The notes beneath the pieces were generated by a model that was not told the DNA's origin, made no database searches, and saw only the letters and a program-made list of their open reading frames with translations. The translations under genes were made by a program, and so were the position numbers. A DNA stretch of 64,000 nucleotides. It comes from Prauserella aidingensis. Lineage in GTDB: Bacteria > Actinomycetota > Actinomycetes > Mycobacteriales > Pseudonocardiaceae. Positions 1-64,000 of this stretch are shown here, one piece after another. Within the stretch, counting starts at the first letter, position 1. Every line of letters begins with the position of its first letter. The stretch is from NCBI RefSeq assembly GCF_024171865.1, contig NZ_JAMTCN010000012.1, positions 1-64,000 of the forward strand, given 5' to 3'.

Positions 1-3000
1 CACGCCTCCGCAAACACCGGAAACACCGACGCCAACCCACGACCCATACCCACACGCTGACTGCCCTGACCCGTAAACACGAACGCCACACGACCGGTTC
101 GCGCGGAGCCGCGCACGATTCCGGACTGCAACGAGGTCAGGGCTTCGGCGGCGGTCGTGCCGAGGCCGACCGCGCGGTACGCCAACGGTGTTCGGGCAGC
201 CAGCGCGCGTGCGACGGGGAGAGCATCCCCTTCGACCGTCGCGAGCCGTGCGATCTGTGCGTCCAGTGCCTCCGGCGTGTGTCCGCTCACAGGCCACAGC
301 ACCGGTCCCCACCCTGCGGACGAAGAATCGGTCTCGCCGTTCTCCGCGGCGTCGGAGGTGCCGCGACCGGCCTGCTCCAGCACGAGGTGAGCGTTGGTTC
401 CGCTGATGCCGAACGACGACACCGCCGCCCGCCGTGTCCGGTCGCCCGACCAGTCGCCGGGTGCGGACAGCAGCCGCACGCCCGACCAGTCGACGTGTGG
501 GGTCGGGGTCTCGGCGTGCAGCGTGCCGGGCAGTACGCCGTGCCGTACGGCCTGCACGGCCTTGATCACGCCGAGTACGCCCGCGGCTGCCTGGGCGTGG
601 CCGATGTTCGACTTGAGCGAGCCGAGCGCCACCGGCTCCGCGCGATCCGCACCATAGGTCGCCATCAGGGCGGCCGCCTCGACCGGATCGCCCAGCCGGG
701 TGCCCGTACCGTGCGCCTCGATGAGGTCTACATCGGACGGAACGAGACCGGCGTCGGCCAGTGCGGACCGGATGACGCCCTGTTGTGCGACGCCGCTCGG
801 GGCGGTCAAACCGTTCGAGGTGCCGTCCTGGTTGACCGCGCTCCCGCGGATCACCGCGAGGACGGTGTCGCCGTCACGGTCGGCGTCGGCGAGCCTGCGC
901 AGCACCAGCAGTCCGGCGCCCTCGGCCCAGCCGGTGCCGTCGGCGTCGGCGGAGAACGCCTTGCACCGCCCGTCGGGCGCCAGCCCGCCCTGTTTGGCGA
1001 ACTCGGCGAACATGCCAGGGCTGCTCATCACGGTGGCACCACCGGCCAACGCGGCGTCGACCTCACCGCTGCGGAGCGACCGCACGGCCAGATGCAGCGC
1101 GACCAGCGACGACGAGCAGGCCGTGTCGACGGTGAGCGCAGGACCGCCGAGACCGAACTGGTAGGCGATACGCCCGGAGGCAACGCTGGTGGTGGTACCG
1201 GTGAGGACGTGCCCGCCCTCGTCACCGGCCCGGTGCGCGCGTGGCCCGTAGTCCTGCGGGATCGCGCCGACGAAGACACCCGTCGTACCGGCAGGAACCC
1301 CGCCCGCACGTTCGAAGGCCTCCCACGCCAGCTCCAGGAGGATTCGCTGCTGCGGTTCCATGGCGGACGCCTCGCGCGGCGAGATGCCGAACAGGTCGGC
1401 GTCGAAACCGGCGGCGTCGGCCAGGAATCCGCCGCGCACACCGTCCAGGGTCCAGCCACGGTCGTCCGGGGCGTCACCGACGGCGTCGCGGCCGTCACGG
1501 ACCAGCTCCCACAGCTGTTCGGGGGTGTCCACGTGGCCCGGCGCCCGGCAGGCCATGGCGACCACGGCGACGGGCTCTCCCGGGTCGATCTCCGCCCGTG
1601 GACGGCCGGGCTCGGCGTCGTCGCCGGATGCCCACCAGTCGGCGAGCAGCTGCGGTGTCGGATGGTCGAAGACCACTGTGGACGGCATGTCCCGGCCGAG
1701 GCCCGACAACCGGGTGCGCAACTCCTCCAGCATGACCGAGTCGAAACCCAGGTCCCGGAACGTCCGTGCGGTATCCATCGCCGCCGGGTCGTCGTAACCC
1801 AGCACGTCGGCCACGTGGTCGAGCACGTTCACCGCCGGAGCCGCTCGCGCAGGCGACGGTGGCTCGGACTGGGGCGACTCGGCCCGCGGTGACTCGGACG
1901 GCGGCGGTTCGGACGGCACCGCGTCAGCGGAAGCTGCGTCAACGAAAGCGGTGTCAACGGAATCGGCGGTGACGGAACGGGCCTCGCCCGCCCAGTGCCG
2001 CGTCCGTTCGAACGGGTAGGTGGGCAGCTGCACCCGGCGCCCGCCACCGGACAACCGCGACCAGTCCGTTCCGCGCACGGTGGCGAGTGCGGCGGCGGCG
2101 CGGGCGGTGATGCGTTCGTCCTTGCCCTCCCGCAACAGCGGTGCCGTAGCCACGCCGTCGAGACCGGCCGACGCGGTGAGGGCGCCGCCCGAGCCGAGTT
2201 CGAGCAGCGTCGTCGTGCCCGCGGAGACGGCCGCCGTGACGGCGTCGTGGAAACGCACCGGCAGGCGAGCGTGGTCGGCCCAGTAATCCGCGTCGGGGAC
2301 GCCCCACGACCTGCCGGTCACCGTCGACACGACGTCGACCGACGGAGTGCGGTGCGTGAGGGTCGCCGCGGCCGCGCGGAAACGGTCCAGTACTGGATCG
2401 AGGCGATGCGAGTGGAACGCGTGACTGACCCGCAACCTGCTCGTGCGGCGGCCACGTGCGGCCCAGCGGGCGAGCAGGGCGTCCACCGGGTCCTCGTCCC
2501 CCGAGACGACGACGGCGCCGGGACCGTTGACGGCGGCGAGGTCGACGCCCGGCACGAGGTCGGCGGTGATCTCGTCCTCGTCGGCTTCGACGGCGCCCAT
2601 GGCGCCACCGCGGGGCAGCTCGGCCATGAGCCTGCCGCGGGTCACCACGAGTTCGGCCGCCTCGTCCAGCGTGAGCACCCCGGCGATCTCGGCGGCGGCG
2701 AACTCGCCGACCGAGTGGCCGACCAGCACGTCCGGTCGCACACCCCAGTGTTCGAGCAGTCGCGCCAGGCTCACCTGGAGGGCGAACAGGGCGGGCTGTG
2801 CCCACGCCGTGTCGTCCAGCAGTGCCGGATCGTCGCCGTGCAGCACGTCGCGTACGCCCGGCCGCGGCAGGTGCCGGTCCACGGCGGCGGCGACCTCCCC
2901 GAACGCGTCGGCGAAGGCGGGGACGGTGAGCAGTTCCCTGCCCGCCCCCAGTCGTTGTCCACCCTGCCCCGGCAACAGGAAACCCACGTGGCCGTCCGCC

Positions 3001-4535
3001 TGCCCGGTACGGACCACCGAGGGCGCGGGGCGGTCCTCGGCCAGCGCGTCGAGCCCGCGCGTGGCCGTCTCGCGATCGGCGGCGACGACGACGGCCCGCT
3101 GCGGCAGTTGCGCGCGTCCCTCGGCGAGGGTCGTGGCGGCGTCGGCGAGCGACACGGTGTCGAGCTCGCCCCGCAGCCGCGCGGCCAGGGCACGCAGTGC
3201 CGAGGCCGTCCTCGCGCTCAGCACCAGCGTGTCGGGGTGGCCGTGACTGCCGCCGGCGTGAGCCGCGGAATCCTCCTCCACCCCGCGCACGACGAGATGC
3301 GCGTTGGCACCGCCCATGCTGAACGAGCTGACGCCGGCGATCGCCTCCGGGCGGAGCGGTTCCGGTTCGGTGACCACGCGCAGGTTCAGCGCGTCGAGGT
3401 CGATCGCCGGGTTGGGCTCGCCGAAGTTGAGCGACGGTGGGAGATCACCCCCGTGCACCGCCAGCACGGTCTTCAGCAGCCCGGCCGCACCGGCGGCACC
3501 TTCGAGGTGGCCGATGTTGGTCTTCACGGAACCGACCGGCAACGGCTCCGCACGCACCGAGAACACCTCGCCGAGCCCGGCGGCCTCGACCGGGTCCCCT
3601 GCACGAGTCCCGGTCCCGTGCAGTTCCACGAAGTCCACATCGGACTCGTCGATACCTGCATCCTCGTGTGCCCTGCGGATCGCGTCCGCCTGAGCGGACG
3701 CCCTCGGCACGGTCAGCCCCTCGCCGCCGCCGTCGTGGTTGAGAGCACCACCCGCGAGCACCGCGTACACGCGGTCGCCTGCCGCCAGCGCGTCCTCGAC
3801 TCGCCGCAGCACCAGGACCACGCCGCCCTCGCCGCGCACGTATCCGTCCGCGCGAGCATCGAACACGTAGGCACGGCCGCTCGCCGACAGCGCTCCGAAC
3901 TCGGCGGTCACCGCGCTGCCGAGCGCCGTCAGATTCAGGTGGACACCGCCGGTCAGCACCGTGTCGGTGTCGCCGCGATGCAGCGACGCACACGCCTGGT
4001 GAACGGCGACGAGGGAACCCGCCTGGGCGGCGTCGATCGTCAGACTCGGGCCGGTGAGTCCCAGCACGTGCGACACCCGGTTGGCGACCATGCCACGAGC
4101 GAGGCCGGTGAGCGTGTGTGCACCCGCATTCGCTCGGCTGATCGCCGCGTAGTCGTCCGCCATCGCGCCGAACACCACACCTGTCCGGCGCCGCGCGGCG
4201 GTCTCCGGCGAGATGCCCCCGTCCTCGAGCGCCTCCCAGGCGAGTTCGAGCACCAGCCGCTGCTGCGGATCGAGCGCCGCGGCCTCCCGCGGTGAGAGAC
4301 CGAAGAAGTCCGCGTCGAACGCGTCCACTTCGGACAGGAAGCCACCCCTGCGCACGCCTTCGGGATACCGTCCGAGAACAGCGGCGTCCGCCCATCGGCC
4401 CACGGGCACGTCCCGCACGGCGTCGGTGCCCGTGCGCAGCGAGTCCCAGAACCGGGTCGGCCCCGCGGCACCGGGCAGGCGGCACGCCAGGCCCACGACG
4501 GCCACGGCCCCGCCGGGAAACGCACCGCTTCTCAC
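1..4535 (-). CDS. Modular type I polyketide synthase, first extender protein (KSQ-AT-ACP-KS-AT...), partial
   Basis: Cytoplasmic assembly-line PKS running off the left edge, about 1,511 codons visible. Order from the N-terminus: KS-like domain (about 4505-3260), AT (about 3005-2050), ACP (about 1850-1640), a second KS (about 1590-380), and the start of a second AT (first 100 bases). The first KS has Gln (codon 4023-4025) in place of the active Cys (DAAQAGSLVAVH) but keeps the ELHGTGT and KTNIGH histidines: a KSQ decarboxylating loading domain. Its AT has GHSVGE and HAFH, which indicates malonyl-CoA, so the predicted starter is acetyl. ACP serine is in GFDSVM (1737-1739). The second KS has the normal TACSSS cysteine (1116-1118). 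I chose the GTG at 4535 because GAGAGGAGG lies 8 bases upstream and the KS fold begins about 9 residues later, with no docking domain, as expected of a first protein. Confidence 0.95.
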   Translation of the reverse strand, partial: MRSGAFPGGAVAVVGLACRLPGAAGPTRFWDSLRTGTDAVRDVPVGRWADAAVLGRYPEGVRRGGFLSEVDAFDADFFGLSPREAAALDPQQRLVLELAWEALEDGGISPETAARRRTGVVFGAMADDYAAISRANAGAHTLTGLARGMVANRVSHVLGLTGPSLTIDAAQAGSLVAVHQACASLHRGDTDTVLTGGVHLNLTALGSAVTAEFGALSASGRAYVFDARADGYVRGEGGVVLVLRRVEDALAAGDRVYAVLAGGALNHDGGGEGLTVPRASAQADAIRRAHEDAGIDESDVDFVELHGTGTRAGDPVEAAGLGEVFSVRAEPLPVGSVKTNIGHLEGAAGAAGLLKTVLAVHGGDLPPSLNFGEPNPAIDLDALNLRVVTEPEPLRPEAIAGVSSFSMGGANAHLVVRGVEEDSAAHAGGSHGHPDTLVLSARTASALRALAARLRGELDTVSLADAATTLAEGRAQLPQRAVVVAADRETATRGLDALAEDRPAPSVVRTGQADGHVGFLLPGQGGQRLGAGRELLTVPAFADAFGEVAAAVDRHLPRPGVRDVLHGDDPALLDDTAWAQPALFALQVSLARLLEHWGVRPDVLVGHSVGEFAAAEIAGVLTLDEAAELVVTRGRLMAELPRGGAMGAVEADEDEITADLVPGVDLAAVNGPGAVVVSGDEDPVDALLARWAARGRRTSRLRVSHAFHSHRLDPVLDRFRAAAATLTHRTPSVDVVSTVTGRSWGVPDADYWADHARLPVRFHDAVTAAVSAGTTTLLELGSGGALTASAGLDGVATAPLLREGKDERITARAAAALATVRGTDWSRLSGGGRRVQLPTYPFERTRHWAGEARSVTADSVDTAFVDAASADAVPSEPPPSESPRAESPQSEPPSPARAAPAVNVLDHVADVLGYDDPAAMDTARTFRDLGFDSVMLEELRTRLSGLGRDMPSTVVFDHPTPQLLADWWASGDDAEPGRPRAEIDPGEPVAVVAMACRAPGHVDTPEQLWELVRDGRDAVGDAPDDRGWTLDGVRGGFLADAAGFDADLFGISPREASAMEPQQRILLELAWEAFERAGGVPAGTTGVFVGAIPQDYGPRAHRAGDEGGHVLTGTTTSVASGRIAYQFGLGGPALTVDTACSSSLVALHLAVRSLRSGEVDAALAGGATVMSSPGMFAEFAKQGGLAPDGRCKAFSADADGTGWAEGAGLLVLRRLADADRDGDTVLAVIRGSAVNQDGTSNGLTAPSGVAQQGVIRSALADAGLVPSDVDLIEAHGTGTRLGDPVEAAALMATYGADRAEPVALGSLKSNIGHAQAAAGVLGVIKAVQAVRHGVLPGTLHAETPTPHVDWSGVRLLSAPGDWSGDRTRRAAVSSFGISGTNAHLVLEQAGRGTSDAAENGETDSSSAGWGPVLWPVSGHTPEALDAQIARLATVEGDALPVARALAARTPLAYRAVGLGTTAAEALTSLQSGIVRGSARTGRVAFVFTGQGSQRVGMGRGLASVFPVFAEA

Positions 4536-4652
4536 ACCGCCGCCCCTCCTCTCGCAGGACCACCCGGGAACCGCACGTACCGACACGGCCGCAGGGCCGC
4601 CGTCCGCACAGAACTGTGTGCAGAACTTACGAGCGGCGACGGGCACGCCCAC

Positions 4653-4669
4653 ACCCCTACGCACCCCTA
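4653..4669 (-). promoter_or_regulatory. Direct TAGGGGT repeats upstream of the PKS gene
   Basis: In the 287-base gap between the PKS start and the divergent glycosyltransferase, TAGGGGT (read on the minus strand) occurs twice with a 10-base period, at 4669-4663 and 4659-4653. Related pairs occur before the histidine kinase and the thioesterase genes, so this may be a cluster regulator site. The rest of the gap (4670-4822) contains a lone TTGACA at 4689-4694 without a well-spaced -10 box and an 8-base GCACGTGC palindrome, but no gene. Confidence 0.4.
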
Positions 4670-4822
4670 AACCGGGTCGCGGACGCCCTTGACATCGCTT
4701 CGAGACAGCCGGTTCCGAGATAACAGTGTGCTTGCGTCGTATCGGCGAATCCCTCCACGAGCACGTGCGGTGCTAGCGTAGGACCTCGGTTACCAGGATT
4801 TTCGTTGCGCAGAGGTGGATTC

Positions 4823-6004
4823 GTGGGTTCCCACATCGCTTTCGTCAGCATCACCGGGCACGGGCACGTGCGGCCCACGCTGGCGCTGGTGTCGGAACTC
4901 GTCGCACGGGGCCACCGCGTCACCTACGTCGTCGGCGACGAGCTGGCCGGGCTGGTCGCCGACGCGGGTGCGACACCCGTGCCGTACAGCTCGTACGTGG
5001 CCGGCAACCCCGCACCGGCCGAGATGTCACCGGACACGCTCGCACAGGTACCGCTGACCTACCTTCGCGAGAACGAGGCCGCCCACAGCGCCGCGGTCCG
5101 CGCCCTGCGCGCCGATCCGCCACACCTCGTCGTGCACGACCAGACGATGTTCGCCACGGGGAAGCTGCTGACCCGTGAGTTCGACGTTCCCGGCGTGCGG
5201 ACCTGCCCCACGTTCGCCAACCACGAGCGGTTCTCGATCGACGCGCTGGCGGCACAGCGCTACCCGGTCGATCCGAACCATCCGAGCCTCGTCGAGTTCC
5301 ACCTGCGGCTGGTGCAACTGCTCGCCGACAACGGGCCGGCCGGCACCGACGTGGCGGCGTTCCTCGGTGAGGTCGCAGAGCGCAACATCGTGTTCCTGCC
5401 CAGGTCCGCACAACTGGCGGGCGACACCTTCGACGACCGCTTCGCGTTCGTCGGCCCGTGTCTCGACGCCACGGCGGAATCCGAACCCTTCGTCCCGCCT
5501 GCCGGTGACGGCCCACTGGTCCTGATCTCGCTCGGCTCGGCCTTCAACGACAGGCCGGAGTTCTTCCGTTCCTGCGCGGAGGCGTTCGCCGGAGAGCCCG
5601 AACGCGTCATGCTCGCGACCGGGCACCTCAGCGCCGACCTGGGCCCGCTGCCGCCCAACGTGACCGCACACGACTGGCTCCCGTTCCCTTCCGTGCTGAG
5701 CCACGCCGACGCATGCGTCAACCACGGCGGATTCGGCACCGCGCTGATGGCACTGCACTACGGCACTCCGCTGGTGCTCGTCCCGCAGATGGTCGAGAAC
5801 GAGTACGCCTCGGAACTGCTGGCACACCAGGGCGTGGGCCGTCTGGTGGACCCGGCGACGGTGACCGGCGAGACGGTGGTGAAGGAGACCCGGGCCGCAC
5901 TGGCCGACGAGCGTATGGCCGGGGACATCGCACGGTTCCGCGAGGAGATGGCCACCGCAGGTGGGGCCGCGCGGGCGGCGGACATCATCGAACACGCCCT
6001 GTAG
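4823..6004 (+). CDS. Macrolide-type UDP-glycosyltransferase (OleD/OleI/Mgt-like, GT1)
   Basis: A 393-residue GT-B glycosyltransferase resembling the macrolide-inactivating enzymes OleD, OleI and Mgt. These transfer a sugar, usually glucose from UDP-glucose, to a hydroxyl of a macrolide or other small phenolic or polyketide. Visible features are an N-terminal HIAFVSITGHGHVRP segment containing the catalytic-type His, a central VLISLGSAF strand, and the C-terminal donor-binding HDWLPF...NHGGFGTALMALHYGTPLVLVPQ region. Family proteins are about 400-430 residues, so it is complete. I prefer GTG 4823, preceded by AGAGG with 7 bases spacing, to an in-frame TTG six codons upstream. It is divergent from the PKS and next to an exporter, which suggests self-protection by reversible glycosylation. 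A tailoring role is the alternative. Confidence 0.87.
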   Translation: MGSHIAFVSITGHGHVRPTLALVSELVARGHRVTYVVGDELAGLVADAGATPVPYSSYVAGNPAPAEMSPDTLAQVPLTYLRENEAAHSAAVRALRADPPHLVVHDQTMFATGKLLTREFDVPGVRTCPTFANHERFSIDALAAQRYPVDPNHPSLVEFHLRLVQLLADNGPAGTDVAAFLGEVAERNIVFLPRSAQLAGDTFDDRFAFVGPCLDATAESEPFVPPAGDGPLVLISLGSAFNDRPEFFRSCAEAFAGEPERVMLATGHLSADLGPLPPNVTAHDWLPFPSVLSHADACVNHGGFGTALMALHYGTPLVLVPQMVENEYASELLAHQGVGRLVDPATVTGETVVKETRAALADERMAGDIARFREEMATAGGAARAADIIEHAL

Positions 6005-6105
6005 CTCGGCGTCGCCCCTGACACAGCGGCGCCTCTCGCACAGCGGCGCCCGTGCCGGACGCACCGGTGCCCGGCTTGGTGGTCGTGTGCACGGTCCCGC
6101 GGGCA

Positions 6106-6148
6106 GACAACGCAGCCCCCGGGACCGTCGGCCCCGGGGGCTGTTGTC
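6106..6148. terminator. Bidirectional hairpin terminator
   Basis: A strong inverted repeat (GACAAC then CAGCCCCCGGG, pairing with CCCGGGGGCTG then TTGTC) with an 8-base loop and a 2-base bulge. It lies between the convergent glycosyltransferase and the small membrane-protein gene, with no other coding signal around it. Confidence 0.65.
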
Positions 6149-6162
6149 ACGACCTCAACGGC

Positions 6163-6315
6163 TCAGGCCTTTTCCTCCGACTGTCCCTTCGGCTTGATGA
6201 GGAAGAACAGAAAACCCAGGAAGAAGAAGGCGAAGAGGAAAAACCAGGGGTTCGAGAATCCCAGCAGCCCCAGAAACCCGAGCAGACCGAGCAGTCCCAA
6301 CCAACGCTCACCCAT
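6163..6315 (-). CDS. Small hydrophobic membrane protein (50 aa)
   Basis: ATG at 6315, preceded by AAAGGGA at about 6 bases, opens a 50-codon frame. The protein begins MGERW, has a near-repetitive first membrane segment (GLLGLLGFLGLLGF), a short turn containing SNPW, then a second very hydrophobic Phe-rich segment (FFLFAFFFLGFLFFLI) and a charged tail ending SEEKA. It is probably a two-helix inner-membrane hairpin protein. It lies 69 bases downstream of the ABC permease on the same strand and just before the terminator, so it is likely the last gene of the exporter operon. A stabilising or accessory subunit is a guess. I do not recognise a named family with certainty. Confidence 0.7.
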   Translation of the reverse strand: MGERWLGLLGLLGFLGLLGFSNPWFFLFAFFFLGFLFFLIKPKGQSEEKA

Positions 6316-6384
6316 TGCTGTCCCTTTCATCGGCGGTGCGGCGGTCGAAAGTTATCACGGCACGATCACGCCGCGGACGGCATA

Positions 6385-7224
6385 TCAGTCGGCGGCCCGG
6401 TTCCGGAATCCCCGCACACCCGCGGCGCCGAATGCGGCCAGGGTCAGCACGAGCACCGACAACGACACCCACAACGGCATGGCGGGCACCGCCCCGTCGA
6501 GCGTCAGCCCGCGCAGCGCCTCGCTGAAGTACGTCAGCGGGTTCAGCGCACTCACGATCTGGAACCACAGCAGGGAGTCCAGCGCGGGCCACGGGAACTG
6601 GGTGGCACCGGTGAACATCACGGGCGTGAGGATGACGGCGAACATGATCTCGATCCGGTGCGGGGGCACGAACGTTCCCAGCGTCATGCCGACCGCCGCA
6701 CCCAGCAATGTCCCCAGCACGCAGACCCCGAGCACCGCGGGAAGTGTCGCGAGCGGCAGGTGCACGTCGTCGAGCAACAGGTACCCGAACGGGATCATCA
6801 ACAGCGCGGAGAGCAGGCCCCGGAAGGCGCCGAAGACCATTTTCTCCACGGCCACCCAGTGCATGGGAAGTGGAGCGAGCAGCCGGTCCTCGATCTCCCT
6901 GGTGTACGAGAAATCGAGCGTCAGGGGCAGCGCGGTGTTCTGCAGTGCACCGACGAAACCGGCGAGCGCGATCACACCCGGGAGCAGGATCAGGCCGAAA
7001 TCCCCGGTGACGTAGCCGAGAGAGCCGAGGACGGTACCGAGGATGAACAAAGTGAACAGTGGCTGAAGAACCACCTGCGCGAGAAAGGACGGCAGTTCTC
7101 TGCCGGTGACGAACACGTCGCGGCCGAGCACGGACAGGAACGCCCGGCGGGTGTCGGCCGCGGTGTGCGGCGGAACGGTGGCCTCGACGGGTTCCACCGG
7201 GGGCCGGTCTTCGATCAGGGTCAA
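6385..7224 (-). CDS. ABC-2 type transporter permease (DrrB-like)
   Basis: A 279-residue integral membrane protein with about six predicted helices (for example PLFTLFILGTVLGSLG, LILLPGVIALAGFVGAL and a C-terminal VLVLTLAAFGAAGV) and the family's central REIEDRLLAPLPMHW loop. This matches DrrB-type permeases of antibiotic and lipid exporters. The TTG start overlaps the TGA of the ATPase gene by four bases (7221-7224), so translation is coupled and the two form one exporter. Its position beside the PKS and glycosyltransferase suggests export of, or resistance to, the polyketide. An in-frame GTG ten codons in is a less likely start. Confidence 0.87.
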   Translation of the reverse strand: MTLIEDRPPVEPVEATVPPHTAADTRRAFLSVLGRDVFVTGRELPSFLAQVVLQPLFTLFILGTVLGSLGYVTGDFGLILLPGVIALAGFVGALQNTALPLTLDFSYTREIEDRLLAPLPMHWVAVEKMVFGAFRGLLSALLMIPFGYLLLDDVHLPLATLPAVLGVCVLGTLLGAAVGMTLGTFVPPHRIEIMFAVILTPVMFTGATQFPWPALDSLLWFQIVSALNPLTYFSEALRGLTLDGAVPAMPLWVSLSVLVLTLAAFGAAGVRGFRNRAAD

Positions 7225-8177
7225 CGCAGCTCCCGGCCGGTCAGATGGATGAAAACGTCCTCGAGGCTCGGCGTGCCGACCGACAGGTCGGTGATCCGGC
7301 AGTTCAACTCCGTCAACGCCTTGAGCACCGACGGCAGCACGTCGTCGGACTCCGCACCGGCGTAGAGCCGGTACTGCCCTTCCGCGAGTTTCTCGACCCG
7401 CTCGACGTCGCCGACACCGCTGAGCGCCGCCTGAACCTGTTCGCCCGTGGACCGCCCCAGGCTCACCGTGACGGTGATCGTGGTGCTACCCGGCAGCGTC
7501 CTGGTCAGTGCCGGAGCGGAGTCGAGAGCGATGAGCCTGCCGTGGTCGATGATGCCGATGCGGTCGCAGAGCTTCTCGGCCTCGTCCATGTCGTGCGTGG
7601 TCAGCACCACGGTGACGCCCTGCTCGCGAAGCTCGGCCACCCTGTCGTGGACGAACAGCCGCGACTGCGGGTCCAGCCCGGTCGACGGTTCGTCCAGGAA
7701 CAACACCCGGGGACGGTGCATCAGCGCGCGGGCGATCATCACCCGCTGTGCCTGTCCCCCGGACATGAAGTCCACACGGGAATCCGCGTACTCGGCGAGG
7801 CCCATGCGTTCGAGGATCTCGTTGGCCAACCGGGCGCGAATGGCGCGGCCGACCCCGTGGTAAGCGGCGTGGAAGACCAGGTTCTGCCGCACGTCGAGCC
7901 CGCGGTCGAGGTTGTTGCGCTGCGACACCACTGCGAGAGCCTTGCGCGCTCTCGCAGGATCGGCGCCGACGTCGACGCCCGCTACGCGAGCGTGGCCGCC
8001 GGTGGGTGTCACCCGGGTCGTCAGTACGCCGACGGTGGTGGACTTCCCCGCCCCGTTCGGGCCCAGAAGTCCGAAGACCTCGCCCTCGGACACCGAGAAG
8101 CTGAGCCCGTCGACCGCGGCCACCGGTGAGTGCGGATAGCTCTTGCGGAGGTCTTCGACTGCCACGGCTTCGGTCAC
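7221..8177 (-). CDS. ABC transporter ATP-binding protein (DrrA-like)
   Basis: A 318-residue cytoplasmic ATPase of the daunorubicin-resistance DrrA family, which powers the downstream permease. Visible motifs are Walker A GPNGAGKST (residues 39-47), Q-loop SQRNN, signature MSGGQAQRV (one residue off the usual LSGGQ), Walker B VLFLDEPSTGLDP, and switch TTHDMDEAE. A DrrA-type C-terminal extension with SLEDVFIHLTGRELR follows. GTG 8177 (VTEAVAVEDL) places the first beta strand correctly; longer in-frame starts reach into the divergent kinase gene. No strong Shine-Dalgarno is visible, so the transcript may be leaderless. It shares a 90-base divergent promoter region with the histidine kinase. Confidence 0.9.
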   Translation of the reverse strand: MTEAVAVEDLRKSYPHSPVAAVDGLSFSVSEGEVFGLLGPNGAGKSTTVGVLTTRVTPTGGHARVAGVDVGADPARARKALAVVSQRNNLDRGLDVRQNLVFHAAYHGVGRAIRARLANEILERMGLAEYADSRVDFMSGGQAQRVMIARALMHRPRVLFLDEPSTGLDPQSRLFVHDRVAELREQGVTVVLTTHDMDEAEKLCDRIGIIDHGRLIALDSAPALTRTLPGSTTITVTVSLGRSTGEQVQAALSGVGDVERVEKLAEGQYRLYAGAESDDVLPSVLKALTELNCRITDLSVGTPSLEDVFIHLTGRELR

Positions 8178-8239
8178 GCCGACAAGGTACGTTCTCGACA
8201 CGGACGGCAGTTCGGAAATAGGAGCACCCCGGCGAAAGA

Positions 8240-8259
8240 TAGGGGTCGTCGTAAGGGGT
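8240..8259 (+). promoter_or_regulatory. TAGGGGT / AAGGGGT repeat pair in the exporter-kinase divergent region
   Basis: TAGGGGT at 8240-8246 and AAGGGGT at 8253-8259 lie in the 90-base gap between the divergent ABC exporter and histidine kinase genes. The second copy also serves as the purine-rich ribosome-binding region of the kinase ATG at 8268. The motif matches the pairs before the PKS and thioesterase genes. Confidence 0.35.
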
Positions 8260-8267
8260 TGGTCGGG

Positions 8268-10148
8268 ATGGGCGTCGCGGCCGCCGTCGTCGCACGGCCC
8301 GCGTCGTACGCGCTGGCCTGCGGACGCGGCCTGGCTCTGGGCCTGCTGGCCCTGCCGGGGCCGGTCGTCCTGCTGGTGTCGTCGTTGGTCGCGATGGCCG
8401 GGTACCTGCCTGCCATCCTCGCCGCACGCCGGTTCACCGCGTTGACCCGGCACGGAGTCGCACGCTGGTGCGGCATTCCGGTGCCGTCGCCGTACCGGGA
8501 GCCTCCGGAGCCGCCCCGGCCGAACGCGCAGGGCCAGTACCGCTACGGCAACCGGTTGTACGACTCCCCCCGGCTGGTCGCCTGGCAACGCCGGCTGACC
8601 TGGTTGAGCAACGACCCGGCCACTCGCCGCGACTCGGTGTTCCTGCTGGCCGCCCCGGTCGTCGCCGTTACGGCCTTGCTGCCCTCGGCGCTGGTCGTCG
8701 CGGGAATCGCACTGTCGTGGCACTCGCCGTGGACACTGGCGGCCGTTCCCGCCGGCCTGCTGTGCGGCCCGCCCGGGCTGCGGCTGTACGGCCGGTGGTC
8801 CGCACGCCTGCTGGGTCCCGCGGCGGGCCACGGCCGGGCATCGCTGTCCCGCGCACTGTGGACACGGGTCGTGGCGCTGATCGAGCTGGTCGCGGTGGCG
8901 CTGTTCGCCGTACCGGGTGTCGTCCTCACGGCCGTCGTGCTCGTGTCGCTCCTGCCCGGTGCGTGGGCTCTGCCGTGGGCGCAACGGCTCGTGCGTCCCG
9001 CCGTGACCGCGCAGCGGCCGCTGGTGGCCCGGTGGGCGCGCACCGAGCTCACCGAGCCGTACCTGCCGCCGCCCGATCCGCCACGGCCGCGGCGTGACGG
9101 GCTGTACGTACTCGGACGGACGCTGTTCGACTCGGCCGCACCGGTCGTGCGGGCACAGCGGTACCGGTGGGTGCTGCGCGATCCGGCCACCTGGCGGGAC
9201 CTCGTGTGGCTCGCGCTCCAACCGGTGACCGGCGCAGGCGCCGCGCTACTGGTCGCGGCGGCCGCCTACGGCGCCTTCGGCCTGGTGTGGCCGTGGCTCT
9301 GGCTCCTGCCGACACAGTGGTGGCTGGACTACGACCCCGCCGCAGCATGGACGGCGCTCGGGGCGCCGGGGCCGTCGTGGTGGGGTCCCGTGGCCGGATC
9401 GGTGATGACTGTCGCGGCACTGCTCCTGGCACCGCACGCGCTGCACGGATACGGCCGCGCCGGCGCCGCACTGCTCGGCCCGACCGGTGCGGCGTCGCTG
9501 GCATGGCAGGTGCGCAGACTGTCCGATTCGCGGGACGACGCGACTCGGGCGCAGGTGGCCGAGCTGCGCCGGATCGAGCAGGACCTCCACGACGGGGTGC
9601 AGGCCGGTCTCGTCGCACTCGGAATGCAGCTCGACACCGCCGAAGCTCTCGTGGACAACGCCCCGAACCGGGCGAAGGAACTGCTCGCCGACGCCCGCGG
9701 CAGACTGGCAGGCACGCTGGCCGATCTGCGCACCGTCGTGCGCACGATCCATCCACCCGTGTTGGCGGAGCGTGGGCTGGCCGACGCCGTACGGGCACTG
9801 GCCCTCGACTCCCCGCTGGACGTGACGGTGACGGTGGACTACCCGGGGCGTGCGGAAGCAGCCGTGGAGTCGGCCGTCTACTTCGCGTTGCGTGAACTCC
9901 TGACCAACGTCGCGAAACACTCCGGGGCCCACGCCGCGGCACTGGATGTGCGGTTCGAGGCGGGCCTGCTCCACGCGTCCGTGCAGGACGCGGGAAACGG
10001 TGGCGTCGATCCGGACCGCGGCACGGGGCTGAACGCGATGCGCAGGCGGTTGGCGGTGTTCGACGGAGACGTGACCGTGGACAGCCCTCCCGGCGGTCCG
10101 ACCGTCGTGTCGCTGTGCGTGCCGTGCGAAAGCTGGCAGGACAGGTGA
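8268..10148 (+). CDS. Two-component sensor histidine kinase with duplicated membrane sensor domain
   Basis: A 626-residue NarL/DesK-type (HisKA_3) sensor kinase. The N-terminal 410 residues contain two copies of a membrane sensor module. Each has a PPxPPRP / YxxGxxLxDS / RLxWLxxDPATxRD-like segment followed by two hydrophobic helices, at about residues 75-200 and 260-390, matching the actinobacterial putative-sensor family. The dimerisation box RIEQDLHDGVQAGL carries the phospho-accepting His441, and the HATPase domain has ELLTNVAKHSGA and GTGLNAMRRR. I chose ATG 8268 because AAGGGG precedes it and it starts just before the first helix. The response regulator gene follows after 127 bases. The ligand is unknown; exporter induction is plausible from context. 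Confidence 0.88.
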   Translation: MGVAAAVVARPASYALACGRGLALGLLALPGPVVLLVSSLVAMAGYLPAILAARRFTALTRHGVARWCGIPVPSPYREPPEPPRPNAQGQYRYGNRLYDSPRLVAWQRRLTWLSNDPATRRDSVFLLAAPVVAVTALLPSALVVAGIALSWHSPWTLAAVPAGLLCGPPGLRLYGRWSARLLGPAAGHGRASLSRALWTRVVALIELVAVALFAVPGVVLTAVVLVSLLPGAWALPWAQRLVRPAVTAQRPLVARWARTELTEPYLPPPDPPRPRRDGLYVLGRTLFDSAAPVVRAQRYRWVLRDPATWRDLVWLALQPVTGAGAALLVAAAAYGAFGLVWPWLWLLPTQWWLDYDPAAAWTALGAPGPSWWGPVAGSVMTVAALLLAPHALHGYGRAGAALLGPTGAASLAWQVRRLSDSRDDATRAQVAELRRIEQDLHDGVQAGLVALGMQLDTAEALVDNAPNRAKELLADARGRLAGTLADLRTVVRTIHPPVLAERGLADAVRALALDSPLDVTVTVDYPGRAEAAVESAVYFALRELLTNVAKHSGAHAAALDVRFEAGLLHASVQDAGNGGVDPDRGTGLNAMRRRLAVFDGDVTVDSPPGGPTVVSLCVPCESWQDR

Positions 10149-10275
10149 ACGGCGGCGGCGTTAAGCTCTCGCTGTCGGACGTCCTGCGTGCGGTCGAGTC
10201 GCCGCCGTCCGGTGGGCCCAGCGCCGGCCGCCGGACGTCCGCCCGTTGACAAGCCGCTCGTGAATCGGAGAGCCC

Positions 10276-10929
10276 GTGCGCATCGTGCTGGCCGAAGACC
10301 TGCCGCTGCTGCGGGAGGGGTTGACCCACATGCTCGAAGCACGCGGTTTCGAGATCGTGGAAGCGGTGGCCTCCGGTGGCGAACTGGCGGCCGCGCTGCG
10401 CACCCACCGGCCGGATCTGGCGATCGTGGACGTGCGTCTGCCCCCGACGTTCACCGACGAGGGACTGCGCGCTGCGCTGGCGGCACGGCGCGAGACGCCC
10501 GGCCTACCGGTGCTCGTGCTGTCACAGCACGTGGAGCAGCTGTACGCGCACGAGCTGCTGGCCGACGGCGGCGGAGCGATCGGCTACCTGCTCAAGGATC
10601 GAGTGCTCGGCGGGGAGCAGTTCATCGACGCACTGAACCGGGTTGCGGCCGGTGGCACCGCCCTGGATCCCGACGTCATCTCCGCGCTGCTGTCGAGCAG
10701 CAACCGGCAGGAGCCGCTGGGTTCGCTCACCGCCCGCGAACGGGAGGTGCTCGAGCTGATGACGGAGGGGCGGTCCAACGCCGCGATCGCGCAGCGACTG
10801 CACCTCAGCGACGGTGCGATCAGCAAGTACACCACCAGCATCTTCGCCAAGCTCGGCATCGCCGACTCCCCCGACGACAATCGCCGCGTTCTGGCGGTGC
10901 TCGCCTATCTCGACGGGAATCGAAGCTGA
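10276..10929 (+). CDS. NarL/FixJ-family response regulator
   Basis: A 217-residue cytoplasmic transcription factor. The receiver domain (residues 1-120) has the acidic pocket AED, the phospho-acceptor Asp52 in AIVDVRLPP, and the conserved Lys in YLLKDR. The C-terminal LuxR/GerE helix-turn-helix is LTAREREVLELMTEGRSN then AIAQRLHLSDGAISKY. GTG 10276 follows GGAGA by 4 bases. It lies directly after the histidine kinase and is its obvious partner. Targets are unknown; the exporter and PKS promoters with AGGGGT repeats are candidates. Confidence 0.93.
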   Translation: MRIVLAEDLPLLREGLTHMLEARGFEIVEAVASGGELAAALRTHRPDLAIVDVRLPPTFTDEGLRAALAARRETPGLPVLVLSQHVEQLYAHELLADGGGAIGYLLKDRVLGGEQFIDALNRVAAGGTALDPDVISALLSSSNRQEPLGSLTAREREVLELMTEGRSNAAIAQRLHLSDGAISKYTTSIFAKLGIADSPDDNRRVLAVLAYLDGNRS

Positions 10930-11320
10930 GTGGTCGCCTTCGGCCGTATCACAGGACGATCCGCAATGGTACGAACCATCGTAGGGAACCCGGCCGCCGA
11001 CCATGTGGCGGCTCGGATGCCCTTCCGATGAATGTCCGAGAAACCGCGTATTCCTCCCGTCGACGAGCTGAGCTGGCCTTTCCTCCTCCCGGAAGAACAC
11101 CCGGCATACCCTGCCCGACATTGCCGTGTCCGTCGGGTCCGCACCGGATAACGAAGCAGTGAGACACCTGATCGGTTTCACTCTTTCGTGCTATGTTTTC
11201 TGCTGCCCAATCGATCTGCCGCGGTGAAACCACGGTCCGGACCTCAGCGCGGATCCGGCTGTGGTTCTTCCGCTGTGTCAAGGATCGTCATGGTCATTCC
11301 TGTCCCTGGGGGCTTACTAC
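10930..11320. other. Intergenic region upstream of the LAL regulator
   Basis: This 391-base gap has no convincing coding frame. It contains a 5-base-arm ATGGT-ACGA-ACCAT dyad near 10967 and a hairpin at 10993-11012. An AT-richer patch around 11180-11200 has a TATGTT hexamer that could be a -10 box, but the matching -35 is poor. Nothing else is recognisable. Confidence 0.5.
10993..11012 (+). terminator. Possible terminator after the response regulator
   Basis: GCCGCC pairs with GGCGGC across an 8-base loop about 60 bases after the response-regulator stop. There is no T-run, which is usual in high-GC actinobacteria. The arm is short, so support is modest. Confidence 0.3.
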
Positions 11321-14113
11321 GTGCTAACGGAACGGCGAACGAAACTCGACGAGCTCCGGAAACTCCACGACGACTGCGGCTCCACCGGCGGTCGTGTCGT
11401 CCTCGCCACGGGCGCAGTCGGTCTCGGTAAGACGGAGTTGTTGCACGCCTTCAGCGACCGGGCCGCGGAGACGGACGCCCTGGTCCTCAACGCGACGGGC
11501 GCGAGTGCCGAGACCTCACTCTGCTTCGGCGTCGCGACACAACTGTTCACGAACCCGGACCTGCCCCCGAAGGCCGAGACGGACGCCGCCGCATATCTGG
11601 ACGACGTCCGGTTCGACAGCGCCCCCGACGACGCGCAGCGGACGCGGCTCTGTGCCGCGCAGGCACGCATCGTGCACGGGCTCGCCAGCATCCTGCTCGG
11701 TGTGGCGCAGCAGCGGCCCGTCGTGATCGTGGTGGACGACGTCCACTTCGCCGACGCCGCGTCGATCCAGGTGCTGCTGCACCTGGCACGTCGGATGCGC
11801 ACCGCGAATCTGCTCATGGTGTTGGCCGAGTCGCAGTCCCATTACCAGACGGACCCGGTGTTCTACGTCGAGCTGTCCCGCCAGCCGCACTACCGGCGCA
11901 TTCAGCTCGACCCGATCTCGCGGGAAGGCGTCGCGGAGATCCTCGTCGCAGAGTTCGGCGAGCGTACGGGACGAGGACTGACGGACGCCTATCTCCGGAC
12001 CAGCGGGGGAAACCCGCTGATCCTGCGGGCACTGATCGAGGACCGGCATCATGAGGCCACCGCGGCCTCCGGCACGGACGAGCCGGTGACCGGCCAGGCC
12101 TTCGGCAGGGCCGTACTCGCCTGCCTGCACCGGACCGGCGAGTGGGCCCCTGAGTTCGCGCGGGCGCTGGCGGCCTTGGGGCCGTGGGCCACCCCGTCCC
12201 GGCTCGGCAGGTTACTGGGCATCCGCTCGGGCTCGGCACAGTTGTATCTGGAGCTGCTCGCGACGACGGGCCTGGTGGAGCACGGTCGTTTCCGCCACTG
12301 CGCGACACCGGAGGCCGTGCTCGATGGGTCGACGCCGGAGGATCGGGCGCAACTGCACCTCGAACTGGCCCGACTGCTGTACGACGAGGACGCCGACCCT
12401 TCGGCGATCGCGGACGGCCTTCTCGTGGCGGGCGACGCCACCGCCCCGTGGGCGGTGCCCGTCCTCAAGTCCGAGGCCGAGCACGCACTGGCCGCCGATG
12501 ACGTCGACAGGGCCGCCGCATGTCTCGACCTGGCCCGGCACGGCTGCACCGACCCGCACGACCTCGACGAGATCGTGATCCGCCAGGCGATGCTGAAGTG
12601 GCGTACCAACCCCGCAGCCGTCGCGACACGGCACCTCGCCCCGCTCGACGACGCCGCCCGCGACGGCCGCCTGTCCGCACGTCACCTCGCAGTTCTCGCC
12701 AGGTTCCAGCTCTGGCACGGCCACCTGGCCGAGGCGGAAGCGACGGTCGCACGGCTGGCGACGAGCGAACAGCCGAACAGGAAGGCCGTCCTGGACCTCC
12801 GGGTGTCACAGCAGTGCTTCCCCGACTCGTTCGACTGTGCACCTCTCCTGGAGTCCGTGGACGGCTCGGGACCGCAGACGGTGCTGCCGCTCGACGAGCG
12901 ACAACGGCACTGGGCGGCCGGCGCGCTCGCCACGATGTGCGACGCCGCGGCCACCGACGACGTCCGGGGATCGGCGATGCGCGATGCCGAGCAGGTGCTG
13001 CGCACGATGCGTCTCGACAGCTCATCCGCGGAGCCGCTCGTGTGCTCACTGATGGCACTGGTGTACGCCGACCGCCCGGAATTGGGTCTGGACCGGTGTC
13101 GCTCCTTCGCCGACGAATCCGCGCGGCGTGGAGCGGCGACATGGCATGCGCTGTTCTCCGCGGTCCTCGCGGAAATGCACCGCAGACAGGGCGACCTCGC
13201 CGCGGCCGAGGACCACGCCACCACCGCGCTGCACGCCATCGATCCCGCAGGCTGGGGAGTCGTCCTCGGTGCGCCGTTGACCACGTTGCTGCTCGCCCGC
13301 ACGGCGATGGGCAAACTCGACCAGGCCGCGGACGCGCTCGGCACGCCCGTGCCCGAGGCGATGTTCCGGACCAGGTTCGGTCTTCGCTACCTGTATGCGC
13401 GCGGCCGCTACTACCTGGCGGCGGACTGCCCGCGCGCCGCGCTGGCGGATTTCACCACGTGCGGTGAACTCGCTCGCCGCTGGGAAACGGATGTGCCGGC
13501 CCTCCTGCCGTGGCGCGGCGGTGCCGCCGAAGCACTGCTCCGCCTCGGACGCGGCGGGGAGGCCAGGCGCCTGCTCGACGAACAGCTCGGTCGAGCGGGC
13601 ACCGCGCGCATGCGGGGAATCACCCTGCGCCTGCTGACGGCAACGACCGAGCCCTCACGGCGGCCGAACGTCATCGGGGAGGCCGTGGAGACGCTGCGTG
13701 ACTCCGGCGACCGCTTCGAGCTGGCGCTGGCACTGACCGAACTGAGCCGGACGCACCACGCACTCGGCGAGCACGGCAGATCGCGCATGGCCTCGCAGCA
13801 GGCGCTCAGCCTCGCCCGCGACTGCGGGGCGGCACGAACCTGTGCTCGGTTGCTGCCCGACCAGGACGACCGAACGTCCGCTGCGGAACCCTGCCGGGCC
13901 GACGGGGACGGCCTGTCCTCCCTGAGCGACGCCGAACGCCGGGTCGCAGAACTCGCCGCACTCGGTCACACGAACCGCGAGATCGGGCACAAACTGTTCA
14001 TCACGGTGAGCACGGTCGAACAGCACCTCACCCGGGTCTACCGCAAACTCAACGTGAGCAGGCGCACCGAGCTCTCGGTCGGCACTCCCGAACGCCTCAC
14101 CGACACGGCCTGA
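11321..14113 (+). CDS. LAL-family (large ATP-binding LuxR/MalT-like) transcriptional activator
   Basis: A 930-residue STAND-type regulator of the PikD/RapH kind that commonly activates macrolide PKS clusters. The N-terminal AAA-like domain has Walker A GAVGLGKT (residues 31-38) and Walker B VVIVVDDVHFAD. A long helical middle region follows, and the C-terminal LuxR helix-turn-helix reads LSDAERRVAELAALGHTNRE...STVEQHLTRVYRKLNVSRRTEL. GTG 11321 is chosen because the protein then starts LTERRTKLDELRKL, as family members do; upstream in-frame codons are not conserved-looking. Codon 298 is TTA (12212-12214), rare in such GC-rich DNA and a possible point of bldA-type developmental control. It sits inside the polyketide cluster and is probably its pathway-specific activator. 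Confidence 0.92.
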   Translation: MLTERRTKLDELRKLHDDCGSTGGRVVLATGAVGLGKTELLHAFSDRAAETDALVLNATGASAETSLCFGVATQLFTNPDLPPKAETDAAAYLDDVRFDSAPDDAQRTRLCAAQARIVHGLASILLGVAQQRPVVIVVDDVHFADAASIQVLLHLARRMRTANLLMVLAESQSHYQTDPVFYVELSRQPHYRRIQLDPISREGVAEILVAEFGERTGRGLTDAYLRTSGGNPLILRALIEDRHHEATAASGTDEPVTGQAFGRAVLACLHRTGEWAPEFARALAALGPWATPSRLGRLLGIRSGSAQLYLELLATTGLVEHGRFRHCATPEAVLDGSTPEDRAQLHLELARLLYDEDADPSAIADGLLVAGDATAPWAVPVLKSEAEHALAADDVDRAAACLDLARHGCTDPHDLDEIVIRQAMLKWRTNPAAVATRHLAPLDDAARDGRLSARHLAVLARFQLWHGHLAEAEATVARLATSEQPNRKAVLDLRVSQQCFPDSFDCAPLLESVDGSGPQTVLPLDERQRHWAAGALATMCDAAATDDVRGSAMRDAEQVLRTMRLDSSSAEPLVCSLMALVYADRPELGLDRCRSFADESARRGAATWHALFSAVLAEMHRRQGDLAAAEDHATTALHAIDPAGWGVVLGAPLTTLLLARTAMGKLDQAADALGTPVPEAMFRTRFGLRYLYARGRYYLAADCPRAALADFTTCGELARRWETDVPALLPWRGGAAEALLRLGRGGEARRLLDEQLGRAGTARMRGITLRLLTATTEPSRRPNVIGEAVETLRDSGDRFELALALTELSRTHHALGEHGRSRMASQQALSLARDCGAARTCARLLPDQDDRTSAAEPCRADGDGLSSLSDAERRVAELAALGHTNREIGHKLFITVSTVEQHLTRVYRKLNVSRRTELSVGTPERLTDTA

Positions 14114-14122
14114 GCGCCGGCA

Positions 14123-14166
14123 GGCCCCGGCGCCCGCCTCCGGTGGAGCAGTCGGCCGCCGGGGCC
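14123..14166. terminator. Hairpin between convergent LAL regulator and thioesterase genes
   Basis: Perfect 10-base arms GGCCCCGGCG and CGCCGGGGCC are separated by 24 bases in the 60-base gap between two convergent genes. A bidirectional terminator is likely. Confidence 0.5.
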
Positions 14167-14173
14167 GGTGAGC

Positions 14174-14929
14174 TCAGGCCAACTGCGCGATCCGTTCCGT
14201 GACCAGGGAGACGACCTCGTCGCGATGGTCGTCCAGGTAGAAGTGCCCACCCGTGAAGGTCGTCAGGGAGAACTCGCCGTCCGTGTGTCCGGCCCATGCC
14301 TCGGCCTCGTCGAGCGAGGCACGCGGGTCGTCCTCGCCCAGCAGTACGTGGATCGGACAGCTCAGCTCGGTACCCGGTACGTGGACGTAGGTCTCGACCG
14401 CCGTGTAGTCACCGCGGATCACCGGCAGGAACATCTCGCGCAGCTCGGGGTCGTCGAGAACGGCGCCGTGGGTACCGTCGAGCTTGCGGAGCTCGTCGAC
14501 GATGCCCTCGTCGTCGAGCGTGTGGATCCGCTCGTCCCGGTGTGTCGACGGAGCGCGCCGTCCGGACGCGAACAGGGCCTGCGGCGGGCCGCCGGCACGT
14601 TCCAGCCTGCGCGCCACCTCGTAGCCGAGCGTGGCGCCCATGCTGTGTCCGAACAGGACCAATGGAAGGTCCCGCCACGCATCGAGTTCGGCGACGACAG
14701 CGTCCGCGAGGTCCGTGATGGTCGTGAAACACGGCTCGCTGCGCCGGTCCTGCCTTCCGGGGTACTGCACGGCGAGCACTTCGACGTCCGGCGTCAGCGC
14801 CGCCGACACGGGAAAGTAGTAGCTCGCGGACCCGCCGGCGTGGGGCAGGCAGACCAGCCGCGCGGAGGCCTTGTCCGACGGGTGGTACCGCCGGATCCAG
14901 GAACCGTCGGAGGCGTTCGCATTCGGCAT
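14174..14929 (-). CDS. Type II (editing) thioesterase
   Basis: A 251-residue alpha/beta hydrolase of the TEII family, which removes stalled or aberrant acyl groups from PKS/NRPS carrier proteins. Visible features are the N-terminal CLPHAGGSASYYFP oxyanion segment, nucleophile Ser96 in FGHSMGA, the Asp region LLGEDDPRAS, and catalytic His in TGGHFYL. Length matches the family (about 250). ATG 14929 is preceded by GAAAGGA at 10 bases. It closes the polyketide cluster on its right side. Upstream DNA contains the AGGGGT repeats also found before the PKS gene, suggesting shared control. Confidence 0.93.
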   Translation of the reverse strand: MPNANASDGSWIRRYHPSDKASARLVCLPHAGGSASYYFPVSAALTPDVEVLAVQYPGRQDRRSEPCFTTITDLADAVVAELDAWRDLPLVLFGHSMGATLGYEVARRLERAGGPPQALFASGRRAPSTHRDERIHTLDDEGIVDELRKLDGTHGAVLDDPELREMFLPVIRGDYTAVETYVHVPGTELSCPIHVLLGEDDPRASLDEAEAWAGHTDGEFSLTTFTGGHFYLDDHRDEVVSLVTERIAQLA

Positions 14930-15013
14930 GGTTCGGCAGTCCTTTCGGGCGGGTCGGCCGCCAGCGAGTGTCGAGCAGTCCGCCGATCCGGGGCAACCCG
15001 CACGGCCCCGAAT

Positions 15014-15039
15014 AAGGGGTACCGTTCCGCGCTAGGGGT
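15014..15039 (-). promoter_or_regulatory. AAGGGGT / TAGGGGT repeats upstream of the thioesterase
   Basis: AAGGGGT (15014-15020) and TAGGGGT (15033-15039) lie about 85-110 bases upstream of the thioesterase start, in the gap before the KDG kinase stop. They are in the opposite orientation relative to the gene compared with the PKS copies. Confidence 0.35.
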
Positions 15040-15069
15040 CCGTCGCCACGCGGGTCGGCGGTGGCGGGC

Positions 15070-16044
15070 TCAGCGCCGGACCGGGTCACCTCCGGCGCCG
15101 AGGAACGCCTCGAGCTCGGCGGGCGTCGGCGCCGCCTCCCAGTCACCCGGCATCGTGCACATCACCGCCCCGCAGGCGTTGGCTCGGGCGAGCTTCTTCT
15201 CGACGCTCCATCCGTGGCTGTCGCCGCTGAGGTACCCCGCCACGAACGCGTCGCCCGCGCCGACCGTGTCGACCACGTCGACGCGGTGACCCGGGGCGTC
15301 GACGAGGGTTCCGTCGCGGTAGGCACTCGCACCGTCGGCACCGCGCTTGACGACGATCTCCCGCGCGGCCTCCGGGTCGAGTGCGCGCACCAGGGCACCG
15401 ACGTCGGTGCCGTCGCCGTCCACGGCACCCGCGGGCACGACGTGTGCGAGTTCCTCGGGGGAACCGAAGACGAGATCGGCCTCCCCGACCAGTTCGCCGA
15501 GCACCTCGGCCGCCACCGCCGCCGGTGCGAGCGTCGACCGGTAGTTCACGTCGACGCTCACGCGCACGCCCGCGTCCCGCGCACGCCGCACCACCGACCG
15601 GCACGTCTCCCGCGCCGAGTCCGACAACAGCGGCGTGATGCCGGTCAGGTGCACCAACCCCGCGCGCTCGACCAGCCCGGCGGGCACGTCCGCAGGCGCC
15701 AGCCGGGAACCGGCCGAGCCCGAGCGGTAGTAGTACACCCGCGCGGTGCCCTGTCCCGTGAGTTCCTTGAGCATGAGCCCCGTCGGTTCGTCGGGGTCGA
15801 CGTGGGCCCGCACGTCGACGCCCTCGCCGCGCACCTCGCGCACGATCCGCCTGCCCAACGAGTCGTCGCCGACGCGACCGAGCCACGTGACCGGGACGCC
15901 GAGTCTGCTCAGACCGACCGCGACGTTCGTCTCGGCGCCGCCGATTCCGACGTGCGCCTCCGACACGTGGGCCAACGAGCCGATCCTGCCGCCCGTGATC
16001 AGGCCCATCGTCTCGCCCAGCGTGAGGACCGGAGAGCCGCTCAT
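15070..16044 (-). CDS. kdgK: 2-keto-3-deoxygluconate kinase (PfkB family)
   Basis: A 324-residue ribokinase-fold sugar kinase, predicted to phosphorylate 2-keto-3-deoxy-D-gluconate to KDPG with ATP. The N-terminus has the substrate-binding GIGGAETNVAVGLSRLG segment and the C-terminus the PfkB anion-hole/catalytic motif DTVGAGDAFVAGYLSG with its catalytic Asp. Length is typical. ATG 16044 overlaps the aldolase stop as ATGA (16041-16044). It is the last gene of the six-gene minus-strand operon. Substrate assignment rests mainly on the neighbouring ManD and KDPG aldolase. Confidence 0.88.
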   Translation of the reverse strand: MSGSPVLTLGETMGLITGGRIGSLAHVSEAHVGIGGAETNVAVGLSRLGVPVTWLGRVGDDSLGRRIVREVRGEGVDVRAHVDPDEPTGLMLKELTGQGTARVYYYRSGSAGSRLAPADVPAGLVERAGLVHLTGITPLLSDSARETCRSVVRRARDAGVRVSVDVNYRSTLAPAAVAAEVLGELVGEADLVFGSPEELAHVVPAGAVDGDGTDVGALVRALDPEAAREIVVKRGADGASAYRDGTLVDAPGHRVDVVDTVGAGDAFVAGYLSGDSHGWSVEKKLARANACGAVMCTMPGDWEAAPTPAELEAFLGAGGDPVRR

Positions 16045-16688
16045 GCGTTCCCACTCCCCGCACACACGTTGACGAATCGCCGCGCCCGGGCGGAGAGCGC
16101 GGCGAGGTCCCCGCCGGAGAGCGCGTCGCCGAGCAACGGTCCACCGACGCTGACGGCCGCGGCACCCGCGTCGAGCCACGCGTGCGCCGCCTCGAGGTCC
16201 ACCCCACCCGACGGTACGACCGCCAGGTCCGGGAACGGGCCGCGCAGGTCCTTGAGGTACGCCGGGCCGACCTGTCCCGCGGGGAACAGCTTCACCGCGG
16301 GCACCCCGCGGCGCCACGTGGACCACAGTTCGGTCGGGGTGAGCCCGCCGGGCACGACGGCGACGTCCCGTTCCAGTGCCCGATCGACGACGGCCGGGTC
16401 CGAGACCGGGGTGACCAGATAGCGCGCTCCCCCGTCGGCGGCGACGTCGACCTCGTCGGTCCCGGTGACCGTGCCGACACCGACGTCGGCCGTGTCGCCG
16501 TACCGTTCGACGAACCCGGGCAGCGCGTCGAGGGTGCCCGGCGTGGTGAGCGTGAGCTCGACACTCCGCACCCCCGCTTCGACGAGGGTGTCGATCACCG
16601 GCACGTAGTCGCTCGCACGCTCACCGCGGAGGACGACGACGAGCCGCGACTCGGCCGTCCACCGGGGCAGTGCCCGACGTTCACTCAT
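16041..16688 (-). CDS. eda: KDPG (2-dehydro-3-deoxyphosphogluconate) aldolase
   Basis: A 215-residue class I aldolase that cleaves KDPG to pyruvate and glyceraldehyde 3-phosphate. Visible are the VELTLTTP strand with the catalytic-type Glu, the Schiff-base Lys in PAVKLFPA, and the phosphate-binding PSGGVD loop. I prefer ATG 16688, which has AAAGGA 8 bases upstream, to the GTG eight codons earlier. It is translationally coupled to the kinase gene and only 20 bases downstream of manD. Confidence 0.92.
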   Translation of the reverse strand: MSERRALPRWTAESRLVVVLRGERASDYVPVIDTLVEAGVRSVELTLTTPGTLDALPGFVERYGDTADVGVGTVTGTDEVDVAADGGARYLVTPVSDPAVVDRALERDVAVVPGGLTPTELWSTWRRGVPAVKLFPAGQVGPAYLKDLRGPFPDLAVVPSGGVDLEAAHAWLDAGAAAVSVGGPLLGDALSGGDLAALSARARRFVNVCAGSGNA

Positions 16689-16708
16689 CGCGTGTGTCCT
16701 TTCCCGAC

Positions 16709-17953
16709 TCACCAGTCGTGCACGGTGCCGTCGAGCAGGCGGTTCACCGGAAGATACGCGGCCGTGTAGGGGTGGCGCGCCGCGACCTGTTCGTCGAGCT
16801 CCACGCCGAGTCCCGGCGTTTCACCGGGGTGCAGGAAGCCGCGGTCGAACGTGTACGAGGTGCGGAACGCCTCGAGGGTGAGCTCGCTGTGCGGCATGTA
16901 CTCCTGGATGCCGAAGTTGTGGATCGCCAGGTCGAGGTGCAGCGCGGCGGCCATGCCGATCGGCGAGACGTCGGTCGGGCCGTGGATGCCCGAGCGGATG
17001 CCGTAGATCGCCGCGAAGTCGAGCAGCTTCTTCATGCCGGTGACGCCGCCGGTGTGCGTGGGCGCCGACCGCACGTAGTCGATGAGCCGCTCGGTGATCA
17101 GCGTCCGGTAGTCGTGCACCGAGTTGAAGACCTCGCCGGTCGCCAGCGGTGTCGTACTGTGCTGCCGGACCAGGCGGAACGCCTCCTGGTCCTCGCCGGG
17201 TGTGGCGTCCTCGAGCCAGAACAGGTCGTACGGTTCGAGCGACTTGGCCAGCCGCGCCGCCTCGATCGGCGACATGCGGTGATGAGCGTCGTGGAGGAGC
17301 CGCAGTTCGGGGCCGAACTCCTCACGCACCTTCTCGAAGATCGCGGGCACGTGCCGCAGGTAGGCGGGCGTGTCCCAGTCCTCCTCCTCGGGCCGGGTCG
17401 CCGCGCTGCCGTCGGCGGCGCGGTGGGCGGGTTCGTAGTCGTAGCGCTCACCCGGCTCCGCGGCGTCGGACACCCCGTACACCCGCTGGAGGCCGGGAAC
17501 GCCCGTCTGGATCCGCACCGCCGTGTAGCCCTCGTCGACGTAGCCGCGGATCGCGCGCGCCAGCGCCGGGTAGTCGTTGCCCGAGGCGTGGGCGTACACC
17601 CGGAGCTTGTCCCGGCTCGCCCCGCCGAGCAGTTGGTACAGCGGGACGCCCGCCTTCTTGGCCTTGATGTCCCACAGCGCCATGTCGACGGCGGCGATCG
17701 CGGCCATCGTGACGGGGCCGCGCCGCCAGTACGCCCCGCGGTAGAGGTACTGCCAGGTGTCCTCGATGCGGTCCTCGTCGCGGCCGACGAGCGTGCTCGC
17801 GAGGTGGTCCCGCAGGTACGAGGCCACGGACAGTTCGCGCCCGTTGAGCGTCGCGTCGCCCCAGCCGACGACGCCGTCGGACGTGACGATCTTGAGGGTG
17901 ACGAAGTTGCGTCCCGGACTGGTGACGATGACGTCGGCGGTCGAGATGCTCAC
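16709..17953 (-). CDS. manD: D-mannonate dehydratase (ManD/RspA, enolase superfamily)
   Basis: A 414-residue enolase-superfamily acid-sugar dehydratase, the ManD (starvation-sensing RspA) type, converting D-mannonate to 2-keto-3-deoxygluconate. Visible elements are the N-terminal capping domain, the metal-ligand run [18 protein letters not shown] and TGEVFNS, and the C-terminal [18 protein letters not shown] with the catalytic His. Family length is about 400. The GTG start at 17953 follows GGAAGGAAG at about 9 bases. Some ManD paralogues are low-efficiency enzymes used for L-gulonate or L-idonate catabolism; the neighbouring dehydrogenase fits that use. Confidence 0.9.
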
Positions 17954-18038
17954 GAGGGCGGGCTTCCTTCCGGGCTGGGTGTCGACAGTGGATGGTGGAG
18001 GCGGTCCCCGGGCGCCTGCGCACCCGGGGACCGCGGGC

Positions 18039-19439
18039 TCAGACCGCGTTCCGCGGGTCCCGCAGGTCGCGGCCTGCGACCTCGGGCATCAGCAACGTGC
18101 CGACGAGCGGGCAGAGCGTGAAGAACCCGAGCAGCACGGCGACCGGGATCCACGACCCGGTGGTCGCCGCGACCCACGCCGCCGCGACGACGGGACCGAT
18201 GCCGGTGGCGATCATCGCGGCGATCTCCCGGATGACGCCGGTCGCGGCGTAGCGGTGCCGGGAACCGAAGATCTCCGGCAGCGTCAGGTTCTCCAGCGAG
18301 GCCAGTGCCATCACCGACACGTTGTGCATGACGATGTAGCCGACGAAGACCTGCGGCACGTCGGCACCGGCGATCAGCATCATCGTCGGAACGATGAGCG
18401 CGAGCGAGATCACGCTCATCACCTGGTACATGCGGCGGCGGCCGAACTTGTCACCGAGTGCCCCGACGATGGGTACGGTGACGAACGCGCACAGCGACGA
18501 GACGATCACGACGCTCGTGCCCACCGACGCCGACATCGCGAGCGTGACGGTGATGAACGAGACCATGTAGGTCTGCAGGATCCCGGAGTTGCCCGCCTGC
18601 CCGAACCGCAACAGGAACGCGGGCACCATGGCGCGCCACTTCTTCTGCTCGAGCGCCTCGAGCATCGGCGTGTCGTTCTCCCGCTCCGCCTTCGCCCGGA
18701 CCTCGTCGGCCGTGAGCGCCACGCCGTCGGACACGTGGGAGCTCTCCTCGAACACCGGGCTCTCCTTGAGCCGGAACCGGATCCACACGGCCAGCAGCAG
18801 GATCACGGCGCTGCCGAGGAACGGGATGCGCCAGCCCCACGCGAGCAGCTGCTCCTCGGACAGGACGGCGACGAGGATGCCCCAGATCGCCGAGGCGCCG
18901 AGCGTGCCGCAGTTCGTGCCGAGCGCGACGAGCGAGGCGATGATTCCCCGCCGCCTGCGGGGTGCGTACTCGGCGAGCATGACGCCGGCACCGGAGATCT
19001 CCGCACCGGCACCGAAACCCTGTCCGAGACGCAGCACCACGAGCAGGATCGGCGCGAGGATGCCGATGTCGTGCACCGTGGGCAGCGCACCGATGAGCGT
19101 CGTCGAACCGCCCATGAGCGCGATCGTGATGAACAGGACCTTCGTGCGGCCCACCCGGTCGCCCAGCCTGCCGAAGTACCAGGCGCCCACCGGGCGGGCG
19201 ACGTAGCCGACGGCGTACGTCGCCATGGCGGCGACGACGGCGAGCGCGGCGCTGTCGCCGACGAAGAAGAGCTGGCCGAACACGAGACCTGCTGCGAGCG
19301 AGTACAGCTGGAAGTCCATGAACTCGAGCGCGGTGCCGAGCCAGCCGGACACGGCGGCACGCGTGAGATCGCCGGTGCTGCGTTCGGCGCGGCCCTCGGC
19401 GACGGTGCCCGTGTCGGGCGGCGGTGCTGAAGTGGACAT
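18039..19439 (-). CDS. MFS transporter, metabolite:proton symporter (MHS) family
   Basis: A 466-residue inner-membrane symporter with about twelve hydrophobic helices. Characteristic are [18 protein letters not shown] in helix 1, [11 protein letters not shown] in the loop 2-3 motif, [15 protein letters not shown] in helix 4, and the second-half [13 protein letters not shown] motif. These place it in the MHS family (shikimate, alpha-ketoglutarate, proline/betaine and aldonate transporters). ATG 19439 is preceded by AGAAGGA. It lies between the idonate dehydrogenase-like and manD genes, so it probably imports the operon's sugar acid. Confidence 0.87.
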
Positions 19440-19488
19440 CGTTGTTCCTTCTGCGATTTCGAATGGGGACGTGACGGGCGGGGAAGGG

Positions 19489-20493
19489 TCAGAATTCGAT
19501 GAGGACCTTGCCGGAGGCGGCGGAGTCCTGCGCCGTGGCGAACGCCGCGACCGCCTCGGAGGCGGGCAGGACGTGCGTGACGACCCCGGCGATGGTGGGG
19601 TGGGCGGCGAGGAGCTCGACGGCGTCGTCGATCTCCGTCGAGAACCGGAACGTGCCGCGCAGGTGCAGTTCCTTGGACACCAGCGGCGCGAGGTTCACAC
19701 CGATCGCACTGTCGGCGAGCATGCCGACCTGCACCACGACGCCGCCCCGGGACGCCGACGCGACCGCCTGGGTGAGCGACGCCGGCACTCCCGAGCACTC
19801 GAACACGACGGGATACGAGGTCGTCGGCACCTCGTCGCGTCCGATGAGGAAGGTCTCTCGGGCTCCGAGTGAGCGGGCCCGGTCGAGGGCGGATTCCTGC
19901 ACGTCACCGACCGCGACGTGCTCGACTCCGCGTGCGACGAGCGCCGCGACGGTGAGGAGACCGACCGGTCCGGCCCCCAGCACGACGGCACGGCCTGCCA
20001 GGTCGTCACCTGCGATCGTGAGGGCGTGCAACGCGACACCGAGTGGTTCGGCCAGCGCGGCGTCCCGCAGCGACAGCCCGTCGGGCAGGCCGCGGAGCAT
20101 GGACTTCTCGACGAGCACGTACTCCGCGGCAGCACCCTGCCGGTGCGGGAAGTCCGCGGCACTACCGAGGTAATCACCGCCGGGCCACAGGTGCGGCCGG
20201 TCCTCGATCCCGGCGACCGGGTGGCCGTACCGGGCGGGATGCACGGTCACCGGGGTGCCCGGTGCCCACTCCCCGCTCGGATCGGCCTCGACGAGCGCCG
20301 AGAACTCGTGTCCCGGCGCGAACGGTTCGCGGACGAGGTTCTCGCCGTTCTTGCCGTGGAAGTAGTAGTGCAGGTCCGAACCGCAGATACCGACGTACCG
20401 CACGCGCAGCAGCACCTCGCCGTCACCGGGTTCGGGCGCGGCGACGTCCTCGAGGCGCATGTCCTCGGCGCCGTGGATGAACAGGCCTTTCAT
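19489..20493 (-). CDS. Zinc-type alcohol dehydrogenase, L-idonate/L-gulonate 5-dehydrogenase-like
   Basis: A 334-residue MDR-superfamily dehydrogenase closest in my reading to L-idonate 5-dehydrogenase (IdnD). It has the catalytic zinc site CGSDLHYYFHGKNGENLV and GHEFSA, and a Rossmann GAGPVGLLTVAAL motif for NAD(P). The lobe that normally carries four structural-zinc cysteines reads HPARYGHPVAGIEDRPHLW and has none. ATG 20493 is preceded by AGGAG at 10 bases. With UxuB and ManD downstream in the pathway, oxidation of L-gulonate or L-idonate at C5 is the likely step. Confidence 0.78.
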   Translation of the reverse strand: MKGLFIHGAEDMRLEDVAAPEPGDGEVLLRVRYVGICGSDLHYYFHGKNGENLVREPFAPGHEFSALVEADPSGEWAPGTPVTVHPARYGHPVAGIEDRPHLWPGGDYLGSAADFPHRQGAAAEYVLVEKSMLRGLPDGLSLRDAALAEPLGVALHALTIAGDDLAGRAVVLGAGPVGLLTVAALVARGVEHVAVGDVQESALDRARSLGARETFLIGRDEVPTTSYPVVFECSGVPASLTQAVASASRGGVVVQVGMLADSAIGVNLAPLVSKELHLRGTFRFSTEIDDAVELLAAHPTIAGVVTHVLPASEAVAAFATAQDSAASGKVLIEF

Positions 20494-20596
20494 CGGTGAT
20501 CAGCTCCTGGGTCGGGCGGGGCGGCTGCGGGGCGGGCGGGCTCGGTCACGTCGAGACGGGATCGGTGTCCCGGTGAGATCGGTGGTCCGGGCGGAA

Positions 20597-22072
20597 TCAG
20601 TGGGAGGCCGCCACGTCGGCGGCCGCGGCGCGTACGCCGTCGCGGGTGATGGTGGTCAGCAACTCGACGACCCGGGCGGTGAAGTCGTCCCGCTCGGCGA
20701 GCGCCTCGGGGAAGAAGCCGCCCGCCATGACGCGGTGCACGTGGTCGCCGGTCGTCACGGCACCGTCGACGGCCGCGGCGAGCCGCTCGCGGGCCGGTTC
20801 CGCGATCCGTGCCGAGAGCGGGTCCGGGGTGAAGCCCGCGGGCGGGGCGACGCACGCGAGCCACGCGGCGGTGCACAGGGCGAGGTGGTGGGGCATCCGG
20901 CCCTTCCGGAGGTGGAACAGCGCCGCGTCGGGGATGCGCTGGAGCAGCTTGACGGAACCGTCGGAGCCGACCTGCGTGGTCGCATGGCCGATGAGCGGGT
21001 TGCGCCACCGGGCGTCCAGTTCGGACACGTACGCGTCGGGGTCGAATCCGGTGGGCGGGGTGAAGGTCGGCAGGTAGTCGTGGGCGATGCCGCCAAGCAC
21101 CGCCTCCCGGACGAAGTCCTGCCCCCACGCCGTGTCGATCGTGGGCGCGCCGCAGAGGATGCCGAGGTAGGCGATGAGCGAGTGCGATCCGTTGAGGAGC
21201 CGCAGCTTCACCATCTCGTACGCCTCGATCTCGGTCGAGAACGTCACGCCCGCCAGGTCCCACGCCGGACGGCCGCCCGCGAAGTCGTCCTCGAGGACCC
21301 ACATGCTGAAGTCCTCGGCGGGCACGGGACAGCGGTCGGTGACGCCCAGCAGGTCCGCGACGCGCCGCGAGTGCTCGTCGGTCGTCTTCGGCACGATGCG
21401 GTCGACCATGCCGTTCGGGAACGACACCGACGAGGACACGAAGGACAGTACGTCGTCGCTCGCGCCCGCGGCGCCGAGGAACTCCTCGATCACGGCACGC
21501 GTGACGTCGCCGTTGGACTGCAGGTTGTCGCACGAGACCACGGCCAGCGGCTCACCGGACACCGCCCGCCGTTCGAGACCGCGCGCGATCATGCCCATCG
21601 CGGTGCGCGGCGTCGCCCCGCCTGCGAGGTCCGCGGCGACGTCGGGGTGGTCGAGCGCCAGCCTGCCGGTCGCCGGGTCGCGCGTGTAGCCGACCTCGGA
21701 CACGGTGAGCGAGACGATCCGGTGGGCGGGGTCGGCGATCGCGGCAACGACGGCCTCCGGGTCGTGGGCCGCCACTCCGGTGTCGCGGTGGACGTCGACG
21801 AGGCCTGCGCGCGTGCCACCCTCGGTGAGCTGCAAGATCGAGTAGACGTTGTCCTGCGCGCGCATCGGCGCGACGACCCGGTCCGAGGAGTGCGCGAACC
21901 CGCGAATGCCCCAGTCGCCACCGGCCGCGGCCATCGCCTGCGCGGTGTAGACGGCGCCGTGTGCGCGGTGGAAGTTGCCCAGGCCGAGGTGGACGATGCC
22001 CGTCCGGTCCGGTGCGGACGCTCCGATGAGCGATCCCGCTACCGCGCTGCTCCGCCCGAGTGGCTGTGTCAT
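20597..22072 (-). CDS. uxuB: Mannitol dehydrogenase family oxidoreductase, D-mannonate (fructuronate) oxidoreductase-like
   Basis: A 491-residue polyol-specific long-chain dehydrogenase that interconverts D-fructuronate and D-mannonate with NAD(H). The N-terminal Rossmann motif is VHLGLGNFHRAHGAVYT, and the catalytic signature is KLRLLNGSHSLIAYLG with the Lys, Asn and His of the family. Length is normal (480-500). ATG 22072 (MTQPLGR) follows GGAAGGACAAGGA. It is the first gene of the operon, transcribed from the divergent region shared with the IclR gene. Mannitol dehydrogenase activity is the alternative, but manD, eda and kdgK favour mannonate. Confidence 0.82.
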   Translation of the reverse strand: MTQPLGRSSAVAGSLIGASAPDRTGIVHLGLGNFHRAHGAVYTAQAMAAAGGDWGIRGFAHSSDRVVAPMRAQDNVYSILQLTEGGTRAGLVDVHRDTGVAAHDPEAVVAAIADPAHRIVSLTVSEVGYTRDPATGRLALDHPDVAADLAGGATPRTAMGMIARGLERRAVSGEPLAVVSCDNLQSNGDVTRAVIEEFLGAAGASDDVLSFVSSSVSFPNGMVDRIVPKTTDEHSRRVADLLGVTDRCPVPAEDFSMWVLEDDFAGGRPAWDLAGVTFSTEIEAYEMVKLRLLNGSHSLIAYLGILCGAPTIDTAWGQDFVREAVLGGIAHDYLPTFTPPTGFDPDAYVSELDARWRNPLIGHATTQVGSDGSVKLLQRIPDAALFHLRKGRMPHHLALCTAAWLACVAPPAGFTPDPLSARIAEPARERLAAAVDGAVTTGDHVHRVMAGGFFPEALAERDDFTARVVELLTTITRDGVRAAAADVAASH

Positions 22073-22168
22073 GACGTCCTTGTCCTTCCGCGACTCGCGT
22101 CCGGTGCGTTCCCGACCCGCCTCGTCGCGTTTCACATCGCGAACCGGTCGTTTTGCATGTCGGACCAT

Positions 22169-22197
22169 AAGCTAAACTCGCACTGAACGCGACGCAA
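22169..22197 (-). promoter_or_regulatory. Probable sigma-70-type promoter of the uxuB operon
   Basis: Reading the minus strand, TTGCGT (22197-22192), a 17-base spacer and TAGCTT (22174-22169) sit about 97 bases before the uxuB ATG. Downstream is a GGTC-N13-GACC half-dyad (22166 to about 22146) that could be the IclR operator, but its arms are short. Confidence 0.45.
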
Positions 22198-22222
22198 TAC
22201 CGGCCCCCGCGACAATGGAGCC

Positions 22223-23014
22223 ATGGAGACCGAACCCACATCGGAAACGCCGCCCGTGACGAGCCTCGACCGCGCGCTCGTCGTGCTCGAGACGGTCGCC
22301 GACGCCGGACCGGAAGGCATGGCGCTGGGCGAAATCGCGGCCCGCACCGGCATCAACAAGGGATCGGTCCACCGCCTGCTCCGGGGTCTCGCACACCGCG
22401 AGTACGTCATGCGCGACGGCGACGACCGCAACTACGTCCTCGGCGAGGCACTGCGGCGGATCGTGCGGACCTTCGGAGCGGAGGAGAACCTGCCGCTGCT
22501 GTTCCGGCCGCTGCTGCTCGAACTGTCCCGCCGCACGGAGGAGCTCGTCCACCTGGGCATGCTCGACGGGCGCCGCGTCGTCTACCTCGACAAGATCGAG
22601 CCCGAACGTTCCGTGCGCGTGTGGTCACGCATCGGCAGGCGCGCGCACATCGCGAGCACCGCGCTGGGACGCGCGCTCGTCGCCACCGCTCCCCCGAGCG
22701 ACTCGCTGCTGGCGAGCTACGTCGAGGAGGCCGACCCCGAAGGACGGCACGCCACGCTCGCGGACCGGTTCCGGGCTGCGGTGGACTCCGCGCGCGCCCT
22801 GGGGTGGGCCGTCGAGAACGAGGAGAACGAACCCGGCATCGCGTGCGTCGGCGTGGCACTCACGTCCGCGACCGGGCAGGACGTCGCGATCAGCGTCACC
22901 GGCCCCGCGGACCGCATGACCACCGATCGACTCGCCGAGGTCGGCGCACTCGTCCGCGCGCTCGCCGCCGACCTCGCGCCGGAGGAGTACACACTTGCCC
23001 CGGCCACCGGTTGA
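22223..23014 (+). CDS. IclR-family transcriptional regulator of the hexuronate operon
   Basis: A 263-residue regulator with an N-terminal winged helix-turn-helix (TSLDRALVVLETVADA...GINKGSVHRLLRGL, residues about 13-65) and an IclR effector domain with LGRALVAT and PGIACVGVALTSATGQ. It is divergent from uxuB across 150 bases. KDG- or mannonate-responsive IclR proteins (KdgR type) commonly repress such operons, so this is the likely local repressor. ATG 22223 is the first codon giving the usual short N-terminal arm. Confidence 0.9.
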   Translation: METEPTSETPPVTSLDRALVVLETVADAGPEGMALGEIAARTGINKGSVHRLLRGLAHREYVMRDGDDRNYVLGEALRRIVRTFGAEENLPLLFRPLLLELSRRTEELVHLGMLDGRRVVYLDKIEPERSVRVWSRIGRRAHIASTALGRALVATAPPSDSLLASYVEEADPEGRHATLADRFRAAVDSARALGWAVENEENEPGIACVGVALTSATGQDVAISVTGPADRMTTDRLAEVGALVRALAADLAPEEYTLAPATG

Positions 23015-23044
23015 GGACCGCCACCGCGCGCCCGTGGGCCGCGG

Positions 23045-23809
23045 TCAGCCGATGGCCGCGCCGCCGCACACCTTCAGCACCTGGCCCGTCACGTAGCCCG
23101 CACCCGGTCCCGCCAGGTAGCCCACCGCCGCGGCGACCTCCTCCGGCGTTCCCATCCGCTTGATCACCTGGTCGTCCAGCGCGTAGGCGACGTCGGCGGT
23201 CAGTGAAGTCGCGATCGGACCCGGCGCGACCGAGTTGCACGTGATCCCGTGGGCGCCGAGTTCCTTGGCGAGCCACTTGGTCAGGGCGATCACGCCGCCT
23301 TTCGACGCCGCGTACGCGGGACCGGAACGTCCGCCACCGTCACCGCCCGAACGCGGCCCTCCCATGATCCCGGAGATCGAGCTGACGTTGACGATCCGTC
23401 CGTGTCCCCGCGCCGCCATGTGGGGTTCGGCGGCGCGGCAGTACAGGAACATTCCGCGCAGGTTGGTGTCGAGGTCGCGGTACCACTCGTCGGCTGTGAG
23501 CGTGTCCAACCCGCTGCGGCTCGCGGTGCCCGCGTTGTTGACCAGGACGTCGAGCGACCCGAACTCCTCGACGGTGCGGTCCACAGACGCGCGCACGGCG
23601 TCCTCGTCACGCACGTCGACCGTGCGGTACCGCACCCGCTGCTCCGGGAACTCCGCAGCGAGGGCCGTCACCTCGGCCGCCGCCTCGGCGAGGTCGACCA
23701 CCACCACGTGGGCGCCCTGCCCGGCCAGGCCGCGAGCCACGGCCAGCCCGATCCCACGTGCGCCGCCGGTGACGAGGGCGACCCGGCCGGTGAGGTCGAA
23801 CGGATTCAC
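23045..23809 (-). CDS. SDR-family oxidoreductase
   Basis: A 254-residue short-chain dehydrogenase with TGGARGIG cofactor motif, NNAG, catalytic Ser in NVSSISG and the YAASK Tyr-Lys pair. Between Ser and Tyr there is a Gly/Arg-rich insertion (GGPRSGGDGGGRSGP) not usual in the family. GTG 23809 follows AAAGGG. It lies 15 bases downstream of the TRAP large permease gene and should be cotranscribed, so it may oxidise or reduce the imported acid. The substrate cannot be told from sequence. Confidence 0.86.
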   Translation of the reverse strand: MNPFDLTGRVALVTGGARGIGLAVARGLAGQGAHVVVVDLAEAAAEVTALAAEFPEQRVRYRTVDVRDEDAVRASVDRTVEEFGSLDVLVNNAGTASRSGLDTLTADEWYRDLDTNLRGMFLYCRAAEPHMAARGHGRIVNVSSISGIMGGPRSGGDGGGRSGPAYAASKGGVIALTKWLAKELGAHGITCNSVAPGPIATSLTADVAYALDDQVIKRMGTPEEVAAAVGYLAGPGAGYVTGQVLKVCGGAAIG

Positions 23810-23824
23810 GATCGCGCCCTTTCC

Positions 23825-25273
23825 CTAGAAGCCCAGCAGATCCGGGAGCCAGTTCGACAGCGCGGGCACGTACGCGACGAGCAGCAGCACGACCAACCCT
23901 GCGGCGAAGAACGGGCGGATACCCTTCACGACCTCGGCCAGCGGCACCTTGGCGATCCCGGCCGCCACGAACAGGTTGACGCCCACGGGCGGGGTGACCA
24001 GCCCGAGCGCCAGGTTCACGACCATCATCACGCCGATGGTCGTCACGTCGACGCCCGCTTCGAGCAGTACCGGCGCGATGATCGGGACGAACAGGTACAG
24101 CGCCGACACGGCGTCGATGAACGCGCCGACGATCAGCAGTACCGCGATGGCCAGCAACACGATCAGCACGCTGTTGCCGGTCAGCCCGAGCAACGCGTCG
24201 GACAGGTTCTCGGCGATCTCGTTGACCGTCACCACGTAGGCGAACACCGAGGCCGCGCCCACGATCAGCATCACGACCGCCGACTGCGCCGCCGCCGTGA
24301 CGAGGATCCGGTACAGCTGCCGCGGCGTGATCTCCCGGTACACGAACAGGCCGACGAGCAACGCGTAGACCGCCGCGACCACGGCCGATTCGGTCGGCGT
24401 GACGACGCCGCCGTAGATGCCGCCGAGAATGATCAGCGGGACGAGTAGCCCCGGGATCGCCTTGCCGAACGACGCGGCGAAGCGCTGCGGTCCGACGTGC
24501 TCGCCGCCGTCGCTGCCGTCGCCGTGCTTGCCGTCGCCGTCGCCGTGCTCGCCGTTGCCACCCTCGTTGCCGTCGTCGTCGCCGACGAGCACGGCGGTCC
24601 CGCCGCCCGTCCGCCCCTCGGCCGCGTCGCCGCCGGAGCCGCCGGAACCGCCGGCCGTGACCGTCGCGGGCCGGGTCCTCGGCAGCAGCAGGCTCGCCAC
24701 GACGAGTGCGGCCGCGAGCAGGATGCCGGGCACGATGCCGGCGACGAACAGCCGCACGATCGACACCCCCGCGTAGTCGCTGACGACCACGGCGAAGATG
24801 ATGAAGGCGACACTGGGCGGCACGATGATGCCCATCGAACCCGCACTGGCGAGCAGGGACGTCGCGTGCCGCGCCGCGTAGCCCTGGCGGATCAGCGCCG
24901 GGATGAGGATCGACCCGATGGCCGCCACCGTCGCGGGACCCGACCCCGAGATGGCGGAGAAGAAGAACGCGGCGATGATGACGACGATCGCCAGCCCGTG
25001 CTTGCGTCCGCCCACACAGGCGTGCGCGAAGTCCACGAGCCTGCGCGAGATGCCCGCGTACTCCATGATCACGCCCGCGAGGATGAAGAACGGGATCGCC
25101 AGCAACGTCTCCGACGCCACGGAGGCGGTGAACACGTTGGGCACGATCGACAGCTCCCCGAAACCGCCCATGGCCACCAGCGAGACGCAGGCCGCCACCC
25201 CGAGCGAGAACGCGACGGGAACTCCCAGCAGCAGCAACACGAAGAAGCTGCCGAACAGCACGACACCGATCAC
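23825..25273 (-). CDS. dctM: TRAP transporter large permease (DctM) with low-complexity insert
   Basis: A 482-residue inner-membrane protein of the TRAP DctM family, about 12 helices. Recognisable elements are IPFFILAGVIMEYAGIS, the SGSGPATVAAIGSILIPAL re-entrant loop, and TPPVGVNLFVAAGIAKV near the C-terminus. Family members are about 425-430 residues; the excess is an insert at about residues 205-259, rich in Gly, Asp, Glu and His, in the central loop. GTG 25273 overlaps the dctQ TGA by four bases. It carries a carboxylic acid together with DctP and DctQ. Confidence 0.9.
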   Translation of the reverse strand: MIGVVLFGSFFVLLLLGVPVAFSLGVAACVSLVAMGGFGELSIVPNVFTASVASETLLAIPFFILAGVIMEYAGISRRLVDFAHACVGGRKHGLAIVVIIAAFFFSAISGSGPATVAAIGSILIPALIRQGYAARHATSLLASAGSMGIIVPPSVAFIIFAVVVSDYAGVSIVRLFVAGIVPGILLAAALVVASLLLPRTRPATVTAGGSGGSGGDAAEGRTGGGTAVLVGDDDGNEGGNGEHGDGDGKHGDGSDGGEHVGPQRFAASFGKAIPGLLVPLIILGGIYGGVVTPTESAVVAAVYALLVGLFVYREITPRQLYRILVTAAAQSAVVMLIVGAASVFAYVVTVNEIAENLSDALLGLTGNSVLIVLLAIAVLLIVGAFIDAVSALYLFVPIIAPVLLEAGVDVTTIGVMMVVNLALGLVTPPVGVNLFVAAGIAKVPLAEVVKGIRPFFAAGLVVLLLVAYVPALSNWLPDLLGF

Positions 25274-25782
25274 CGGTCGGCCTCCTCACTCGGCTGCGAA
25301 TCCACTGTGGACCTGCGGAAGCCGGCCCGGGCCGCCTGCACGGTGCGATAGGCACCGAACAGCGCACCCACCGGAAGGGCGGCGGTGAACAACCATTGCG
25401 GCACCCGGATCGACGGTGTCGCCCTCCCGCTGTCCAGCTGCCCGACCACCATGTCGACGCCGAAGTACAGCAACACGGCCAGGAACGTCAGGATCGCGAT
25501 GGTGATCACCACCGTCATGGCCTGCCGCACGAGGCCGGTGGCCTTCTCGTGGAGTGCGCTGAACCCCAGGTGGGCGCCTTCCCGCAATCCGATCACGGCG
25601 CCCATCATCACCATCCACACCGCAAGGTTCACGGTGAGCTCCGCGGTGAAGGCCAGCGAGGCGTTGAGGAAGTAGCGGCTGATGACGTTGACGAACGCGA
25701 CCACCGCGACGATCGCGAACGGAACGGCGGCCAGCACGTTCTCCGCGGTCGTGAGCACGCGTTCCGGCGTGGACTTCTGCAT
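25270..25782 (-). CDS. dctQ: TRAP transporter small permease (DctQ)
   Basis: A 170-residue four-helix membrane protein of the DctQ family. It has VISRYFLNASLAFTAELTVNLAVWMVMMGA, matching the conserved RY...EE/EL region, and REGAHLGF in the loop. ATG 25782 lies three bases after the dctP stop, and its stop overlaps dctM. It is the small subunit of the tripartite ATP-independent transporter. Confidence 0.9.
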   Translation of the reverse strand: MQKSTPERVLTTAENVLAAVPFAIVAVVAFVNVISRYFLNASLAFTAELTVNLAVWMVMMGAVIGLREGAHLGFSALHEKATGLVRQAMTVVITIAILTFLAVLLYFGVDMVVGQLDSGRATPSIRVPQWLFTAALPVGALFGAYRTVQAARAGFRRSTVDSQPSEEADR

Positions 25783-25785
25783 CGC

Positions 25786-26793
25786 TCAGCGCTCCGGGCT
25801 CACGGCGCGGACCATCTCGGATCCCCACACGGATTCGTAGGCGTCGTACAGCGGCCGCACCGCCGCGCGGAAACGGGCGATCTGGGAGTCGGTGAGCTCG
25901 GTCGTGTTCATCAGCGCCGACTGCTCGTCGATCTGCTGCTGTTCGAGTCCCCGATTCGTCTCGATCTGGAACGCGTTCGCGTCGGCCGCGGCCCGTTCCA
26001 CGATCGCGCGGTCCTCGGGGCTCAGCGACCGGAACAGGTCCTGGTTCATCCCGAGGATCAGGGGGTCGTAGACGTAGTTCCACACCGTCAGATGCCGCTG
26101 GACCTCGGCGAGCCCCGCCGACGAGATGACGTCCATCGGGTTCTCCTGCCCCTCGATCGTGCCCTGTTGGAGCGAGGTGAACACCTCGGAGAAGTTCATC
26201 GTCGTCGGGTTGGCGCCGAGCCCGCGGAAGATGTCGGTGAACATCCCGATCCCGGGGATGCGGACCTTGATCCCCGCCAGGTCCGCGGGCTTCTCGACCG
26301 GGCGGACGTTGTTGGTCAGCTGACGGAAGCCGCTCTCACCGAAACCGAGCATCGTCACGCCGAATTCGGAGGACAACTTCTCGTAGGCCTCGACCGCGCC
26401 GCTGTTCAGGGCACGGTCCGCCTCGTCGTAGTCCCGGTACAGGAACGGGGCGTTGATCGCACCGAACCGCGGGTCGATGCCCGCGTAGATGATGGTCGAG
26501 TTGTAGGAGAAGTCCTTGTCGCCGTTCATCAGCTGTTCGACGCCTGCGGCAGGGTCGCCCGCGGACAACTGTTCGCCGGTGAACACGCGGAGCTTCATCC
26601 GCCCGCCGGATTCGCGCGACAGCGTCTCGGCGAACCGCTGCGCCGCTTTGTACCAGGTGGAGGACTCCCCGACCGTGACGGTCATGTCCCAGGTGTAGAC
26701 CGGTGCGTTCGGCGTGGCCGTCACCGAGCCGCATGCGCCGAGCACCAGGCAGGCCAGTAGTGCGACGGCGCCGCGAAGGCGCTTCGACATCAT
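25786..26793 (-). CDS. dctP: TRAP transporter solute-binding lipoprotein (DctP)
   Basis: A 335-residue extracytoplasmic solute-binding protein. The signal peptide ends in a lipobox (LACLVLGACGS), so it is lipid-anchored, as usual for Gram-positive TRAP receptors. The DctP fold shows RFAETLSRESGGRMKLRVFTGEQL and IPGIGMFTDIFRGLGANPTTM, where the Arg typically binds the ligand carboxylate, followed by EGQENP. I chose ATG 26793 (MMSKRLRG), which has GAGGAG 9 bases upstream. First gene of dctP-dctQ-dctM-SDR. Confidence 0.92.
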   Translation of the reverse strand: MMSKRLRGAVALLACLVLGACGSVTATPNAPVYTWDMTVTVGESSTWYKAAQRFAETLSRESGGRMKLRVFTGEQLSAGDPAAGVEQLMNGDKDFSYNSTIIYAGIDPRFGAINAPFLYRDYDEADRALNSGAVEAYEKLSSEFGVTMLGFGESGFRQLTNNVRPVEKPADLAGIKVRIPGIGMFTDIFRGLGANPTTMNFSEVFTSLQQGTIEGQENPMDVISSAGLAEVQRHLTVWNYVYDPLILGMNQDLFRSLSPEDRAIVERAAADANAFQIETNRGLEQQQIDEQSALMNTTELTDSQIARFRAAVRPLYDAYESVWGSEMVRAVSPER

Positions 26794-26831
26794 TGTCCGT
26801 TTCTCCTCGTCCGCCCCGGAGGGGCTCACCG

Positions 26832-26861
26832 ATATTGAGAGAAGCCGATCAGCGATGTCAA
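26832..26861 (-). promoter_or_regulatory. Probable promoter of the TRAP operon
   Basis: On the minus strand TTGACA (26861-26856), an 18-base spacer and CAATAT (26837-26832) lie about 40 bases before the dctP ATG. The IclR-type dyad at 26879-26897 lies 18 bases upstream of this -35, a position more typical of activation than repression. Confidence 0.55.
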
Positions 26862-26878
26862 TGTGCGTTCGAGATCGG

Positions 26879-26897
26879 TGGTCCACGATGTGGACCA
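26879..26897. promoter_or_regulatory. IclR-type operator dyad TGGTCCAC-GAT-GTGGACCA
   Basis: Perfect 8-base arms around a 3-base centre, located between the divergent TRAP operon and the IclR-thiolase operon. The core GGTCC-N7-GGACC recurs at 27001-27017. Size and symmetry match known IclR operators. Confidence 0.65.
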
Positions 26898-26921
26898 TTG
26901 CGAAACCGGTTCGGCCGACCC

Positions 26922-27848
26922 ATGATGGCTGGTGTGAGCGCCAACGCCGACGCGCAGCGTCCCGCAGCGCCGCCTCCCGACCACGGACGCGCGGCCCGTA
27001 GGTCCGCATCATGGACCATCGCTCACACCGCCGACGAGGCCGACCGGCCGTCCGGGTCGCAGAGCATCCAGCGGGCTCTCGTGCTGCTGAACCTCGTGGG
27101 CGTGCTGGCACGCGACCGCCCGGAAGGGGTCACGCTCGCCGAACTCACGCGTGTCAGCGGACGCCCCAAGGCGAGCGTGCGCAGGGTGCTCGTCGCACTC
27201 GTCGCCGAGGGATACGTCGAACAGGATCCCGACACGGCGTGCTACCGCCTCGGCCTGCAAGCGGGCGTGCTCGGCGAACTGGCGGGCCACCGCGACGACG
27301 ACCTCGGAGAGGCGAGCACCGACAGTCTCATCCGGGTCGCCGACACCTCCACCGACACGACGTTCCTGACCGTGCGCCACGGCAGCTACGGCGTGTGCAC
27401 GCGCAGGCAGGAGGGGCCCGGCCCGATCCGCAACTACGCACTCGCCGTCGGCGACCGGCATCCGCTCGGCATCGGCGCGGGCAGCCTGGCGATCCTCAGC
27501 GCACTGTCCGATGAGGACATCGACGACGTACTGGCCTCGACGGCCACGACCCGGGGCCATTACCCCGGATTCGACGACGAGACGCTCCGCGACCTCGTGC
27601 ACCGGTCGCGTCAGGACGGATACGCACTGAACGACGGCCGGGTCATCGCCGGGTCGTGGGCACTCGGCGTCGCCGTGCACGACGCCGCGGACCGGCCGGT
27701 CGCCGCCCTCAGCGTCGCCGGTATCGCCGAGCGCTTCGACCCGCCACGGCGTGACGAGCTCGCCGCGCTGTTGCACACCGAGGCCCGATCGATCCACGCC
27801 GCACTCACCCGTTCCCAGGAGTCCCGACCCGTGAGAGGACGACCATGA
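26922..27848 (+). CDS. IclR-family transcriptional regulator
   Basis: A 308-residue regulator. After an unusually long Ala/Pro/Arg-rich N-terminal arm (about 48 residues), the winged helix-turn-helix begins at SQSIQRALVLLNLVGVLA and has VSGRPKASVRRVLVALVAEGYVEQD. The effector domain ends with LGVAVHDAADRPVAALSVAG. The start is uncertain among ATG 26922, ATG 26925 and GTG 26934, none with a clear ribosome-binding site; no later start is possible before the DNA-binding domain. Its stop overlaps the thiolase ATG (27845-27848), so it is the first gene of the plus-strand catabolic operon and probably autoregulated through two flanking dyads. Confidence 0.88.
   Translation: MMAGVSANADAQRPAAPPPDHGRAARRSASWTIAHTADEADRPSGSQSIQRALVLLNLVGVLARDRPEGVTLAELTRVSGRPKASVRRVLVALVAEGYVEQDPDTACYRLGLQAGVLGELAGHRDDDLGEASTDSLIRVADTSTDTTFLTVRHGSYGVCTRRQEGPGPIRNYALAVGDRHPLGIGAGSLAILSALSDEDIDDVLASTATTRGHYPGFDDETLRDLVHRSRQDGYALNDGRVIAGSWALGVAVHDAADRPVAALSVAGIAERFDPPRRDELAALLHTEARSIHAALTRSQESRPVRGRP
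27001..27017. promoter_or_regulatory. Second GGTCC-N7-GGACC dyad, inside the IclR gene
   Basis: GGTCC (27001-27005), seven bases, GGACC (27013-27017). It has the same arm sequence and spacing as the core of the 26879-26897 operator, but lies about 80 bases into the regulator's own coding sequence. Confidence 0.45.
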
Positions 27849-29017
27849 CAGCCACCCCCGCGATCATCGGCTGGGCGCATTCCCGGTTCGGCAAGGCGCC
27901 GGAACCGGACGTCGAAGCGCTGCTGGCCGGCGTCACCGGCGCGGCCGTCGAGCATGCGGGCGTCGCGCCCGGAGACGTCGACGGGCTCTTCGTCGGCGTG
28001 TTCAACGGCGGGTTCTCCCGCCAGGGATTCGAGGCGGGCCTCGTCGGTGCGGGCCGTCCCGAACTGGCGACCGTGCCCGCGGTGCACACCGAGAACGCCT
28101 GCGCGACCGGGTCGTCGGCCCTGTTCACGGCACTCGACTTCGTGCAGTCGGGCCGCGGCCGGATCGCGCTCGTCGCCGGCGCGGAGAAGATGACGGCCGC
28201 CGAGGCCGAGGTCGTGAACGACGCGCTGCTGACCGCCTCCTACCGCAAGGAGGAGGAGCAGGCAGGCAGCTTCGCCGGGGTGTTCGCCGGCATCGCCCGT
28301 GACTACTTCGAGCGGTACGGCGACCACCGCGACACGCTCGCCCGTATCGCCGCGAAGAACCACCGCAACGGCGTCGGCAACCCGTACGCGCACCTGCGCA
28401 AGGACCTCGGCTTCGAGTTCTGCGCCGAGGTGTCGGACCGGAACCCGTTCGTCGCCGATCCGCTCCGCCGCACGGACTGCTCGCTGGTCTCCGACGGCGC
28501 CGCCGCGCTCGTCGTGGCGTCGGCGGACGTCGCGGCGACCGCACCCCGCGCCGTGGGCTGGCGCGGCAGGGCCCACGCCAACGACCACCTGCCGCTGAGT
28601 CGCCGGGACGACGTGCTCGCCTTCGCGGGCGCCCGGTCGGCGTTCACCGGAGCCACGGACGAGGCGGGTGCCGCGCTGTCCGATCTGGACCTCATCGAGA
28701 CGCACGACTGCTTCACCGTCGCCGAGCTGGTGCAGTACGAGGCGTTCGGTCTGGCCGAGCCGGGCAAGGGTGCCACCGTCGTCGACTCCGGACGCACGGA
28801 ACGCGACGGCGAGCTGCCGGTCAACCCGTCGGGCGGGCTCAAGTCGAAAGGGCACCCCATCGGCGCGACGGGGGTGTCGCAGCACATCATGGCCGCGTTG
28901 CAGTTGACGGGCGAGGCGGGCGACATGCAGGTCCCCGGTGCCGAACTCGCCGCGGTGTTCAACATGGGCGGCGTCGCGGTCGCCAACTACTGCTCGGTGC
29001 TGGAGCGGGTGCGATGA
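27845..29017 (+). CDS. Thiolase family protein (SCP2-type acetyl-CoA acyltransferase)
   Basis: A 390-residue thiolase of the lipid-transfer/SCP2 subgroup. The acyl-accepting Cys86 lies in HTENACATGSSAL, the active-site His in GLKSKGHPIGATGVSQ, and the C-terminus has FNMGGVAVANYCSVL with the second Cys. It would cleave a 3-ketoacyl-CoA, or act as a claisen-type condensing enzyme. ATGA overlaps exist at both ends (IclR before, CoA ligase after), showing tight translational coupling. Confidence 0.88.
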   Translation: MTATPAIIGWAHSRFGKAPEPDVEALLAGVTGAAVEHAGVAPGDVDGLFVGVFNGGFSRQGFEAGLVGAGRPELATVPAVHTENACATGSSALFTALDFVQSGRGRIALVAGAEKMTAAEAEVVNDALLTASYRKEEEQAGSFAGVFAGIARDYFERYGDHRDTLARIAAKNHRNGVGNPYAHLRKDLGFEFCAEVSDRNPFVADPLRRTDCSLVSDGAAALVVASADVAATAPRAVGWRGRAHANDHLPLSRRDDVLAFAGARSAFTGATDEAGAALSDLDLIETHDCFTVAELVQYEAFGLAEPGKGATVVDSGRTERDGELPVNPSGGLKSKGHPIGATGVSQHIMAALQLTGEAGDMQVPGAELAAVFNMGGVAVANYCSVLERVR

Positions 29018-30567
29018 CGCTGCGCGCCGTGAACCTGGCCCACCTGCTGACCGCCACATCCACCCGACTGCCCGACCGCGAGGCCGTCGTGTCCGGTTCC
29101 ACCCGCCTCGCCTGGCGGGACGTGGACGCGCGCGCGTCCGCGGTCGCCGCCGAGCTCCGCCGCCGAGGCATCGGCCGTGGGGACGCCGTGCTGGTGCACT
29201 CCCCCAACCACCTCGAGTTCGTCGCGGTGATGTTCGGCGTGTGGCGTGCGGGCGCCGTGTTCGCCCCGGCCAACTTCCGCCTGACCCCCGCCGAGGTCGC
29301 CGGGCTCGCCGAACTGACGACGCCGAGCGCGCTGATCTGCCATGTGGACTACGCCGGCCACGCGACTGCCGTCGCCGAGGCCGCGGACCTGACCGGGGGC
29401 ACGCTGTGGATCGGCGCCGCGGCCGACGCCGACGGCGCCGTGGCCGGCCTACCCGACCAGGACGAGCGCGAACCGGACGAACCGGTGTGGAACGGCGATC
29501 ACGCGTGGTACTTCTTCACCTCCGGCACCAGCGGCAGGCCGAAGGCGGTCGTGCTGACCCACGACCAGCTCGGATTCGTCGTCAACAACCATCTCTGCGA
29601 CCTGATGCCCGGCCTGGGTGCCGAGGACGCGCAGATCGTCGTGGCACCGCTGTCGCACGGTGCCGGCGTGCACCTGCTGCCGCAGGTGGCGCGGGGAGCG
29701 AAGACGGTACTGCCCACGTCCACCCGGCTGGATCCCGCGGAGATCTGGAGTCTCGTCGAGGCCGAGCGGGTCACCAACGCGTTCACCGTGCCGACCATCC
29801 TCACGACGTTGACCCAGGCACCCGAGGCGTCGCGCCACGACCTCGGTTCGCTGCGCTACGTCATCTATGCGGGCGCGCCGATGTACCGGGCGGACCAGCG
29901 GCGCGCCCGCGAGGTGCTCGGCGACGTGCTCGTCCAGTACTACGGCCTGGGCGAGGTCACCGGCAACATCACCGTGCTGCCTCCCGGTGAGCACGACCGG
30001 CCCTCGCCCGAGGGCGTGGAGTACGGCACCTGCGGCTATCCGCGCACCGGGATGCAGGTCAGCATCCAGGATTCCGACGGCACCGAACTGCCCACCGGCG
30101 GCCAGGGCGAGATCTGCGTGGCGGGTCCCGCGGTGTTCCCGGGATACCTGCGCAACGACGAGGCCGACGCGGAGTCGTTCCGCGACGGCTGGTTCCGCAC
30201 CGGAGACCTGGGCATGGTCGACGCCGACGGCTACGTGTACGTCACGGGCAGGGCGTCCGACATGTTCATCTCCGGTGGGTCCAATGTGTATCCACGGGAG
30301 ATCGAGGAACGGCTGCTGCACCATCCGGCGGTGGCCGAGGTCGCCGTCGTGGGGATGCCGGATCCGAAGTGGGGCGAGGTCGGCGTCGCGGTGTGTGTCG
30401 CCTCCGGCGGTCACGGCGCCGACGAGGACGAGCTCCGGTCGTGGCTCGGCGATGCGCTCGCGCGGTACAAGATCCCGAAGCGCTTCGTGTGGTGGGACGA
30501 GATCCCGAAGTCGGGCTACGGCAAGGTCGTCAAACGGACGATCAAGCAACGATTGGCGGCGTCGTGA
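29014..30567 (+). CDS. AMP-dependent acyl/aryl-CoA ligase
   Basis: A 517-residue ANL-superfamily synthetase that activates a carboxylic acid with ATP and CoA. Visible are the P-loop-like YFFTSGTSGRPKAVVLTH, the YYGLGEVTGN adenine-binding motif, WFRTGDLGMVDADGY, and the C-terminal catalytic Lys in PKSGYGKVVKR. Length is normal. It is coupled by ATGA to the thiolase and by GTGA to the next gene. Together with the TRAP transporter it suggests uptake then CoA activation of an organic acid. The acyl group cannot be identified. Confidence 0.9.
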   Translation: MTLRAVNLAHLLTATSTRLPDREAVVSGSTRLAWRDVDARASAVAAELRRRGIGRGDAVLVHSPNHLEFVAVMFGVWRAGAVFAPANFRLTPAEVAGLAELTTPSALICHVDYAGHATAVAEAADLTGGTLWIGAAADADGAVAGLPDQDEREPDEPVWNGDHAWYFFTSGTSGRPKAVVLTHDQLGFVVNNHLCDLMPGLGAEDAQIVVAPLSHGAGVHLLPQVARGAKTVLPTSTRLDPAEIWSLVEAERVTNAFTVPTILTTLTQAPEASRHDLGSLRYVIYAGAPMYRADQRRAREVLGDVLVQYYGLGEVTGNITVLPPGEHDRPSPEGVEYGTCGYPRTGMQVSIQDSDGTELPTGGQGEICVAGPAVFPGYLRNDEADAESFRDGWFRTGDLGMVDADGYVYVTGRASDMFISGGSNVYPREIEERLLHHPAVAEVAVVGMPDPKWGEVGVAVCVASGGHGADEDELRSWLGDALARYKIPKRFVWWDEIPKSGYGKVVKRTIKQRLAAS

Positions 30568-31565
30568 CGGCACAGCACTCCGCGGCACAGCACTCGACAG
30601 CCGAGCAGTTAACGGCCGAGCAGTTGACCGCGCGGCGGGCCGGGGTTCCACTGCAGCACCCCGGACCCCGCACGCCGGAACGCATCGCGGCGGTCCCGAC
30701 GGGGGTGACGGTGGTGCGGGCCGAACTGCCGCCCGGGGCGAACGTCGTCGGCGAGCTGTGGCGGATCACCGAGGCCGCGGGGTGCCGCGCGGCGTGTGCC
30801 GAGCTGGCACACGGGTCGTTCGGCACGCTGCGCTACGTCCACCCGGCCGTCGGCGCGGAACGGCCCGCGTTCTACAGCGACACGATCGAACCCGCGGGGC
30901 CGTGCTTCGTGCTCGGCGGTTCCGCGACGGTCGGCACCCGCGAGGACCGCGCGTTCGCCCATCTCCACGCCACGTGGCTGGACGAGCACGGCCGGGTCCG
31001 CGGCGGTCACCTGTTGCCGGAGACGACGGTCGGCGACGCGGCGATCGAGGCGACGGTGCGGTTGCTCCACGACGCGGCGTACGTCAGCGACACGTGCCCG
31101 GAGACGTCGATGCCTGCGTTCACCCCGCACGCGCTCACTCCGCACACGTTCGCCCCGCACGCGCAGGCCGAACCGGCCACGACGCAGGCCGTCGCCGCGC
31201 GCATTCTGCCCGGCGAGGACCTGCACGACGCGGTGAGGACCGTTGCGGCGCGTGCCGGATTCGACTCGGCGGTGGTCCGCGCGAGCCTCGGCAGCGCGGT
31301 CGGTGCCCGCCTGCGTACCGGTCCCGGGCGGATCACGGAAGCGGACTGGCCCGCTACCGAGTTCACGTCGCTGACCGGCACCGTCCGGGCCGGTGACGCC
31401 ATCCTCACCGCGACGTTGGTGGACCGCAACGGCGACGTCCATTCGGGACGAGTGCTGCCGGGGCAGAATCCGGTCGCGGTGACCTTCGAGCTGTACGTCG
31501 AACGCGCCGACGCCGCCCTGGCGGATCGCGGCGGCGCCCACACCACCGAGGAGGCGCAGGCATGA
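30564..31565 (+). CDS. Tandem PPC-domain (DUF296) protein
   Basis: A 333-residue protein with two copies of the plants-and-prokaryotes conserved (PPC, DUF296) fold. The first spans about residues 48-170 (RAELPPGANVVGELWRI ... FAHLHATWLDEHG ... GGHLLPETTVG). The second spans about 205-320 (ARILPGEDLHDAVRTVA ... LTATLVDRNG ... SGRVLPGQNPVAV). The linker FTPHALTPHTFAPHAQ is Pro/His-rich, and the N-terminus has short repeats (AQHSAAQHS, TAEQLTAEQL). Codon 16 is TTA. GTG 30564 overlaps the ligase stop. PPC proteins are trimeric; bacterial roles are mostly unknown, and DNA binding is known for the plant AT-hook versions. Context suggests a role in CoA-ester metabolism. Confidence 0.75.
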   Translation: MTAQHSAAQHSTAEQLTAEQLTARRAGVPLQHPGPRTPERIAAVPTGVTVVRAELPPGANVVGELWRITEAAGCRAACAELAHGSFGTLRYVHPAVGAERPAFYSDTIEPAGPCFVLGGSATVGTREDRAFAHLHATWLDEHGRVRGGHLLPETTVGDAAIEATVRLLHDAAYVSDTCPETSMPAFTPHALTPHTFAPHAQAEPATTQAVAARILPGEDLHDAVRTVAARAGFDSAVVRASLGSAVGARLRTGPGRITEADWPATEFTSLTGTVRAGDAILTATLVDRNGDVHSGRVLPGQNPVAVTFELYVERADAALADRGGAHTTEEAQA

Positions 31566-32368
31566 CCACCGCCCCGAGACTCGCAGGACGGACGGCACTC
31601 GTGTTCGGCGGAGGCGGTGGTACCGACGGCGCGACCAACGGCCAGGCCGCGGCCGTGACCTACGCACGGCACGGAGCGTCGGTCGCCGTGGTCGACGTCA
31701 GCCGGGAGGCGGCGCAGCGGACCGTCGAGGCGATCCTCGCCGAGGGCGGCGAGGCGACGGCGATCACCGCCGACGTGACCGACGGGGATCAGGTCGCCGA
31801 CGCCGTCGCGCGCGCCGCTGACACGTTCGGCCCCGCCGACGTCCTGCACAACAACGTCGGTGTCACGGTTCTGGGCGGCCCGATGGAGTTGAGTCTGGAG
31901 CAGTGGCGCCGCGCATTCGCGCTCAATGTGGACGGTGTGTTCCTGGCGTGCAAACACGTGCTACCAGCGATGCTGGAGCGTGGCGGCGGGGCGATCGTCA
32001 ACGTCTCGTCGCTCGCGGCGCTGCGGCACGTCGGCTACGAGTACCCGGCGTACATGTCGGCGAAGGCCGCGGTGAACCAGGCGACCGTGTCGCTGGCGTT
32101 GACGTATGCCGACCGCGGCATCCGTGCCAACTCGGTCGCGCCGGGATTCATCGAGACGCCCCTGGTTCGCCAGCAGTTGGCGTCGCAGGCGGGATCGCTC
32201 GACGAGCTCATGGCGGCCCGGGACGCGGCGAGCCCCACGGGACGCATGGGCACCCCGTGGGACGTCGCCAACGCGAGCCTGTTCCTCGCCTCCGACGAGG
32301 CCGCCTACGTCAACGGGGTGTGCCTGCCCGTCGACGGTGGCCTGGCGATGACCTGCGCGCCCGGCTGA
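31562..32368 (+). CDS. SDR-family oxidoreductase
   Basis: A 268-residue short-chain dehydrogenase, last gene of the plus-strand operon. The cofactor motif is atypical (FGGGGGTDGATNGQA in place of TGxxxGxG), followed by NNVG, NVSSLAAL and the catalytic YMSAK. It ends near a convergent amidase gene 24 bases away. ATGA overlap with the PPC gene. It probably handles a hydroxyacyl or ketoacyl intermediate ahead of the thiolase; this is inference from the operon. Confidence 0.87.
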   Translation: MTTAPRLAGRTALVFGGGGGTDGATNGQAAAVTYARHGASVAVVDVSREAAQRTVEAILAEGGEATAITADVTDGDQVADAVARAADTFGPADVLHNNVGVTVLGGPMELSLEQWRRAFALNVDGVFLACKHVLPAMLERGGGAIVNVSSLAALRHVGYEYPAYMSAKAAVNQATVSLALTYADRGIRANSVAPGFIETPLVRQQLASQAGSLDELMAARDAASPTGRMGTPWDVANASLFLASDEAAYVNGVCLPVDGGLAMTCAPG

Positions 32369-32392
32369 GCCGCGACCGACCCTGCCCCGTGA

Positions 32393-33943
32393 CTACCCCT
32401 GACCCGCCGGTGGGGCGGGGAAGCCGCCGACGGCCTGTTCGAAGGCGCGGGCCACACGCAACACGGTGGCGTCCTCGAAGTGCCTCCCCACGATCATCAT
32501 CCCGGCGGGCAATCCGCCGACCTGCTCGGTGGGCACGCTGCACGCCGGGTGACCGGTGGTGTTGAACGGCGCGGTGTTTCCGACCATCGACAGCGCCGTG
32601 TCGAGGTACTCGCCGAGCGGGACGTCGGCGGCGGGCAGGGTGCGCGCGGGATAGGGAACGGTCGGCATGACCAGCACGTCGAACCGCGTCAGCGCGGCGT
32701 CGTAGGCCGCCCGTGCCTCCCGCGCCAGGTGGCGCGCCATCGCGTAGTACCGGCCGCCGCCCTCCTCGAACGTGTAACGCCCCGACAGGCCGACGAGTTT
32801 GACCGTCTTCGACAGCTCGGCGCCGCGCTCCAGCCTGCCGCGGCCGTAGTGGGCGATCAGCTCGGGGTCGTAGAAGTCCTCCACGTTCATGCCGAACGCG
32901 TTACCGTCGAGCATCTGGTACGCCGCACCTTCGGTGGCGATGACGTTCCAGACGTGCATCACGTCGGTGTGCCACGGGATCGACACGTCGTCGGCGGACA
33001 GTCCCGCCGAACGCAGCACCTCCACGCCGTTCCGCACGGCCCGGTCGACCCCGGGATCGGACACCGGCGTGCCGAAGCCCTGCGACACGACCCCCACGCG
33101 CATGCCCGACGCGGACTCGCCGAGCGCCGACACGTAGTCCACACCGGAGATCTCCGTCGGCTGCCGGGGGTCGGCTCCGTCCACTCCGGCCAGGATGGCC
33201 AACATGCGCGCGGCGTCGTCGACCGTCCGGGTCATCGGTCCGAGGTGGTCGATCGTCCGCTCGATCGGGAACGCACCGGTGTACGGCACGAGACCGTGGG
33301 TGGGTTTGTGCCCCACGATGCCGCAGAACGCACTCGGCATCCGCACCGAACCGCCCTGGTCGCCGCCCAGCGCGAGATCCACCTCGCCGCTCGCGACGAG
33401 CGCCGCGCTCCCGCTGGACGACCCGCCCGCGTTGCGGCTTCCGTCCCACGGGTTGCGCACCGGACCCGGTTGCGACGTGAAACTGCCGCCGGAGAAACAC
33501 AGGTCCTCGCACACCGACTTGCCCGCGATCGTCGCGCCCGCGCCGAGCAGCCGCGTCACCGCGGTCGCATCACGAGCCGGGACGAACCCTTCGACGGTGC
33601 GCGAACCGTTCATCATCGGCACACCGGACACGGCGACGTTGTCCTTGATCGCCACCGTCCGCCCGGCGAGCGGCCCCTGCTCCGATTCCCGCACGGACGT
33701 CGTCACGTGCCAGGCGCCCCACGGGTTGTCGTCGCCGGGATACGACCACGACCGCTGTTTCGGCTCGGGCGCGCTGCGCCGGTACAACTCCTCGACGGCC
33801 TCCGAATGCTCGAGGGTGCCGGCCACCGCCGGGCCGAACTCGTCGAGGTGGGCCTGCGACAGGCCGAACCGGAAGTGCTCGCTCAGTGCTGCCAACCGGG
33901 ACCGGTCGGGCGGCGGCAACGGGGACGGAGACGGCGAGGGCAT
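32393..33943 (-). CDS. Amidase signature family hydrolase
   Basis: A 516-residue amidase that hydrolyses a C-N amide bond. The Ser-cisSer-Lys triad is visible: Lys100 in VAIKDNVAVSG, the cis-Ser in GGSSSGSAA (residues 173-180), and nucleophile Ser199 in GGDQGGSVRMPSAFCG. Family length is 450-520. ATG 33943 follows GGAAGG by 8 bases. The N-terminus has a Pro-Ser repeat (MPSPSPSPLPPP). The gene lies downstream of the citrate synthase-like gene on the same strand with its own promoter, so it may release an acid that feeds the neighbouring CoA pathway. Confidence 0.9.
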   Translation of the reverse strand: MPSPSPSPLPPPDRSRLAALSEHFRFGLSQAHLDEFGPAVAGTLEHSEAVEELYRRSAPEPKQRSWSYPGDDNPWGAWHVTTSVRESEQGPLAGRTVAIKDNVAVSGVPMMNGSRTVEGFVPARDATAVTRLLGAGATIAGKSVCEDLCFSGGSFTSQPGPVRNPWDGSRNAGGSSSGSAALVASGEVDLALGGDQGGSVRMPSAFCGIVGHKPTHGLVPYTGAFPIERTIDHLGPMTRTVDDAARMLAILAGVDGADPRQPTEISGVDYVSALGESASGMRVGVVSQGFGTPVSDPGVDRAVRNGVEVLRSAGLSADDVSIPWHTDVMHVWNVIATEGAAYQMLDGNAFGMNVEDFYDPELIAHYGRGRLERGAELSKTVKLVGLSGRYTFEEGGGRYYAMARHLAREARAAYDAALTRFDVLVMPTVPYPARTLPAADVPLGEYLDTALSMVGNTAPFNTTGHPACSVPTEQVGGLPAGMMIVGRHFEDATVLRVARAFEQAVGGFPAPPAGQG

Positions 33944-34041
33944 CGACAACACCTTCCTTTCGCCGCGGCGGCCGCCCCGGTACGGAGCGGATCGCGGACG
34001 GAGGCCGAACCGGCCGGTCGGGATGCGCGAACGCGTGCCCG

Positions 34042-34070
34042 ACCCTAAGCGGCGCCGGACCCGGAGTAAA
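34042..34070 (-). promoter_or_regulatory. Probable amidase promoter
   Basis: On the minus strand TTTACT (34070-34065), 17 bases, TAGGGT (34047-34042), about 99 bases before the amidase ATG. The hexamers match common actinobacterial -35/-10 variants. The 202-base gap between amidase and lyase genes holds nothing else I recognise. Confidence 0.45.
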
Positions 34071-34145
34071 GCCACGTCACGGACGCCGGAGCGGCAGGAC
34101 GTGGCCGCCGTCTCGCCGCCACGGTTGCCTGGACGTGGTGCACGA

Positions 34146-34958
34146 TCACCGGTCCCCGTGGTACGGCTCGGGATCCACCGGCACGTTGTTGAGGTCGACG
34201 GAGCGGAAGATGTCGTCGGCGACGGGGCGGCGCAGTTCCTCGGCGAGCTGACCGACCAGGCCCGCGGTGCGGGCCAGCAGCGCGAACCCGCGCAACAGCG
34301 GCAACGGCAGGTCGAGGTCGGCGAGGGCCGCCCCGCAGACACCGGCGCCGTTGAGCGGCAGCGTCTTACCGAGCACCTGCGGATGCATCCGCCCGATCGC
34401 CTCGAACAGCCGCAGATGAGGCCCGAACAGTCCCTCCTCGCGCGCGATCTCGAACAACCGGGGCGTGCGCGGGTCCCCGTCCTTGTGCACGTGGTGACCG
34501 AGACCGGGCACCAGCTCTCCGGACTCGCGCCGGGCACGCACGGTCGTCAGGGCGAGCGCGTCCCAGCCCTCGTCGTCGACGGGCCGCTCGGCGTCGCGGA
34601 GCACGTCGTTCAGGAACCGTCCACAATCCTCGGTGACGCCGAGAAACCGCGATCCCCCGCCGAGCAACCCGGCGGCCAGGGCGCCCTGGACCGAGTCCGG
34701 CGCCGACAGATACGTCAACCGCGTCACCATGGCCGTCGGAGTGAAGCCGTGGTCGGCGAGCGCGGCCAGCACCGCCTCGAACAGTCTCGTCTCACCGGGT
34801 TCCGGGCGACGCTGCGTGGCGAGCCGGAACGCCAGCTCGCCGAAACCCACGGTGCCCATCACGTCCGCGGCGAGGTCCTCGCCGAGCAGCGTGATCGACT
34901 CGCGCGAGGACGCGCCCAGTGCGGTCGGATACCCGTTCACCGCAGCGGATTCGGTCAT
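34146..34958 (-). CDS. Citrate synthase-like / citryl-CoA lyase family protein
   Basis: A 270-residue protein of the short citrate synthase-related group. It has SVQGALAAGLLGGG, the conserved-type region GLGHHVHKDGDPRTPRL (residues 152-168) with the active-site His, and LPLNGAGVCGAALADLDLP near the C-terminus. Full citrate synthases are about 370-430 residues; the short form is usually called citryl-CoA lyase and works on 2-hydroxyacyl-CoA thioesters by aldol cleavage or condensation. ATG 34958, preceded by GGAGGAG, overlaps the stop of the CaiB gene as ATGA, so the CoA-transferase very likely makes its thioester substrate. The substrate is unknown. Confidence 0.78.
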   Translation of the reverse strand: MTESAAVNGYPTALGASSRESITLLGEDLAADVMGTVGFGELAFRLATQRRPEPGETRLFEAVLAALADHGFTPTAMVTRLTYLSAPDSVQGALAAGLLGGGSRFLGVTEDCGRFLNDVLRDAERPVDDEGWDALALTTVRARRESGELVPGLGHHVHKDGDPRTPRLFEIAREEGLFGPHLRLFEAIGRMHPQVLGKTLPLNGAGVCGAALADLDLPLPLLRGFALLARTAGLVGQLAEELRRPVADDIFRSVDLNNVPVDPEPYHGDR

Positions 34959-36124
34959 GCCGGCTCCTCCAGCCACCTGCGCAGGTCGTCACCGTGCTCG
35001 TCCAGTTCCGGCGGTGGCAGCTCGTAGGTCGCGGGGGTGTCCGAGAACCGGATCGGGTTGCGTGTCGACGGCACCGCCTTGTCCCCGGAGCCCACGTGCA
35101 CGACCGGGTCGAGCCCGAACCGGTCGGCCATCGCGAACCCGCCGTCGATCGTGTTGATCGGCCCGCTCGGCACGCCGGCCTCCACGAGGAGGTCGAACCA
35201 CTCCAGGGCGGGGCGTTGTTTCAGCTGGGCGACCAGGAGCGGCCGCAGCTCCTCGCGGTTCTTCGTCCTGTCGGCGTTGCGGGCGAACCGGGGATCCTCG
35301 GCCACCTCGGGAATGTCGAGGACCTTGCACAGGATCCGGAACTGGTTGTCGTTGGCCGCGGTGATGATGAGGTCGTTGTCCGCGGTCGGCAGCGGCTCGT
35401 ACGGGAACACGCTCGGATGCGCGTTACCCATGCGGTACGGCACGGTGTCACCCGCCACGTACGCCGACGAATGGTTGACCAGGCCCGTCAACGCCGAGGA
35501 CAGCAGATTGACCTCGACGTGCTGCCCCCCGCCGCCCGCGTCGCGGTGCCGCAGGGCGGCCAGGATGCCGATCGCGGCGTGGTTTCCCGCCATCACGTCG
35601 AAGACGGAGATCCCCGCGCGATACGGCGGCCCCTCGGGATCTCCGGTCAGGCTCATCAGACCGGAGATCGCCTGAACCATCAGGTCGTAGCCGGGCACGT
35701 CCTTGCCGGGGCCGGAGCCGAAACCACTGATCGAGGTGTAGATGATGCCCTCGTTCGAGGCGCGGACGGTGTCGTAGTCCAGCCCGTACTTGGCCAGCCC
35801 GCCGGGTTTGAAGTTCTCGATCAGCACGTCGGCCCGGTCGGCCAGTTCGCGGGCGAGACGGGCGTCGCGGTCGTCGTGCAGGTCGAGCGAGATCGACCGT
35901 TTGCCGCGGTTCACGCCGAGATAGTACGTCGACACACCGTCCCGCACCGGGGGTGTCCAGCTGCGCGTGTCGTCACCCTGCGGCCCCTCGACCTTGATCA
36001 CCTCGGCCCCGAGGTCCGCGAGCAGCATCGTGGCGTACGGCCCCGCGAGGATGCGTGAAAAATCCGCCACGAGCAGGCCCGACAGCGGACCGCCACCCTG
36101 ACCGGCTCCCGTTGGTGCTCCCAC
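34955..36124 (-). CDS. CaiB/BaiF family (class III) CoA-transferase
   Basis: A 389-residue CoA-transferase. Recognisable motifs are the N-terminal VADFSRILAGPYATMLLADLGAEVIK core, NRGKRSISLDL, and the catalytic Asp147 in PGYDLMVQAISGLM. Length is typical (about 390-400). GTG 36124 follows GGAGG by 6 bases. It is the first gene of a two-gene coupled unit with the citrate synthase-like lyase. Upstream are a promoter and a GTCCG-N5-CGGAC dyad shared with the neighbouring IclR regulator. Confidence 0.9.
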   Translation of the reverse strand: MGAPTGAGQGGGPLSGLLVADFSRILAGPYATMLLADLGAEVIKVEGPQGDDTRSWTPPVRDGVSTYYLGVNRGKRSISLDLHDDRDARLARELADRADVLIENFKPGGLAKYGLDYDTVRASNEGIIYTSISGFGSGPGKDVPGYDLMVQAISGLMSLTGDPEGPPYRAGISVFDVMAGNHAAIGILAALRHRDAGGGGQHVEVNLLSSALTGLVNHSSAYVAGDTVPYRMGNAHPSVFPYEPLPTADNDLIITAANDNQFRILCKVLDIPEVAEDPRFARNADRTKNREELRPLLVAQLKQRPALEWFDLLVEAGVPSGPINTIDGGFAMADRFGLDPVVHVGSGDKAVPSTRNPIRFSDTPATYELPPPELDEHGDDLRRWLEEPA

Positions 36125-36138
36125 AGATCGCCTCCGTT

Positions 36139-36153
36139 GTCCGCTCCACGGAC
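36139..36153. promoter_or_regulatory. IclR-type operator GTCCG-CTCCA-CGGAC before the CoA-transferase
   Basis: Perfect 5-base arms with a 5-base spacer, just downstream of the predicted -10 box and 15 bases before the GTG start. An imperfect TCCG-TATT-CGGA dyad follows at 36159-36170. The same GTCCG-N5-CGGAC pattern occurs at 37072-37086 and 37332-37350. Confidence 0.6.
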
Positions 36154-36169
36154 GGTTGTCCGTATTCGG

Positions 36170-36198
36170 AGTCTGGGGGAACTCGGTGGGCGCGTCAA
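36170..36198 (-). promoter_or_regulatory. Probable promoter of the CoA-transferase/lyase operon
   Basis: TTGACG (36198-36193), 17-base spacer, CAGACT (36175-36170) on the minus strand. The operator at 36139-36153 would lie around +10 to +25, a classic repression position. Confidence 0.5.
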
Positions 36199-36212
36199 GA
36201 AGGCAGGCGGGT

Positions 36213-37022
36213 TCAGCCCGCAGCGGAACCGTCCACCCGCGGCAGTGCCGACACCCTGGCGAAATAGGCGCTGATCGCCCCTGCCGTGTGCAGCAACAGG
36301 GGCAGGTACTCCTCCGTGATCGTCTCCATCGAGGTCTCCGCCGCGTGACTGTTGACGTTCAGGGCGGCGATCACGCGCCCCTCGCCGTCGCGCAGCGGCA
36401 CGGCGACCGACCGGATCCCCAGCGCCAGGTCCTGGTCGGTGACGGCCCAGCCGCGCGCCCGCACCTCGCGCAGCACGGCGTCGCGCTCCTCGGCGCCGGG
36501 CTGCCACCGCGGCACGAGACCGGAGCGCGTGGGCTCGGCCAGCGTGCGGTCGAGTTCCTCCGCGGGCAACGCGGCGAGCAGCACCTTGCCCAGCGACGTC
36601 GCCAGCGCCGGGAACCGCGTCCCCAGTTCCACCCGCAGCGCCACGATCTTCGGTATGGCGACCCGCGCGACGTACACGATGTCGGAGCCGTCCAGCTGCG
36701 CGATCGACACCGACTCGTCGACCTTCGCGACGAGCTCCTGCATGTGCGGCCGGGCGACCTCCCACAGGCCCATCGACGACACGTACGCCATGCCGAGGTC
36801 GAGCACCCGGGGCGTCAGCACGAACCTGCCGTCGGTCGGCCGCGCATACCCCAGCTCCTGCAACGTCAGCAGGATCCGCCGCACCGTGGGCCGGGACAGT
36901 CCCGTCGCCGAGGCGACATCGGTCAGGGACATCTCCGGCCGCGCGGGTTCGAACGCGGCGATGACCTCCAGTCCGCGCGCCAGCGCTTCGATGAACTCCG
37001 GACCGGTACCTTCTCGCGCCAC
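36213..37022 (-). CDS. IclR-family transcriptional regulator (PcaR/PobR-like)
   Basis: A 269-residue regulator of the IclR branch that includes the aromatic-acid regulators PcaR and PobR. It has the winged helix-turn-helix (ALARGLEVIAAFEPARPEMSLTDVASATGLSRPTVRRILLTL) and effector-domain elements LATSLGKVLLAAL and LALGIRSVAVPLRDGEG. I prefer GTG 37022, preceded by AGGAGG at 5 bases, to ATG 37088 with no ribosome-binding site. With this start the dyad at 37072-37086 lies in the leader, consistent with autoregulation. It sits between the CoA-transferase operon and the divergent VOC-hydrolase-monooxygenase operon and has matching dyads at both, so it probably controls both. Confidence 0.88.
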   Translation of the reverse strand: MAREGTGPEFIEALARGLEVIAAFEPARPEMSLTDVASATGLSRPTVRRILLTLQELGYARPTDGRFVLTPRVLDLGMAYVSSMGLWEVARPHMQELVAKVDESVSIAQLDGSDIVYVARVAIPKIVALRVELGTRFPALATSLGKVLLAALPAEELDRTLAEPTRSGLVPRWQPGAEERDAVLREVRARGWAVTDQDLALGIRSVAVPLRDGEGRVIAALNVNSHAAETSMETITEEYLPLLLHTAGAISAYFARVSALPRVDGSAAG

Positions 37023-37071
37023 CTCGACCTCCTCGACCGATTCTCGTTCCGGCGCACGGTAGCAGCCACTC

Positions 37072-37086
37072 GTCCGCTGTTCGGAC
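37072..37086. promoter_or_regulatory. IclR-type operator GTCCG-CTGTT-CGGAC before the regulator gene
   Basis: Perfect 5-base arms, 5-base spacer, 50 bases upstream of the preferred regulator start. The wider non-coding region 37023-37296 also has a lone GCGGAC half-site near 37178 but no gene. Confidence 0.6.
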
Positions 37087-37296
37087 ATGCAGGTAGCGGT
37101 GACGAATCGGATCTGAACTGCGACTTCTCGGTCCCACCGCGAAACCGGGCAAGGGATTTCCCGTCAGTCGACCGTACAGCGGACAGCTGCGACCTCGAGC
37201 ACCCCGGCACCGCTGCCACGCCGAGGCGCATTCGTGCTGATCACGGGAACGATTGACGATCCCACTCCGCGGGCCCCGGACTGTGCAGCCCAAGCC

Positions 37297-37325
37297 TTGA
37301 CAATGCCGCACCCGGGAGCAAAAGT
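37297..37325 (+). promoter_or_regulatory. Probable promoter of the VOC-hydrolase-monooxygenase operon
   Basis: TTGACA (37297-37302), 17-base spacer and a weak AAAAGT -10 (37320-37325). The strongest dyad of the region follows directly, where it would block transcription start. Confidence 0.45.
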
Positions 37326-37330
37326 GACCT

Positions 37331-37351
37331 AGTGTCCGTTGAGCGGACACT
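37331..37351. promoter_or_regulatory. IclR-type operator AGTGTCCG-TTGAG-CGGACACT
   Basis: Perfect 8-base arms with a 5-base spacer, 34 bases before the VOC gene and immediately after its predicted -10 box. It is the longest of the three GTCCG-N5-CGGAC dyads. Confidence 0.7.
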
Positions 37352-37384
37352 CGTCCGACGAAGTGCGACAAAGGAGCCGTCACC

Positions 37385-37951
37385 ATGACCCCGGCCGTTT
37401 CCGAGCGCACCGGCAAGCCCGACCACCACTCGCTGCCGGCGCGCCTGCATCACAACGCGTTCGTGACCGACGACCAGGAAGCCACGCGAGCCTTCTACGA
37501 GGACCTGATCGGCCTGCCCCTGATCGCCACGTGGACCGAGGTCGAGGACCTCTTCGGTAAGGAGCGCACCTACTGCCACACCTTCTACGGACTCGGCGAC
37601 GACAGCGCGCTGGCGTTCTTCCAGTTCGCCGACCCCGAGGACCAGAAGGAATTCGGCCCGAAGATGCCGAAGTCGCCGTTCGTCCACATCGCGCTGAAGG
37701 TGTCCGAAGGTGTCCAGCAGGCCATCGAGACCCGGCTCTCGGCCGAAGGGTGGAACCCGGACGAGACGTACGTGCTCGACCACGGCTACTGCCGGTCCCT
37801 CTACACCCGCGACCCCAACGGACTGCTGCTCGAGTTCACCGTCGACTCGGCCAATATGGACGAACTGAACAGCATCCGGCTCCGCACCGCGCACGAGGAC
37901 CTGAAGCGGTGGCTGAGCGGTGACCACACCCCGAACAACGACGTGCGCTGA
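37385..37951 (+). CDS. VOC-superfamily protein (glyoxalase/extradiol dioxygenase fold)
   Basis: A 188-residue vicinal-oxygen-chelate protein with paired beta-alpha-beta-beta-beta modules. The first begins RLHHNAFVTDDQEATRAFYEDLIGLPLI, a typical metal-ligand His position; the second has PFVHIALKVSE and ends DPNGLLLEFTVD with the ligand Glu. ATG 37385 follows AAAGGAG. First gene of a three-gene operon with a hydrolase and a flavin monooxygenase, so it may act as a ring-cleaving dioxygenase, isomerase or lyase on an aromatic or dicarbonyl intermediate. The exact reaction is unknown. Confidence 0.85.
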   Translation: MTPAVSERTGKPDHHSLPARLHHNAFVTDDQEATRAFYEDLIGLPLIATWTEVEDLFGKERTYCHTFYGLGDDSALAFFQFADPEDQKEFGPKMPKSPFVHIALKVSEGVQQAIETRLSAEGWNPDETYVLDHGYCRSLYTRDPNGLLLEFTVDSANMDELNSIRLRTAHEDLKRWLSGDHTPNNDVR

Positions 37952-37968
37952 CCCGCTCCGCCGTCACA

Positions 37969-38679
37969 GTGCCTGCCACCACCCCGCACCCGCCCGGAGC
38001 CGTCCTGCTGGTACACGGTGCCCACCACGGCGCATGGTGCTGGCGCCGGGTCTCCGACGGCCTCGCCTCCCGCGGAGTGCGGGGTGAGGCGCTGGAGTTG
38101 CCGCTGACCTCGTACGCCGACGACGTGGCGGCGGTCCGCTCGGCCGTCGACCGGCTGCGCCGCAGCGGACCGCTCGTCGTCGTCGCCCACAGCTACAGCG
38201 GCGTCGTCGTCGCCGACGCGGCGCACGGAGCGTCGCGGCTCGTCTTCGTCGCAGCACGACTGCCCCTGCCCGGCGAGTCGCAGACCGCGCTCACTCCGAG
38301 CTGGCACGGCGAGGGAATGCGCGAGGCCGTCACGGTCGGCGACGACGGCTGGGTCCACCCCACGCCCGCCGCCCGCGACGCCTTCTACCACGATTGCCCG
38401 GACGAGGTCGCCACGGACGCCGTGTCCCGGCTCCGCCCGATGCGGAGCGCGGTCCCCGCCGAACCGCTCGCCGAACCGGCCTGGATCACCACCCCGACGG
38501 CCTACGTCGTGTGCCGCCGGGACCGGGTAGTCCGCGTCGACCGGCAGCGGGAGCGCGCAGCCAGGGCCGGCGAACAGTACGAGCTCGACTGCGGCCATTC
38601 CCCGTTCCTCGCCGTTCCCGACGAGCTCGCCACCCTGCTGACCGCCCAGGAACGCAGGACGCGGGCCGCTACGACGTGA
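37969..38679 (+). CDS. Alpha/beta hydrolase
   Basis: A 236-residue alpha/beta-fold hydrolase, similar in layout to small esterases of the salicylate-methylesterase/hydroxynitrile-lyase type. VLLVHGAHHGAWCW forms the oxyanion region, VVAHSYSGVVV carries the nucleophilic Ser, CRRDRVV the acid region and CGHSPFLAVP the catalytic His. GTG 37969 begins 17 bases after the VOC stop. In the operon it probably hydrolyses an ester or a ring-cleavage product. Substrate unknown. Confidence 0.85.
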   Translation: MPATTPHPPGAVLLVHGAHHGAWCWRRVSDGLASRGVRGEALELPLTSYADDVAAVRSAVDRLRRSGPLVVVAHSYSGVVVADAAHGASRLVFVAARLPLPGESQTALTPSWHGEGMREAVTVGDDGWVHPTPAARDAFYHDCPDEVATDAVSRLRPMRSAVPAEPLAEPAWITTPTAYVVCRRDRVVRVDRQRERAARAGEQYELDCGHSPFLAVPDELATLLTAQERRTRAATT

Positions 38680-38718
38680 CATCTTCCCAGTGTCGTGAAG
38701 AGAAAGGTCGTGAGAAGA

Positions 38719-40350
38719 ATGGACACGCCTCCCCTGTCCGAATCGCCGCAGGTGCTGATCGTCGGGGCCGGCCCGACCGGACTGATCCTGGCGCACGAAC
38801 TGCTGCGCAGGCGGATCCCCGTCCGGATCGTGGAGAAGCGCAGAGGACCGTCGCACACCACCCGGGCGATGACGGTGCACGCCCGGTCGATGGAAATGTT
38901 CGAACACCTCGGGGTCGCCCACCGGCTCGAAGAGGTGTGCCTGGAATGCCCGGGAAACATCTACCATTTCCCGCATCTGCCGGAGGACCGGCAACCGCGC
39001 ACCGACTACCGGAGCCTGCCGACCCGGTTCCCATTCTACTACAAGATCAACCAGAACGATTTCGAACAGGTGCTGCGCGAGCACCTGTACACGACGTACT
39101 CGATGGTGCCCGAGTACCGCACCGAGGTCACGCGCGTCGACGCCTCCGACGACGAGGTGACGGCCGAGTTCGCGCTGCCGGACGGCACGACGGAGACGCA
39201 GACCTTTCCGTGGGTCGTCGGCTGCGACGGGGTGCGCAGTTTCGTGCGGCAGGCCGAGGGAATCGACTTCGTCGGCGAGCGGGTCGCGGCGATGGCGATG
39301 ATGGACGTCGAGTTGAGCAACGTGACGTTCGACGACCGGTGGATGAACTACTACTTCACCAGGGATCTGTTCATGAACTGCACCAAGCTTCCCGGGAAGT
39401 ACTGGCGCATCTACATGAGCGAACCCACCGAGGAATACGTCTACGCCGACGACAAACGACAGGCGTTCCAGGAGGTTGCCGACCGGATCGGGATCGGCTT
39501 CACCGTCGGTGAACCGGTGTGGGCGACCTCGTGGGAGATCCTCAACAACATCGCCGAGCGCTATCGCAACGGCAGGCTGCTGATCTGCGGGGACGCCTCG
39601 CACGTGCATTCGCCGTCCGGCGGCCAGGGCATGAACGGGTGCATGCAGGACGCGTTCAACCTGGGCTGGAAGCTCGCGGCCGTCCTGCAGGGCGACGCCG
39701 ACGAGGCGATCCTGGACACCTACGAGCAGGAGCGCAAACCGATCGGTGAGCAGGTGAGCCAGGGCGCGCTCGCCACCCATGAGATCGTGATGGGGTTCGG
39801 GGTCGATCCCGAGGAGCGGTGGGAACTCACGCAGGCCGACGGCTGGGAGCACAACACGATCCGGCTGGTCTCGGGACTCGCGCACACCTATCGCGACGTC
39901 GTGCGACTCCCCGCGAACCTCACCGAGGTCGGAGGGCCGCGCGCCGGCGACCGGGCGCCCGACGCCACGCTCACGACCGAACCGGCCAAGCGGGTGTACG
40001 ACGTGTGCCGCCGCCCGCAGTTCACGTTGCTGATCGTGCCGGGCGGCGATCCCACTGCCGCGGTCGAGCAGGGCGGGCGCCTGCGGGACGAGCTGGACGC
40101 GTTGTTCCCCGGGTACGTCCATTCCCACCTGATCGGCGAATGCAGCGACGAGGAGTTCGACTTCGACCACCGCACCCCGGACGAGACCGGCGAGATCTCC
40201 GAACGGTACGACGTGGACGGTCGCGGTCGATTCGTGCTGATCCGGCCCGACCTGTACCTCGGACTGTCGTGCCTGCCCGAGGAGGGCGACCGGATCACCG
40301 AGTACGTGAGCCAGTGGCTGACACCCGCGCGCACCCTCACGCCCGCGTGA
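38719..40350 (+). CDS. Class A FAD-dependent monooxygenase (aromatic hydroxylase family)
   Basis: A 543-residue flavoprotein hydroxylase of the PheA/MhpA/PgaE type using FAD, NAD(P)H and O2. It has the N-terminal dinucleotide motif VLIVGAGPTGLILAHELLRR, the GCDGVRSFVR (DG) motif, and the second FAD motif LLICGDASHVHSPSGGQGMN. The thioredoxin-like C-terminal domain is present (RPQFTLLIVPGG). The start is uncertain: ATG 38719 gives the usual short N-terminus, while GTG 38710 and GTG 38695 are in frame and AGAAAGG lies between. Last gene of the IclR-controlled operon. Hydroxylation of an aromatic acid is likely, but a polyketide-type substrate cannot be excluded. Confidence 0.88.
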   Translation: MDTPPLSESPQVLIVGAGPTGLILAHELLRRRIPVRIVEKRRGPSHTTRAMTVHARSMEMFEHLGVAHRLEEVCLECPGNIYHFPHLPEDRQPRTDYRSLPTRFPFYYKINQNDFEQVLREHLYTTYSMVPEYRTEVTRVDASDDEVTAEFALPDGTTETQTFPWVVGCDGVRSFVRQAEGIDFVGERVAAMAMMDVELSNVTFDDRWMNYYFTRDLFMNCTKLPGKYWRIYMSEPTEEYVYADDKRQAFQEVADRIGIGFTVGEPVWATSWEILNNIAERYRNGRLLICGDASHVHSPSGGQGMNGCMQDAFNLGWKLAAVLQGDADEAILDTYEQERKPIGEQVSQGALATHEIVMGFGVDPEERWELTQADGWEHNTIRLVSGLAHTYRDVVRLPANLTEVGGPRAGDRAPDATLTTEPAKRVYDVCRRPQFTLLIVPGGDPTAAVEQGGRLRDELDALFPGYVHSHLIGECSDEEFDFDHRTPDETGEISERYDVDGRGRFVLIRPDLYLGLSCLPEEGDRITEYVSQWLTPARTLTPA

Positions 40351-40403
40351 CGACCGGCCACGGCGAGCCACGCCGCACCGACGACGTGCTCGCCCCACGC
40401 CGG

Positions 40404-40471
40404 GCACGGTCCGCCGTCGGGGAGGGCGCCCGGTGACGTCGACCGGCCGCAGGCCCGACGGCGGACCGTGC
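40404..40471. terminator. Long inverted repeat between convergent operons
   Basis: Perfect 18-base arms, GCACGGTCCGCCGTCGGG (40404-40421) and its complement (40454-40471), with a 32-base loop, in the 121-base gap between the monooxygenase and the convergent membrane-protein gene. It ends exactly at the base before the latter's stop codon. Bidirectional terminator and left boundary of the glycan-like island. Confidence 0.7.
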
Positions 40472-41209
40472 TCAGCGGCGGACCTGCTCGACCCCCAGTG
40501 CCCGGTCCACCCACCGACCGACGGGGAGGGCGGCGACGACGGCGGCCAGCGCGACGTGGACGACCATGAACACCACCGCGGTGGCGACACTCGGCACGCC
40601 CGTGAACACGATGATGTGCGAGGCCCACGGCAGGTCCGGCGGCCGCGAACCCGCGGCCCACACGTCGTTGAGCGCCCAGAACGTCAGGTCGTTGAGTCCC
40701 GACACGACGACCAGGATCGCCGCGACACCCGTCTTGAGGACGTTGGCGGTCCTGGCCCCGCCCAGCCGGTAGGCCAACAGCATCAGCAGCACGATGAACG
40801 TCGTGATGAACAGCTCGAACTGGTACACCGGTTCGAACGCACCGTCCTGATCGGCATTGCGCCCGAACTCCTGGATGCGCATGACCATCTCGGTGTCGAT
40901 GTAGGCCATGTAGCCGATCACGCCGAGCAACAGCAGCCCCGGAGCCACCCGCCACTTCGGCAGCAGCGCCACGGCGACGACGGCGAACGCGAACGGGCTC
41001 AGCTTGAAGGCCCATTCGGCGAGGTTGTCGAGCGTCTGGTCGGGCGGCAGCACCACCATGATCAGCAGTGCGAGTACGGCCGCGGGCACCGTGGGCACCA
41101 CCCACAGCCAGCCCCGCGCTCGATACAACGCGGCCACCCAGCCCCGGCCGCCGTCGTCGCTCCTGCGGCCCGCAGCGGACGGCCCGGATCCCGGCATCGT
41201 CGCGGTCAT
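40472..41209 (-). CDS. Polytopic membrane protein of unknown function
   Basis: A 245-residue protein with about six hydrophobic segments (for example VVPTVPAAVLALLIMVVL, FAFAVVAVALLP, ELFITTFIVLLMLLAYRL, and a C-terminal VVFMVVHVALAAVVAALP). A polar loop containing YIDTEMVMRIQEFGRN lies between helices 3 and 4. ATG 41209 overlaps the carbamoyltransferase stop as ATGA, so the two are coupled. I do not recognise the family. Coupling to NodU/CmcH-type carbamoyltransferases suggests a membrane partner or acceptor-handling protein. Confidence 0.75.
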   Translation of the reverse strand: MTATMPGSGPSAAGRRSDDGGRGWVAALYRARGWLWVVPTVPAAVLALLIMVVLPPDQTLDNLAEWAFKLSPFAFAVVAVALLPKWRVAPGLLLLGVIGYMAYIDTEMVMRIQEFGRNADQDGAFEPVYQFELFITTFIVLLMLLAYRLGGARTANVLKTGVAAILVVVSGLNDLTFWALNDVWAAGSRPPDLPWASHIIVFTGVPSVATAVVFMVVHVALAAVVAALPVGRWVDRALGVEQVRR

Positions 41210-43023
41210 GCGTCGTCGTCCTCCATCCGCGGCTTCTCCACCCAGAACGGGCCGAGTGCGAGCGCGTCCACATCGGTCTTCAGATAGCACGCGACGGCAT
41301 CCGCCGGGCTCATGACGATCGGTTCCTCGTTGTCGTTGAACGAGGTGTTGACCACCATCGGGATTCCGGTCAGCCGTTCGAAGTGCTGGATCATGCGATA
41401 GTAGAGGGGATTGTCCTCCTCCGAGACGGTCTGCACCCGTGCGGTCCCGTCGACGTGCGTGATCGCGGGCACGACGTCCCGCTGGTGTTCCAGCACGTCG
41501 AACACCAGCAGCATCACCGGCGACGGATACCCGCTCGCGAAGAACTCCCCGGCCCGTTCGGCGAGACACGACGGCGCGAACGGGCGGAACGCCTCCCGGT
41601 GCTTGACCTTCTCGTTCATCCGGGTCTTCGACTCGGGATCGCGCGGGTCGGCCACGAGCGAACGGTTGCCGAGCGCGCGCGGGCCACACTCCATCCGGCC
41701 CTGGAACCAGCCGATGATGAGCCCGTCGGCGATCCGCTGGGCGGCGTGGGCGGCGATGTCGTCGTGCCGCTCGTAGTCCAGCCCCGCGTCCTTGAGCGCC
41801 AGTTCCATGTCCGTCTCGGTGTATTCCGGGCCGGTGTAGGTGAATCCGCTGCGCGGCCGCGGGCGGCGGTAGGTGCCCACGCTGACGTCCAGGGCCGCAC
41901 CGACCGCACAGCCGTCGTCGGCCGCCGCCGGCTGGGCGAAGAAGTCCTCGAACGGCGTCTCCAGCAGGATGCGGCCGTTCATCACGCTGTTGAGTGCCAC
42001 GCCGCCCGCCACGCTCAGCCGCGTCGACCCGGTTTCGGCCTGCAGCCATCGGGCGAGGTGCAGTCCGGCCTCCTCGAGGGTCACCTGCAGCGCGTAGGCC
42101 ACGTCGCAGTAGTGCTGGGGCACCGGATTGTCGGCCGTCACGCGGGTCTTCGGCCGTGCCGGACCGAACAGGTCGTGGAACTTCTGCGACATCACGTGTT
42201 TGCCGGTGCGGTGGTGCTCGAACCAGCTCAGGTCGAGTTCGAACCCGCCGTCCGGGTCGAGGTGCACGAGTTCGCGGAACGCGTCGACGTAGGTGTCCCT
42301 GCCCAGCGGGGCCAGGCCCATGACCTTGCCCTCGTCTCGGGTCGGGTAGAACCCGAGGTACCCGGTGACGCCGGCGTACATCGCGCCCAGCGAATGGGGG
42401 AACTTGATGCGCCGCAGTTCCCTGATCGTGTCGCCGCGACCGTGGGCCAGCAGGGTGGAGGCTCCGTCGCTGCCGATGCCGTCGAGCGTGAGCACGGCCG
42501 ATTCGTCCCACGGGCAGATGTAGTAGGCGCTTCCCGCGTGGGCGCGGTGGTGGTCCACCAGGTGCACCCGGAAGTGCACGGGTCCCGTATGGCCGACGGC
42601 CTCCTTGATGTCGCGCTCGAGCGTGTAGGTGCGCTTGATGTGTGCCAGCACGGCACCGCCGACGTGGTAGTCGTCGACGCCCGTGCCGCCCCCGCTGCGG
42701 AGTGTCTTCAGCATCCCGGCGGCCCGGCCGCCCGACGCGCCGTCCGGGTTGCGGAAGACGTCCAGCGTTCCCGGGAAGTACCGCGCGAACACCTTCGCCG
42801 CGTGGATCGCCTCCTTCCAACGCTGCCAGTAGTACGCGACGTGGTCGACCTCGGCGAGGGTGATGCCCGCCTGGTCGAGGCAGAACTTGATCGCGTTCGC
42901 GGGCAGCCCGCCGTCGTGCTTGACGCGGGTGAACCGCTCCTCCTCGGCGAAGGCGACGATCGTGCCGTCGTGGACCAGAGCCGCCGCCGAGTCGTGAACC
43001 CTGCTGATACCGAGTACGTACAT
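41206..43023 (-). CDS. NodU/CmcH-family carbamoyltransferase
   Basis: A 605-residue O-carbamoyltransferase using carbamoyl phosphate and ATP to carbamoylate a hydroxyl on a sugar or small molecule (NodU, CmcH and TobZ are known members). The N-terminal Kae1-like domain has RVHDSAAALVHDGTIVAFAEEERFTR, VDHHRAHAGSAYY, LTLDGIGSDGAST and AGGVALNSVMNG. The C-terminal part has GRMECGPRALGNRSL and VVNTSFNDNEEPIV. ATG 43023 follows GGAG at 7 bases. It follows a flippase-like gene by 17 bases. Its presence marks this island as making a carbamoylated glycan or metabolite. Confidence 0.93.
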   Translation of the reverse strand: MYVLGISRVHDSAAALVHDGTIVAFAEEERFTRVKHDGGLPANAIKFCLDQAGITLAEVDHVAYYWQRWKEAIHAAKVFARYFPGTLDVFRNPDGASGGRAAGMLKTLRSGGGTGVDDYHVGGAVLAHIKRTYTLERDIKEAVGHTGPVHFRVHLVDHHRAHAGSAYYICPWDESAVLTLDGIGSDGASTLLAHGRGDTIRELRRIKFPHSLGAMYAGVTGYLGFYPTRDEGKVMGLAPLGRDTYVDAFRELVHLDPDGGFELDLSWFEHHRTGKHVMSQKFHDLFGPARPKTRVTADNPVPQHYCDVAYALQVTLEEAGLHLARWLQAETGSTRLSVAGGVALNSVMNGRILLETPFEDFFAQPAAADDGCAVGAALDVSVGTYRRPRPRSGFTYTGPEYTETDMELALKDAGLDYERHDDIAAHAAQRIADGLIIGWFQGRMECGPRALGNRSLVADPRDPESKTRMNEKVKHREAFRPFAPSCLAERAGEFFASGYPSPVMLLVFDVLEHQRDVVPAITHVDGTARVQTVSEEDNPLYYRMIQHFERLTGIPMVVNTSFNDNEEPIVMSPADAVACYLKTDVDALALGPFWVEKPRMEDDDA

Positions 43024-43040
43024 GTTCTCGCTCCGTGGTG

Positions 43041-44339
43041 TTACGTGGTGGATGACAGACCGGCCCGCGACGGCCGGGTGGGCAGGGGCCCGGAATGACG
43101 TCTGCGCACCATGTGGTGCAACGCGGCCGCCTCGACCGCCAGCGCGACCACGACGGCGGCGAACCCGCCCGCGGCACCGAACGGCGGCACCAGGCACAGG
43201 GCACACACCGTCGTCGCCACCAGCCGCCACAGCGCTCCCCGGAAACTCACGCCCAGCAGCGGGCCCCCCGTGTTCTCGATGAGGAAGATCCCGTACATCA
43301 CCGCGACGGCGGCGACGACCTCGACGGCGGTGAGCGTCCCGAGCGCCGCCCACATGGCGAGGCCCGTGTCGGCGAGCAGCGCGTCACGGCTGACTGGGAT
43401 CGAGAGCGCGGCGGCGAACAGCACCGCGAACGCGACACCGCCCACGACGACCGCCCGCAGGATCGCCATGGCCCGCGACCGGCCCGTCACCGCGCCGCTG
43501 CCCCGCTGCCGGAGCGAGACACCGGGCTGATGGATCCGCAACTGGTAGCGCACGATCGAGCAGAACGCGCTCGCGCCGAGCATCGCGAGGTAGAAGGGGC
43601 CGCTGTCGGCCACCCGGCCCACGGCGGCGAGCACGAAGAACACGACCGCCACGGTCAGCGCGTCCAGCAGTTCCGGCACACCGAGCAGCCACGTCGTGCG
43701 ACCGTAGGCGAGCACGAGTCGGCGTCGCCGCAACGGTTCCGGCCGACTCCAGTCACGGGGCAACAGGGCGACGGCGGTCAGCGCGACGACGGCCAGTCCC
43801 GCGGGCAGTACCAGCAGCACCGTGCGAGGCGACCAGTCCGCCAGCCAGGTGGCCAGCGTCACGCCGAGTACCAGAACGGCGCCCGCCGTGAAGGCCCACG
43901 CGTCGAGGGCGGCCCGTCCGCGGAGGCGGTGCAGGCCCGAGACGGTCATCAGCATCCCGGAGCACGTGTGCCAGCAGGCCGCGGCCAGATACGGCAGCAG
44001 TGCCGACTCCGGTGCCGCCACGGCGGTCACGAGCAGCGCCGCCGCGAACACGAGAACCGGTGCGACGGCGAACCGCACTGCCAGGGCGACCACCGTCGCC
44101 CGGGTGGCGCGCACCCGCGGCGCCAGCTTCAGGGCGCTCTTCTCCGCCGCGTTGGGCAGGAACACGAGCCACGCGCACGCACCGAGGGCGTTGGCGAACG
44201 GGCCGTACGCGATCGTGCCCCACACGACCGCCAACACGACCTGCATCAGCTGCACGCTGGCGCGGAACGAGCCCCGGCCGAGGAGCAGCCGGAGCATCAT
44301 CAGCCGGCGGGGCACAGCGCCCACCGCGGCACCCGTCAC
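43041..44339 (-). CDS. Polysaccharide/lipid flippase-like membrane protein
   Basis: A 432-residue, largely hydrophobic protein with about twelve helices and short Arg-rich loops. The layout (helices in pairs, central loop about residue 210 with RRRRLVLAYGRTTWLLGVPELLDAL) resembles MOP-superfamily exporters (Wzx/MurJ-like), but no diagnostic motif is obvious. GTG 44339 overlaps the ATP-grasp stop as GTGA. A role in moving a lipid-linked product across the membrane is inferred from the adjacent glycosyltransferase. Other polytopic families are possible. Confidence 0.7.
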   Translation of the reverse strand: MTGAAVGAVPRRLMMLRLLLGRGSFRASVQLMQVVLAVVWGTIAYGPFANALGACAWLVFLPNAAEKSALKLAPRVRATRATVVALAVRFAVAPVLVFAAALLVTAVAAPESALLPYLAAACWHTCSGMLMTVSGLHRLRGRAALDAWAFTAGAVLVLGVTLATWLADWSPRTVLLVLPAGLAVVALTAVALLPRDWSRPEPLRRRRLVLAYGRTTWLLGVPELLDALTVAVVFFVLAAVGRVADSGPFYLAMLGASAFCSIVRYQLRIHQPGVSLRQRGSGAVTGRSRAMAILRAVVVGGVAFAVLFAAALSIPVSRDALLADTGLAMWAALGTLTAVEVVAAVAVMYGIFLIENTGGPLLGVSFRGALWRLVATTVCALCLVPPFGAAGGFAAVVVALAVEAAALHHMVRRRHSGPLPTRPSRAGLSSTT

Positions 44340-45553
44340 GGCCGCGGCACCGCCTGTGCGACGTCGTCGAGGCGGAACTTGAGCGCTCCCCGCACCGCCT
44401 CGGCCGCGTCGCGCAACTCGTCCATCGTGGACGCCTGCAGAACGGCGTAGCCCAGCTTGTAGCCCGCTTGTTCGTAGGCGCGCACGAACGTACCCTCCTC
44501 CGCGAACAGCCGGAGGTCGACCACCGCCGGGTGGGCGCGGACCTCGTCGAGGCCCGTCACCTCGGCGAGCCTGCCCGCCCGGTCTGCGCCGAACACCTGC
44601 ACCATCGTCGGCACGGGGTCGCGCGGCGTCAGCACCGGCTCCTCGCCCACGGCCGTGGCCATGGTCGCCGCCATGATGTCGACGCCGTAGCACGACTCGA
44701 CGAGCTCGGCGAGGCCGTTTCCGCCCATCCGTGCGCCCATTTCGACCAGGTACAACGTGCCGTCGCGCCCCAGCACCGCGTCGAGCGTCAACGGGCCGTC
44801 GGGGTACTCGATCCGCTCGCAGATCGCTTCGAGCATGCGCACGAGTTCGGCATCCACTTCGGACGAAAGCTCCGCCGGTACGAGGTGGGCCGTCGTCACG
44901 AAGTACGGCGGCGGCGTGATGGTCCGCTCGGTGACGGCATGGAACGCGACCCGGCTCCGCCGCATGAGGACCTCGACGGTCAGATGTTCGCCCGTGAGGT
45001 ACTCCTCGACGACGAGCTTGCCCTCGGGAGAGAACGCCACCGCCTCGGCGAACGCCGACCGCAACGACCCCGGTCCGGCACACGCGACGACGCCCCTGCT
45101 TCCCGACGAGTCGACCGGTTTGACCAGCGCGGGAAACCGCAGTTCCCGCGCACGCTTGACGAGGTCGTCGTCCGGCGCGCCACTGACCGCGCGGTAGCCC
45201 GGCAGCCCCAGCTCCACGCACAGCTCCCGGAAGGCCGATTTGTCGACCGAGGCGCGCATCGCCAGATCCGGCAGCAGCGCGGGAAGGTTCCAGTGCCGTG
45301 TCAGCCAGGCGAGCGCGGGGAGTCCGACGTCGCTGGCCGGACACAGCACACCCACGATGTCGTCGCGCCCGGCGAGCGTGCTCGCGATCCGTTCCGGTGC
45401 GCGCACGCTCAGCTGGACGAACTCGTCGGCATGCAGCACACCCGGCGCGGTGGGCCGGATGTCGACGCAGATCGTCCGGTAGCCCAGTGTTCTCGCCCGC
45501 TGGTACACGCCGACCGAACCGTCGGCACCGCCCAGCACCACCAGTGTCGTCAC
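44336..45553 (-). CDS. ATP-grasp carboxylate-amine ligase
   Basis: A 405-residue ATP-grasp enzyme. A pre-ATP-grasp Rossmann-like domain (VVLGGADGSVGVYQRARTLG) is followed by FPALVKPVDSSGSRGV (ATP-binding Lys and small-residue loop), VVEEYLTGEHLTVEVL, and the metal site DAVLGRDGTLYLVEMGARMGGNG. Such enzymes join a carboxylate to an amine through an acyl phosphate. GTG 45553 overlaps the glycosyltransferase stop, and the stop overlaps the flippase-like gene. An amino acid or amine is probably ligated to the island's product. Partner substrates unknown. Confidence 0.9.
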   Translation of the reverse strand: MTTLVVLGGADGSVGVYQRARTLGYRTICVDIRPTAPGVLHADEFVQLSVRAPERIASTLAGRDDIVGVLCPASDVGLPALAWLTRHWNLPALLPDLAMRASVDKSAFRELCVELGLPGYRAVSGAPDDDLVKRARELRFPALVKPVDSSGSRGVVACAGPGSLRSAFAEAVAFSPEGKLVVEEYLTGEHLTVEVLMRRSRVAFHAVTERTITPPPYFVTTAHLVPAELSSEVDAELVRMLEAICERIEYPDGPLTLDAVLGRDGTLYLVEMGARMGGNGLAELVESCYGVDIMAATMATAVGEEPVLTPRDPVPTMVQVFGADRAGRLAEVTGLDEVRAHPAVVDLRLFAEEGTFVRAYEQAGYKLGYAVLQASTMDELRDAAEAVRGALKFRLDDVAQAVPRP

Positions 45554-46554
45554 GACGCCACCTCCGCCCGTCGCGGCCGCGGGGCCGTCGGCCGTTCGTC
45601 GAGCAGGAGGTCGGCGGGATCCACCCGGTCGCGCAGCGACGTCTCCCGGATGTAGAACCGGCGAGGCCGCGGCTGACCGGCTCCGACGGTGACCAGGTAG
45701 CGGACGCCCACCGCCAGCACCGCTGTGATCACCGCGAGCACCGCGAACAACGCGGTCGCGGTCGCTGCGACGCCGAGCAGCCCGGTGGCGGCACCGATGG
45801 CCAGCACGCCACACAACGCCGCGGTGCCCAGTGCGAGCCCGGCGGCGACTCCCGGCAACCTGCGGGTGAAACCGACGAACAGTTCCACCGCATGCGAGGC
45901 GAGGAACCGGAACCCGACCTTGGACTCGCCGCGCTCCCGTGCGCGGTGGCCGACGGCAACGGTCGTGTACCTGCTGGTCAGTTGCGGCACGGTCGCCATG
46001 AAGTACGGCGTGCCGATCTCCAGGTCGACCACGCGGCGTGCGAGGTCCGTCCGGACCAGGCGGAACGCGGTCGCGCCGCGGGGTATCTCGACCTTCAGCA
46101 CACGCTGGGCGAGGTAGTGGAACACCGCGGTGCCCCACCGCCGGAGCAGCGGGTCCTGGCGGTTGGTCCGCACCCCGAACACGGCGTCGTAGCCTTGCCG
46201 GGCCTCGGCGATCAGCACCCTTGCCTCGGCCGCGGGAAACTGCTGGTCCGCGTCGACGTGCAGCACCCACGGCCGTTCGGCGTAGCGATAGCCGGCGGAA
46301 AACGCGGCCTCGAAACCGAAGTTCCGCGTGAAGGAAATGAAGTCCACCCGCGGGTCTTGTTCCGCGAGCCCGCGAATGATATTCAGCGTGCCGTCCGTGC
46401 TCCCGTCGTCGACATAGATCACTTCGAGGTCGAGGTCCCCGAGCTCGTCGACGATTTCCTCGTAGGAGGCACGCACATTGTCCACTTCGTTATAACACGG
46501 AATCACCACCGTGACGCTCGTGATGTCCGCGCACTCTGCGTCCGGCTCCATCAC
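45550..46554 (-). CDS. Family 2 glycosyltransferase, DPM1/ArnC-like with C-terminal membrane helices
   Basis: A 334-residue GT-A glycosyltransferase. The N-terminal catalytic domain has VTVVIPCYNEVDNVRASY, VIYVDDGSTDGTL, FISFTRNFGFEAAFSAG and the metal-binding HVDADQQFP. Two C-terminal helices (residues about 240-295) anchor it in the membrane, as in polyprenyl-phosphate sugar transferases. The start is GTG 46554 or ATG 46551; neither has a clear ribosome-binding site. It is the first gene of the minus-strand operon of the island and probably makes or uses a polyprenyl-phosphate sugar. Confidence 0.9.
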   Translation of the reverse strand: MMEPDAECADITSVTVVIPCYNEVDNVRASYEEIVDELGDLDLEVIYVDDGSTDGTLNIIRGLAEQDPRVDFISFTRNFGFEAAFSAGYRYAERPWVLHVDADQQFPAAEARVLIAEARQGYDAVFGVRTNRQDPLLRRWGTAVFHYLAQRVLKVEIPRGATAFRLVRTDLARRVVDLEIGTPYFMATVPQLTSRYTTVAVGHRARERGESKVGFRFLASHAVELFVGFTRRLPGVAAGLALGTAALCGVLAIGAATGLLGVAATATALFAVLAVITAVLAVGVRYLVTVGAGQPRPRRFYIRETSLRDRVDPADLLLDERPTAPRPRRAEVAS

Positions 46555-46676
46555 AGGTCACGCACCAGGACCGGACCGGCTTCTCGCACGAGAATCCGTC
46601 TCGGCGAATACGGCATGAATGCCCTCGCGTTTCTACTCGTCAGTAGTCTCTGCCCCCAGCAGGAACGGATCCGAGA

Positions 46677-46704
46677 GTTATATCCGACAAAATGTCCACA
46701 GCAA
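46677..46704 (-). promoter_or_regulatory. Probable promoter of the glycosyltransferase-carbamoyltransferase operon
   Basis: TTGCTG (46704-46699), 16-base spacer, TATAAC (46682-46677) on the minus strand, within a locally AT-richer part of the 269-base divergent gap. It leaves a leader of about 120 bases. Confidence 0.5.
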
Positions 46705-46773
46705 GACGGAAAGTTGGGATTGACCCGTTCGGCCGAAGTCGAAACGGGGACGCGCACGACCTTTCGGCGCAAT

Positions 46774-46799
46774 CCCGGAATTCGCGGTCCGAATCCGGG
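46774..46799. promoter_or_regulatory. Dyad in the island's divergent promoter region
   Basis: CCCGGAATTCG, five bases, CGAATCCGGG: near-perfect symmetry with one extra base, ending 24 bases before the plus-strand gene. It may be an operator or a leader hairpin. A TTCGGCCGAA palindrome lies further upstream near 46733. Confidence 0.4.
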
Positions 46800-46823
46800 C
46801 ATTCGGTGGCACACTGCCCACCC

Positions 46824-47624
46824 ATGTGGAATTCGCTGGCCTCGAGGCTGTGGCGGGCGGCCTATCTGCGTGCCGTCTCCTCGGCCTTCGCCACGGTCCC
46901 GCTCTACCGCGAGACCTGGGCGCTGCACGGCCGCACGGACCCGGTCCTCGTTCCGGACAGGACGGGAAGCAACGGCGGTGCGCTCGCCGCCGACACGGTG
47001 CAGCGCCGGTTGGTCGACACCGCACCGCTCGCGGGCGGGTCGACCGAACCCGACCCGGCACGCGGCCTCGCCGGCCTGCTCACCCACGCCACCCAGCGGC
47101 GCTCGCACCGCCTGGTGGTCGTGGTCGACGCCGCCGTCACACGCCCGCCCACCGGACTGCCCTCCGGGTCCCGTGGCTGCGTGCTGCACCCGGACGCCGC
47201 CACTCCCCTCGACGACGGGCCCGTACTGAGGGAGATCGTCGACACGCTGCGACGCGGCGAACGGGTACTGGCCGTCGGTGAGGACAAGAACCTCGACGCG
47301 CTGTCCGCGGCACTGCGCTCCGCCGAACCGCCCACCGAGCTGCCGCCGCCGGACCGGGTCCCGCACCACCGCATCGACAGCCTCACCGGCGGTCCCTTCG
47401 GCCTGCTCCACGACCCGCTGCTCGGCTACCTCGGCGTGCTCCGCGACTGCGGCCGATGGCACGTCGACTGCAGGCACGTCTACGTGCGCGAGACGACGGG
47501 CGGGCTCGCGTTCACCGTGCTCGACCGCACGTCGCCGCGGCTGGTCGACGTACTCGTCGGCGGCGGCGTGCCGGGAGAGGTGCAGGCCTGTCCCCGTCAT
47601 GGCTCTCCCGTGATCGAGACATGA
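46824..47624 (+). CDS. Unrecognised protein, first gene of the acyltransferase operon
   Basis: A 266-residue soluble protein. The N-terminus (WRAAYLRAVSSAFATVPLYRETWALHGR) recalls the start of PaaK/CapK-type adenylating enzymes, but no AMP-binding motif follows. The C-terminus has CGRWHVDCRHVYVRET, LAFTVLDR and CPRHGSPVI, with Cys and His residues that could bind a metal. ATG 46824 is the last start before the conserved-looking region; longer in-frame starts cover the dyad at 46774-46799. ATGA overlap with the next gene shows coupling to the four acyltransferase-like genes. I cannot assign a function. Confidence 0.7.
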   Translation: MWNSLASRLWRAAYLRAVSSAFATVPLYRETWALHGRTDPVLVPDRTGSNGGALAADTVQRRLVDTAPLAGGSTEPDPARGLAGLLTHATQRRSHRLVVVVDAAVTRPPTGLPSGSRGCVLHPDAATPLDDGPVLREIVDTLRRGERVLAVGEDKNLDALSAALRSAEPPTELPPPDRVPHHRIDSLTGGPFGLLHDPLLGYLGVLRDCGRWHVDCRHVYVRETTGGLAFTVLDRTSPRLVDVLVGGGVPGEVQACPRHGSPVIET

Positions 47625-48676
47625 CGGTCCGCTCCGACACCGTTGTCGACGCCCGTGTCTGTGATCCTCGCGTCGACGGCGCACCCGACGGGTGGTCCGA
47701 GTTCGCCTGCACCGCCGGTCCGCACGCCGTGTGGGAACCGGAGCTGCTGCGCATCGAAGGCTGGTTGACGCGCAATCCCCCGCTACTGGTCACCGTGCAC
47801 GACACCGACGGCATCGTGGTGGCGCTGTCGGCACTGGTGTGCCGGCCGACCCGCACTCCTCGTTACGCACCCCGGCGCGCCCGCCGCGGTCCGATGTGGG
47901 CGGAGGTCGCCCAGCCGTGGCTCAGCGGCCTGCCCGGAGTCGTCCGGCGGCCCGGGGTGTCCGGCGACCACCTGCGCGTGGCCGTGCGCTCGGCCGAGCG
48001 CGCCCTCGCGCGCCGCCTCGGTGCCGGTCTGGCCGGGCTGTTCTACCGCGGGGTCGGATCCGACCTGCTGCCCGAGCTCATCGGCCGCGGCCGCATCCAC
48101 CGGCGCACGGATCCGTCCGCGGTCCTCGACAACACTTTCTCCTCGGTCGACGAGTGGCTCGCGTCGCTGAGCAAGAGCAGGCGCGCGGGGCTGCGCAGGC
48201 AGCACCGGCGCGCCGAGGCCGACCCGGCTCTCGTCGTCCGCGGCGGACCAGGCCGCACCGACATCGACGCGGCCGCCGTGGCGGGCCTGCTCAACGACCA
48301 TCGCGCGCGGTTCCCGACCCCGGCAGGCGACACGCGCTCACCCATCGCGGCACCGTATGTGGAGGCGTTCGTGCGCAGACCCGACGTGCACACACTCACC
48401 TATCACGACACCGACGGACGACTCCTCGCCCTCAACACATTGCTCGATCACCACGACGTCGTCGTCAAGCAGCACTGGGCGGCGCTGCCGCCCGAGGAGG
48501 GCGGCAGACAGGGTCTGTACTTCGACGCCTACGTCCGTGCCGTGCGCTGGTGCATCGCCCACGGCAGGCCGCGGATCTCCTCGGGCCGGGGCAAACTCGA
48601 CGTCAAGACGTCGCTGGGGTTCACGCCGCGGGACGTCCACGGCGTCATCGCGCCGAGGCCGGTGATGGGCCGGTGA
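47621..48676 (+). CDS. GNAT-fold acyltransferase paralogue 1 (PF13480/FemAB-like)
   Basis: A 351-residue protein of the BioF2/CelD-type double-GNAT group (Acetyltransf_6), related in fold to FemABX aminoacyltransferases. The N-terminal half has WLTRNPPLLVTVHDTDGIVV; the middle has VDEWLASLSKSRRAGLRRQHRR; the C-terminal GNAT has LTYHDTDGRLLALNT, KQHWAALPPEEGG and the signature LYFDAYVRAVRW ... SSGRGKLDVKTSLGF. ATG 47621 and the stop both overlap neighbours by four bases. It probably transfers an acyl or aminoacyl group onto the island's glycan or lipid. The donor is unknown. Confidence 0.8.
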   Translation: MTVRSDTVVDARVCDPRVDGAPDGWSEFACTAGPHAVWEPELLRIEGWLTRNPPLLVTVHDTDGIVVALSALVCRPTRTPRYAPRRARRGPMWAEVAQPWLSGLPGVVRRPGVSGDHLRVAVRSAERALARRLGAGLAGLFYRGVGSDLLPELIGRGRIHRRTDPSAVLDNTFSSVDEWLASLSKSRRAGLRRQHRRAEADPALVVRGGPGRTDIDAAAVAGLLNDHRARFPTPAGDTRSPIAAPYVEAFVRRPDVHTLTYHDTDGRLLALNTLLDHHDVVVKQHWAALPPEEGGRQGLYFDAYVRAVRWCIAHGRPRISSGRGKLDVKTSLGFTPRDVHGVIAPRPVMGR

Positions 48677-49821
48677 ACGTCGACATCGTGGACCCACGGT
48701 TGGATCCCGAACCGCCGGGCTGGGCGGATTTCGCGGGCGCACTGCGCCTGCACCCGGTGTGGCGCTACCCGCTCCTCCGGCTCGAGGCGTGGACCGCCCG
48801 CAACCCGCCCGTCCTCGCGGTGGTGCGCCAGGACGGACGCGTCGTCGGGGGCTTGCAGGTCATGATCTGCCGCAGTTGGCGCACGAGCCGCTTCGGACCG
48901 CCGCCGCGGCGGCTCGGTCGCTGGCGGCCGCGGTGGGCGGAGGTCTACCTCCCCCTGCACAGCGGTTATCCCGCCGCCGTCTTCCGCTCCGGTGTCGACC
49001 TGCGGGCCGCGATCCGCGAGTTCGAACGGGCGTTGGCGGACAGGATCGGCCCGGGTCTGCTGGGCGTCCTCTACCGGGCCATGACCGCCGACCTGGCCGA
49101 CGCGATGTCGGGGCCGGGGCGGGCGCGCCGGGAGATCGACCCTGCCGCGGTGCTCCGGCCGCCCGCCACGGTCGACGAGTGGTGGGCCGGCCTCGACGAC
49201 GAGGTCCGGAGCACCATCGACGCGGTCGAGGCGGACCCGCGCGTGTGCACCGACATCGGAGCGGGACGCCGCGATCTGGACGCCACCGAACTCGCCGCGC
49301 TGCTCAACGCACACCGGGCGCGGCAGGACGCCCGGGCGTGGGCGGGCGGTCAGCGTTCCCGCTTCGCGGGCCTGCACATGGACACCCGCAGCCCCGTCTC
49401 CCCCGCGTACCTGGACGCGCTGCTGCGCAGGCCGAACGTCCTCACCCGCACCTACCGCACGCCCTCCGGCAGGCTGCTCGGGTTCGCCACGATGATCGAC
49501 GAGCGGCACCCGGCCGCGTTCCACCACTGGGCGGCCGTGTCCCGGGCCGACGGCGGCAGGCCCGGCCTCCACCGGCATGCCTACGCACAGGCCGTCACAC
49601 GGGCGATCGAGCGTGGCGTGTCCGAACTGACCGCGGGCAGAGCGATGCTCGACGAGAAGGCGGCGCTCGGCTTCCGCGGCACGCGCGCACTGCACACCGT
49701 CGCGGCGCCGCGGCCGCTGCTGAGCGGCGGGCCGGTTCTCGCCGACCGGCTGCAACGAACCGGCACTCCGGCCGGCGACGCGACGGGCCACCACCGGAAA
49801 CGCATGGGGAGCACGACATGA
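48673..49821 (+). CDS. GNAT-fold acyltransferase paralogue 2 (divergent)
   Basis: A 382-residue paralogue beginning VNVDIVDPRLDPEPPGWADF. It shares the DPRxDPEPxxW opening with paralogues 3 and 4 and the RNPPVLAVVRQDGRVVG segment, but the central Ser-Arg-Arg region is altered (VDEWWAGLDDEVRSTIDAV). The C-terminal signature is degenerate (LHRHAYAQAV ... TAGRAMLDEKAALGF), retaining HHWAAVSRADGG and the G-x4-D-x-K spacing. GTG 48673 overlaps paralogue 1 as GTGA. It carries a longer C-terminal tail than the others. Specificity, or even activity, may differ. Confidence 0.78.
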   Translation: MNVDIVDPRLDPEPPGWADFAGALRLHPVWRYPLLRLEAWTARNPPVLAVVRQDGRVVGGLQVMICRSWRTSRFGPPPRRLGRWRPRWAEVYLPLHSGYPAAVFRSGVDLRAAIREFERALADRIGPGLLGVLYRAMTADLADAMSGPGRARREIDPAAVLRPPATVDEWWAGLDDEVRSTIDAVEADPRVCTDIGAGRRDLDATELAALLNAHRARQDARAWAGGQRSRFAGLHMDTRSPVSPAYLDALLRRPNVLTRTYRTPSGRLLGFATMIDERHPAAFHHWAAVSRADGGRPGLHRHAYAQAVTRAIERGVSELTAGRAMLDEKAALGFRGTRALHTVAAPRPLLSGGPVLADRLQRTGTPAGDATGHHRKRMGSTT

Positions 49822-50861
49822 CGGTGCACATCGACGTCCTGGATCCGCGCCGCGACCCGGAACCGGCCGACTGGGCTCGATTTGCCGCCGACCGGCACCT
49901 TCCGGCACCGTGGTCGTACCGGATGCTGCAGCTCGAGACCGCGTCGTCCCGCTGCCCGAACCTGCTGGTCGTCGCCCGTGACGCGGGTGAGCCGGTCGCC
50001 GCGCTGTCGGTGACCGTGGCCCGCCCCGGGGACCCGCACCGCCGCAGGCCGGTCGGCGGCATCGCGCGGTTCGCGCCCCGCCTCGCCGAGGTGCACCAAC
50101 CGTGGATGCCCGGCACGTCCGGCCGCGTGTTCGCGCCCGAGCTCGACACCGCGGCACGGCGCGCGATCACGCGCGCGGCCGAACGGGCCGTCGTGTCGTT
50201 CCTCGGCCCCGGCTGCGGCGGCGTGATCCACCGGTACGTCCGGGACGCCGAGCTCCCCGACGTCGGCGGCCGGGGCAGAGTGGTGCGCGACGCCGTGCCC
50301 ACGACCCTGTTGCGGAACGGGTTCGCCGATGTCGACGAGTGGGTCACCTCGCTCGCGCGCAGCAGGCGCCACAGCATCCGCGGCCAGCGGCGCAAGATTG
50401 CCGCCGATCCGTCGTTGACCATCCGATGTGGACGTGCGAGGGACGACGTCGCCGGGGCCGAACTGGCCACGCTCCTGCATACGCACCGGGCGAAGTTCGG
50501 CAGAGTGCCGCTCGACCTCCGTGGCGCCGTGACGGCCGAGTACCTGCACGAACTGGTGCGCAGATCCGACGTGGCCACGCTGACGTACCGGGACACCGAC
50601 TCCGGGCGGCTGCTCGCGTTCACCACCGTGCTCGACCACGTGGTGACGCCGCTGCACCAGCACTGGGCGGCCGTGCCGCCGGACAAGGGAGGCAAGCGGC
50701 ACCTGTACTTCGACGCCTACGCCAGGGTGGTCGGCTTCATGATCGACAACGACAGGCCGTCGATCTCGTCGGGACGCGGCATGCAGGACGTGAAGGGGTC
50801 GCTCGGGTTCGCGCCGCAACCGTTGCAGACGGTCATGGTCCCGCGGCCGGTGTGCCGATGA
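49818..50861 (+). CDS. GNAT-fold acyltransferase paralogue 3
   Basis: A 347-residue paralogue (start MTVHIDVLDPRRDPEPADW) most similar to paralogue 1: VDEWVTSLARSRRHSIRGQRRK in the middle, LTYRDTDSGRLLAFTT, HQHWAAVPPDKGG, then LYFDAYARVVGF and SSGRGMQDVKGSLGF. ATGA overlaps link it to the genes on both sides. Same predicted role as paralogue 1, with a presumably different donor or acceptor site. Confidence 0.8.
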   Translation: MTVHIDVLDPRRDPEPADWARFAADRHLPAPWSYRMLQLETASSRCPNLLVVARDAGEPVAALSVTVARPGDPHRRRPVGGIARFAPRLAEVHQPWMPGTSGRVFAPELDTAARRAITRAAERAVVSFLGPGCGGVIHRYVRDAELPDVGGRGRVVRDAVPTTLLRNGFADVDEWVTSLARSRRHSIRGQRRKIAADPSLTIRCGRARDDVAGAELATLLHTHRAKFGRVPLDLRGAVTAEYLHELVRRSDVATLTYRDTDSGRLLAFTTVLDHVVTPLHQHWAAVPPDKGGKRHLYFDAYARVVGFMIDNDRPSISSGRGMQDVKGSLGFAPQPLQTVMVPRPVCR

Positions 50862-51934
50862 CGGGGCCGTCGACCGAATACCGGGACCGCGCCCGCCGCC
50901 TGGCGGACCATGCGGCGACGAGCGCCGACCACGAGGTGCTCGACCCGCGGTTCGACCCCGAACCCGCCTACTGGCCACGTCTCCGGGCCGACGCAGGGCT
51001 GTACGCCGACTGGTCGTGGGAGGCGATGACGGCGCAGGCGTGGGCGGCCCGCACACCCCAGTACGTCACGGTGTTCCACGGCGACGACGGCCCGTGCGGC
51101 GTCGTGTGGGCCGCGTGGGTCGGGCCGCCGACCCGGCGTCACCGTTTCGCGCGCACGACACGCGGCGGACGTGTCGGAGGGCTCGACGTCCGGTCGCCGA
51201 ACAACGCCTCCGCGGCGGGCTGGTGGTTCGCCGACGGCGCGGCCCAGCGGCTGGTCACCGATTACGCCCCCGCGATACGCGGCACCCTCGGTACGGGGGC
51301 CCGGCTGCTGCTGGCCCGGCAGCTCGGTGACGCCGACGCCGCTGCCGTGCGTGCACCGCTGCGCATCGTGCGCGCCACCGAGCCGATCAGCGTGCTCGAC
51401 ACCGCCGGGTTCGAGTCCGTGGAGCAGTGGCGGTCCGGCCTGCGCGCGAGCCGGCGGCGCAGCCTGGAGCAGATCCGGCGGGCCGTCGCCGACGATCCCC
51501 GCCTGGAGGTTCGGGTCGGGTCGATGGCCGACGCCGATCCCGGCGAGGTCGCCGCGCTGTTGCGGTACAACGCGGAGAAACACCACGACGTACCGATCGT
51601 GCCGCTGCCGATGTTCACCGGCTACCTCGAGGCACTGTTGCGCAGACCGGACGTCATCGGGGTGCGCTACACCGACCCGGTCTCCGGTGCGCTCCGCGCG
51701 CTGGCGCTCGTCTTCGACCATCCGGAGTGGCCGGTGATGCGCTCGTGGTCGGTGCTGCCGCTCCACCGCGGAGGACGGCGGAACGTCTACTTCGACATGT
51801 ACGTCCAGGGTGTGCGCTTCGCGGTGACCTCCGGGAAACGGGGCCTCGTGCTGGGCAAGAAGATGGTGGACCTCAAACACACACTGGGCGCCAGGACGGT
51901 GTCCCAGCACGCCGCCCTCGTCCCGCTGCGGTGA
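50858..51934 (+). CDS. GNAT-fold acyltransferase paralogue 4
   Basis: A 358-residue paralogue with an N-terminal extension of about 25 residues before VLDPRFDPEPAYW. Central VEQWRSGLRASRRRSLEQIRR matches the Ser-Arg-Arg region. The QHWA motif is replaced by MRSWSVLPLHRGG, and the C-terminal signature reads VYFDMYVQGVRF ... LVLGKKMVDLKHTLGA. It is the most divergent of the set at these sites. ATG 50858 overlaps paralogue 3. Last gene of the operon, followed by a hairpin. Confidence 0.78.
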   Translation: MTGPSTEYRDRARRLADHAATSADHEVLDPRFDPEPAYWPRLRADAGLYADWSWEAMTAQAWAARTPQYVTVFHGDDGPCGVVWAAWVGPPTRRHRFARTTRGGRVGGLDVRSPNNASAAGWWFADGAAQRLVTDYAPAIRGTLGTGARLLLARQLGDADAAAVRAPLRIVRATEPISVLDTAGFESVEQWRSGLRASRRRSLEQIRRAVADDPRLEVRVGSMADADPGEVAALLRYNAEKHHDVPIVPLPMFTGYLEALLRRPDVIGVRYTDPVSGALRALALVFDHPEWPVMRSWSVLPLHRGGRRNVYFDMYVQGVRFAVTSGKRGLVLGKKMVDLKHTLGARTVSQHAALVPLR

Positions 51935-51983
51935 TCCACCGAACACGGGAACGGCGATGCGGCCGACCGTGGCGAGAGCCTGC

Positions 51984-52012
51984 CGGCGGGGGCACCGAGC
52001 ACGGCCCCGCCG
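51984..52012. terminator. Hairpin between the acyltransferase operon and acetate kinase
   Basis: CGGCGGGG (51984-51991) pairs with CCCCGCCG (52005-52012) across 13 bases, between convergent genes. Right boundary of the island. Confidence 0.45.
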
Positions 52013-52067
52013 TCGGCGTCCGCACCGGCCGGTGACGCCGCGTCCCCGCGGGTCGACGGCCACGGAG

Positions 52068-53177
52068 TCACGCACCGAGCGTGCGGCGGGTGTGGGCGGC
52101 GATCTCGACATCCTCCCGCGCGCCGACCACGAGAGTGCGTACGCCTGCGCCTGCCGCGGCGATGTCGGCGTCCTCGGCGACGGCCTCGTTGGCCGCCTCG
52201 TCCAGCTCCACACCGAGGTAGGCCAACCCGCCTGCCACCTCCGCACGCACGCGCGGGTTGTGCTCCCCCACACCGCCGGTGAACGCCAGCACGTCGATCC
52301 CACCCAGGCTGCCCGTCATCGCCGCGATCTCCCGTCGCAGCCGGTGGGTGTAAACCTCGAACGCCAACCGCGACGCGTCGCCCCCGGAGTCCATTCCGGA
52401 CATGACCTCGCGCATGTCCCCGGTGCCGCCCGCGAGTCCCGCGAGTCCGGACTCGAACTCCAGTGCATGCGACAGGGACTCGGCGTCGACACCCGCCTCC
52501 TGCTGCAGCCACAGCACCAGTCCCGGATCGACGCTGCCGGTGCGCGTCGCCATGACCAGGCCCGCCAGCGGCGTGAACCCCATCGTCGTGTCGACCGACC
52601 GCCCACCGGACACCGCGGCGAGCGACGCACCCGCCCCGAGGTGACACGACACGATCCGCAGCCGCTCGGCGGGCGTTCCGACCAGCTGCGACACGCGTCT
52701 CGTGACGTAGGCATGGGACAGGCCGTGGAATCCGTACCGGCGCAGCCCCCACCGGCGGTTCCACTCCGCGGGCAGCGCATACGTGGCGGCCGGCTCCGGG
52801 ATCGTGGCGTGGAACGCCGTGTCGAAACACGCCACCGCGGGGGTGTCCGACAGAACCCGCCGCAACGCGTCGATGCCCGCCACACCGCGCGGCTGATGCA
52901 GCGGCGCCAGCTCGGCCAACGCGGCGACCTCGTCGCGCACCTCGTCGTCGACCCGCACCGGCTCACGGAAGCGCCGTCCACCATGGACTATCCGGTGCCC
53001 CACGGCGTCCACGGCGGACAACCCGTGGACGAACCGTTCCAGCTCCGCCGTGTCCTCCCCGTCCCAGTCGTCGAGGTCGAGAGTGTCGACCACCTCGTCG
53101 GCGGCGTCGAGCAGCCGCACCTTCAGGCTCGACGACCCGGCGTTGACCACCAGGACGTGGTCCGGCCGTCCCGTCAC
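52068..53177 (-). CDS. ackA: Acetate kinase
   Basis: A 369-residue ASKHA-fold kinase that makes ATP and acetate from acetyl phosphate. It has the phosphate-1 motif [78 protein letters not shown] and adenosine motif [10 protein letters not shown]. Length is slightly short of the usual 395-400 but all motifs are present. GTG 53177 overlaps the phosphoketolase TGA as GTGA, so the two enzymes are made together: phosphoketolase supplies the acetyl phosphate. Confidence 0.95.
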
Positions 53178-55558
53178 GACGGCCAGACCCAGTCCCGCAC
53201 CTCGGGCAGGTCGTCGCCGCGGGCCCGCGTCCACGCACCGTGCCGCGTGCGCGTGTCGGCCATGTCCTGCCGCAGCCACGCCGCCGGCGTCCCGAGGCCC
53301 GGCACCCGGTCGAGCACGTCGATGACCAGCCGGAACCGGTCCATGTCGTTGCGCACGAGCATGTCGAACGGCGTCGTGGTCGTGCCCTCCTCCTTGTAAC
53401 CGCGGACGTGGATGTTCCGATGGTTGTTCCGCCGATAGGTCAGCCGGTGGATCAGCCACGGATAGCCGTGATAGGCGAACAACACCGGCCGGTCCGTCGT
53501 GAACAACGCGTCGAACTCCGCGGACGTCATCCCGTGCGGATGTTCGCCCGCCGGTTGCAGCCGCATCAGGTCGACGACGTTGACCACGCGCACCTTCAGG
53601 TCGGGCAGCCGCTCCCGCAGGATCGACGTCGCGGCCAGCACCTCCAACGTCGGCGCGTCACCGGCGCACGCCAGCACCACGTCCGGCTCTCCACCGTCGT
53701 CGGAACTGGCCCACTCCCAGATGCCCGCGCCCCGGGTGCAGTGCAGCACCGCGTCGTCCATGCCGAGCCACTCCGGCGTCTGGTTCTTTCCCGCCACCAC
53801 CACGTTGACGTAGTCGCGGCTGCGCAGACAGTGGTCCGCGACCGACAGCAACGTGTTCGTGTCCGGCGGCAGATACACGCGGATGATCTCGGCCTTCTTG
53901 TTCATCACGTGGTCGATAAAGCCCGGGTCCTGGTGCGAGAACCCGTTGTGGTCCTGCCGCCACACGTGCGAGGTGAGCAGGTAGTTCAACGACGCGACCG
54001 GCCGGCGCCAGTCGAGCTGCTTGCTCGTCTTGAGCCACTTCGCGTGCTGGTTGAACATCGAGTCGACGATGTGGATGAACGCCTCGTAGCACGAGAACAC
54101 CCCGTGCCTGCCCGTGAGCAGATACCCCTCGAGCAGACCCTGGCACACGTGCTCGGACAACATCTCGATGACGCGACCGTCGCGGGCCAGCTGCTCGTCG
54201 GTGTCCAGCAGCTCGCCGAGCCACTGCTTCCCGGTCACCTCGTAGACCGCGTCCAGCCGGTTCGACGCGGTCTCGTCCGGGCCGAACAACCGAAAGTTGC
54301 GACGGTCGTCGTTGTCGCGCATCACGTCACGCAGCCACCGGCCGAGCACGCGCGTCGGCTCGGACGTCGCCGCGCCCGGGGTCGTGACCTCGGATCCGTA
54401 GTCACGGAAGTCCGGCAGCCGCAACGGTTTCAGCAGCCGCCCGCCGTTGGCGTGCGGATTCGCTCCCATGCGGCGATCGCCCGCGGGAGCCTGCGCGATC
54501 AGCTCGGGACGGGGCGTGCCGCGTGCGTCGAACAGCTCGTCGGGCCGGTACGACCGCAGCCACGACTCGAGCTGCTCGCGGTGCTCGGGATTGTCCCGCA
54601 CCCCGGCCAACGGGACCTGGTGCGACCGCCACGTGTCCTCGACCGGCACACCGTCCACCTCGGACGGACCGGTCCAGCCCTTGGGGGTCCGCAGCACCAG
54701 AAGCGGCCACTGTGGACGTCCGGTGAGTTCGCCCTGTCTCGCACCGTGCTGAATCAGCTCGATCTCGCCCGCGACGCGGTCGAGCGCGGCGGCCATGTCC
54801 CGATGCATCGTCGCCGGATCGTCGCCTTCGACGTAGTAGGGCACGTAGCCGCAGCCGCGGAGCAACGCATCGAGCTCCTCCCGCGGGATGCGCGCGAGGA
54901 TCGCCGGGTTGGCGATCTTGTAGCCGTTGAGGTGCAGGATCGGCAGCACCGCGCCGTCGGTGGCGGGGTTCAGGAACTTGTTGATGTGCCAGCTCGTGGC
55001 CAGTGGGCCGGTCTCGGCCTCCCCGTCCCCGACGACGCACGCGACCAGCAGATCCGGATTGTCGAGCGCCGCGCCGTAGGCGTGGGCGAGCGAGTAGCCG
55101 AGCTCACCGCCCTCGTGGATCGACCCCGGCGTTTCCGCCGCCACGTGACTCGGCACGCCGCCGGGGAACGAGAACTCGCGGAACAGCCTGCGCATGCCGT
55201 CCTCGTCCTGCCCGACCGCGGGATAGGCCTCGGGGTAGGTGCCTTCGAGCCAGCTGTTCGCGAGCAGACCGGGACCGCCGTGGCCGGGGCCGATGACGTA
55301 CATGACGTTGCTGTCGCGCCGCCGGATCATCCGGTTCAGATGCGCGTAGACGAAGTTCAGACCGGGCGTGGTACCCCAATGCCCCAGCAGCCGCGGCTTG
55401 ATGTGCTCGACGCGCAGCGGCTCCCGCAACAACGGGTTGTCGAGCAGGTAGATCTGCCCCACGGACAGGTAGTTCGCCGCGCGCCAGTAGGCGTCCAGTG
55501 CGGTCAGCTCGTCGTCGTGCAGCGGATGGACATCGGTCGCGATCGCCTGTCCGGCCAT
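53174..55558 (-). CDS. xfp: Xylulose-5-phosphate/fructose-6-phosphate phosphoketolase
   Basis: A 794-residue thiamine-diphosphate enzyme splitting xylulose 5-phosphate (or fructose 6-phosphate) into acetyl phosphate and an aldose phosphate. Recognisable are [15 protein letters not shown], the signature [18 protein letters not shown]-binding [43 protein letters not shown], and [14 protein letters not shown]. Length matches the family. Coupled to ackA, it forms the phosphoketolase shunt. ATG 55558 is the first Met of the conserved N-terminus. Confidence 0.96.
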
Positions 55559-55685
55559 GTCGGGTCCCCTCGCGGTCGGGTTCGGCCAGGTCGCCGCCGG
55601 GTACCCGAACGCTGCCGCGACTCAACCCGGACGGCCGCAGGCGTGGCCCGATCGGAGGCCGCCGCGTCCCGCCTCGCCGGGGACG

Positions 55686-55901
55686 TCAGTCGTCGCCGCC
55701 CTCGCCGCCTTCACCTTCGTCACCGCCGCCTTCGTCACCGCCTTCGTTCTCGCCGCCTTCGCCGCCCTCGTCGTCGCCGTACTGGCCGCCGCCGTTCTCC
55801 TCCTGCTGGTTGCCGTCCTCCTCGACGGGTTCGTCGCAGGCGGCCACCGCACCCAGCGCGCTGACCGCGGCCAGCGCGGCGAGCGTCTTCCTGATCCTCA
55901 T
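55686..55901 (-). CDS. Small lipoprotein with acidic Gly/Glu/Asp-rich tail
   Basis: A 71-residue predicted lipoprotein. MRIRKTLAALAAVSALGAVAAC is a typical signal peptide with the lipobox cysteine at residue 22. After DEPVEEDGNQQEENGGG the rest is almost entirely Gly, Glu and Asp (repeats like EGGEGGENEGGDEGGGDEG), with no hydrophobic core. It would be an anchored, disordered polyanion outside the membrane. It lies between the GntR gene and phosphoketolase on the same strand. Cation binding is a guess; the family is not recognised. Confidence 0.65.
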   Translation of the reverse strand: MRIRKTLAALAAVSALGAVAACDEPVEEDGNQQEENGGGQYGDDEGGEGGENEGGDEGGGDEGEGGEGGDD

Positions 55902-55949
55902 GCGGGCCAGCGTACGGCCATCACGGCCGTTCCACAGGGGTTCGCGGAG

Positions 55950-56672
55950 TCAATCCTCGGGACGACGGTCGACGTGCCTGCCGAGCAGCTCTCCGGCGTG
56001 CCGGATGTGCTCCTGCATCGCGGTGCGCGCCGCCTCCGCGTCACGCGCGTGGAGTGCGTCCAGGATCGGGTAGTGGTCGTCGACGGAGGCCTGCACCCAG
56101 CCGTCGATCGTCTCGTAGTACCGCGACGGCGTGTGCTTGACGGCCTGGCCGAGAAACCGGGTCAGCTTCGGCGACCGGCCCGCCATCGCGAGCAGGTGGT
56201 GGAACCGGTGGTTGAGGTCCTCGATCTCGTCGAGCCTGCCGTCGGCGAGCGCGCCAGCGAGCCCGCGCTGCAGCTCGTCGAGAGTGGCGAGATCGTCGTC
56301 GGACAGCCGCGGTGTGGCACGCGCCGCGAGTTCGCCCTCCAACTGGGCCTGCACCCAGAACAGGTCGCGCACGTCGTCTCCCGACAGCGGGGCGACCATG
56401 AACCCGCGGCGCGGTTCCAACTGCAGCAACCCCTCGGCGCGCAACGTCAACAGCCCCTCGCGCACCGGCGTGACGCTGATGCCCAGGTCGCCCGCCACCT
56501 GGTCGAGCCGCACGAACTCGGGGAACCGCAACTGCCCGGACATGATCAGCTCCCGCACGTGCGCCGCGACCTGGTCGGGCAGTGACCGCTTCCCCCGGGT
56601 GCGCTGCGTCCGCTCCCCCGCCGCAGGCTCTCCCCTCGACGTCTTCCCTCGCGACGTGTCCGCCTTGGCCAT
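55950..56672 (-). CDS. GntR-family (FCD/FadR-like) transcriptional regulator
   Basis: A 240-residue regulator. Following a charged N-terminal arm, the winged helix (SLPDQVAAHVRELIMSGQLRFPEFVRLDQVAGDLGISVTPVREGLLTL) leads to an all-helical FCD effector domain with the metal/ligand histidines in LNHRFHHLLAMA, DDHYPIL and AMQEHIRHAG. I prefer ATG 56672, preceded by GAGG at 6 bases, to GTG 56684. It is divergent from the CoA-transferase operon and most likely controls it in response to a carboxylic acid or CoA ester. Confidence 0.9.
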   Translation of the reverse strand: MAKADTSRGKTSRGEPAAGERTQRTRGKRSLPDQVAAHVRELIMSGQLRFPEFVRLDQVAGDLGISVTPVREGLLTLRAEGLLQLEPRRGFMVAPLSGDDVRDLFWVQAQLEGELAARATPRLSDDDLATLDELQRGLAGALADGRLDEIEDLNHRFHHLLAMAGRSPKLTRFLGQAVKHTPSRYYETIDGWVQASVDDHYPILDALHARDAEAARTAMQEHIRHAGELLGRHVDRRPED

Positions 56673-56715
56673 GGCCCGCCTCACTCACATCCGTCGAGCT
56701 TCCGCTCTTCCCCAG

Positions 56716-56745
56716 ATCATATATTTGGGCTATAAAAAATGGAAA
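56716..56745. promoter_or_regulatory. AT-rich box between GntR gene and CoA-transferase operon
   Basis: A 30-base patch, roughly three-quarters A/T, in otherwise very GC-rich DNA, with a loose symmetry (ATATATTTGGGCTATAAAA). It is the only AT-rich block in the 149-base divergent gap and probably contains the promoters and GntR operator. Minus-strand TTTCCA-N16-TATATG is one candidate promoter. Confidence 0.4.
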
Positions 56746-56821
56746 GCACGCCGCCTGCACCGTTGGAGGTCGAGCACATGCCCAGTGCGCCCCCGCGCCC
56801 GGTCGACACCGGATCACGGGC

Positions 56822-58048
56822 ATGACGGCACCCGGCCCGGCCTCCCGGCCACTCGACGGACTCCACGTGGTCGAATGCGCGAGTTTCGTGGCGGGCCCCT
56901 CCGGAGGCATGGCACTCGCCCGACTCGGCGCCGACGTACTGCGCGTCGACCCGCCCGGCGGCGGGGGCGACTTCCACCGCTGGCCGGTCGACGCCCACGG
57001 CACGAGCCTGTACTGGGCGAACCTCAACAAGGGCAAACGGTCCCTCGCCCTCGACTACCGCTCCCCCGAAGGCCGGGACCTGCTCGTCGCACTGGCCACC
57101 GAGCCGGGCCCCGACGCCGGGATCTACCTCGACAACGTCGCGGGCCGCGCCCGGCTGACGTCCGACGAGCTGTCGGCCCGGCGGGCCGATGCGATCCACG
57201 TGCACGTCGAGGGCATGGCGGGCGGCAGACCCGGCGTCGACTACACCGTCAACGCCGCCGTGGGCGTTCCCGACCTCACCGGCCCTCCCGATCACGCCGC
57301 ACCGGTCAACCACGCCCTGCCCGCCTGGGACTTCCTGTGCGGCCAGTACGCGGTGACCGCGATCCTCGCGGCGCTGCACCGCCGCACACGCACGGGCGAG
57401 GGGACGTCGTCGACCATCGCGCTGTCCGACGTGGCCCTGTCGGCCGTCGGCGACCTCGGCTGGCTCGCCGAAGCCCACCGGGCCGGCCGCGCGCGGGAAC
57501 GCATCGGCAACCACACCTACGGCAGCTTCGGCGTCGACTTCGCCACGGCCGACGACCGGCGGGTCATCGTCGTCGCGCTCACCACCGGACAGTGGCGCGC
57601 GCTCTGCACCGCCACCGGCACCACGGAGGTCTTCGCCGCGCTCGAACCCGCGCTCAGCGCCGATCTGGCCGACGAGTCCGACCGCTACCGGTTCCGCGAG
57701 ACGATCGAGGCGATCCTGCGGCCGTGGTTCGCCGCGCGCCCGTACGACGAGGTCGCCCGCCTGCTGGACGAGGCCCGCGTGCTGTGGGGCCCGTACCGCG
57801 ACATGGCCGAGGCCGCCCGGCTGGCGCTCGACGACCCCTCGTCGGTCGTGCGGGAGATCGACCAGCCCGGCGTCGGCCCGATGGCCGCCACGGCCGGCCC
57901 CGTCCGCACCGGCGGTGAACCCGCGCCGCCGCACCCGGCACCGGCTCTTGGAGCCGACACCGAGGCCGTGCTGAGCGAACGTCTCGGCCTGGGCTCCGCC
58001 GAGATCGGCAGGCTCCGCGACGCCGGAATCGTCGCGGGCCCCGCATGA
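56822..58048 (+). CDS. 2-methylfumaryl-CoA isomerase-like (Mct) class III CoA-transferase
   Basis: A 408-residue CaiB-fold protein that matches, from memory, Chloroflexus Mct (mesaconyl-CoA C1-C4 CoA transferase) across its length: [24 protein letters not shown], the [10 protein letters not shown] and [13 protein letters not shown] motifs, [26 protein letters not shown] with the catalytic Asp170, and the C-terminal [13 protein letters not shown]. Mct moves CoA within mesaconate; general CaiB enzymes transfer between acids. ATG 56822 is chosen as it begins just before the conserved [10 protein letters not shown] strand. First gene of a four-gene operon with SDR, thiolase and acyl-CoA dehydrogenase. 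Confidence 0.82.
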
Positions 58049-58830
58049 ACGCCGCGCCACCACCCGAACAGAAGGGACATCGTCACCACATGGGTCTGCT
58101 CGAGGGAAAGGTCGCCGTGATCACCGGCGCCGCACAGGGCATCGGTTTCGCCATCGCCGAACGGTTCGTCGCCGACGGCGCGCGCGTGGTCGTCGGCGAC
58201 ATCGACGAGGCCGCGGCCACGACCGCGGCGGAGAAACTCGGCGGCTCCGCCGTCGCCGTGGGCGTGCGCTGCGACGTCACGTCGGCCGACGACACCGGCG
58301 CACTCCTCGCCACCGCCACCGAGCGCTTCGGCGCACTCGACGTGCTGGTCAACAACGCGGGCATCACCCGCGACGCCACGATGCGGACGATGACCGAGGA
58401 GCAGTTCGACCAGGTCATCGACGTCCACCTGAAGGGCACGTGGAACGGCCTGCGGAAGGCGTCCGCGATCATGCGCGCCCAGCAGCGCGGCGCGATCGTC
58501 AACATCTCGTCGCTGTCCGGCAAGGTCGGCATGGCGGGCCAGACCAACTACTCCGCGGCCAAGGCCGGCATCGTCGGCATGAGCAAGGCTGCGGGCAAGG
58601 AAATGGCCCATCACGGCGTGCGCGTCAACGCGATCCAGCCGGGGCTGATCCGCTCGGCGATGACGGACGCCATGCCCGAGCACGTGTGGGAGGGGAAGAT
58701 GGCCGAGATCCCCATGCAGCGGCCCGGCGAGGTGTCCGAGGTGGCGAGTGTGGCCCTGTTCCTCGCCTCCGACCTGTCGTCCTACATGACCGGGGCCGTC
58801 CTCGAGGTCACCGGCGGGAGGTTCATGTGA
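58045..58830 (+). CDS. SDR-family 3-oxoacyl reductase / 3-hydroxyacyl-CoA dehydrogenase (FabG-like)
   Basis: A classical short-chain dehydrogenase: [42 protein letters not shown], and [11 protein letters not shown] with Tyr-x3-Lys. It ends with [17 protein letters not shown] 58045 overlaps the CoA-transferase stop (ATGA) and gives 261 residues. ATG 58090 (MGLLEGK) matches family N-termini better but its AGAAGGGA is 13 bases away, so either start is possible. Probable beta-oxidation-type hydroxyacyl-CoA oxidation before the thiolase. Confidence 0.87.
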
Positions 58831-60059
58831 TGAGCACCGGAACGGCGCGTGAGGCCGTGGTCTGCGAACCGGTCCGCACTCCGATCGGCCGGTTCGGCGG
58901 TTCCCTGCGACCGGTGAGCGCCGCCGACCTCGGCGAAACCGCCCTGCGAGGCCTGCTGGACCGCAGCGGGGTCTCTCCGGAGGCGATCGACGACGTCGTG
59001 CTGGGGCACTGCTACCCGACGAGCGAGGCACCCGCCATCGGCCGCGTGGTCGCGCTCAACGCGGGACTGCCGATCTCGACCGGCGGCATGCAGGTCGACC
59101 GCCGCTGCGGCTCCGGTCTGCAGTCGGTGCTGCAGGCCGCGATGCAGGTGCAGAGCGGTGCGAGCGAGGTGGTCGTGGCCGGCGGCGCCGAGAGCATGAG
59201 CAACGTGGCGTTCTACTCCACCGAGATGCGCTGGGGCGTCAGGGGATCCGGCGTGATGCTGGAGGACGGGCTCGCACGAGGCCGCATCACCGCGGGCGGC
59301 CGGAATCACCCCGTGCCGGGCGGCATGCTGGAGACCGCCGAGAACCTGCGCCGCGAGTACGCCATCCCGCGGGAGGAACAGGACCGGCTTGCGCTGACCT
59401 CCCACCGACGAGCCGTGGCGGCACAACGATCGGGTGTGTTCGCCGAGGAGATCGTTCCGGTGACCGTCCGCACGCGCAAGAGCGAGTCCGTCGTGGATAC
59501 CGACGAGCACCCTCGTGCCGACGCCTCCCCCGACACGTTGGGCGGGCTGAAACCCGTCCTCGGTGAACAGGACCCGGACGCGACCGTCACCGCGGGCAAT
59601 GCGAGCGGGCAGAACGACGCGGCCGCGATGTGCCTCGTCACGCACCCCGACAAGGCCGCCGAACTGGGCCTGCGGCCACTGGTACGCATCGTGTCCTGGG
59701 CCGTCGCCGGGGTGCCGCCGGAGACGATGGGCATCGGCCCCGTCCCGGCCTCGCAGCAGGCACTGGACCGCGCCGGGCTCGCGATGTCCGACATGGACCT
59801 CATCGAACTCAACGAGGCCTTCGCCGCACAGGTGCTCGCGTGCACGCGCGAGTGGAAGTTCGGCGACGGCGACTTCGACCGGCTCAACGTCCACGGGTCC
59901 GGCATCTCGCTCGGCCACCCCGTCGGCGCGACCGGTACGCGCATCCTCACCACGCTCGCCCGCGAGATGGACCGCCGAGAGGTGCGCTACGGACTGGAGA
60001 CGATGTGCATCGGCGGCGGGCAGGGCCTGGCCGCGGTCGTCGAACGTGCGACCGGCTGA
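58830..60059 (+). CDS. Acetyl-CoA C-acyltransferase (thiolase)
   Basis: A 409-residue biosynthetic/degradative thiolase: acyl Cys93 in VDRRCGSGLQSV, VVVAGGAESMSN, LIELNEAFAAQV, HGSGISLGHPVGATGTRIL with catalytic His, and the second Cys in TMCIGGGQGLA. ATG 58830 follows GGGAGG by 8 bases and overlaps the SDR stop by one base; GTG 58827 is an in-frame alternative. It is the last of three tightly coupled genes, before a strong hairpin. Confidence 0.93.
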   Translation: MSTGTAREAVVCEPVRTPIGRFGGSLRPVSAADLGETALRGLLDRSGVSPEAIDDVVLGHCYPTSEAPAIGRVVALNAGLPISTGGMQVDRRCGSGLQSVLQAAMQVQSGASEVVVAGGAESMSNVAFYSTEMRWGVRGSGVMLEDGLARGRITAGGRNHPVPGGMLETAENLRREYAIPREEQDRLALTSHRRAVAAQRSGVFAEEIVPVTVRTRKSESVVDTDEHPRADASPDTLGGLKPVLGEQDPDATVTAGNASGQNDAAAMCLVTHPDKAAELGLRPLVRIVSWAVAGVPPETMGIGPVPASQQALDRAGLAMSDMDLIELNEAFAAQVLACTREWKFGDGDFDRLNVHGSGISLGHPVGATGTRILTTLAREMDRREVRYGLETMCIGGGQGLAAVVERATG

Positions 60060-60064
60060 CGACG

Positions 60065-60109
60065 GTGGCAGGCGGCCGCGCACCCTGACGTGCCGCGGCC
60101 GCCTGCCAC
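60065..60109 (+). terminator. Strong hairpin between thiolase and acyl-CoA dehydrogenase genes
   Basis: Perfect 16-base arms (GTGGCAGGCGGCCGCG and its complement) around a 13-base loop, starting 6 bases after the thiolase stop and 42 before the next ATG. It acts either as a terminator or as a partial barrier or processing site within the operon. Confidence 0.65.
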
Positions 60110-60150
60110 AGCACGCGCACGAACCCGCCCCACGCTCGGAGAGGAACGCC

Positions 60151-61350
60151 ATGGCCCGCCTGGCACAGACCGCAGGACTGTCCGATGTGCAGTCCGAGAT
60201 CCTGGCCACCGTCAGGGAATTCGTCGACAAGGAGATCATCCCGAAGGCGCAGGAACTCGAACACGGCGACACGTACCCGGCCGAGATCGTCGAGGGCATG
60301 AAGGAGATGGGGCTGTTCGGCATCACCATCCCCGAGGAGTACGGCGGCCTGGGCGAGTCGCTGCTGACCTACGCACTCGTGGTCGAGGAGATCGCGCGCG
60401 GCTGGATGAGCGTGTCCGGGGTGATCAACACCCACTTCATCGTCGCGCACATGATCGCCCGGCACGGCACCGAAGCGCAGAAGCGCCACTTCCTGCCGCG
60501 CATGGCGACCGGTGAGGTCCGGGGCGCGTTCTCGATGTCCGAACCCGGTCTCGGCTCCGACGTGGCGGCGATCAGCACGAAGGCCACCCGCGACGGCGGC
60601 GGAGACTACGTCGTCGACGGCACCAAGATGTGGCTCACCAACGGCGGCACGTCGACGCTGGTCGCCCTGCTGGCACGCACCGACGAGGGCGCCGACGGTC
60701 CACACCGGAACCTGACGACGTTCCTGGTCGAGAAACCCGAGGGCTACGGCGAGGTGCTGCCAGGGCTGACGATTCCCGGCAAGCTCGACAAGATGGGCTA
60801 CAAGGGCGTCGACACCACCGAGGCGGTGTTCGACGGCTTCCGTATCGGTGCCTACACGGTCCTCGGTGAGACGCCCGGCCGGGGTTTCTCGTACATGATG
60901 GACGGCATCGAGGTCGGCCGGGTCAATGTCGCGGCACGCGCCTGCGGCATCGCGATCCGCGCCTTCGAGCTGGCGATCGAGTACGCCCAGCAGCGCGAGA
61001 CGTTCGGCAAACCCATTGCCGAGCACCAGGCGATCGCCTTCAAACTCGCCGACATGGCGACGAAGGTCGAAGCCGCTCACCAGATGATGGTCAACGCGGC
61101 GCGACTCAAGGACTCCGGCACGCGCAACGATGTCGAAGCGGGGATGGCCAAGCTCATCGCCAGCGAGTACTGCGCCGAGGTCACCCAGGAGGCGTTCCGC
61201 ATCCACGGCGGCTACGGCTACTCCACGGAGTACGAGATCGAACGCCTCATGCGCGAGGCACCGTTCCTGCTCATCGGCGAGGGCACGAGCGAGATCCAGA
61301 AGACGATCATCAGCAAGGGGCTGCTCGAGGAGTACCGGCTGCGCAGCTGA
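60151..61350 (+). CDS. Acyl-CoA dehydrogenase
   Basis: A 399-residue FAD-dependent dehydrogenase introducing a trans-2 double bond in an acyl-CoA. It has the FAD/substrate motifs AFSMSEPGLGSDVAAI and MWLTNGG, the QRETFGKPIAEHQAI helix, IHGGYGYSTEYEIERLMREA, and the catalytic-type Glu in GEGTSEIQ. Size fits short- or branched-chain members. ATG 60151 follows GAGAGGA by about 5 bases. Functionally it belongs with the SDR and thiolase upstream, though a hairpin separates it from them. Confidence 0.93.
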   Translation: MARLAQTAGLSDVQSEILATVREFVDKEIIPKAQELEHGDTYPAEIVEGMKEMGLFGITIPEEYGGLGESLLTYALVVEEIARGWMSVSGVINTHFIVAHMIARHGTEAQKRHFLPRMATGEVRGAFSMSEPGLGSDVAAISTKATRDGGGDYVVDGTKMWLTNGGTSTLVALLARTDEGADGPHRNLTTFLVEKPEGYGEVLPGLTIPGKLDKMGYKGVDTTEAVFDGFRIGAYTVLGETPGRGFSYMMDGIEVGRVNVAARACGIAIRAFELAIEYAQQRETFGKPIAEHQAIAFKLADMATKVEAAHQMMVNAARLKDSGTRNDVEAGMAKLIASEYCAEVTQEAFRIHGGYGYSTEYEIERLMREAPFLLIGEGTSEIQKTIISKGLLEEYRLRS

Positions 61351-61361
61351 CCGGCGGGACG

Positions 61362-61898
61362 TCAGGGAAAGCGCCACCGGGTCGGCAGGAACGTGCCCTC
61401 CAGGGGGAACGCGAAGGCCGTCTCCGGAACGACCTCGAACACCGCGTACGGCGGCCCGCCGGACGTCGGCGCACCGAACGGAGCGTCCAGCACGTCACCG
61501 GTCACGGTCGTCGGCCAGCCGTAGACATCCGCGAACACCTCCGATGCGCGCCGGAGGATGTCCTGATCGGACACTCGCGTGCCGTGGCCCTCGACGACCA
61601 CGTGCGCCGCATCGACGTCGGTGCTGACCACACACCGACTGTCCGCCACGAGGTTCCGACTCTTGCGTGCGGTGTCCTTCGAGCAGATGAACAGTCGCCC
61701 CTCCGAGCACACCGCGAACAGCGGCGCCAGGTGCGGCGTGCCGTCGGGGCGCACGGTGGCGAGCCAGCAGAACGCGTCGGTGTTGAGTCGGCGCTCGGCC
61801 CCGTGCCAGGGCAACGGTTCGAGCTCGACCTGGGTGTCGGGCAGTTCCGTCCCGCGTCCGACGGTCGGAATCGTGTCGACGATGGGTGGCGCCTGCAT
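61362..61898 (-). CDS. Pyridoxamine 5'-phosphate oxidase-fold (flavin/F420-binding) protein
   Basis: A 178-residue split-barrel protein: LNTDAFCWLATVRPDGTPHLAPLFAV, GRLFICSKDTARKSRNLVADSRCVVS and VVVEGHGTRV are typical of FMN- or F420-binding PNPOx-like oxidoreductases. ATG 61898 follows GAGGAGG. It is divergent from an HxlR regulator, an arrangement often seen for redox- or electrophile-responsive reductases. Cofactor and substrate are not evident. Converges with the acyl-CoA dehydrogenase gene, only 11 bases apart. Confidence 0.83.
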   Translation of the reverse strand: MQAPPIVDTIPTVGRGTELPDTQVELEPLPWHGAERRLNTDAFCWLATVRPDGTPHLAPLFAVCSEGRLFICSKDTARKSRNLVADSRCVVSTDVDAAHVVVEGHGTRVSDQDILRRASEVFADVYGWPTTVTGDVLDAPFGAPTSGGPPYAVFEVVPETAFAFPLEGTFLPTRWRFP

Positions 61899-61922
61899 CG
61901 ATCCTCCTCGGGTTACATACCG

Positions 61923-61940
61923 CTGCATTTTTGCAAGCAG
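61923..61940. promoter_or_regulatory. Candidate HxlR operator CTGC-N10-GCAG with TGCATTTTTGCA core
   Basis: An AT-rich dyad in the 97-base divergent gap between the PNPOx-like and HxlR genes, the only symmetric element there. Confidence 0.45.
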
Positions 61941-61995
61941 TCGTAGACTAGTGGGAACCGATGCGGAAACACAACCGGTTGGAGGTTCGCAGTCG

Positions 61996-62493
61996 ATGAC
62001 CACGGCCCCGCGCTCCCACTGCCCCATCAACCTGTCCCTGGAGATCTTCGGGGACCGGTGGACCCTGCTGGTGCTGCGCGACATCGTCTTCGCGGGCAAG
62101 CGCCACTATCGCGAGTTGCTCACCTGCGACGAAGGCATTTCCACCAACATCCTGGCCGACCGACTGAAGACGCTCCTGCACCACGGACTCCTCACCCGCG
62201 CCGACGACCCCGGCCACAAGCAGAAGGCGATCTACAGTCTCACCGAACGCGCCATCGACCTGGTACCGGCGCTCGTCCAGATCGGGGTCTGGGGCAGGCG
62301 GCATCTCGACGCCGACGAGGACCTGAGCCTCTACGCCGACGTCCTCGACCGCGGCGGACCCGCACTGTGGGAGAGCTTCATGGACGACCTCCGCGAAACA
62401 CACCTCGGCGCCGCGGCCCGTCACCATGACCCCGGCCACGGGCCGTCGTTCGCGCTCGCCGTCGAACAGGCCACCGCCGCACCCGAAGCCTGA
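61996..62493 (+). CDS. HxlR-family transcriptional regulator
   Basis: A 165-residue winged-helix regulator with the family opening CPINLSLEIFGDRWTLLVLRDIVFAGKRHYRELL and the recognition region GISTNILADRLKTLLHHGLLTRADDPGHKQKAIYSLTERA. The N-terminal Cys9 (RSHCPIN) matches the redox- or electrophile-sensing Cys of HxlR/HypR/QorR proteins. ATG 61996 follows GGAGG at 10 bases. It likely controls the divergent PNPOx-fold gene. Confidence 0.92.
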   Translation: MTTAPRSHCPINLSLEIFGDRWTLLVLRDIVFAGKRHYRELLTCDEGISTNILADRLKTLLHHGLLTRADDPGHKQKAIYSLTERAIDLVPALVQIGVWGRRHLDADEDLSLYADVLDRGGPALWESFMDDLRETHLGAAARHHDPGHGPSFALAVEQATAAPEA

Positions 62494-62524
62494 ACCACCG
62501 CGACAGCACCGGCGCGCGGATGAT

Positions 62525-63574
62525 TCAGCCGGGCAGTTCGACGACGGTCATCCCCGTGCCCGTGGTCGGCGCGTCCATGGCGGCCAGCGCGGCGGGCGCC
62601 TCGGCCAGGCCGATGGTCCGGCCAATCAGGTCCTCGGGCCGCAACCGGCCGTCGGCGAGCATGCCCAGCAGCTGCGGATAGTCGCGTGCGGGCATGCCGT
62701 GCGAACCGTAGATCTCCAGTTCCTGCGCGGTGACGACGTCCATCGGGATCGGAGGCGTCGCACCCTCGCCGAACAACAGGCCGACCTGCACGTGCCTGCC
62801 CCGGCGGCGCAGGCCGCGCACCGACGAGAGGCAGGTGCCGGCCGAACCGAAGGCGTCGAGCGACACGTGCGCGCCGCCGCCGGTGAGTTCACGAACGGCC
62901 GCCGCGGTCTCGGCGGGTCCGGACGCCGACGAGTCGACGACCGCCTGCGCGCCGAGGCTCCTGGCGGCCTCGAGGGGCGCATCGGCGACGTCGACGGCGA
63001 GCACCCGCGCGCCCAGCGCGACCCCGATCTGCACCGCGGACAGGCCCACGCCGCCACAGCCGTGTACCGCCAGCCACTCCCCCGGCCCGACCCCGCCGTG
63101 GGCCGTCACGGCGCGGAAGGCCGTCGCGAACCGGCAACCGAGCGAGGCCGCCGCCGTGAAGCCGACGGCGTCGGGCAGCTCCACGAGGTTCAGATCCGCG
63201 GCGTGCAGCACCACCCGCTCGGCGTAGGACCCCGGCCCGGTGAACCCCGGCTGCGTCTGGTGCGGGCACACCTGCGCCTCGCCCGCGGCGCAGTACTCGC
63301 ACCGGCCGCAACCGCACACGAACGGCACCGTCACGCGCGCTCCGGGCTGCCACCGGGTGACCTCCGGGCCGACCTCCGTGACCACTCCGGCCAGTTCGTG
63401 ACCGGGAATCTGCGGCAGCGGCACCTGCTCGTGACCCTTCCAGGCGTGCCAGTCCGACCGGCACACCCCGGTGGCACGCACGGCGACCACCACACCGTCC
63501 GGCGGGCACTCCGGCTCCGGGACGTCGGAGAGCACGGGCGGTTCGCCGTAACCGGCGTAGACGACGGCCTGCAT
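62525..63574 (-). CDS. Zinc-dependent alcohol dehydrogenase
   Basis: A 349-residue MDR dehydrogenase with the catalytic-zinc residues in TGVCRSDWHAWKGHE and PGHELAGVV, the four structural cysteines (CGCGRCEYCAAGEAQVC), and NAD-binding GCGGVGLSAVQIGVALGARV. ATG 63574 (MQAVVYAGYG) is the family-typical N-terminus. It is distinct from the idonate-type enzyme at 19489-20493, which lacks the structural cysteines. Substrate unknown. Confidence 0.9.
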   Translation of the reverse strand: MQAVVYAGYGEPPVLSDVPEPECPPDGVVVAVRATGVCRSDWHAWKGHEQVPLPQIPGHELAGVVTEVGPEVTRWQPGARVTVPFVCGCGRCEYCAAGEAQVCPHQTQPGFTGPGSYAERVVLHAADLNLVELPDAVGFTAAASLGCRFATAFRAVTAHGGVGPGEWLAVHGCGGVGLSAVQIGVALGARVLAVDVADAPLEAARSLGAQAVVDSSASGPAETAAAVRELTGGGAHVSLDAFGSAGTCLSSVRGLRRRGRHVQVGLLFGEGATPPIPMDVVTAQELEIYGSHGMPARDYPQLLGMLADGRLRPEDLIGRTIGLAEAPAALAAMDAPTTGTGMTVVELPG

Positions 63575-63667
63575 GCCGCCAGTCTGACCGCACCGCCACG
63601 CCACCTCGCGCGCGGCCCACCCGGCAGGGCGCCGGATCACGCGACCCGGCACCGAGCACACGGCCGA

Positions 63668-64000
63668 TCAGGACCGCGGCAGCAGCACCACGCCGTCGTC
63701 GTCGGCGTACAGCGTGTCGCCGGGGTGGAAGGTGACGCCGCCGAAGCCGACCGGAATGTCGACCTCCCCGACACCGTCCTTGCTGCTCTTGCGCGGATTC
63801 GTGCCGAGCGCCTTGACGCCCAGCGGCAACCCGCCCAGCACCGCCGAATCCCGCACCGCGCCGTTGACGATCAGGCCCGCCCAGCCGTTGCGCACGGCCG
63901 CGCCGGCGATCAAGTCACCCGTCAACGCCGTGTGCAGCGACCCACGGCCGTCGACGACGAGCACGCAGCCCTCACCGTCCGAGTTCAGCAGCTGCTTGAC
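63668..64000 (-). CDS. RraA-family protein (aldolase/demethylmenaquinone methyltransferase-like), partial
   Basis: C-terminal 110 residues; the gene continues past the right edge. It has [38 protein letters not shown], the RraA/HMG-aldolase core with the substrate-type Arg-Asp, then [29 protein letters not shown]. Members are 4-hydroxy-4-methyl-2-oxoglutarate aldolases or RNase E regulators; in actinobacteria the aldolase role is more likely. Confidence 0.85.

Follow-up and report, generated by a model that had tools for sequence, protein, structure and literature searches.

Organization of the locus

Within the window (the whole stretch of 64,000 nucleotides of Prauserella aidingensis DNA that was analysed), positions 40404..52012 contain ten open genes, divided into a divergent pair of blocks, A1-A5 on the minus strand and B1-B5 on the plus strand, with a hairpin at either end:

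40404..40471, no strand: hairpin between convergent genes, terminator-like (18 outer pairs, z -7.3)
40472..41209, minus: A1, 245 aa, about six transmembrane (TM) segments, no known family
41206..43023, minus: A2, predicted NodU/TobZ/NovN-type O-carbamoyltransferase
43041..44339, minus: A3, polytopic protein, putative remote relative of the Wzx-type (Polysacc_synt_3) proteins; it starts with GTG at 44339, overlapping the stop of A4
44336..45553, minus: A4, predicted ATP-grasp carboxylate-amine ligase with a LAL_C2 domain
45550..46554, minus: A5, GT2 of the ArnC/sll0501/PgfS type, carrying a pair of C-terminal TM segments
46555..46823, no strand: divergent intergenic region of 269 bases, with short blocks common to 8 aligned sequences
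46824..47624, plus: B1, orphan family, 266 aa
47621..48676, plus: B2, FemAB-like/Acetyltransf_6 transferase, orthologue group 1 of 4
48673..49821, plus: B3, orthologue group 2, assigned as FemAB-like from its homology to B2 and B4
49818..50861, plus: B4, FemAB-like, orthologue group 3, with an invariant Lys326
50858..51934, plus: B5, orthologue group 4, assigned as FemAB-like from its homology to B2 and B4
51984..52012, no strand: weak hairpin in the gap of a convergent gene pair (z -2.8 by itself, -0.5 with its 141-nt context included)

The genes were called with a home-made high-GC codon score, and TM segments with a hydropathy script, so that start positions and TM numbers are approximate. 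The divergent ten-gene, two-operon layout described in an earlier note, which was made from the sequence alone, is present. Its 269-base shared promoter region was reproduced as the recomputed spacing between the A5 and B1 starts, and a recount also returned its 4-base overlaps at seven of the eight junctions inside the blocks, the sole exception being the 17-base gap between A2 and A3 (with the A3 start taken as GTG 44339). Scans with promoter and terminator consensus sequences yielded no surplus over shuffles, and Rfam gave no match at the gathering threshold across 36-56 kb.

The earlier note had also taken inverted repeats at the two ends as the bounds of the island. Of the two hairpins, the one at 40404-40471 is genuine and the one at 51984-52012 short; they are unlike in sequence, and each lies in the gap of a convergent gene pair. 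Among relatives, an exact stem of at least 9 bp lies no more than 160 bases from the A1 end in 3 of 11 testable cases and equally near the last B gene in 6 of 12, always with other sequences. The bounding role was therefore abandoned, as relatives carry other stems or none. A mobile island with inverted-repeat ends was likewise rejected, because the repeats are unmatched and not common to relatives, and because the difference from the nearest genome lacking the unit extends over about 32.45-52.06 kb, more than the claimed island.

Conservation of the gene set

The nearest named kin are Prauserella. The order A1-A2-A3-A4-A5/B1-B(3-4) occurs in 21 of 44 named loci from four genera (type I), and a sister form without the carbamoyltransferase and with an epimerase-like SDR occurs in a further 18 (type II); these counts derive from a stop-to-stop HMM search with models built from the same loci. 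The A1 and B families co-occur in an identical set of 22 out of 150 genomes of the family. For all ten genes, pN/pS was 0.06-0.29 against P. salsuginis and 0.22-0.55 against A. antarctica, indicating that they are under purifying selection. These results indicate that the gene set is a conserved unit recurring in related bacteria. The earlier note had named absence of the set as a unit from other genomes as grounds for discarding its proposal; the set is not absent, both families and order being kept in the 21 type I loci.

A5 and A4

A5 contains a GT2 domain (PF00535, 1.4e-30 in Pfam), and its D101 and D103 (DxD) are invariant in 21 sequences. Residues 13-292 align to residues 27-306 of sll0501 (GtrB), and residues 8-285 align with ArnC, in both cases with the membrane segments included. 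The best NCBIfam models were PgfS and then ArnC, both far below the cut-off. With its DxD, its C-terminal TM pair and its long match to solved members, A5 has the predicted features of an ArnC/GtrB-type enzyme. It differs from enzymes of this type in its fusion to an ATP-grasp ligase in related loci, and in its neighbours: the ten genes include FemAB-like and carbamoyl transferases and, in Pfam, no partner of the GT-C type.

For A4, both the ATP-grasp domain (PF13535) and LAL_C2 (PF18603, 1.7e-17) exceeded the Pfam cut-offs, and the PDB matches include the L-amino acid ligase BL00235. The DPM1/ArnC-like GT2 and ATP-grasp assignments made previously thus hold. A5 and A4 are fused in 8 related loci, seven of them in one clade of Amycolatopsis and the other separate (L067). 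Amycolatopsis azurea, whose type strain DSM 43854 carries the cluster, has such a fusion (L039). The fusion of GT2 and ATP-grasp in two separate lineages suggests that A5 and A4 probably act one after the other. In one report, ATP-grasp ligases are predicted to modify animal surface polymers (PMC2824669).

A2 and A3

A2 exceeded the Pfam cut-offs for both the N- and the C-terminal domain of the carbamoyltransferases (PF02543, 1.1e-58; PF16861, 9.2e-71), in agreement with the NodU/CmcH family proposed for it. The nearest solved carbamoyltransferases are NovN, GdmN and TobZ, with a long alignment to NovN. In contrast to this likeness, A2 reached just 154.5 of 1000 bits against the NCBIfam NodU model, and the gene is missing from the 18 type II loci.

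No flippase-clan model in Pfam matched A3 or the 26 members of its alignment, so that the description "flippase-like" is invisible at this level. Profile comparison, however, supported it: hhalign aligned A3 with the Wzx-type (Polysacc_synt_3) alignment at 95.4% (E 1.8e-8, 384 columns), whereas the controls gave 0.8% for A3 against MFS and 0.6% for A3 against A1. A3 against MurJ gave 0.13%, although the Wzx-type proteins matched MurJ at 98.8%. These comparisons point to A3 as a remote Wzx-like protein, homologous over its whole length. An MFS exporter was rejected on the 0.8% comparison.

A1 and B1

A1 and B1, two of the ten genes, belong to orphan families that the earlier note did not name. 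In A1, D174, H198 and H218 are invariant in 29 aligned sequences. Pfam UPF0542 matched 9 of these 29 family members (best 3e-5) and not the window protein, and we take the matches to reflect membrane-segment composition. In B1, C209, H213, C256 and H259 are invariant in 22 sequences, possibly forming a metal site. B1 was considered as an adenylate-forming enzyme but is not assigned this function, the match to PaaK-type proteins being confined to 28 N-terminal residues (59%, E 9e-5). Comparison of the B and B1 profiles gave 0.2% and was null again on repeat, and profile searches of the PDB that started from the A3, B1, A1 and B alignments (for B, four and 40 sequences) returned nothing usable.

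The four FemAB-like proteins

The earlier count of four GNAT paralogues stands. B2-B5 are 28-46% identical in pairs; Acetyltransf_6 (PF13480) scored above the cut-off in B2 alone (28.5 against 22 bits) and below it in B4 (17.6), PF04339 scored below the cut-off in both, and B3 and B5 matched neither model. Each of the four forms one clade with a support of 98/90 or better (14 sequences each), indicating that they are four old, position-specific orthologue groups.

The B alignment matched nine FemAB_like/Acetyltransf_6 proteins at 98.8%, all nine of which pass the PF04339 and PF13480 cut-offs. Together with these nine, it matched FemAB at 81% (E 1.2e-5), whereas the match of B alone was weak (4.8%). 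PF02388 (FemAB) gave no match at E 0.1 in B2-B5 and none in their own genome; membership of B2-B5 in this family was therefore rejected. Lys326 of B4 aligns with the Lys of the FemAB "FK", which is Lys305 of FemX, and is kept in 40 of 40 B rows. Since all nine FemAB_like kin also have it, this Lys is not evidence of tRNA use.

In PMC12945691, FemX Lys305 is the counterpart of DhpH-C Lys329, and double-GNAT enzymes of the FemABX-like kind are described as forming the amides of the valanimycin, pacidamycin and dehydrophos pathways. B2-B5 resemble FemABX, VlmA, PacB, DhpH-C and Orf11 in the remote profile match and the aligned Lys, but differ in having no PF02388 match and in being much nearer to the FemAB_like/Acetyltransf_6 proteins. 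They also resemble HfsK of Caulobacter, a FemAB-like GNAT with paralogues that takes part in holdfast polysaccharide biogenesis and does not cross-complement with CC2278; HfsK differs in belonging to an exopolysaccharide system and in binding c-di-GMP, with no tandem set of four described in the passages covered (PMC5362036).

Proposed function and alternatives

We propose, with a probability of roughly 0.5, that the cluster is an old locus dedicated to making and exporting a small, decorated lipid-linked sugar or glycolipid. The basis consists of the family identities, the conservation as a unit, the GT2-ATP-grasp fusions, the four transferase orthologue groups and the remote kinship of A3 with Wzx. 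At the inner membrane face, A5 would load polyprenyl phosphate with a sugar taken from a nucleotide sugar. On this lipid-linked sugar A4 would form an amide, in the simplest case by joining the carboxyl of a uronic acid to an amino acid. B2-B5 would attach as many as four acyl or aminoacyl groups, either at separate sites or serially, A2 would carbamoylate a hydroxyl in type I only, and A3 would flip the product outward; A1 and B1 would contribute further, unassigned steps. The acceptor of A5 could alternatively be non-lipid. The PDB matches of the type II SDR include UDP-glucose 4-epimerases (the best), MoeE5 and UDP-glucuronate decarboxylases, and its best NCBIfam model is a 4,6-dehydratase, far below the cut-off, so that the uronic acid is a candidate only. 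Against the proposal, a Pfam scan of the ten genes and of ten flanking genes turned up no GT-C transferase, no polymerase and no ligase. The earlier interpretation thus survives in its inventory and its lipid-linked-sugar logic, which fit the membrane-spanning A5 alignment, the Wzx-related A3 and the fusions, and fails in its bounding inverted repeats.

Moenomycin is a carbamoylated, amidated phosphoglycolipid, and the cluster shares this idea with its pathway, along with MoeE5 among the SDR matches. The cluster appears to differ from the moenomycin genes in its ATP-grasp ligase, single GT2, four FemAB-like enzymes and Wzx-like exporter. No described pathway with this gene set was recognised in searches of an open-access library. 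In the passages covered, PMC12419801 contains no carbamoyl term, and the saskemycin cluster has amidino- and aminotransferases with no ATP-grasp, GNAT or Fem term (PMC12637814).

A soluble secreted natural product is unlikely. In that reading, A5 would attach its sugar to a small acceptor, amides would be built by A4 together with the FemAB-like enzymes, and A3 would export an aminoacylated, carbamoylated sugar compound. NovN, GdmN and TobZ act on antibiotics. The patchy spread of the cluster (22 of 150 family genomes) would suit such a product, as would the FemABX-like amide makers of the valanimycin, pacidamycin and dehydrophos pathways (PMC12945691). The membrane-bound ArnC/sll0501 type of A5, an A3 that is Wzx-like rather than MFS-like, and ten genes in which no PKS, NRPS or regulator model exceeds the Pfam cut-off argue against it.

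GT2 enzymes of the A5 type supply lipid-linked sugars for the modification of envelope polymers or proteins. We consider it doubtful, more so than a soluble product, that a flipped lipid-linked sugar is passed here to existing peptidoglycan, glycan or surface protein by a transferase encoded elsewhere. The ranking of PgfS and ArnC for A5, albeit far below cut-off, and the part played by HfsK (PMC5362036) are consistent with this, but the same Pfam scan found no GT-C or external transferase in the ten genes and ten flanking genes, and a plain sugar side group would not need an amide ligase and as many as four FemAB-like enzymes.

Unlikely as well is a lipid-linked glycopeptide of a new class, in which GT2-ATP-grasp would join a lipid-linked sugar acid to a first amino acid and the four transferases would add residues serially from aminoacyl-tRNA; the resulting short peptide on a polyprenyl-linked sugar would be carbamoylated (type I) and flipped. 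A Wzx/Wzy-kind cluster for a repeat-unit exopolysaccharide is highly improbable: A3 is Wzx-like and FemAB-like acetyltransferases occur in exopolysaccharide systems (HfsK; PMC5362036), but there is a single GT and Pfam and NCBIfam found no Wzy polymerase or initiating transferase in the ten genes, among which A1, A3 and B1 have no family. A loose gathering of unrelated genes, suggested by several enzyme families for which no described joint pathway was found, is refuted by the order in 21 of 44 loci, the two fusions, the shared 22 of 150 genomes and the purifying selection.

The natural GT2-ATP-grasp fusion provides one protein to assay, and the four old paralogues side by side would make it possible to ask directly whether enzymes of the FemAB-like kind work serially on a lipid-linked sugar. 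The glycopeptide, if real, would be the equivalent of FemXAB peptide building, anchored to a lipid and set apart from peptidoglycan. If the lipid-linked sugar or glycolipid proposal is true, 43 named loci spread over four actinobacterial families would represent a common pathway, as yet unnamed, for an envelope or secreted glycoconjugate, bringing with it the orphan families A1, B1 and u1.

Organization of the locus

Prauserella aidingensis has a 5.65-Mb genome in 80 contigs; among the genomes scanned, its nearest named kin were Prauserella salsuginis, P. halophila, and P. alba. The gene arrangement described in the earlier note was confirmed: ten genes, all with open reading frames (10/10), lie in two divergent groups, the starts of A5 and B1 are separated by 269 bases, and seven of the eight internal junctions are 4-base overlaps (A1/A2, A3/A4, A4/A5, B1/B2, B2/B3, B3/B4, and B4/B5), the eighth (A2/A3) being a 17-base gap.

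Features of the locus, its neighbouring block, and u1
40472-46554, minus strand: A1-A5, numbered from the 40.4-kb end towards the divergent promoter (A1, orphan; A2, carbamoyltransferase; A3, Wzx-like; A4, ATP-grasp; A5, GT2)
46824-51934, plus strand: B1-B5 (B1, orphan; B2-B5, FemAB-like, the B family)
33944-40471: neighbouring block (citrate-synthase-like, CoA-transferase III, IclR, glyoxalase, hydrolase, FAD monooxygenase)
L066:12213-13082 and L072:6223-6942: examples of orphan family u1 in other genomes

In the 19 type I relatives (loci with A2) examined, 274-307 bases separate the conserved N-terminus of A5 from that of B1. By eye, short blocks around GAGAGTTATAT and ATTGnnCCGTTCGGCCGA were common to eight aligned divergent promoter regions (46555-46823 in the window), possibly reflecting a common regulator.

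Conservation as a unit

A collection of 84,980 species genomes was scanned by pattern, the query being the alignment of the four B paralogues; this identified 44 named loci, a lower bound as the scan reaches close and middle-distance relatives only. Their gene content was determined by HMM search of stop-to-stop frames, some loci being cut by contig ends. In 21 of the 44, found in Prauserella, Amycolatopsis, Goodfellowiella, and Saccharomonospora, the genes A1-A2-A3-A4-A5 / B1-B have the same order and strands as in the window, with four B genes in 13 loci and three in 8. These results indicate that the set recurs as a unit, and its absence as a unit from other genomes, which the earlier note had named as a refutation, is ruled out.

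Four further A2-bearing loci deviate: L049 lacks A3, L053 has one additional A4 and one additional B, L056 has two B genes plus an SDR, and in L075 the gene order is changed, A2 and B1 are fragmented, and A5 was not detected. L075, from Kribbella turkmenica, with A2 in three frame pieces, is apparently a decaying or badly read copy.

The 18 loci without A2 (type II; Nonomuraea, Actinomadura, Actinokineospora, and Labedaea) all carry an epimerase/dehydratase-family SDR (18/18), as grouped by linkage of BLAST hits, which may comprise more than one orthologue. The orphan u1, which has no Pfam match, was present in 15 of these 18 and absent from every type I locus. L048 has B only. Across the 44 loci, A1 and A4 were each found in 43, B1 in 42, and A3 and A5 each in 41.

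Because the loci had been retrieved via B, A1 was tested independently; A1 (E 1e-5) and B (E 1e-15) co-occur in the identical 22 of 150 family genomes. At E 1e-10, a search of 396 phylum genomes with B returned 11 hits, one in the own genome and ten that were weak (best 1.5e-14). The A1 tree cleanly separated types I and II (100/100); in the A4 tree, the split needs two changes, and the long-branched extra copy of L053 is misplaced among type II. Actinokineospora spheciospongiae carries one locus of each type (L049 and L067). Over the ten genes, pN/pS was 0.06-0.29 against P. salsuginis, for which some genes could be compared only in part; against A. antarctica, it was 0.22-0.55.

Boundaries of the unit

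The inverted repeats that the earlier note took as the island's bounds do not hold up as such. Both hairpins are flanked by converging genes; the one at 40404-40471 is strong (z -7.3), and the one at 51984-52012 is weak. Exact stems of >=9 bp, of other sequences, occur in 3 of 11 testable type I relatives on the A1 side (L035 starts at A1) and in 6 of 12 on the B side.

G033, the closest genome lacking the unit, has ~2.1 kb carrying two genes, neither matching anywhere in the window, in place of 32.45-52.06 kb, and the flanks align at 88-93% identity. In P. salsuginis and P. alba, the homologue of 32393-33943 adjoins A1, indicating that the genes at ~34-40.35 kb were, independently of the unit, either gained in P. 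aidingensis or lost in P. salsuginis/P. alba. The neighbouring block is absent beside the unit in these two species. Its FAD monooxygenase had an E 1e-60 match in one of seven genus genomes, the own genome. A second carbamoyltransferase-family locus (L002/L003) lies on contig C14 of the own genome (21383-22327).

A-operon proteins

Pfam and PDB matches upheld the family calls for A2, A4, and A5. Both NodU/TobZ carbamoyltransferase domains are present in A2, for which the novobiocin enzyme was the top match among solved structures (7.2e-98). A4 combines ATP-grasp with an L-amino-acid-ligase C-terminal domain. A5 belongs to GT2 and carries two TM segments at its C-terminus; its nearest NCBIfam models are PgfS and ArnC, with scores far below both cut-offs, and its nearest PDB entries, aligned over nearly its whole length, are sll0501 (GtrB) and ArnC.

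No Pfam family exceeded its cut-off for the window's A1 (~6 TM segments), A3, or B1, and scanning their relatives gave no usable Pfam match. The flippase-like call for A3, unsupported by Pfam, was supported by profile comparison, which was used for the remote kinship of A3 and the B family: A3 (26 sequences) matched 18 Polysacc_synt_3 proteins at 95.4% (E 1.8e-8, 384 columns), as compared with 0.8% for MFS, 0.6% for A1, and 0.13% for MurJ. The positive control, a Wzx-type profile against MurJ, gave 98.8%.

A5 and A4 form a single continuous protein in 8 of the 43 loci bearing A4: seven Amycolatopsis loci of one clade (730-744 aa) and the type II locus L067 (760 aa). These represent two separate fusions.

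B-operon proteins and the invariant Lys

B2-B5, described earlier as four GNAT paralogues, are indeed related (28-46% pairwise identity); the Acetyltransf_6 cut-off (22 bits) was exceeded by B2 only, B4 reaching 17.6 bits and B3 and B5 having no Pfam match at E 0.1. Nine distant actinobacterial kin, retrieved with the family's own profile, all exceeded both the FemAB_like and Acetyltransf_6 cut-offs (9/9). The B family (40 sequences) matched these kin at 98.8% and 15 FemAB (PF02388) proteins directly at only 4.8%, and the B profile with the nine kin matched the FemAB proteins at 81% (E 1.2e-5).

In this last alignment, the invariant Lys326 (B4 numbering) coincides with the 'FK'-motif Lys of FemAB, a Lys being present in 40/40 B rows, 9/9 kin, and 14/15 FemAB rows. 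Alignment of L185, one of the 15 FemAB proteins, equates it with Lys305 of FemX (1NE9), which is discussed in PMC12945691, where the DhpH-C counterpart is Lys329. Since the nine FemAB_like kin also carry this Lys, it marks the superfamily, not the donor. In B1, C209, H213, C256, and H259 are invariant in 22 sequences.

The age of the paralogues is seen in the tree of 14 type I locus copies (the window and 13 named loci; only copies with four B genes were included), in which B2, B3, B4, and B5 each group by position in a clade of their own (support 98/90, 100/99, 98/97, and 100/100, respectively). These position-specific clades argue for four different tasks of the B genes.

Proposed pathway and precedent

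In the proposed pathway, A5 would load a sugar onto polyprenyl phosphate, A4 would form an amide on the lipid-linked sugar, the B enzymes would acylate or aminoacylate, A2 would carbamoylate, and A3 would flip the product. The best PDB matches of the type II SDR are UDP-glucose 4-epimerases, with MoeE5 and UDP-glucuronate decarboxylases lower in the list, and its NCBIfam match is a 4,6-dehydratase model, far below cut-off; these matches would be compatible with a uronic acid. A bolder, less probable proposal is that a FemXAB-like peptide is assembled on the lipid-linked sugar.

No recognisable description of the ten-gene set was found in the open-access full-text library to which the search extended. 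HfsK (PMC5362036) is a precedent for the involvement of such FemAB-like GNATs with surface polysaccharides. The cluster is therefore probably one of the glycoconjugate biosynthesis loci, a known kind, with a gene set unmatched in that library.
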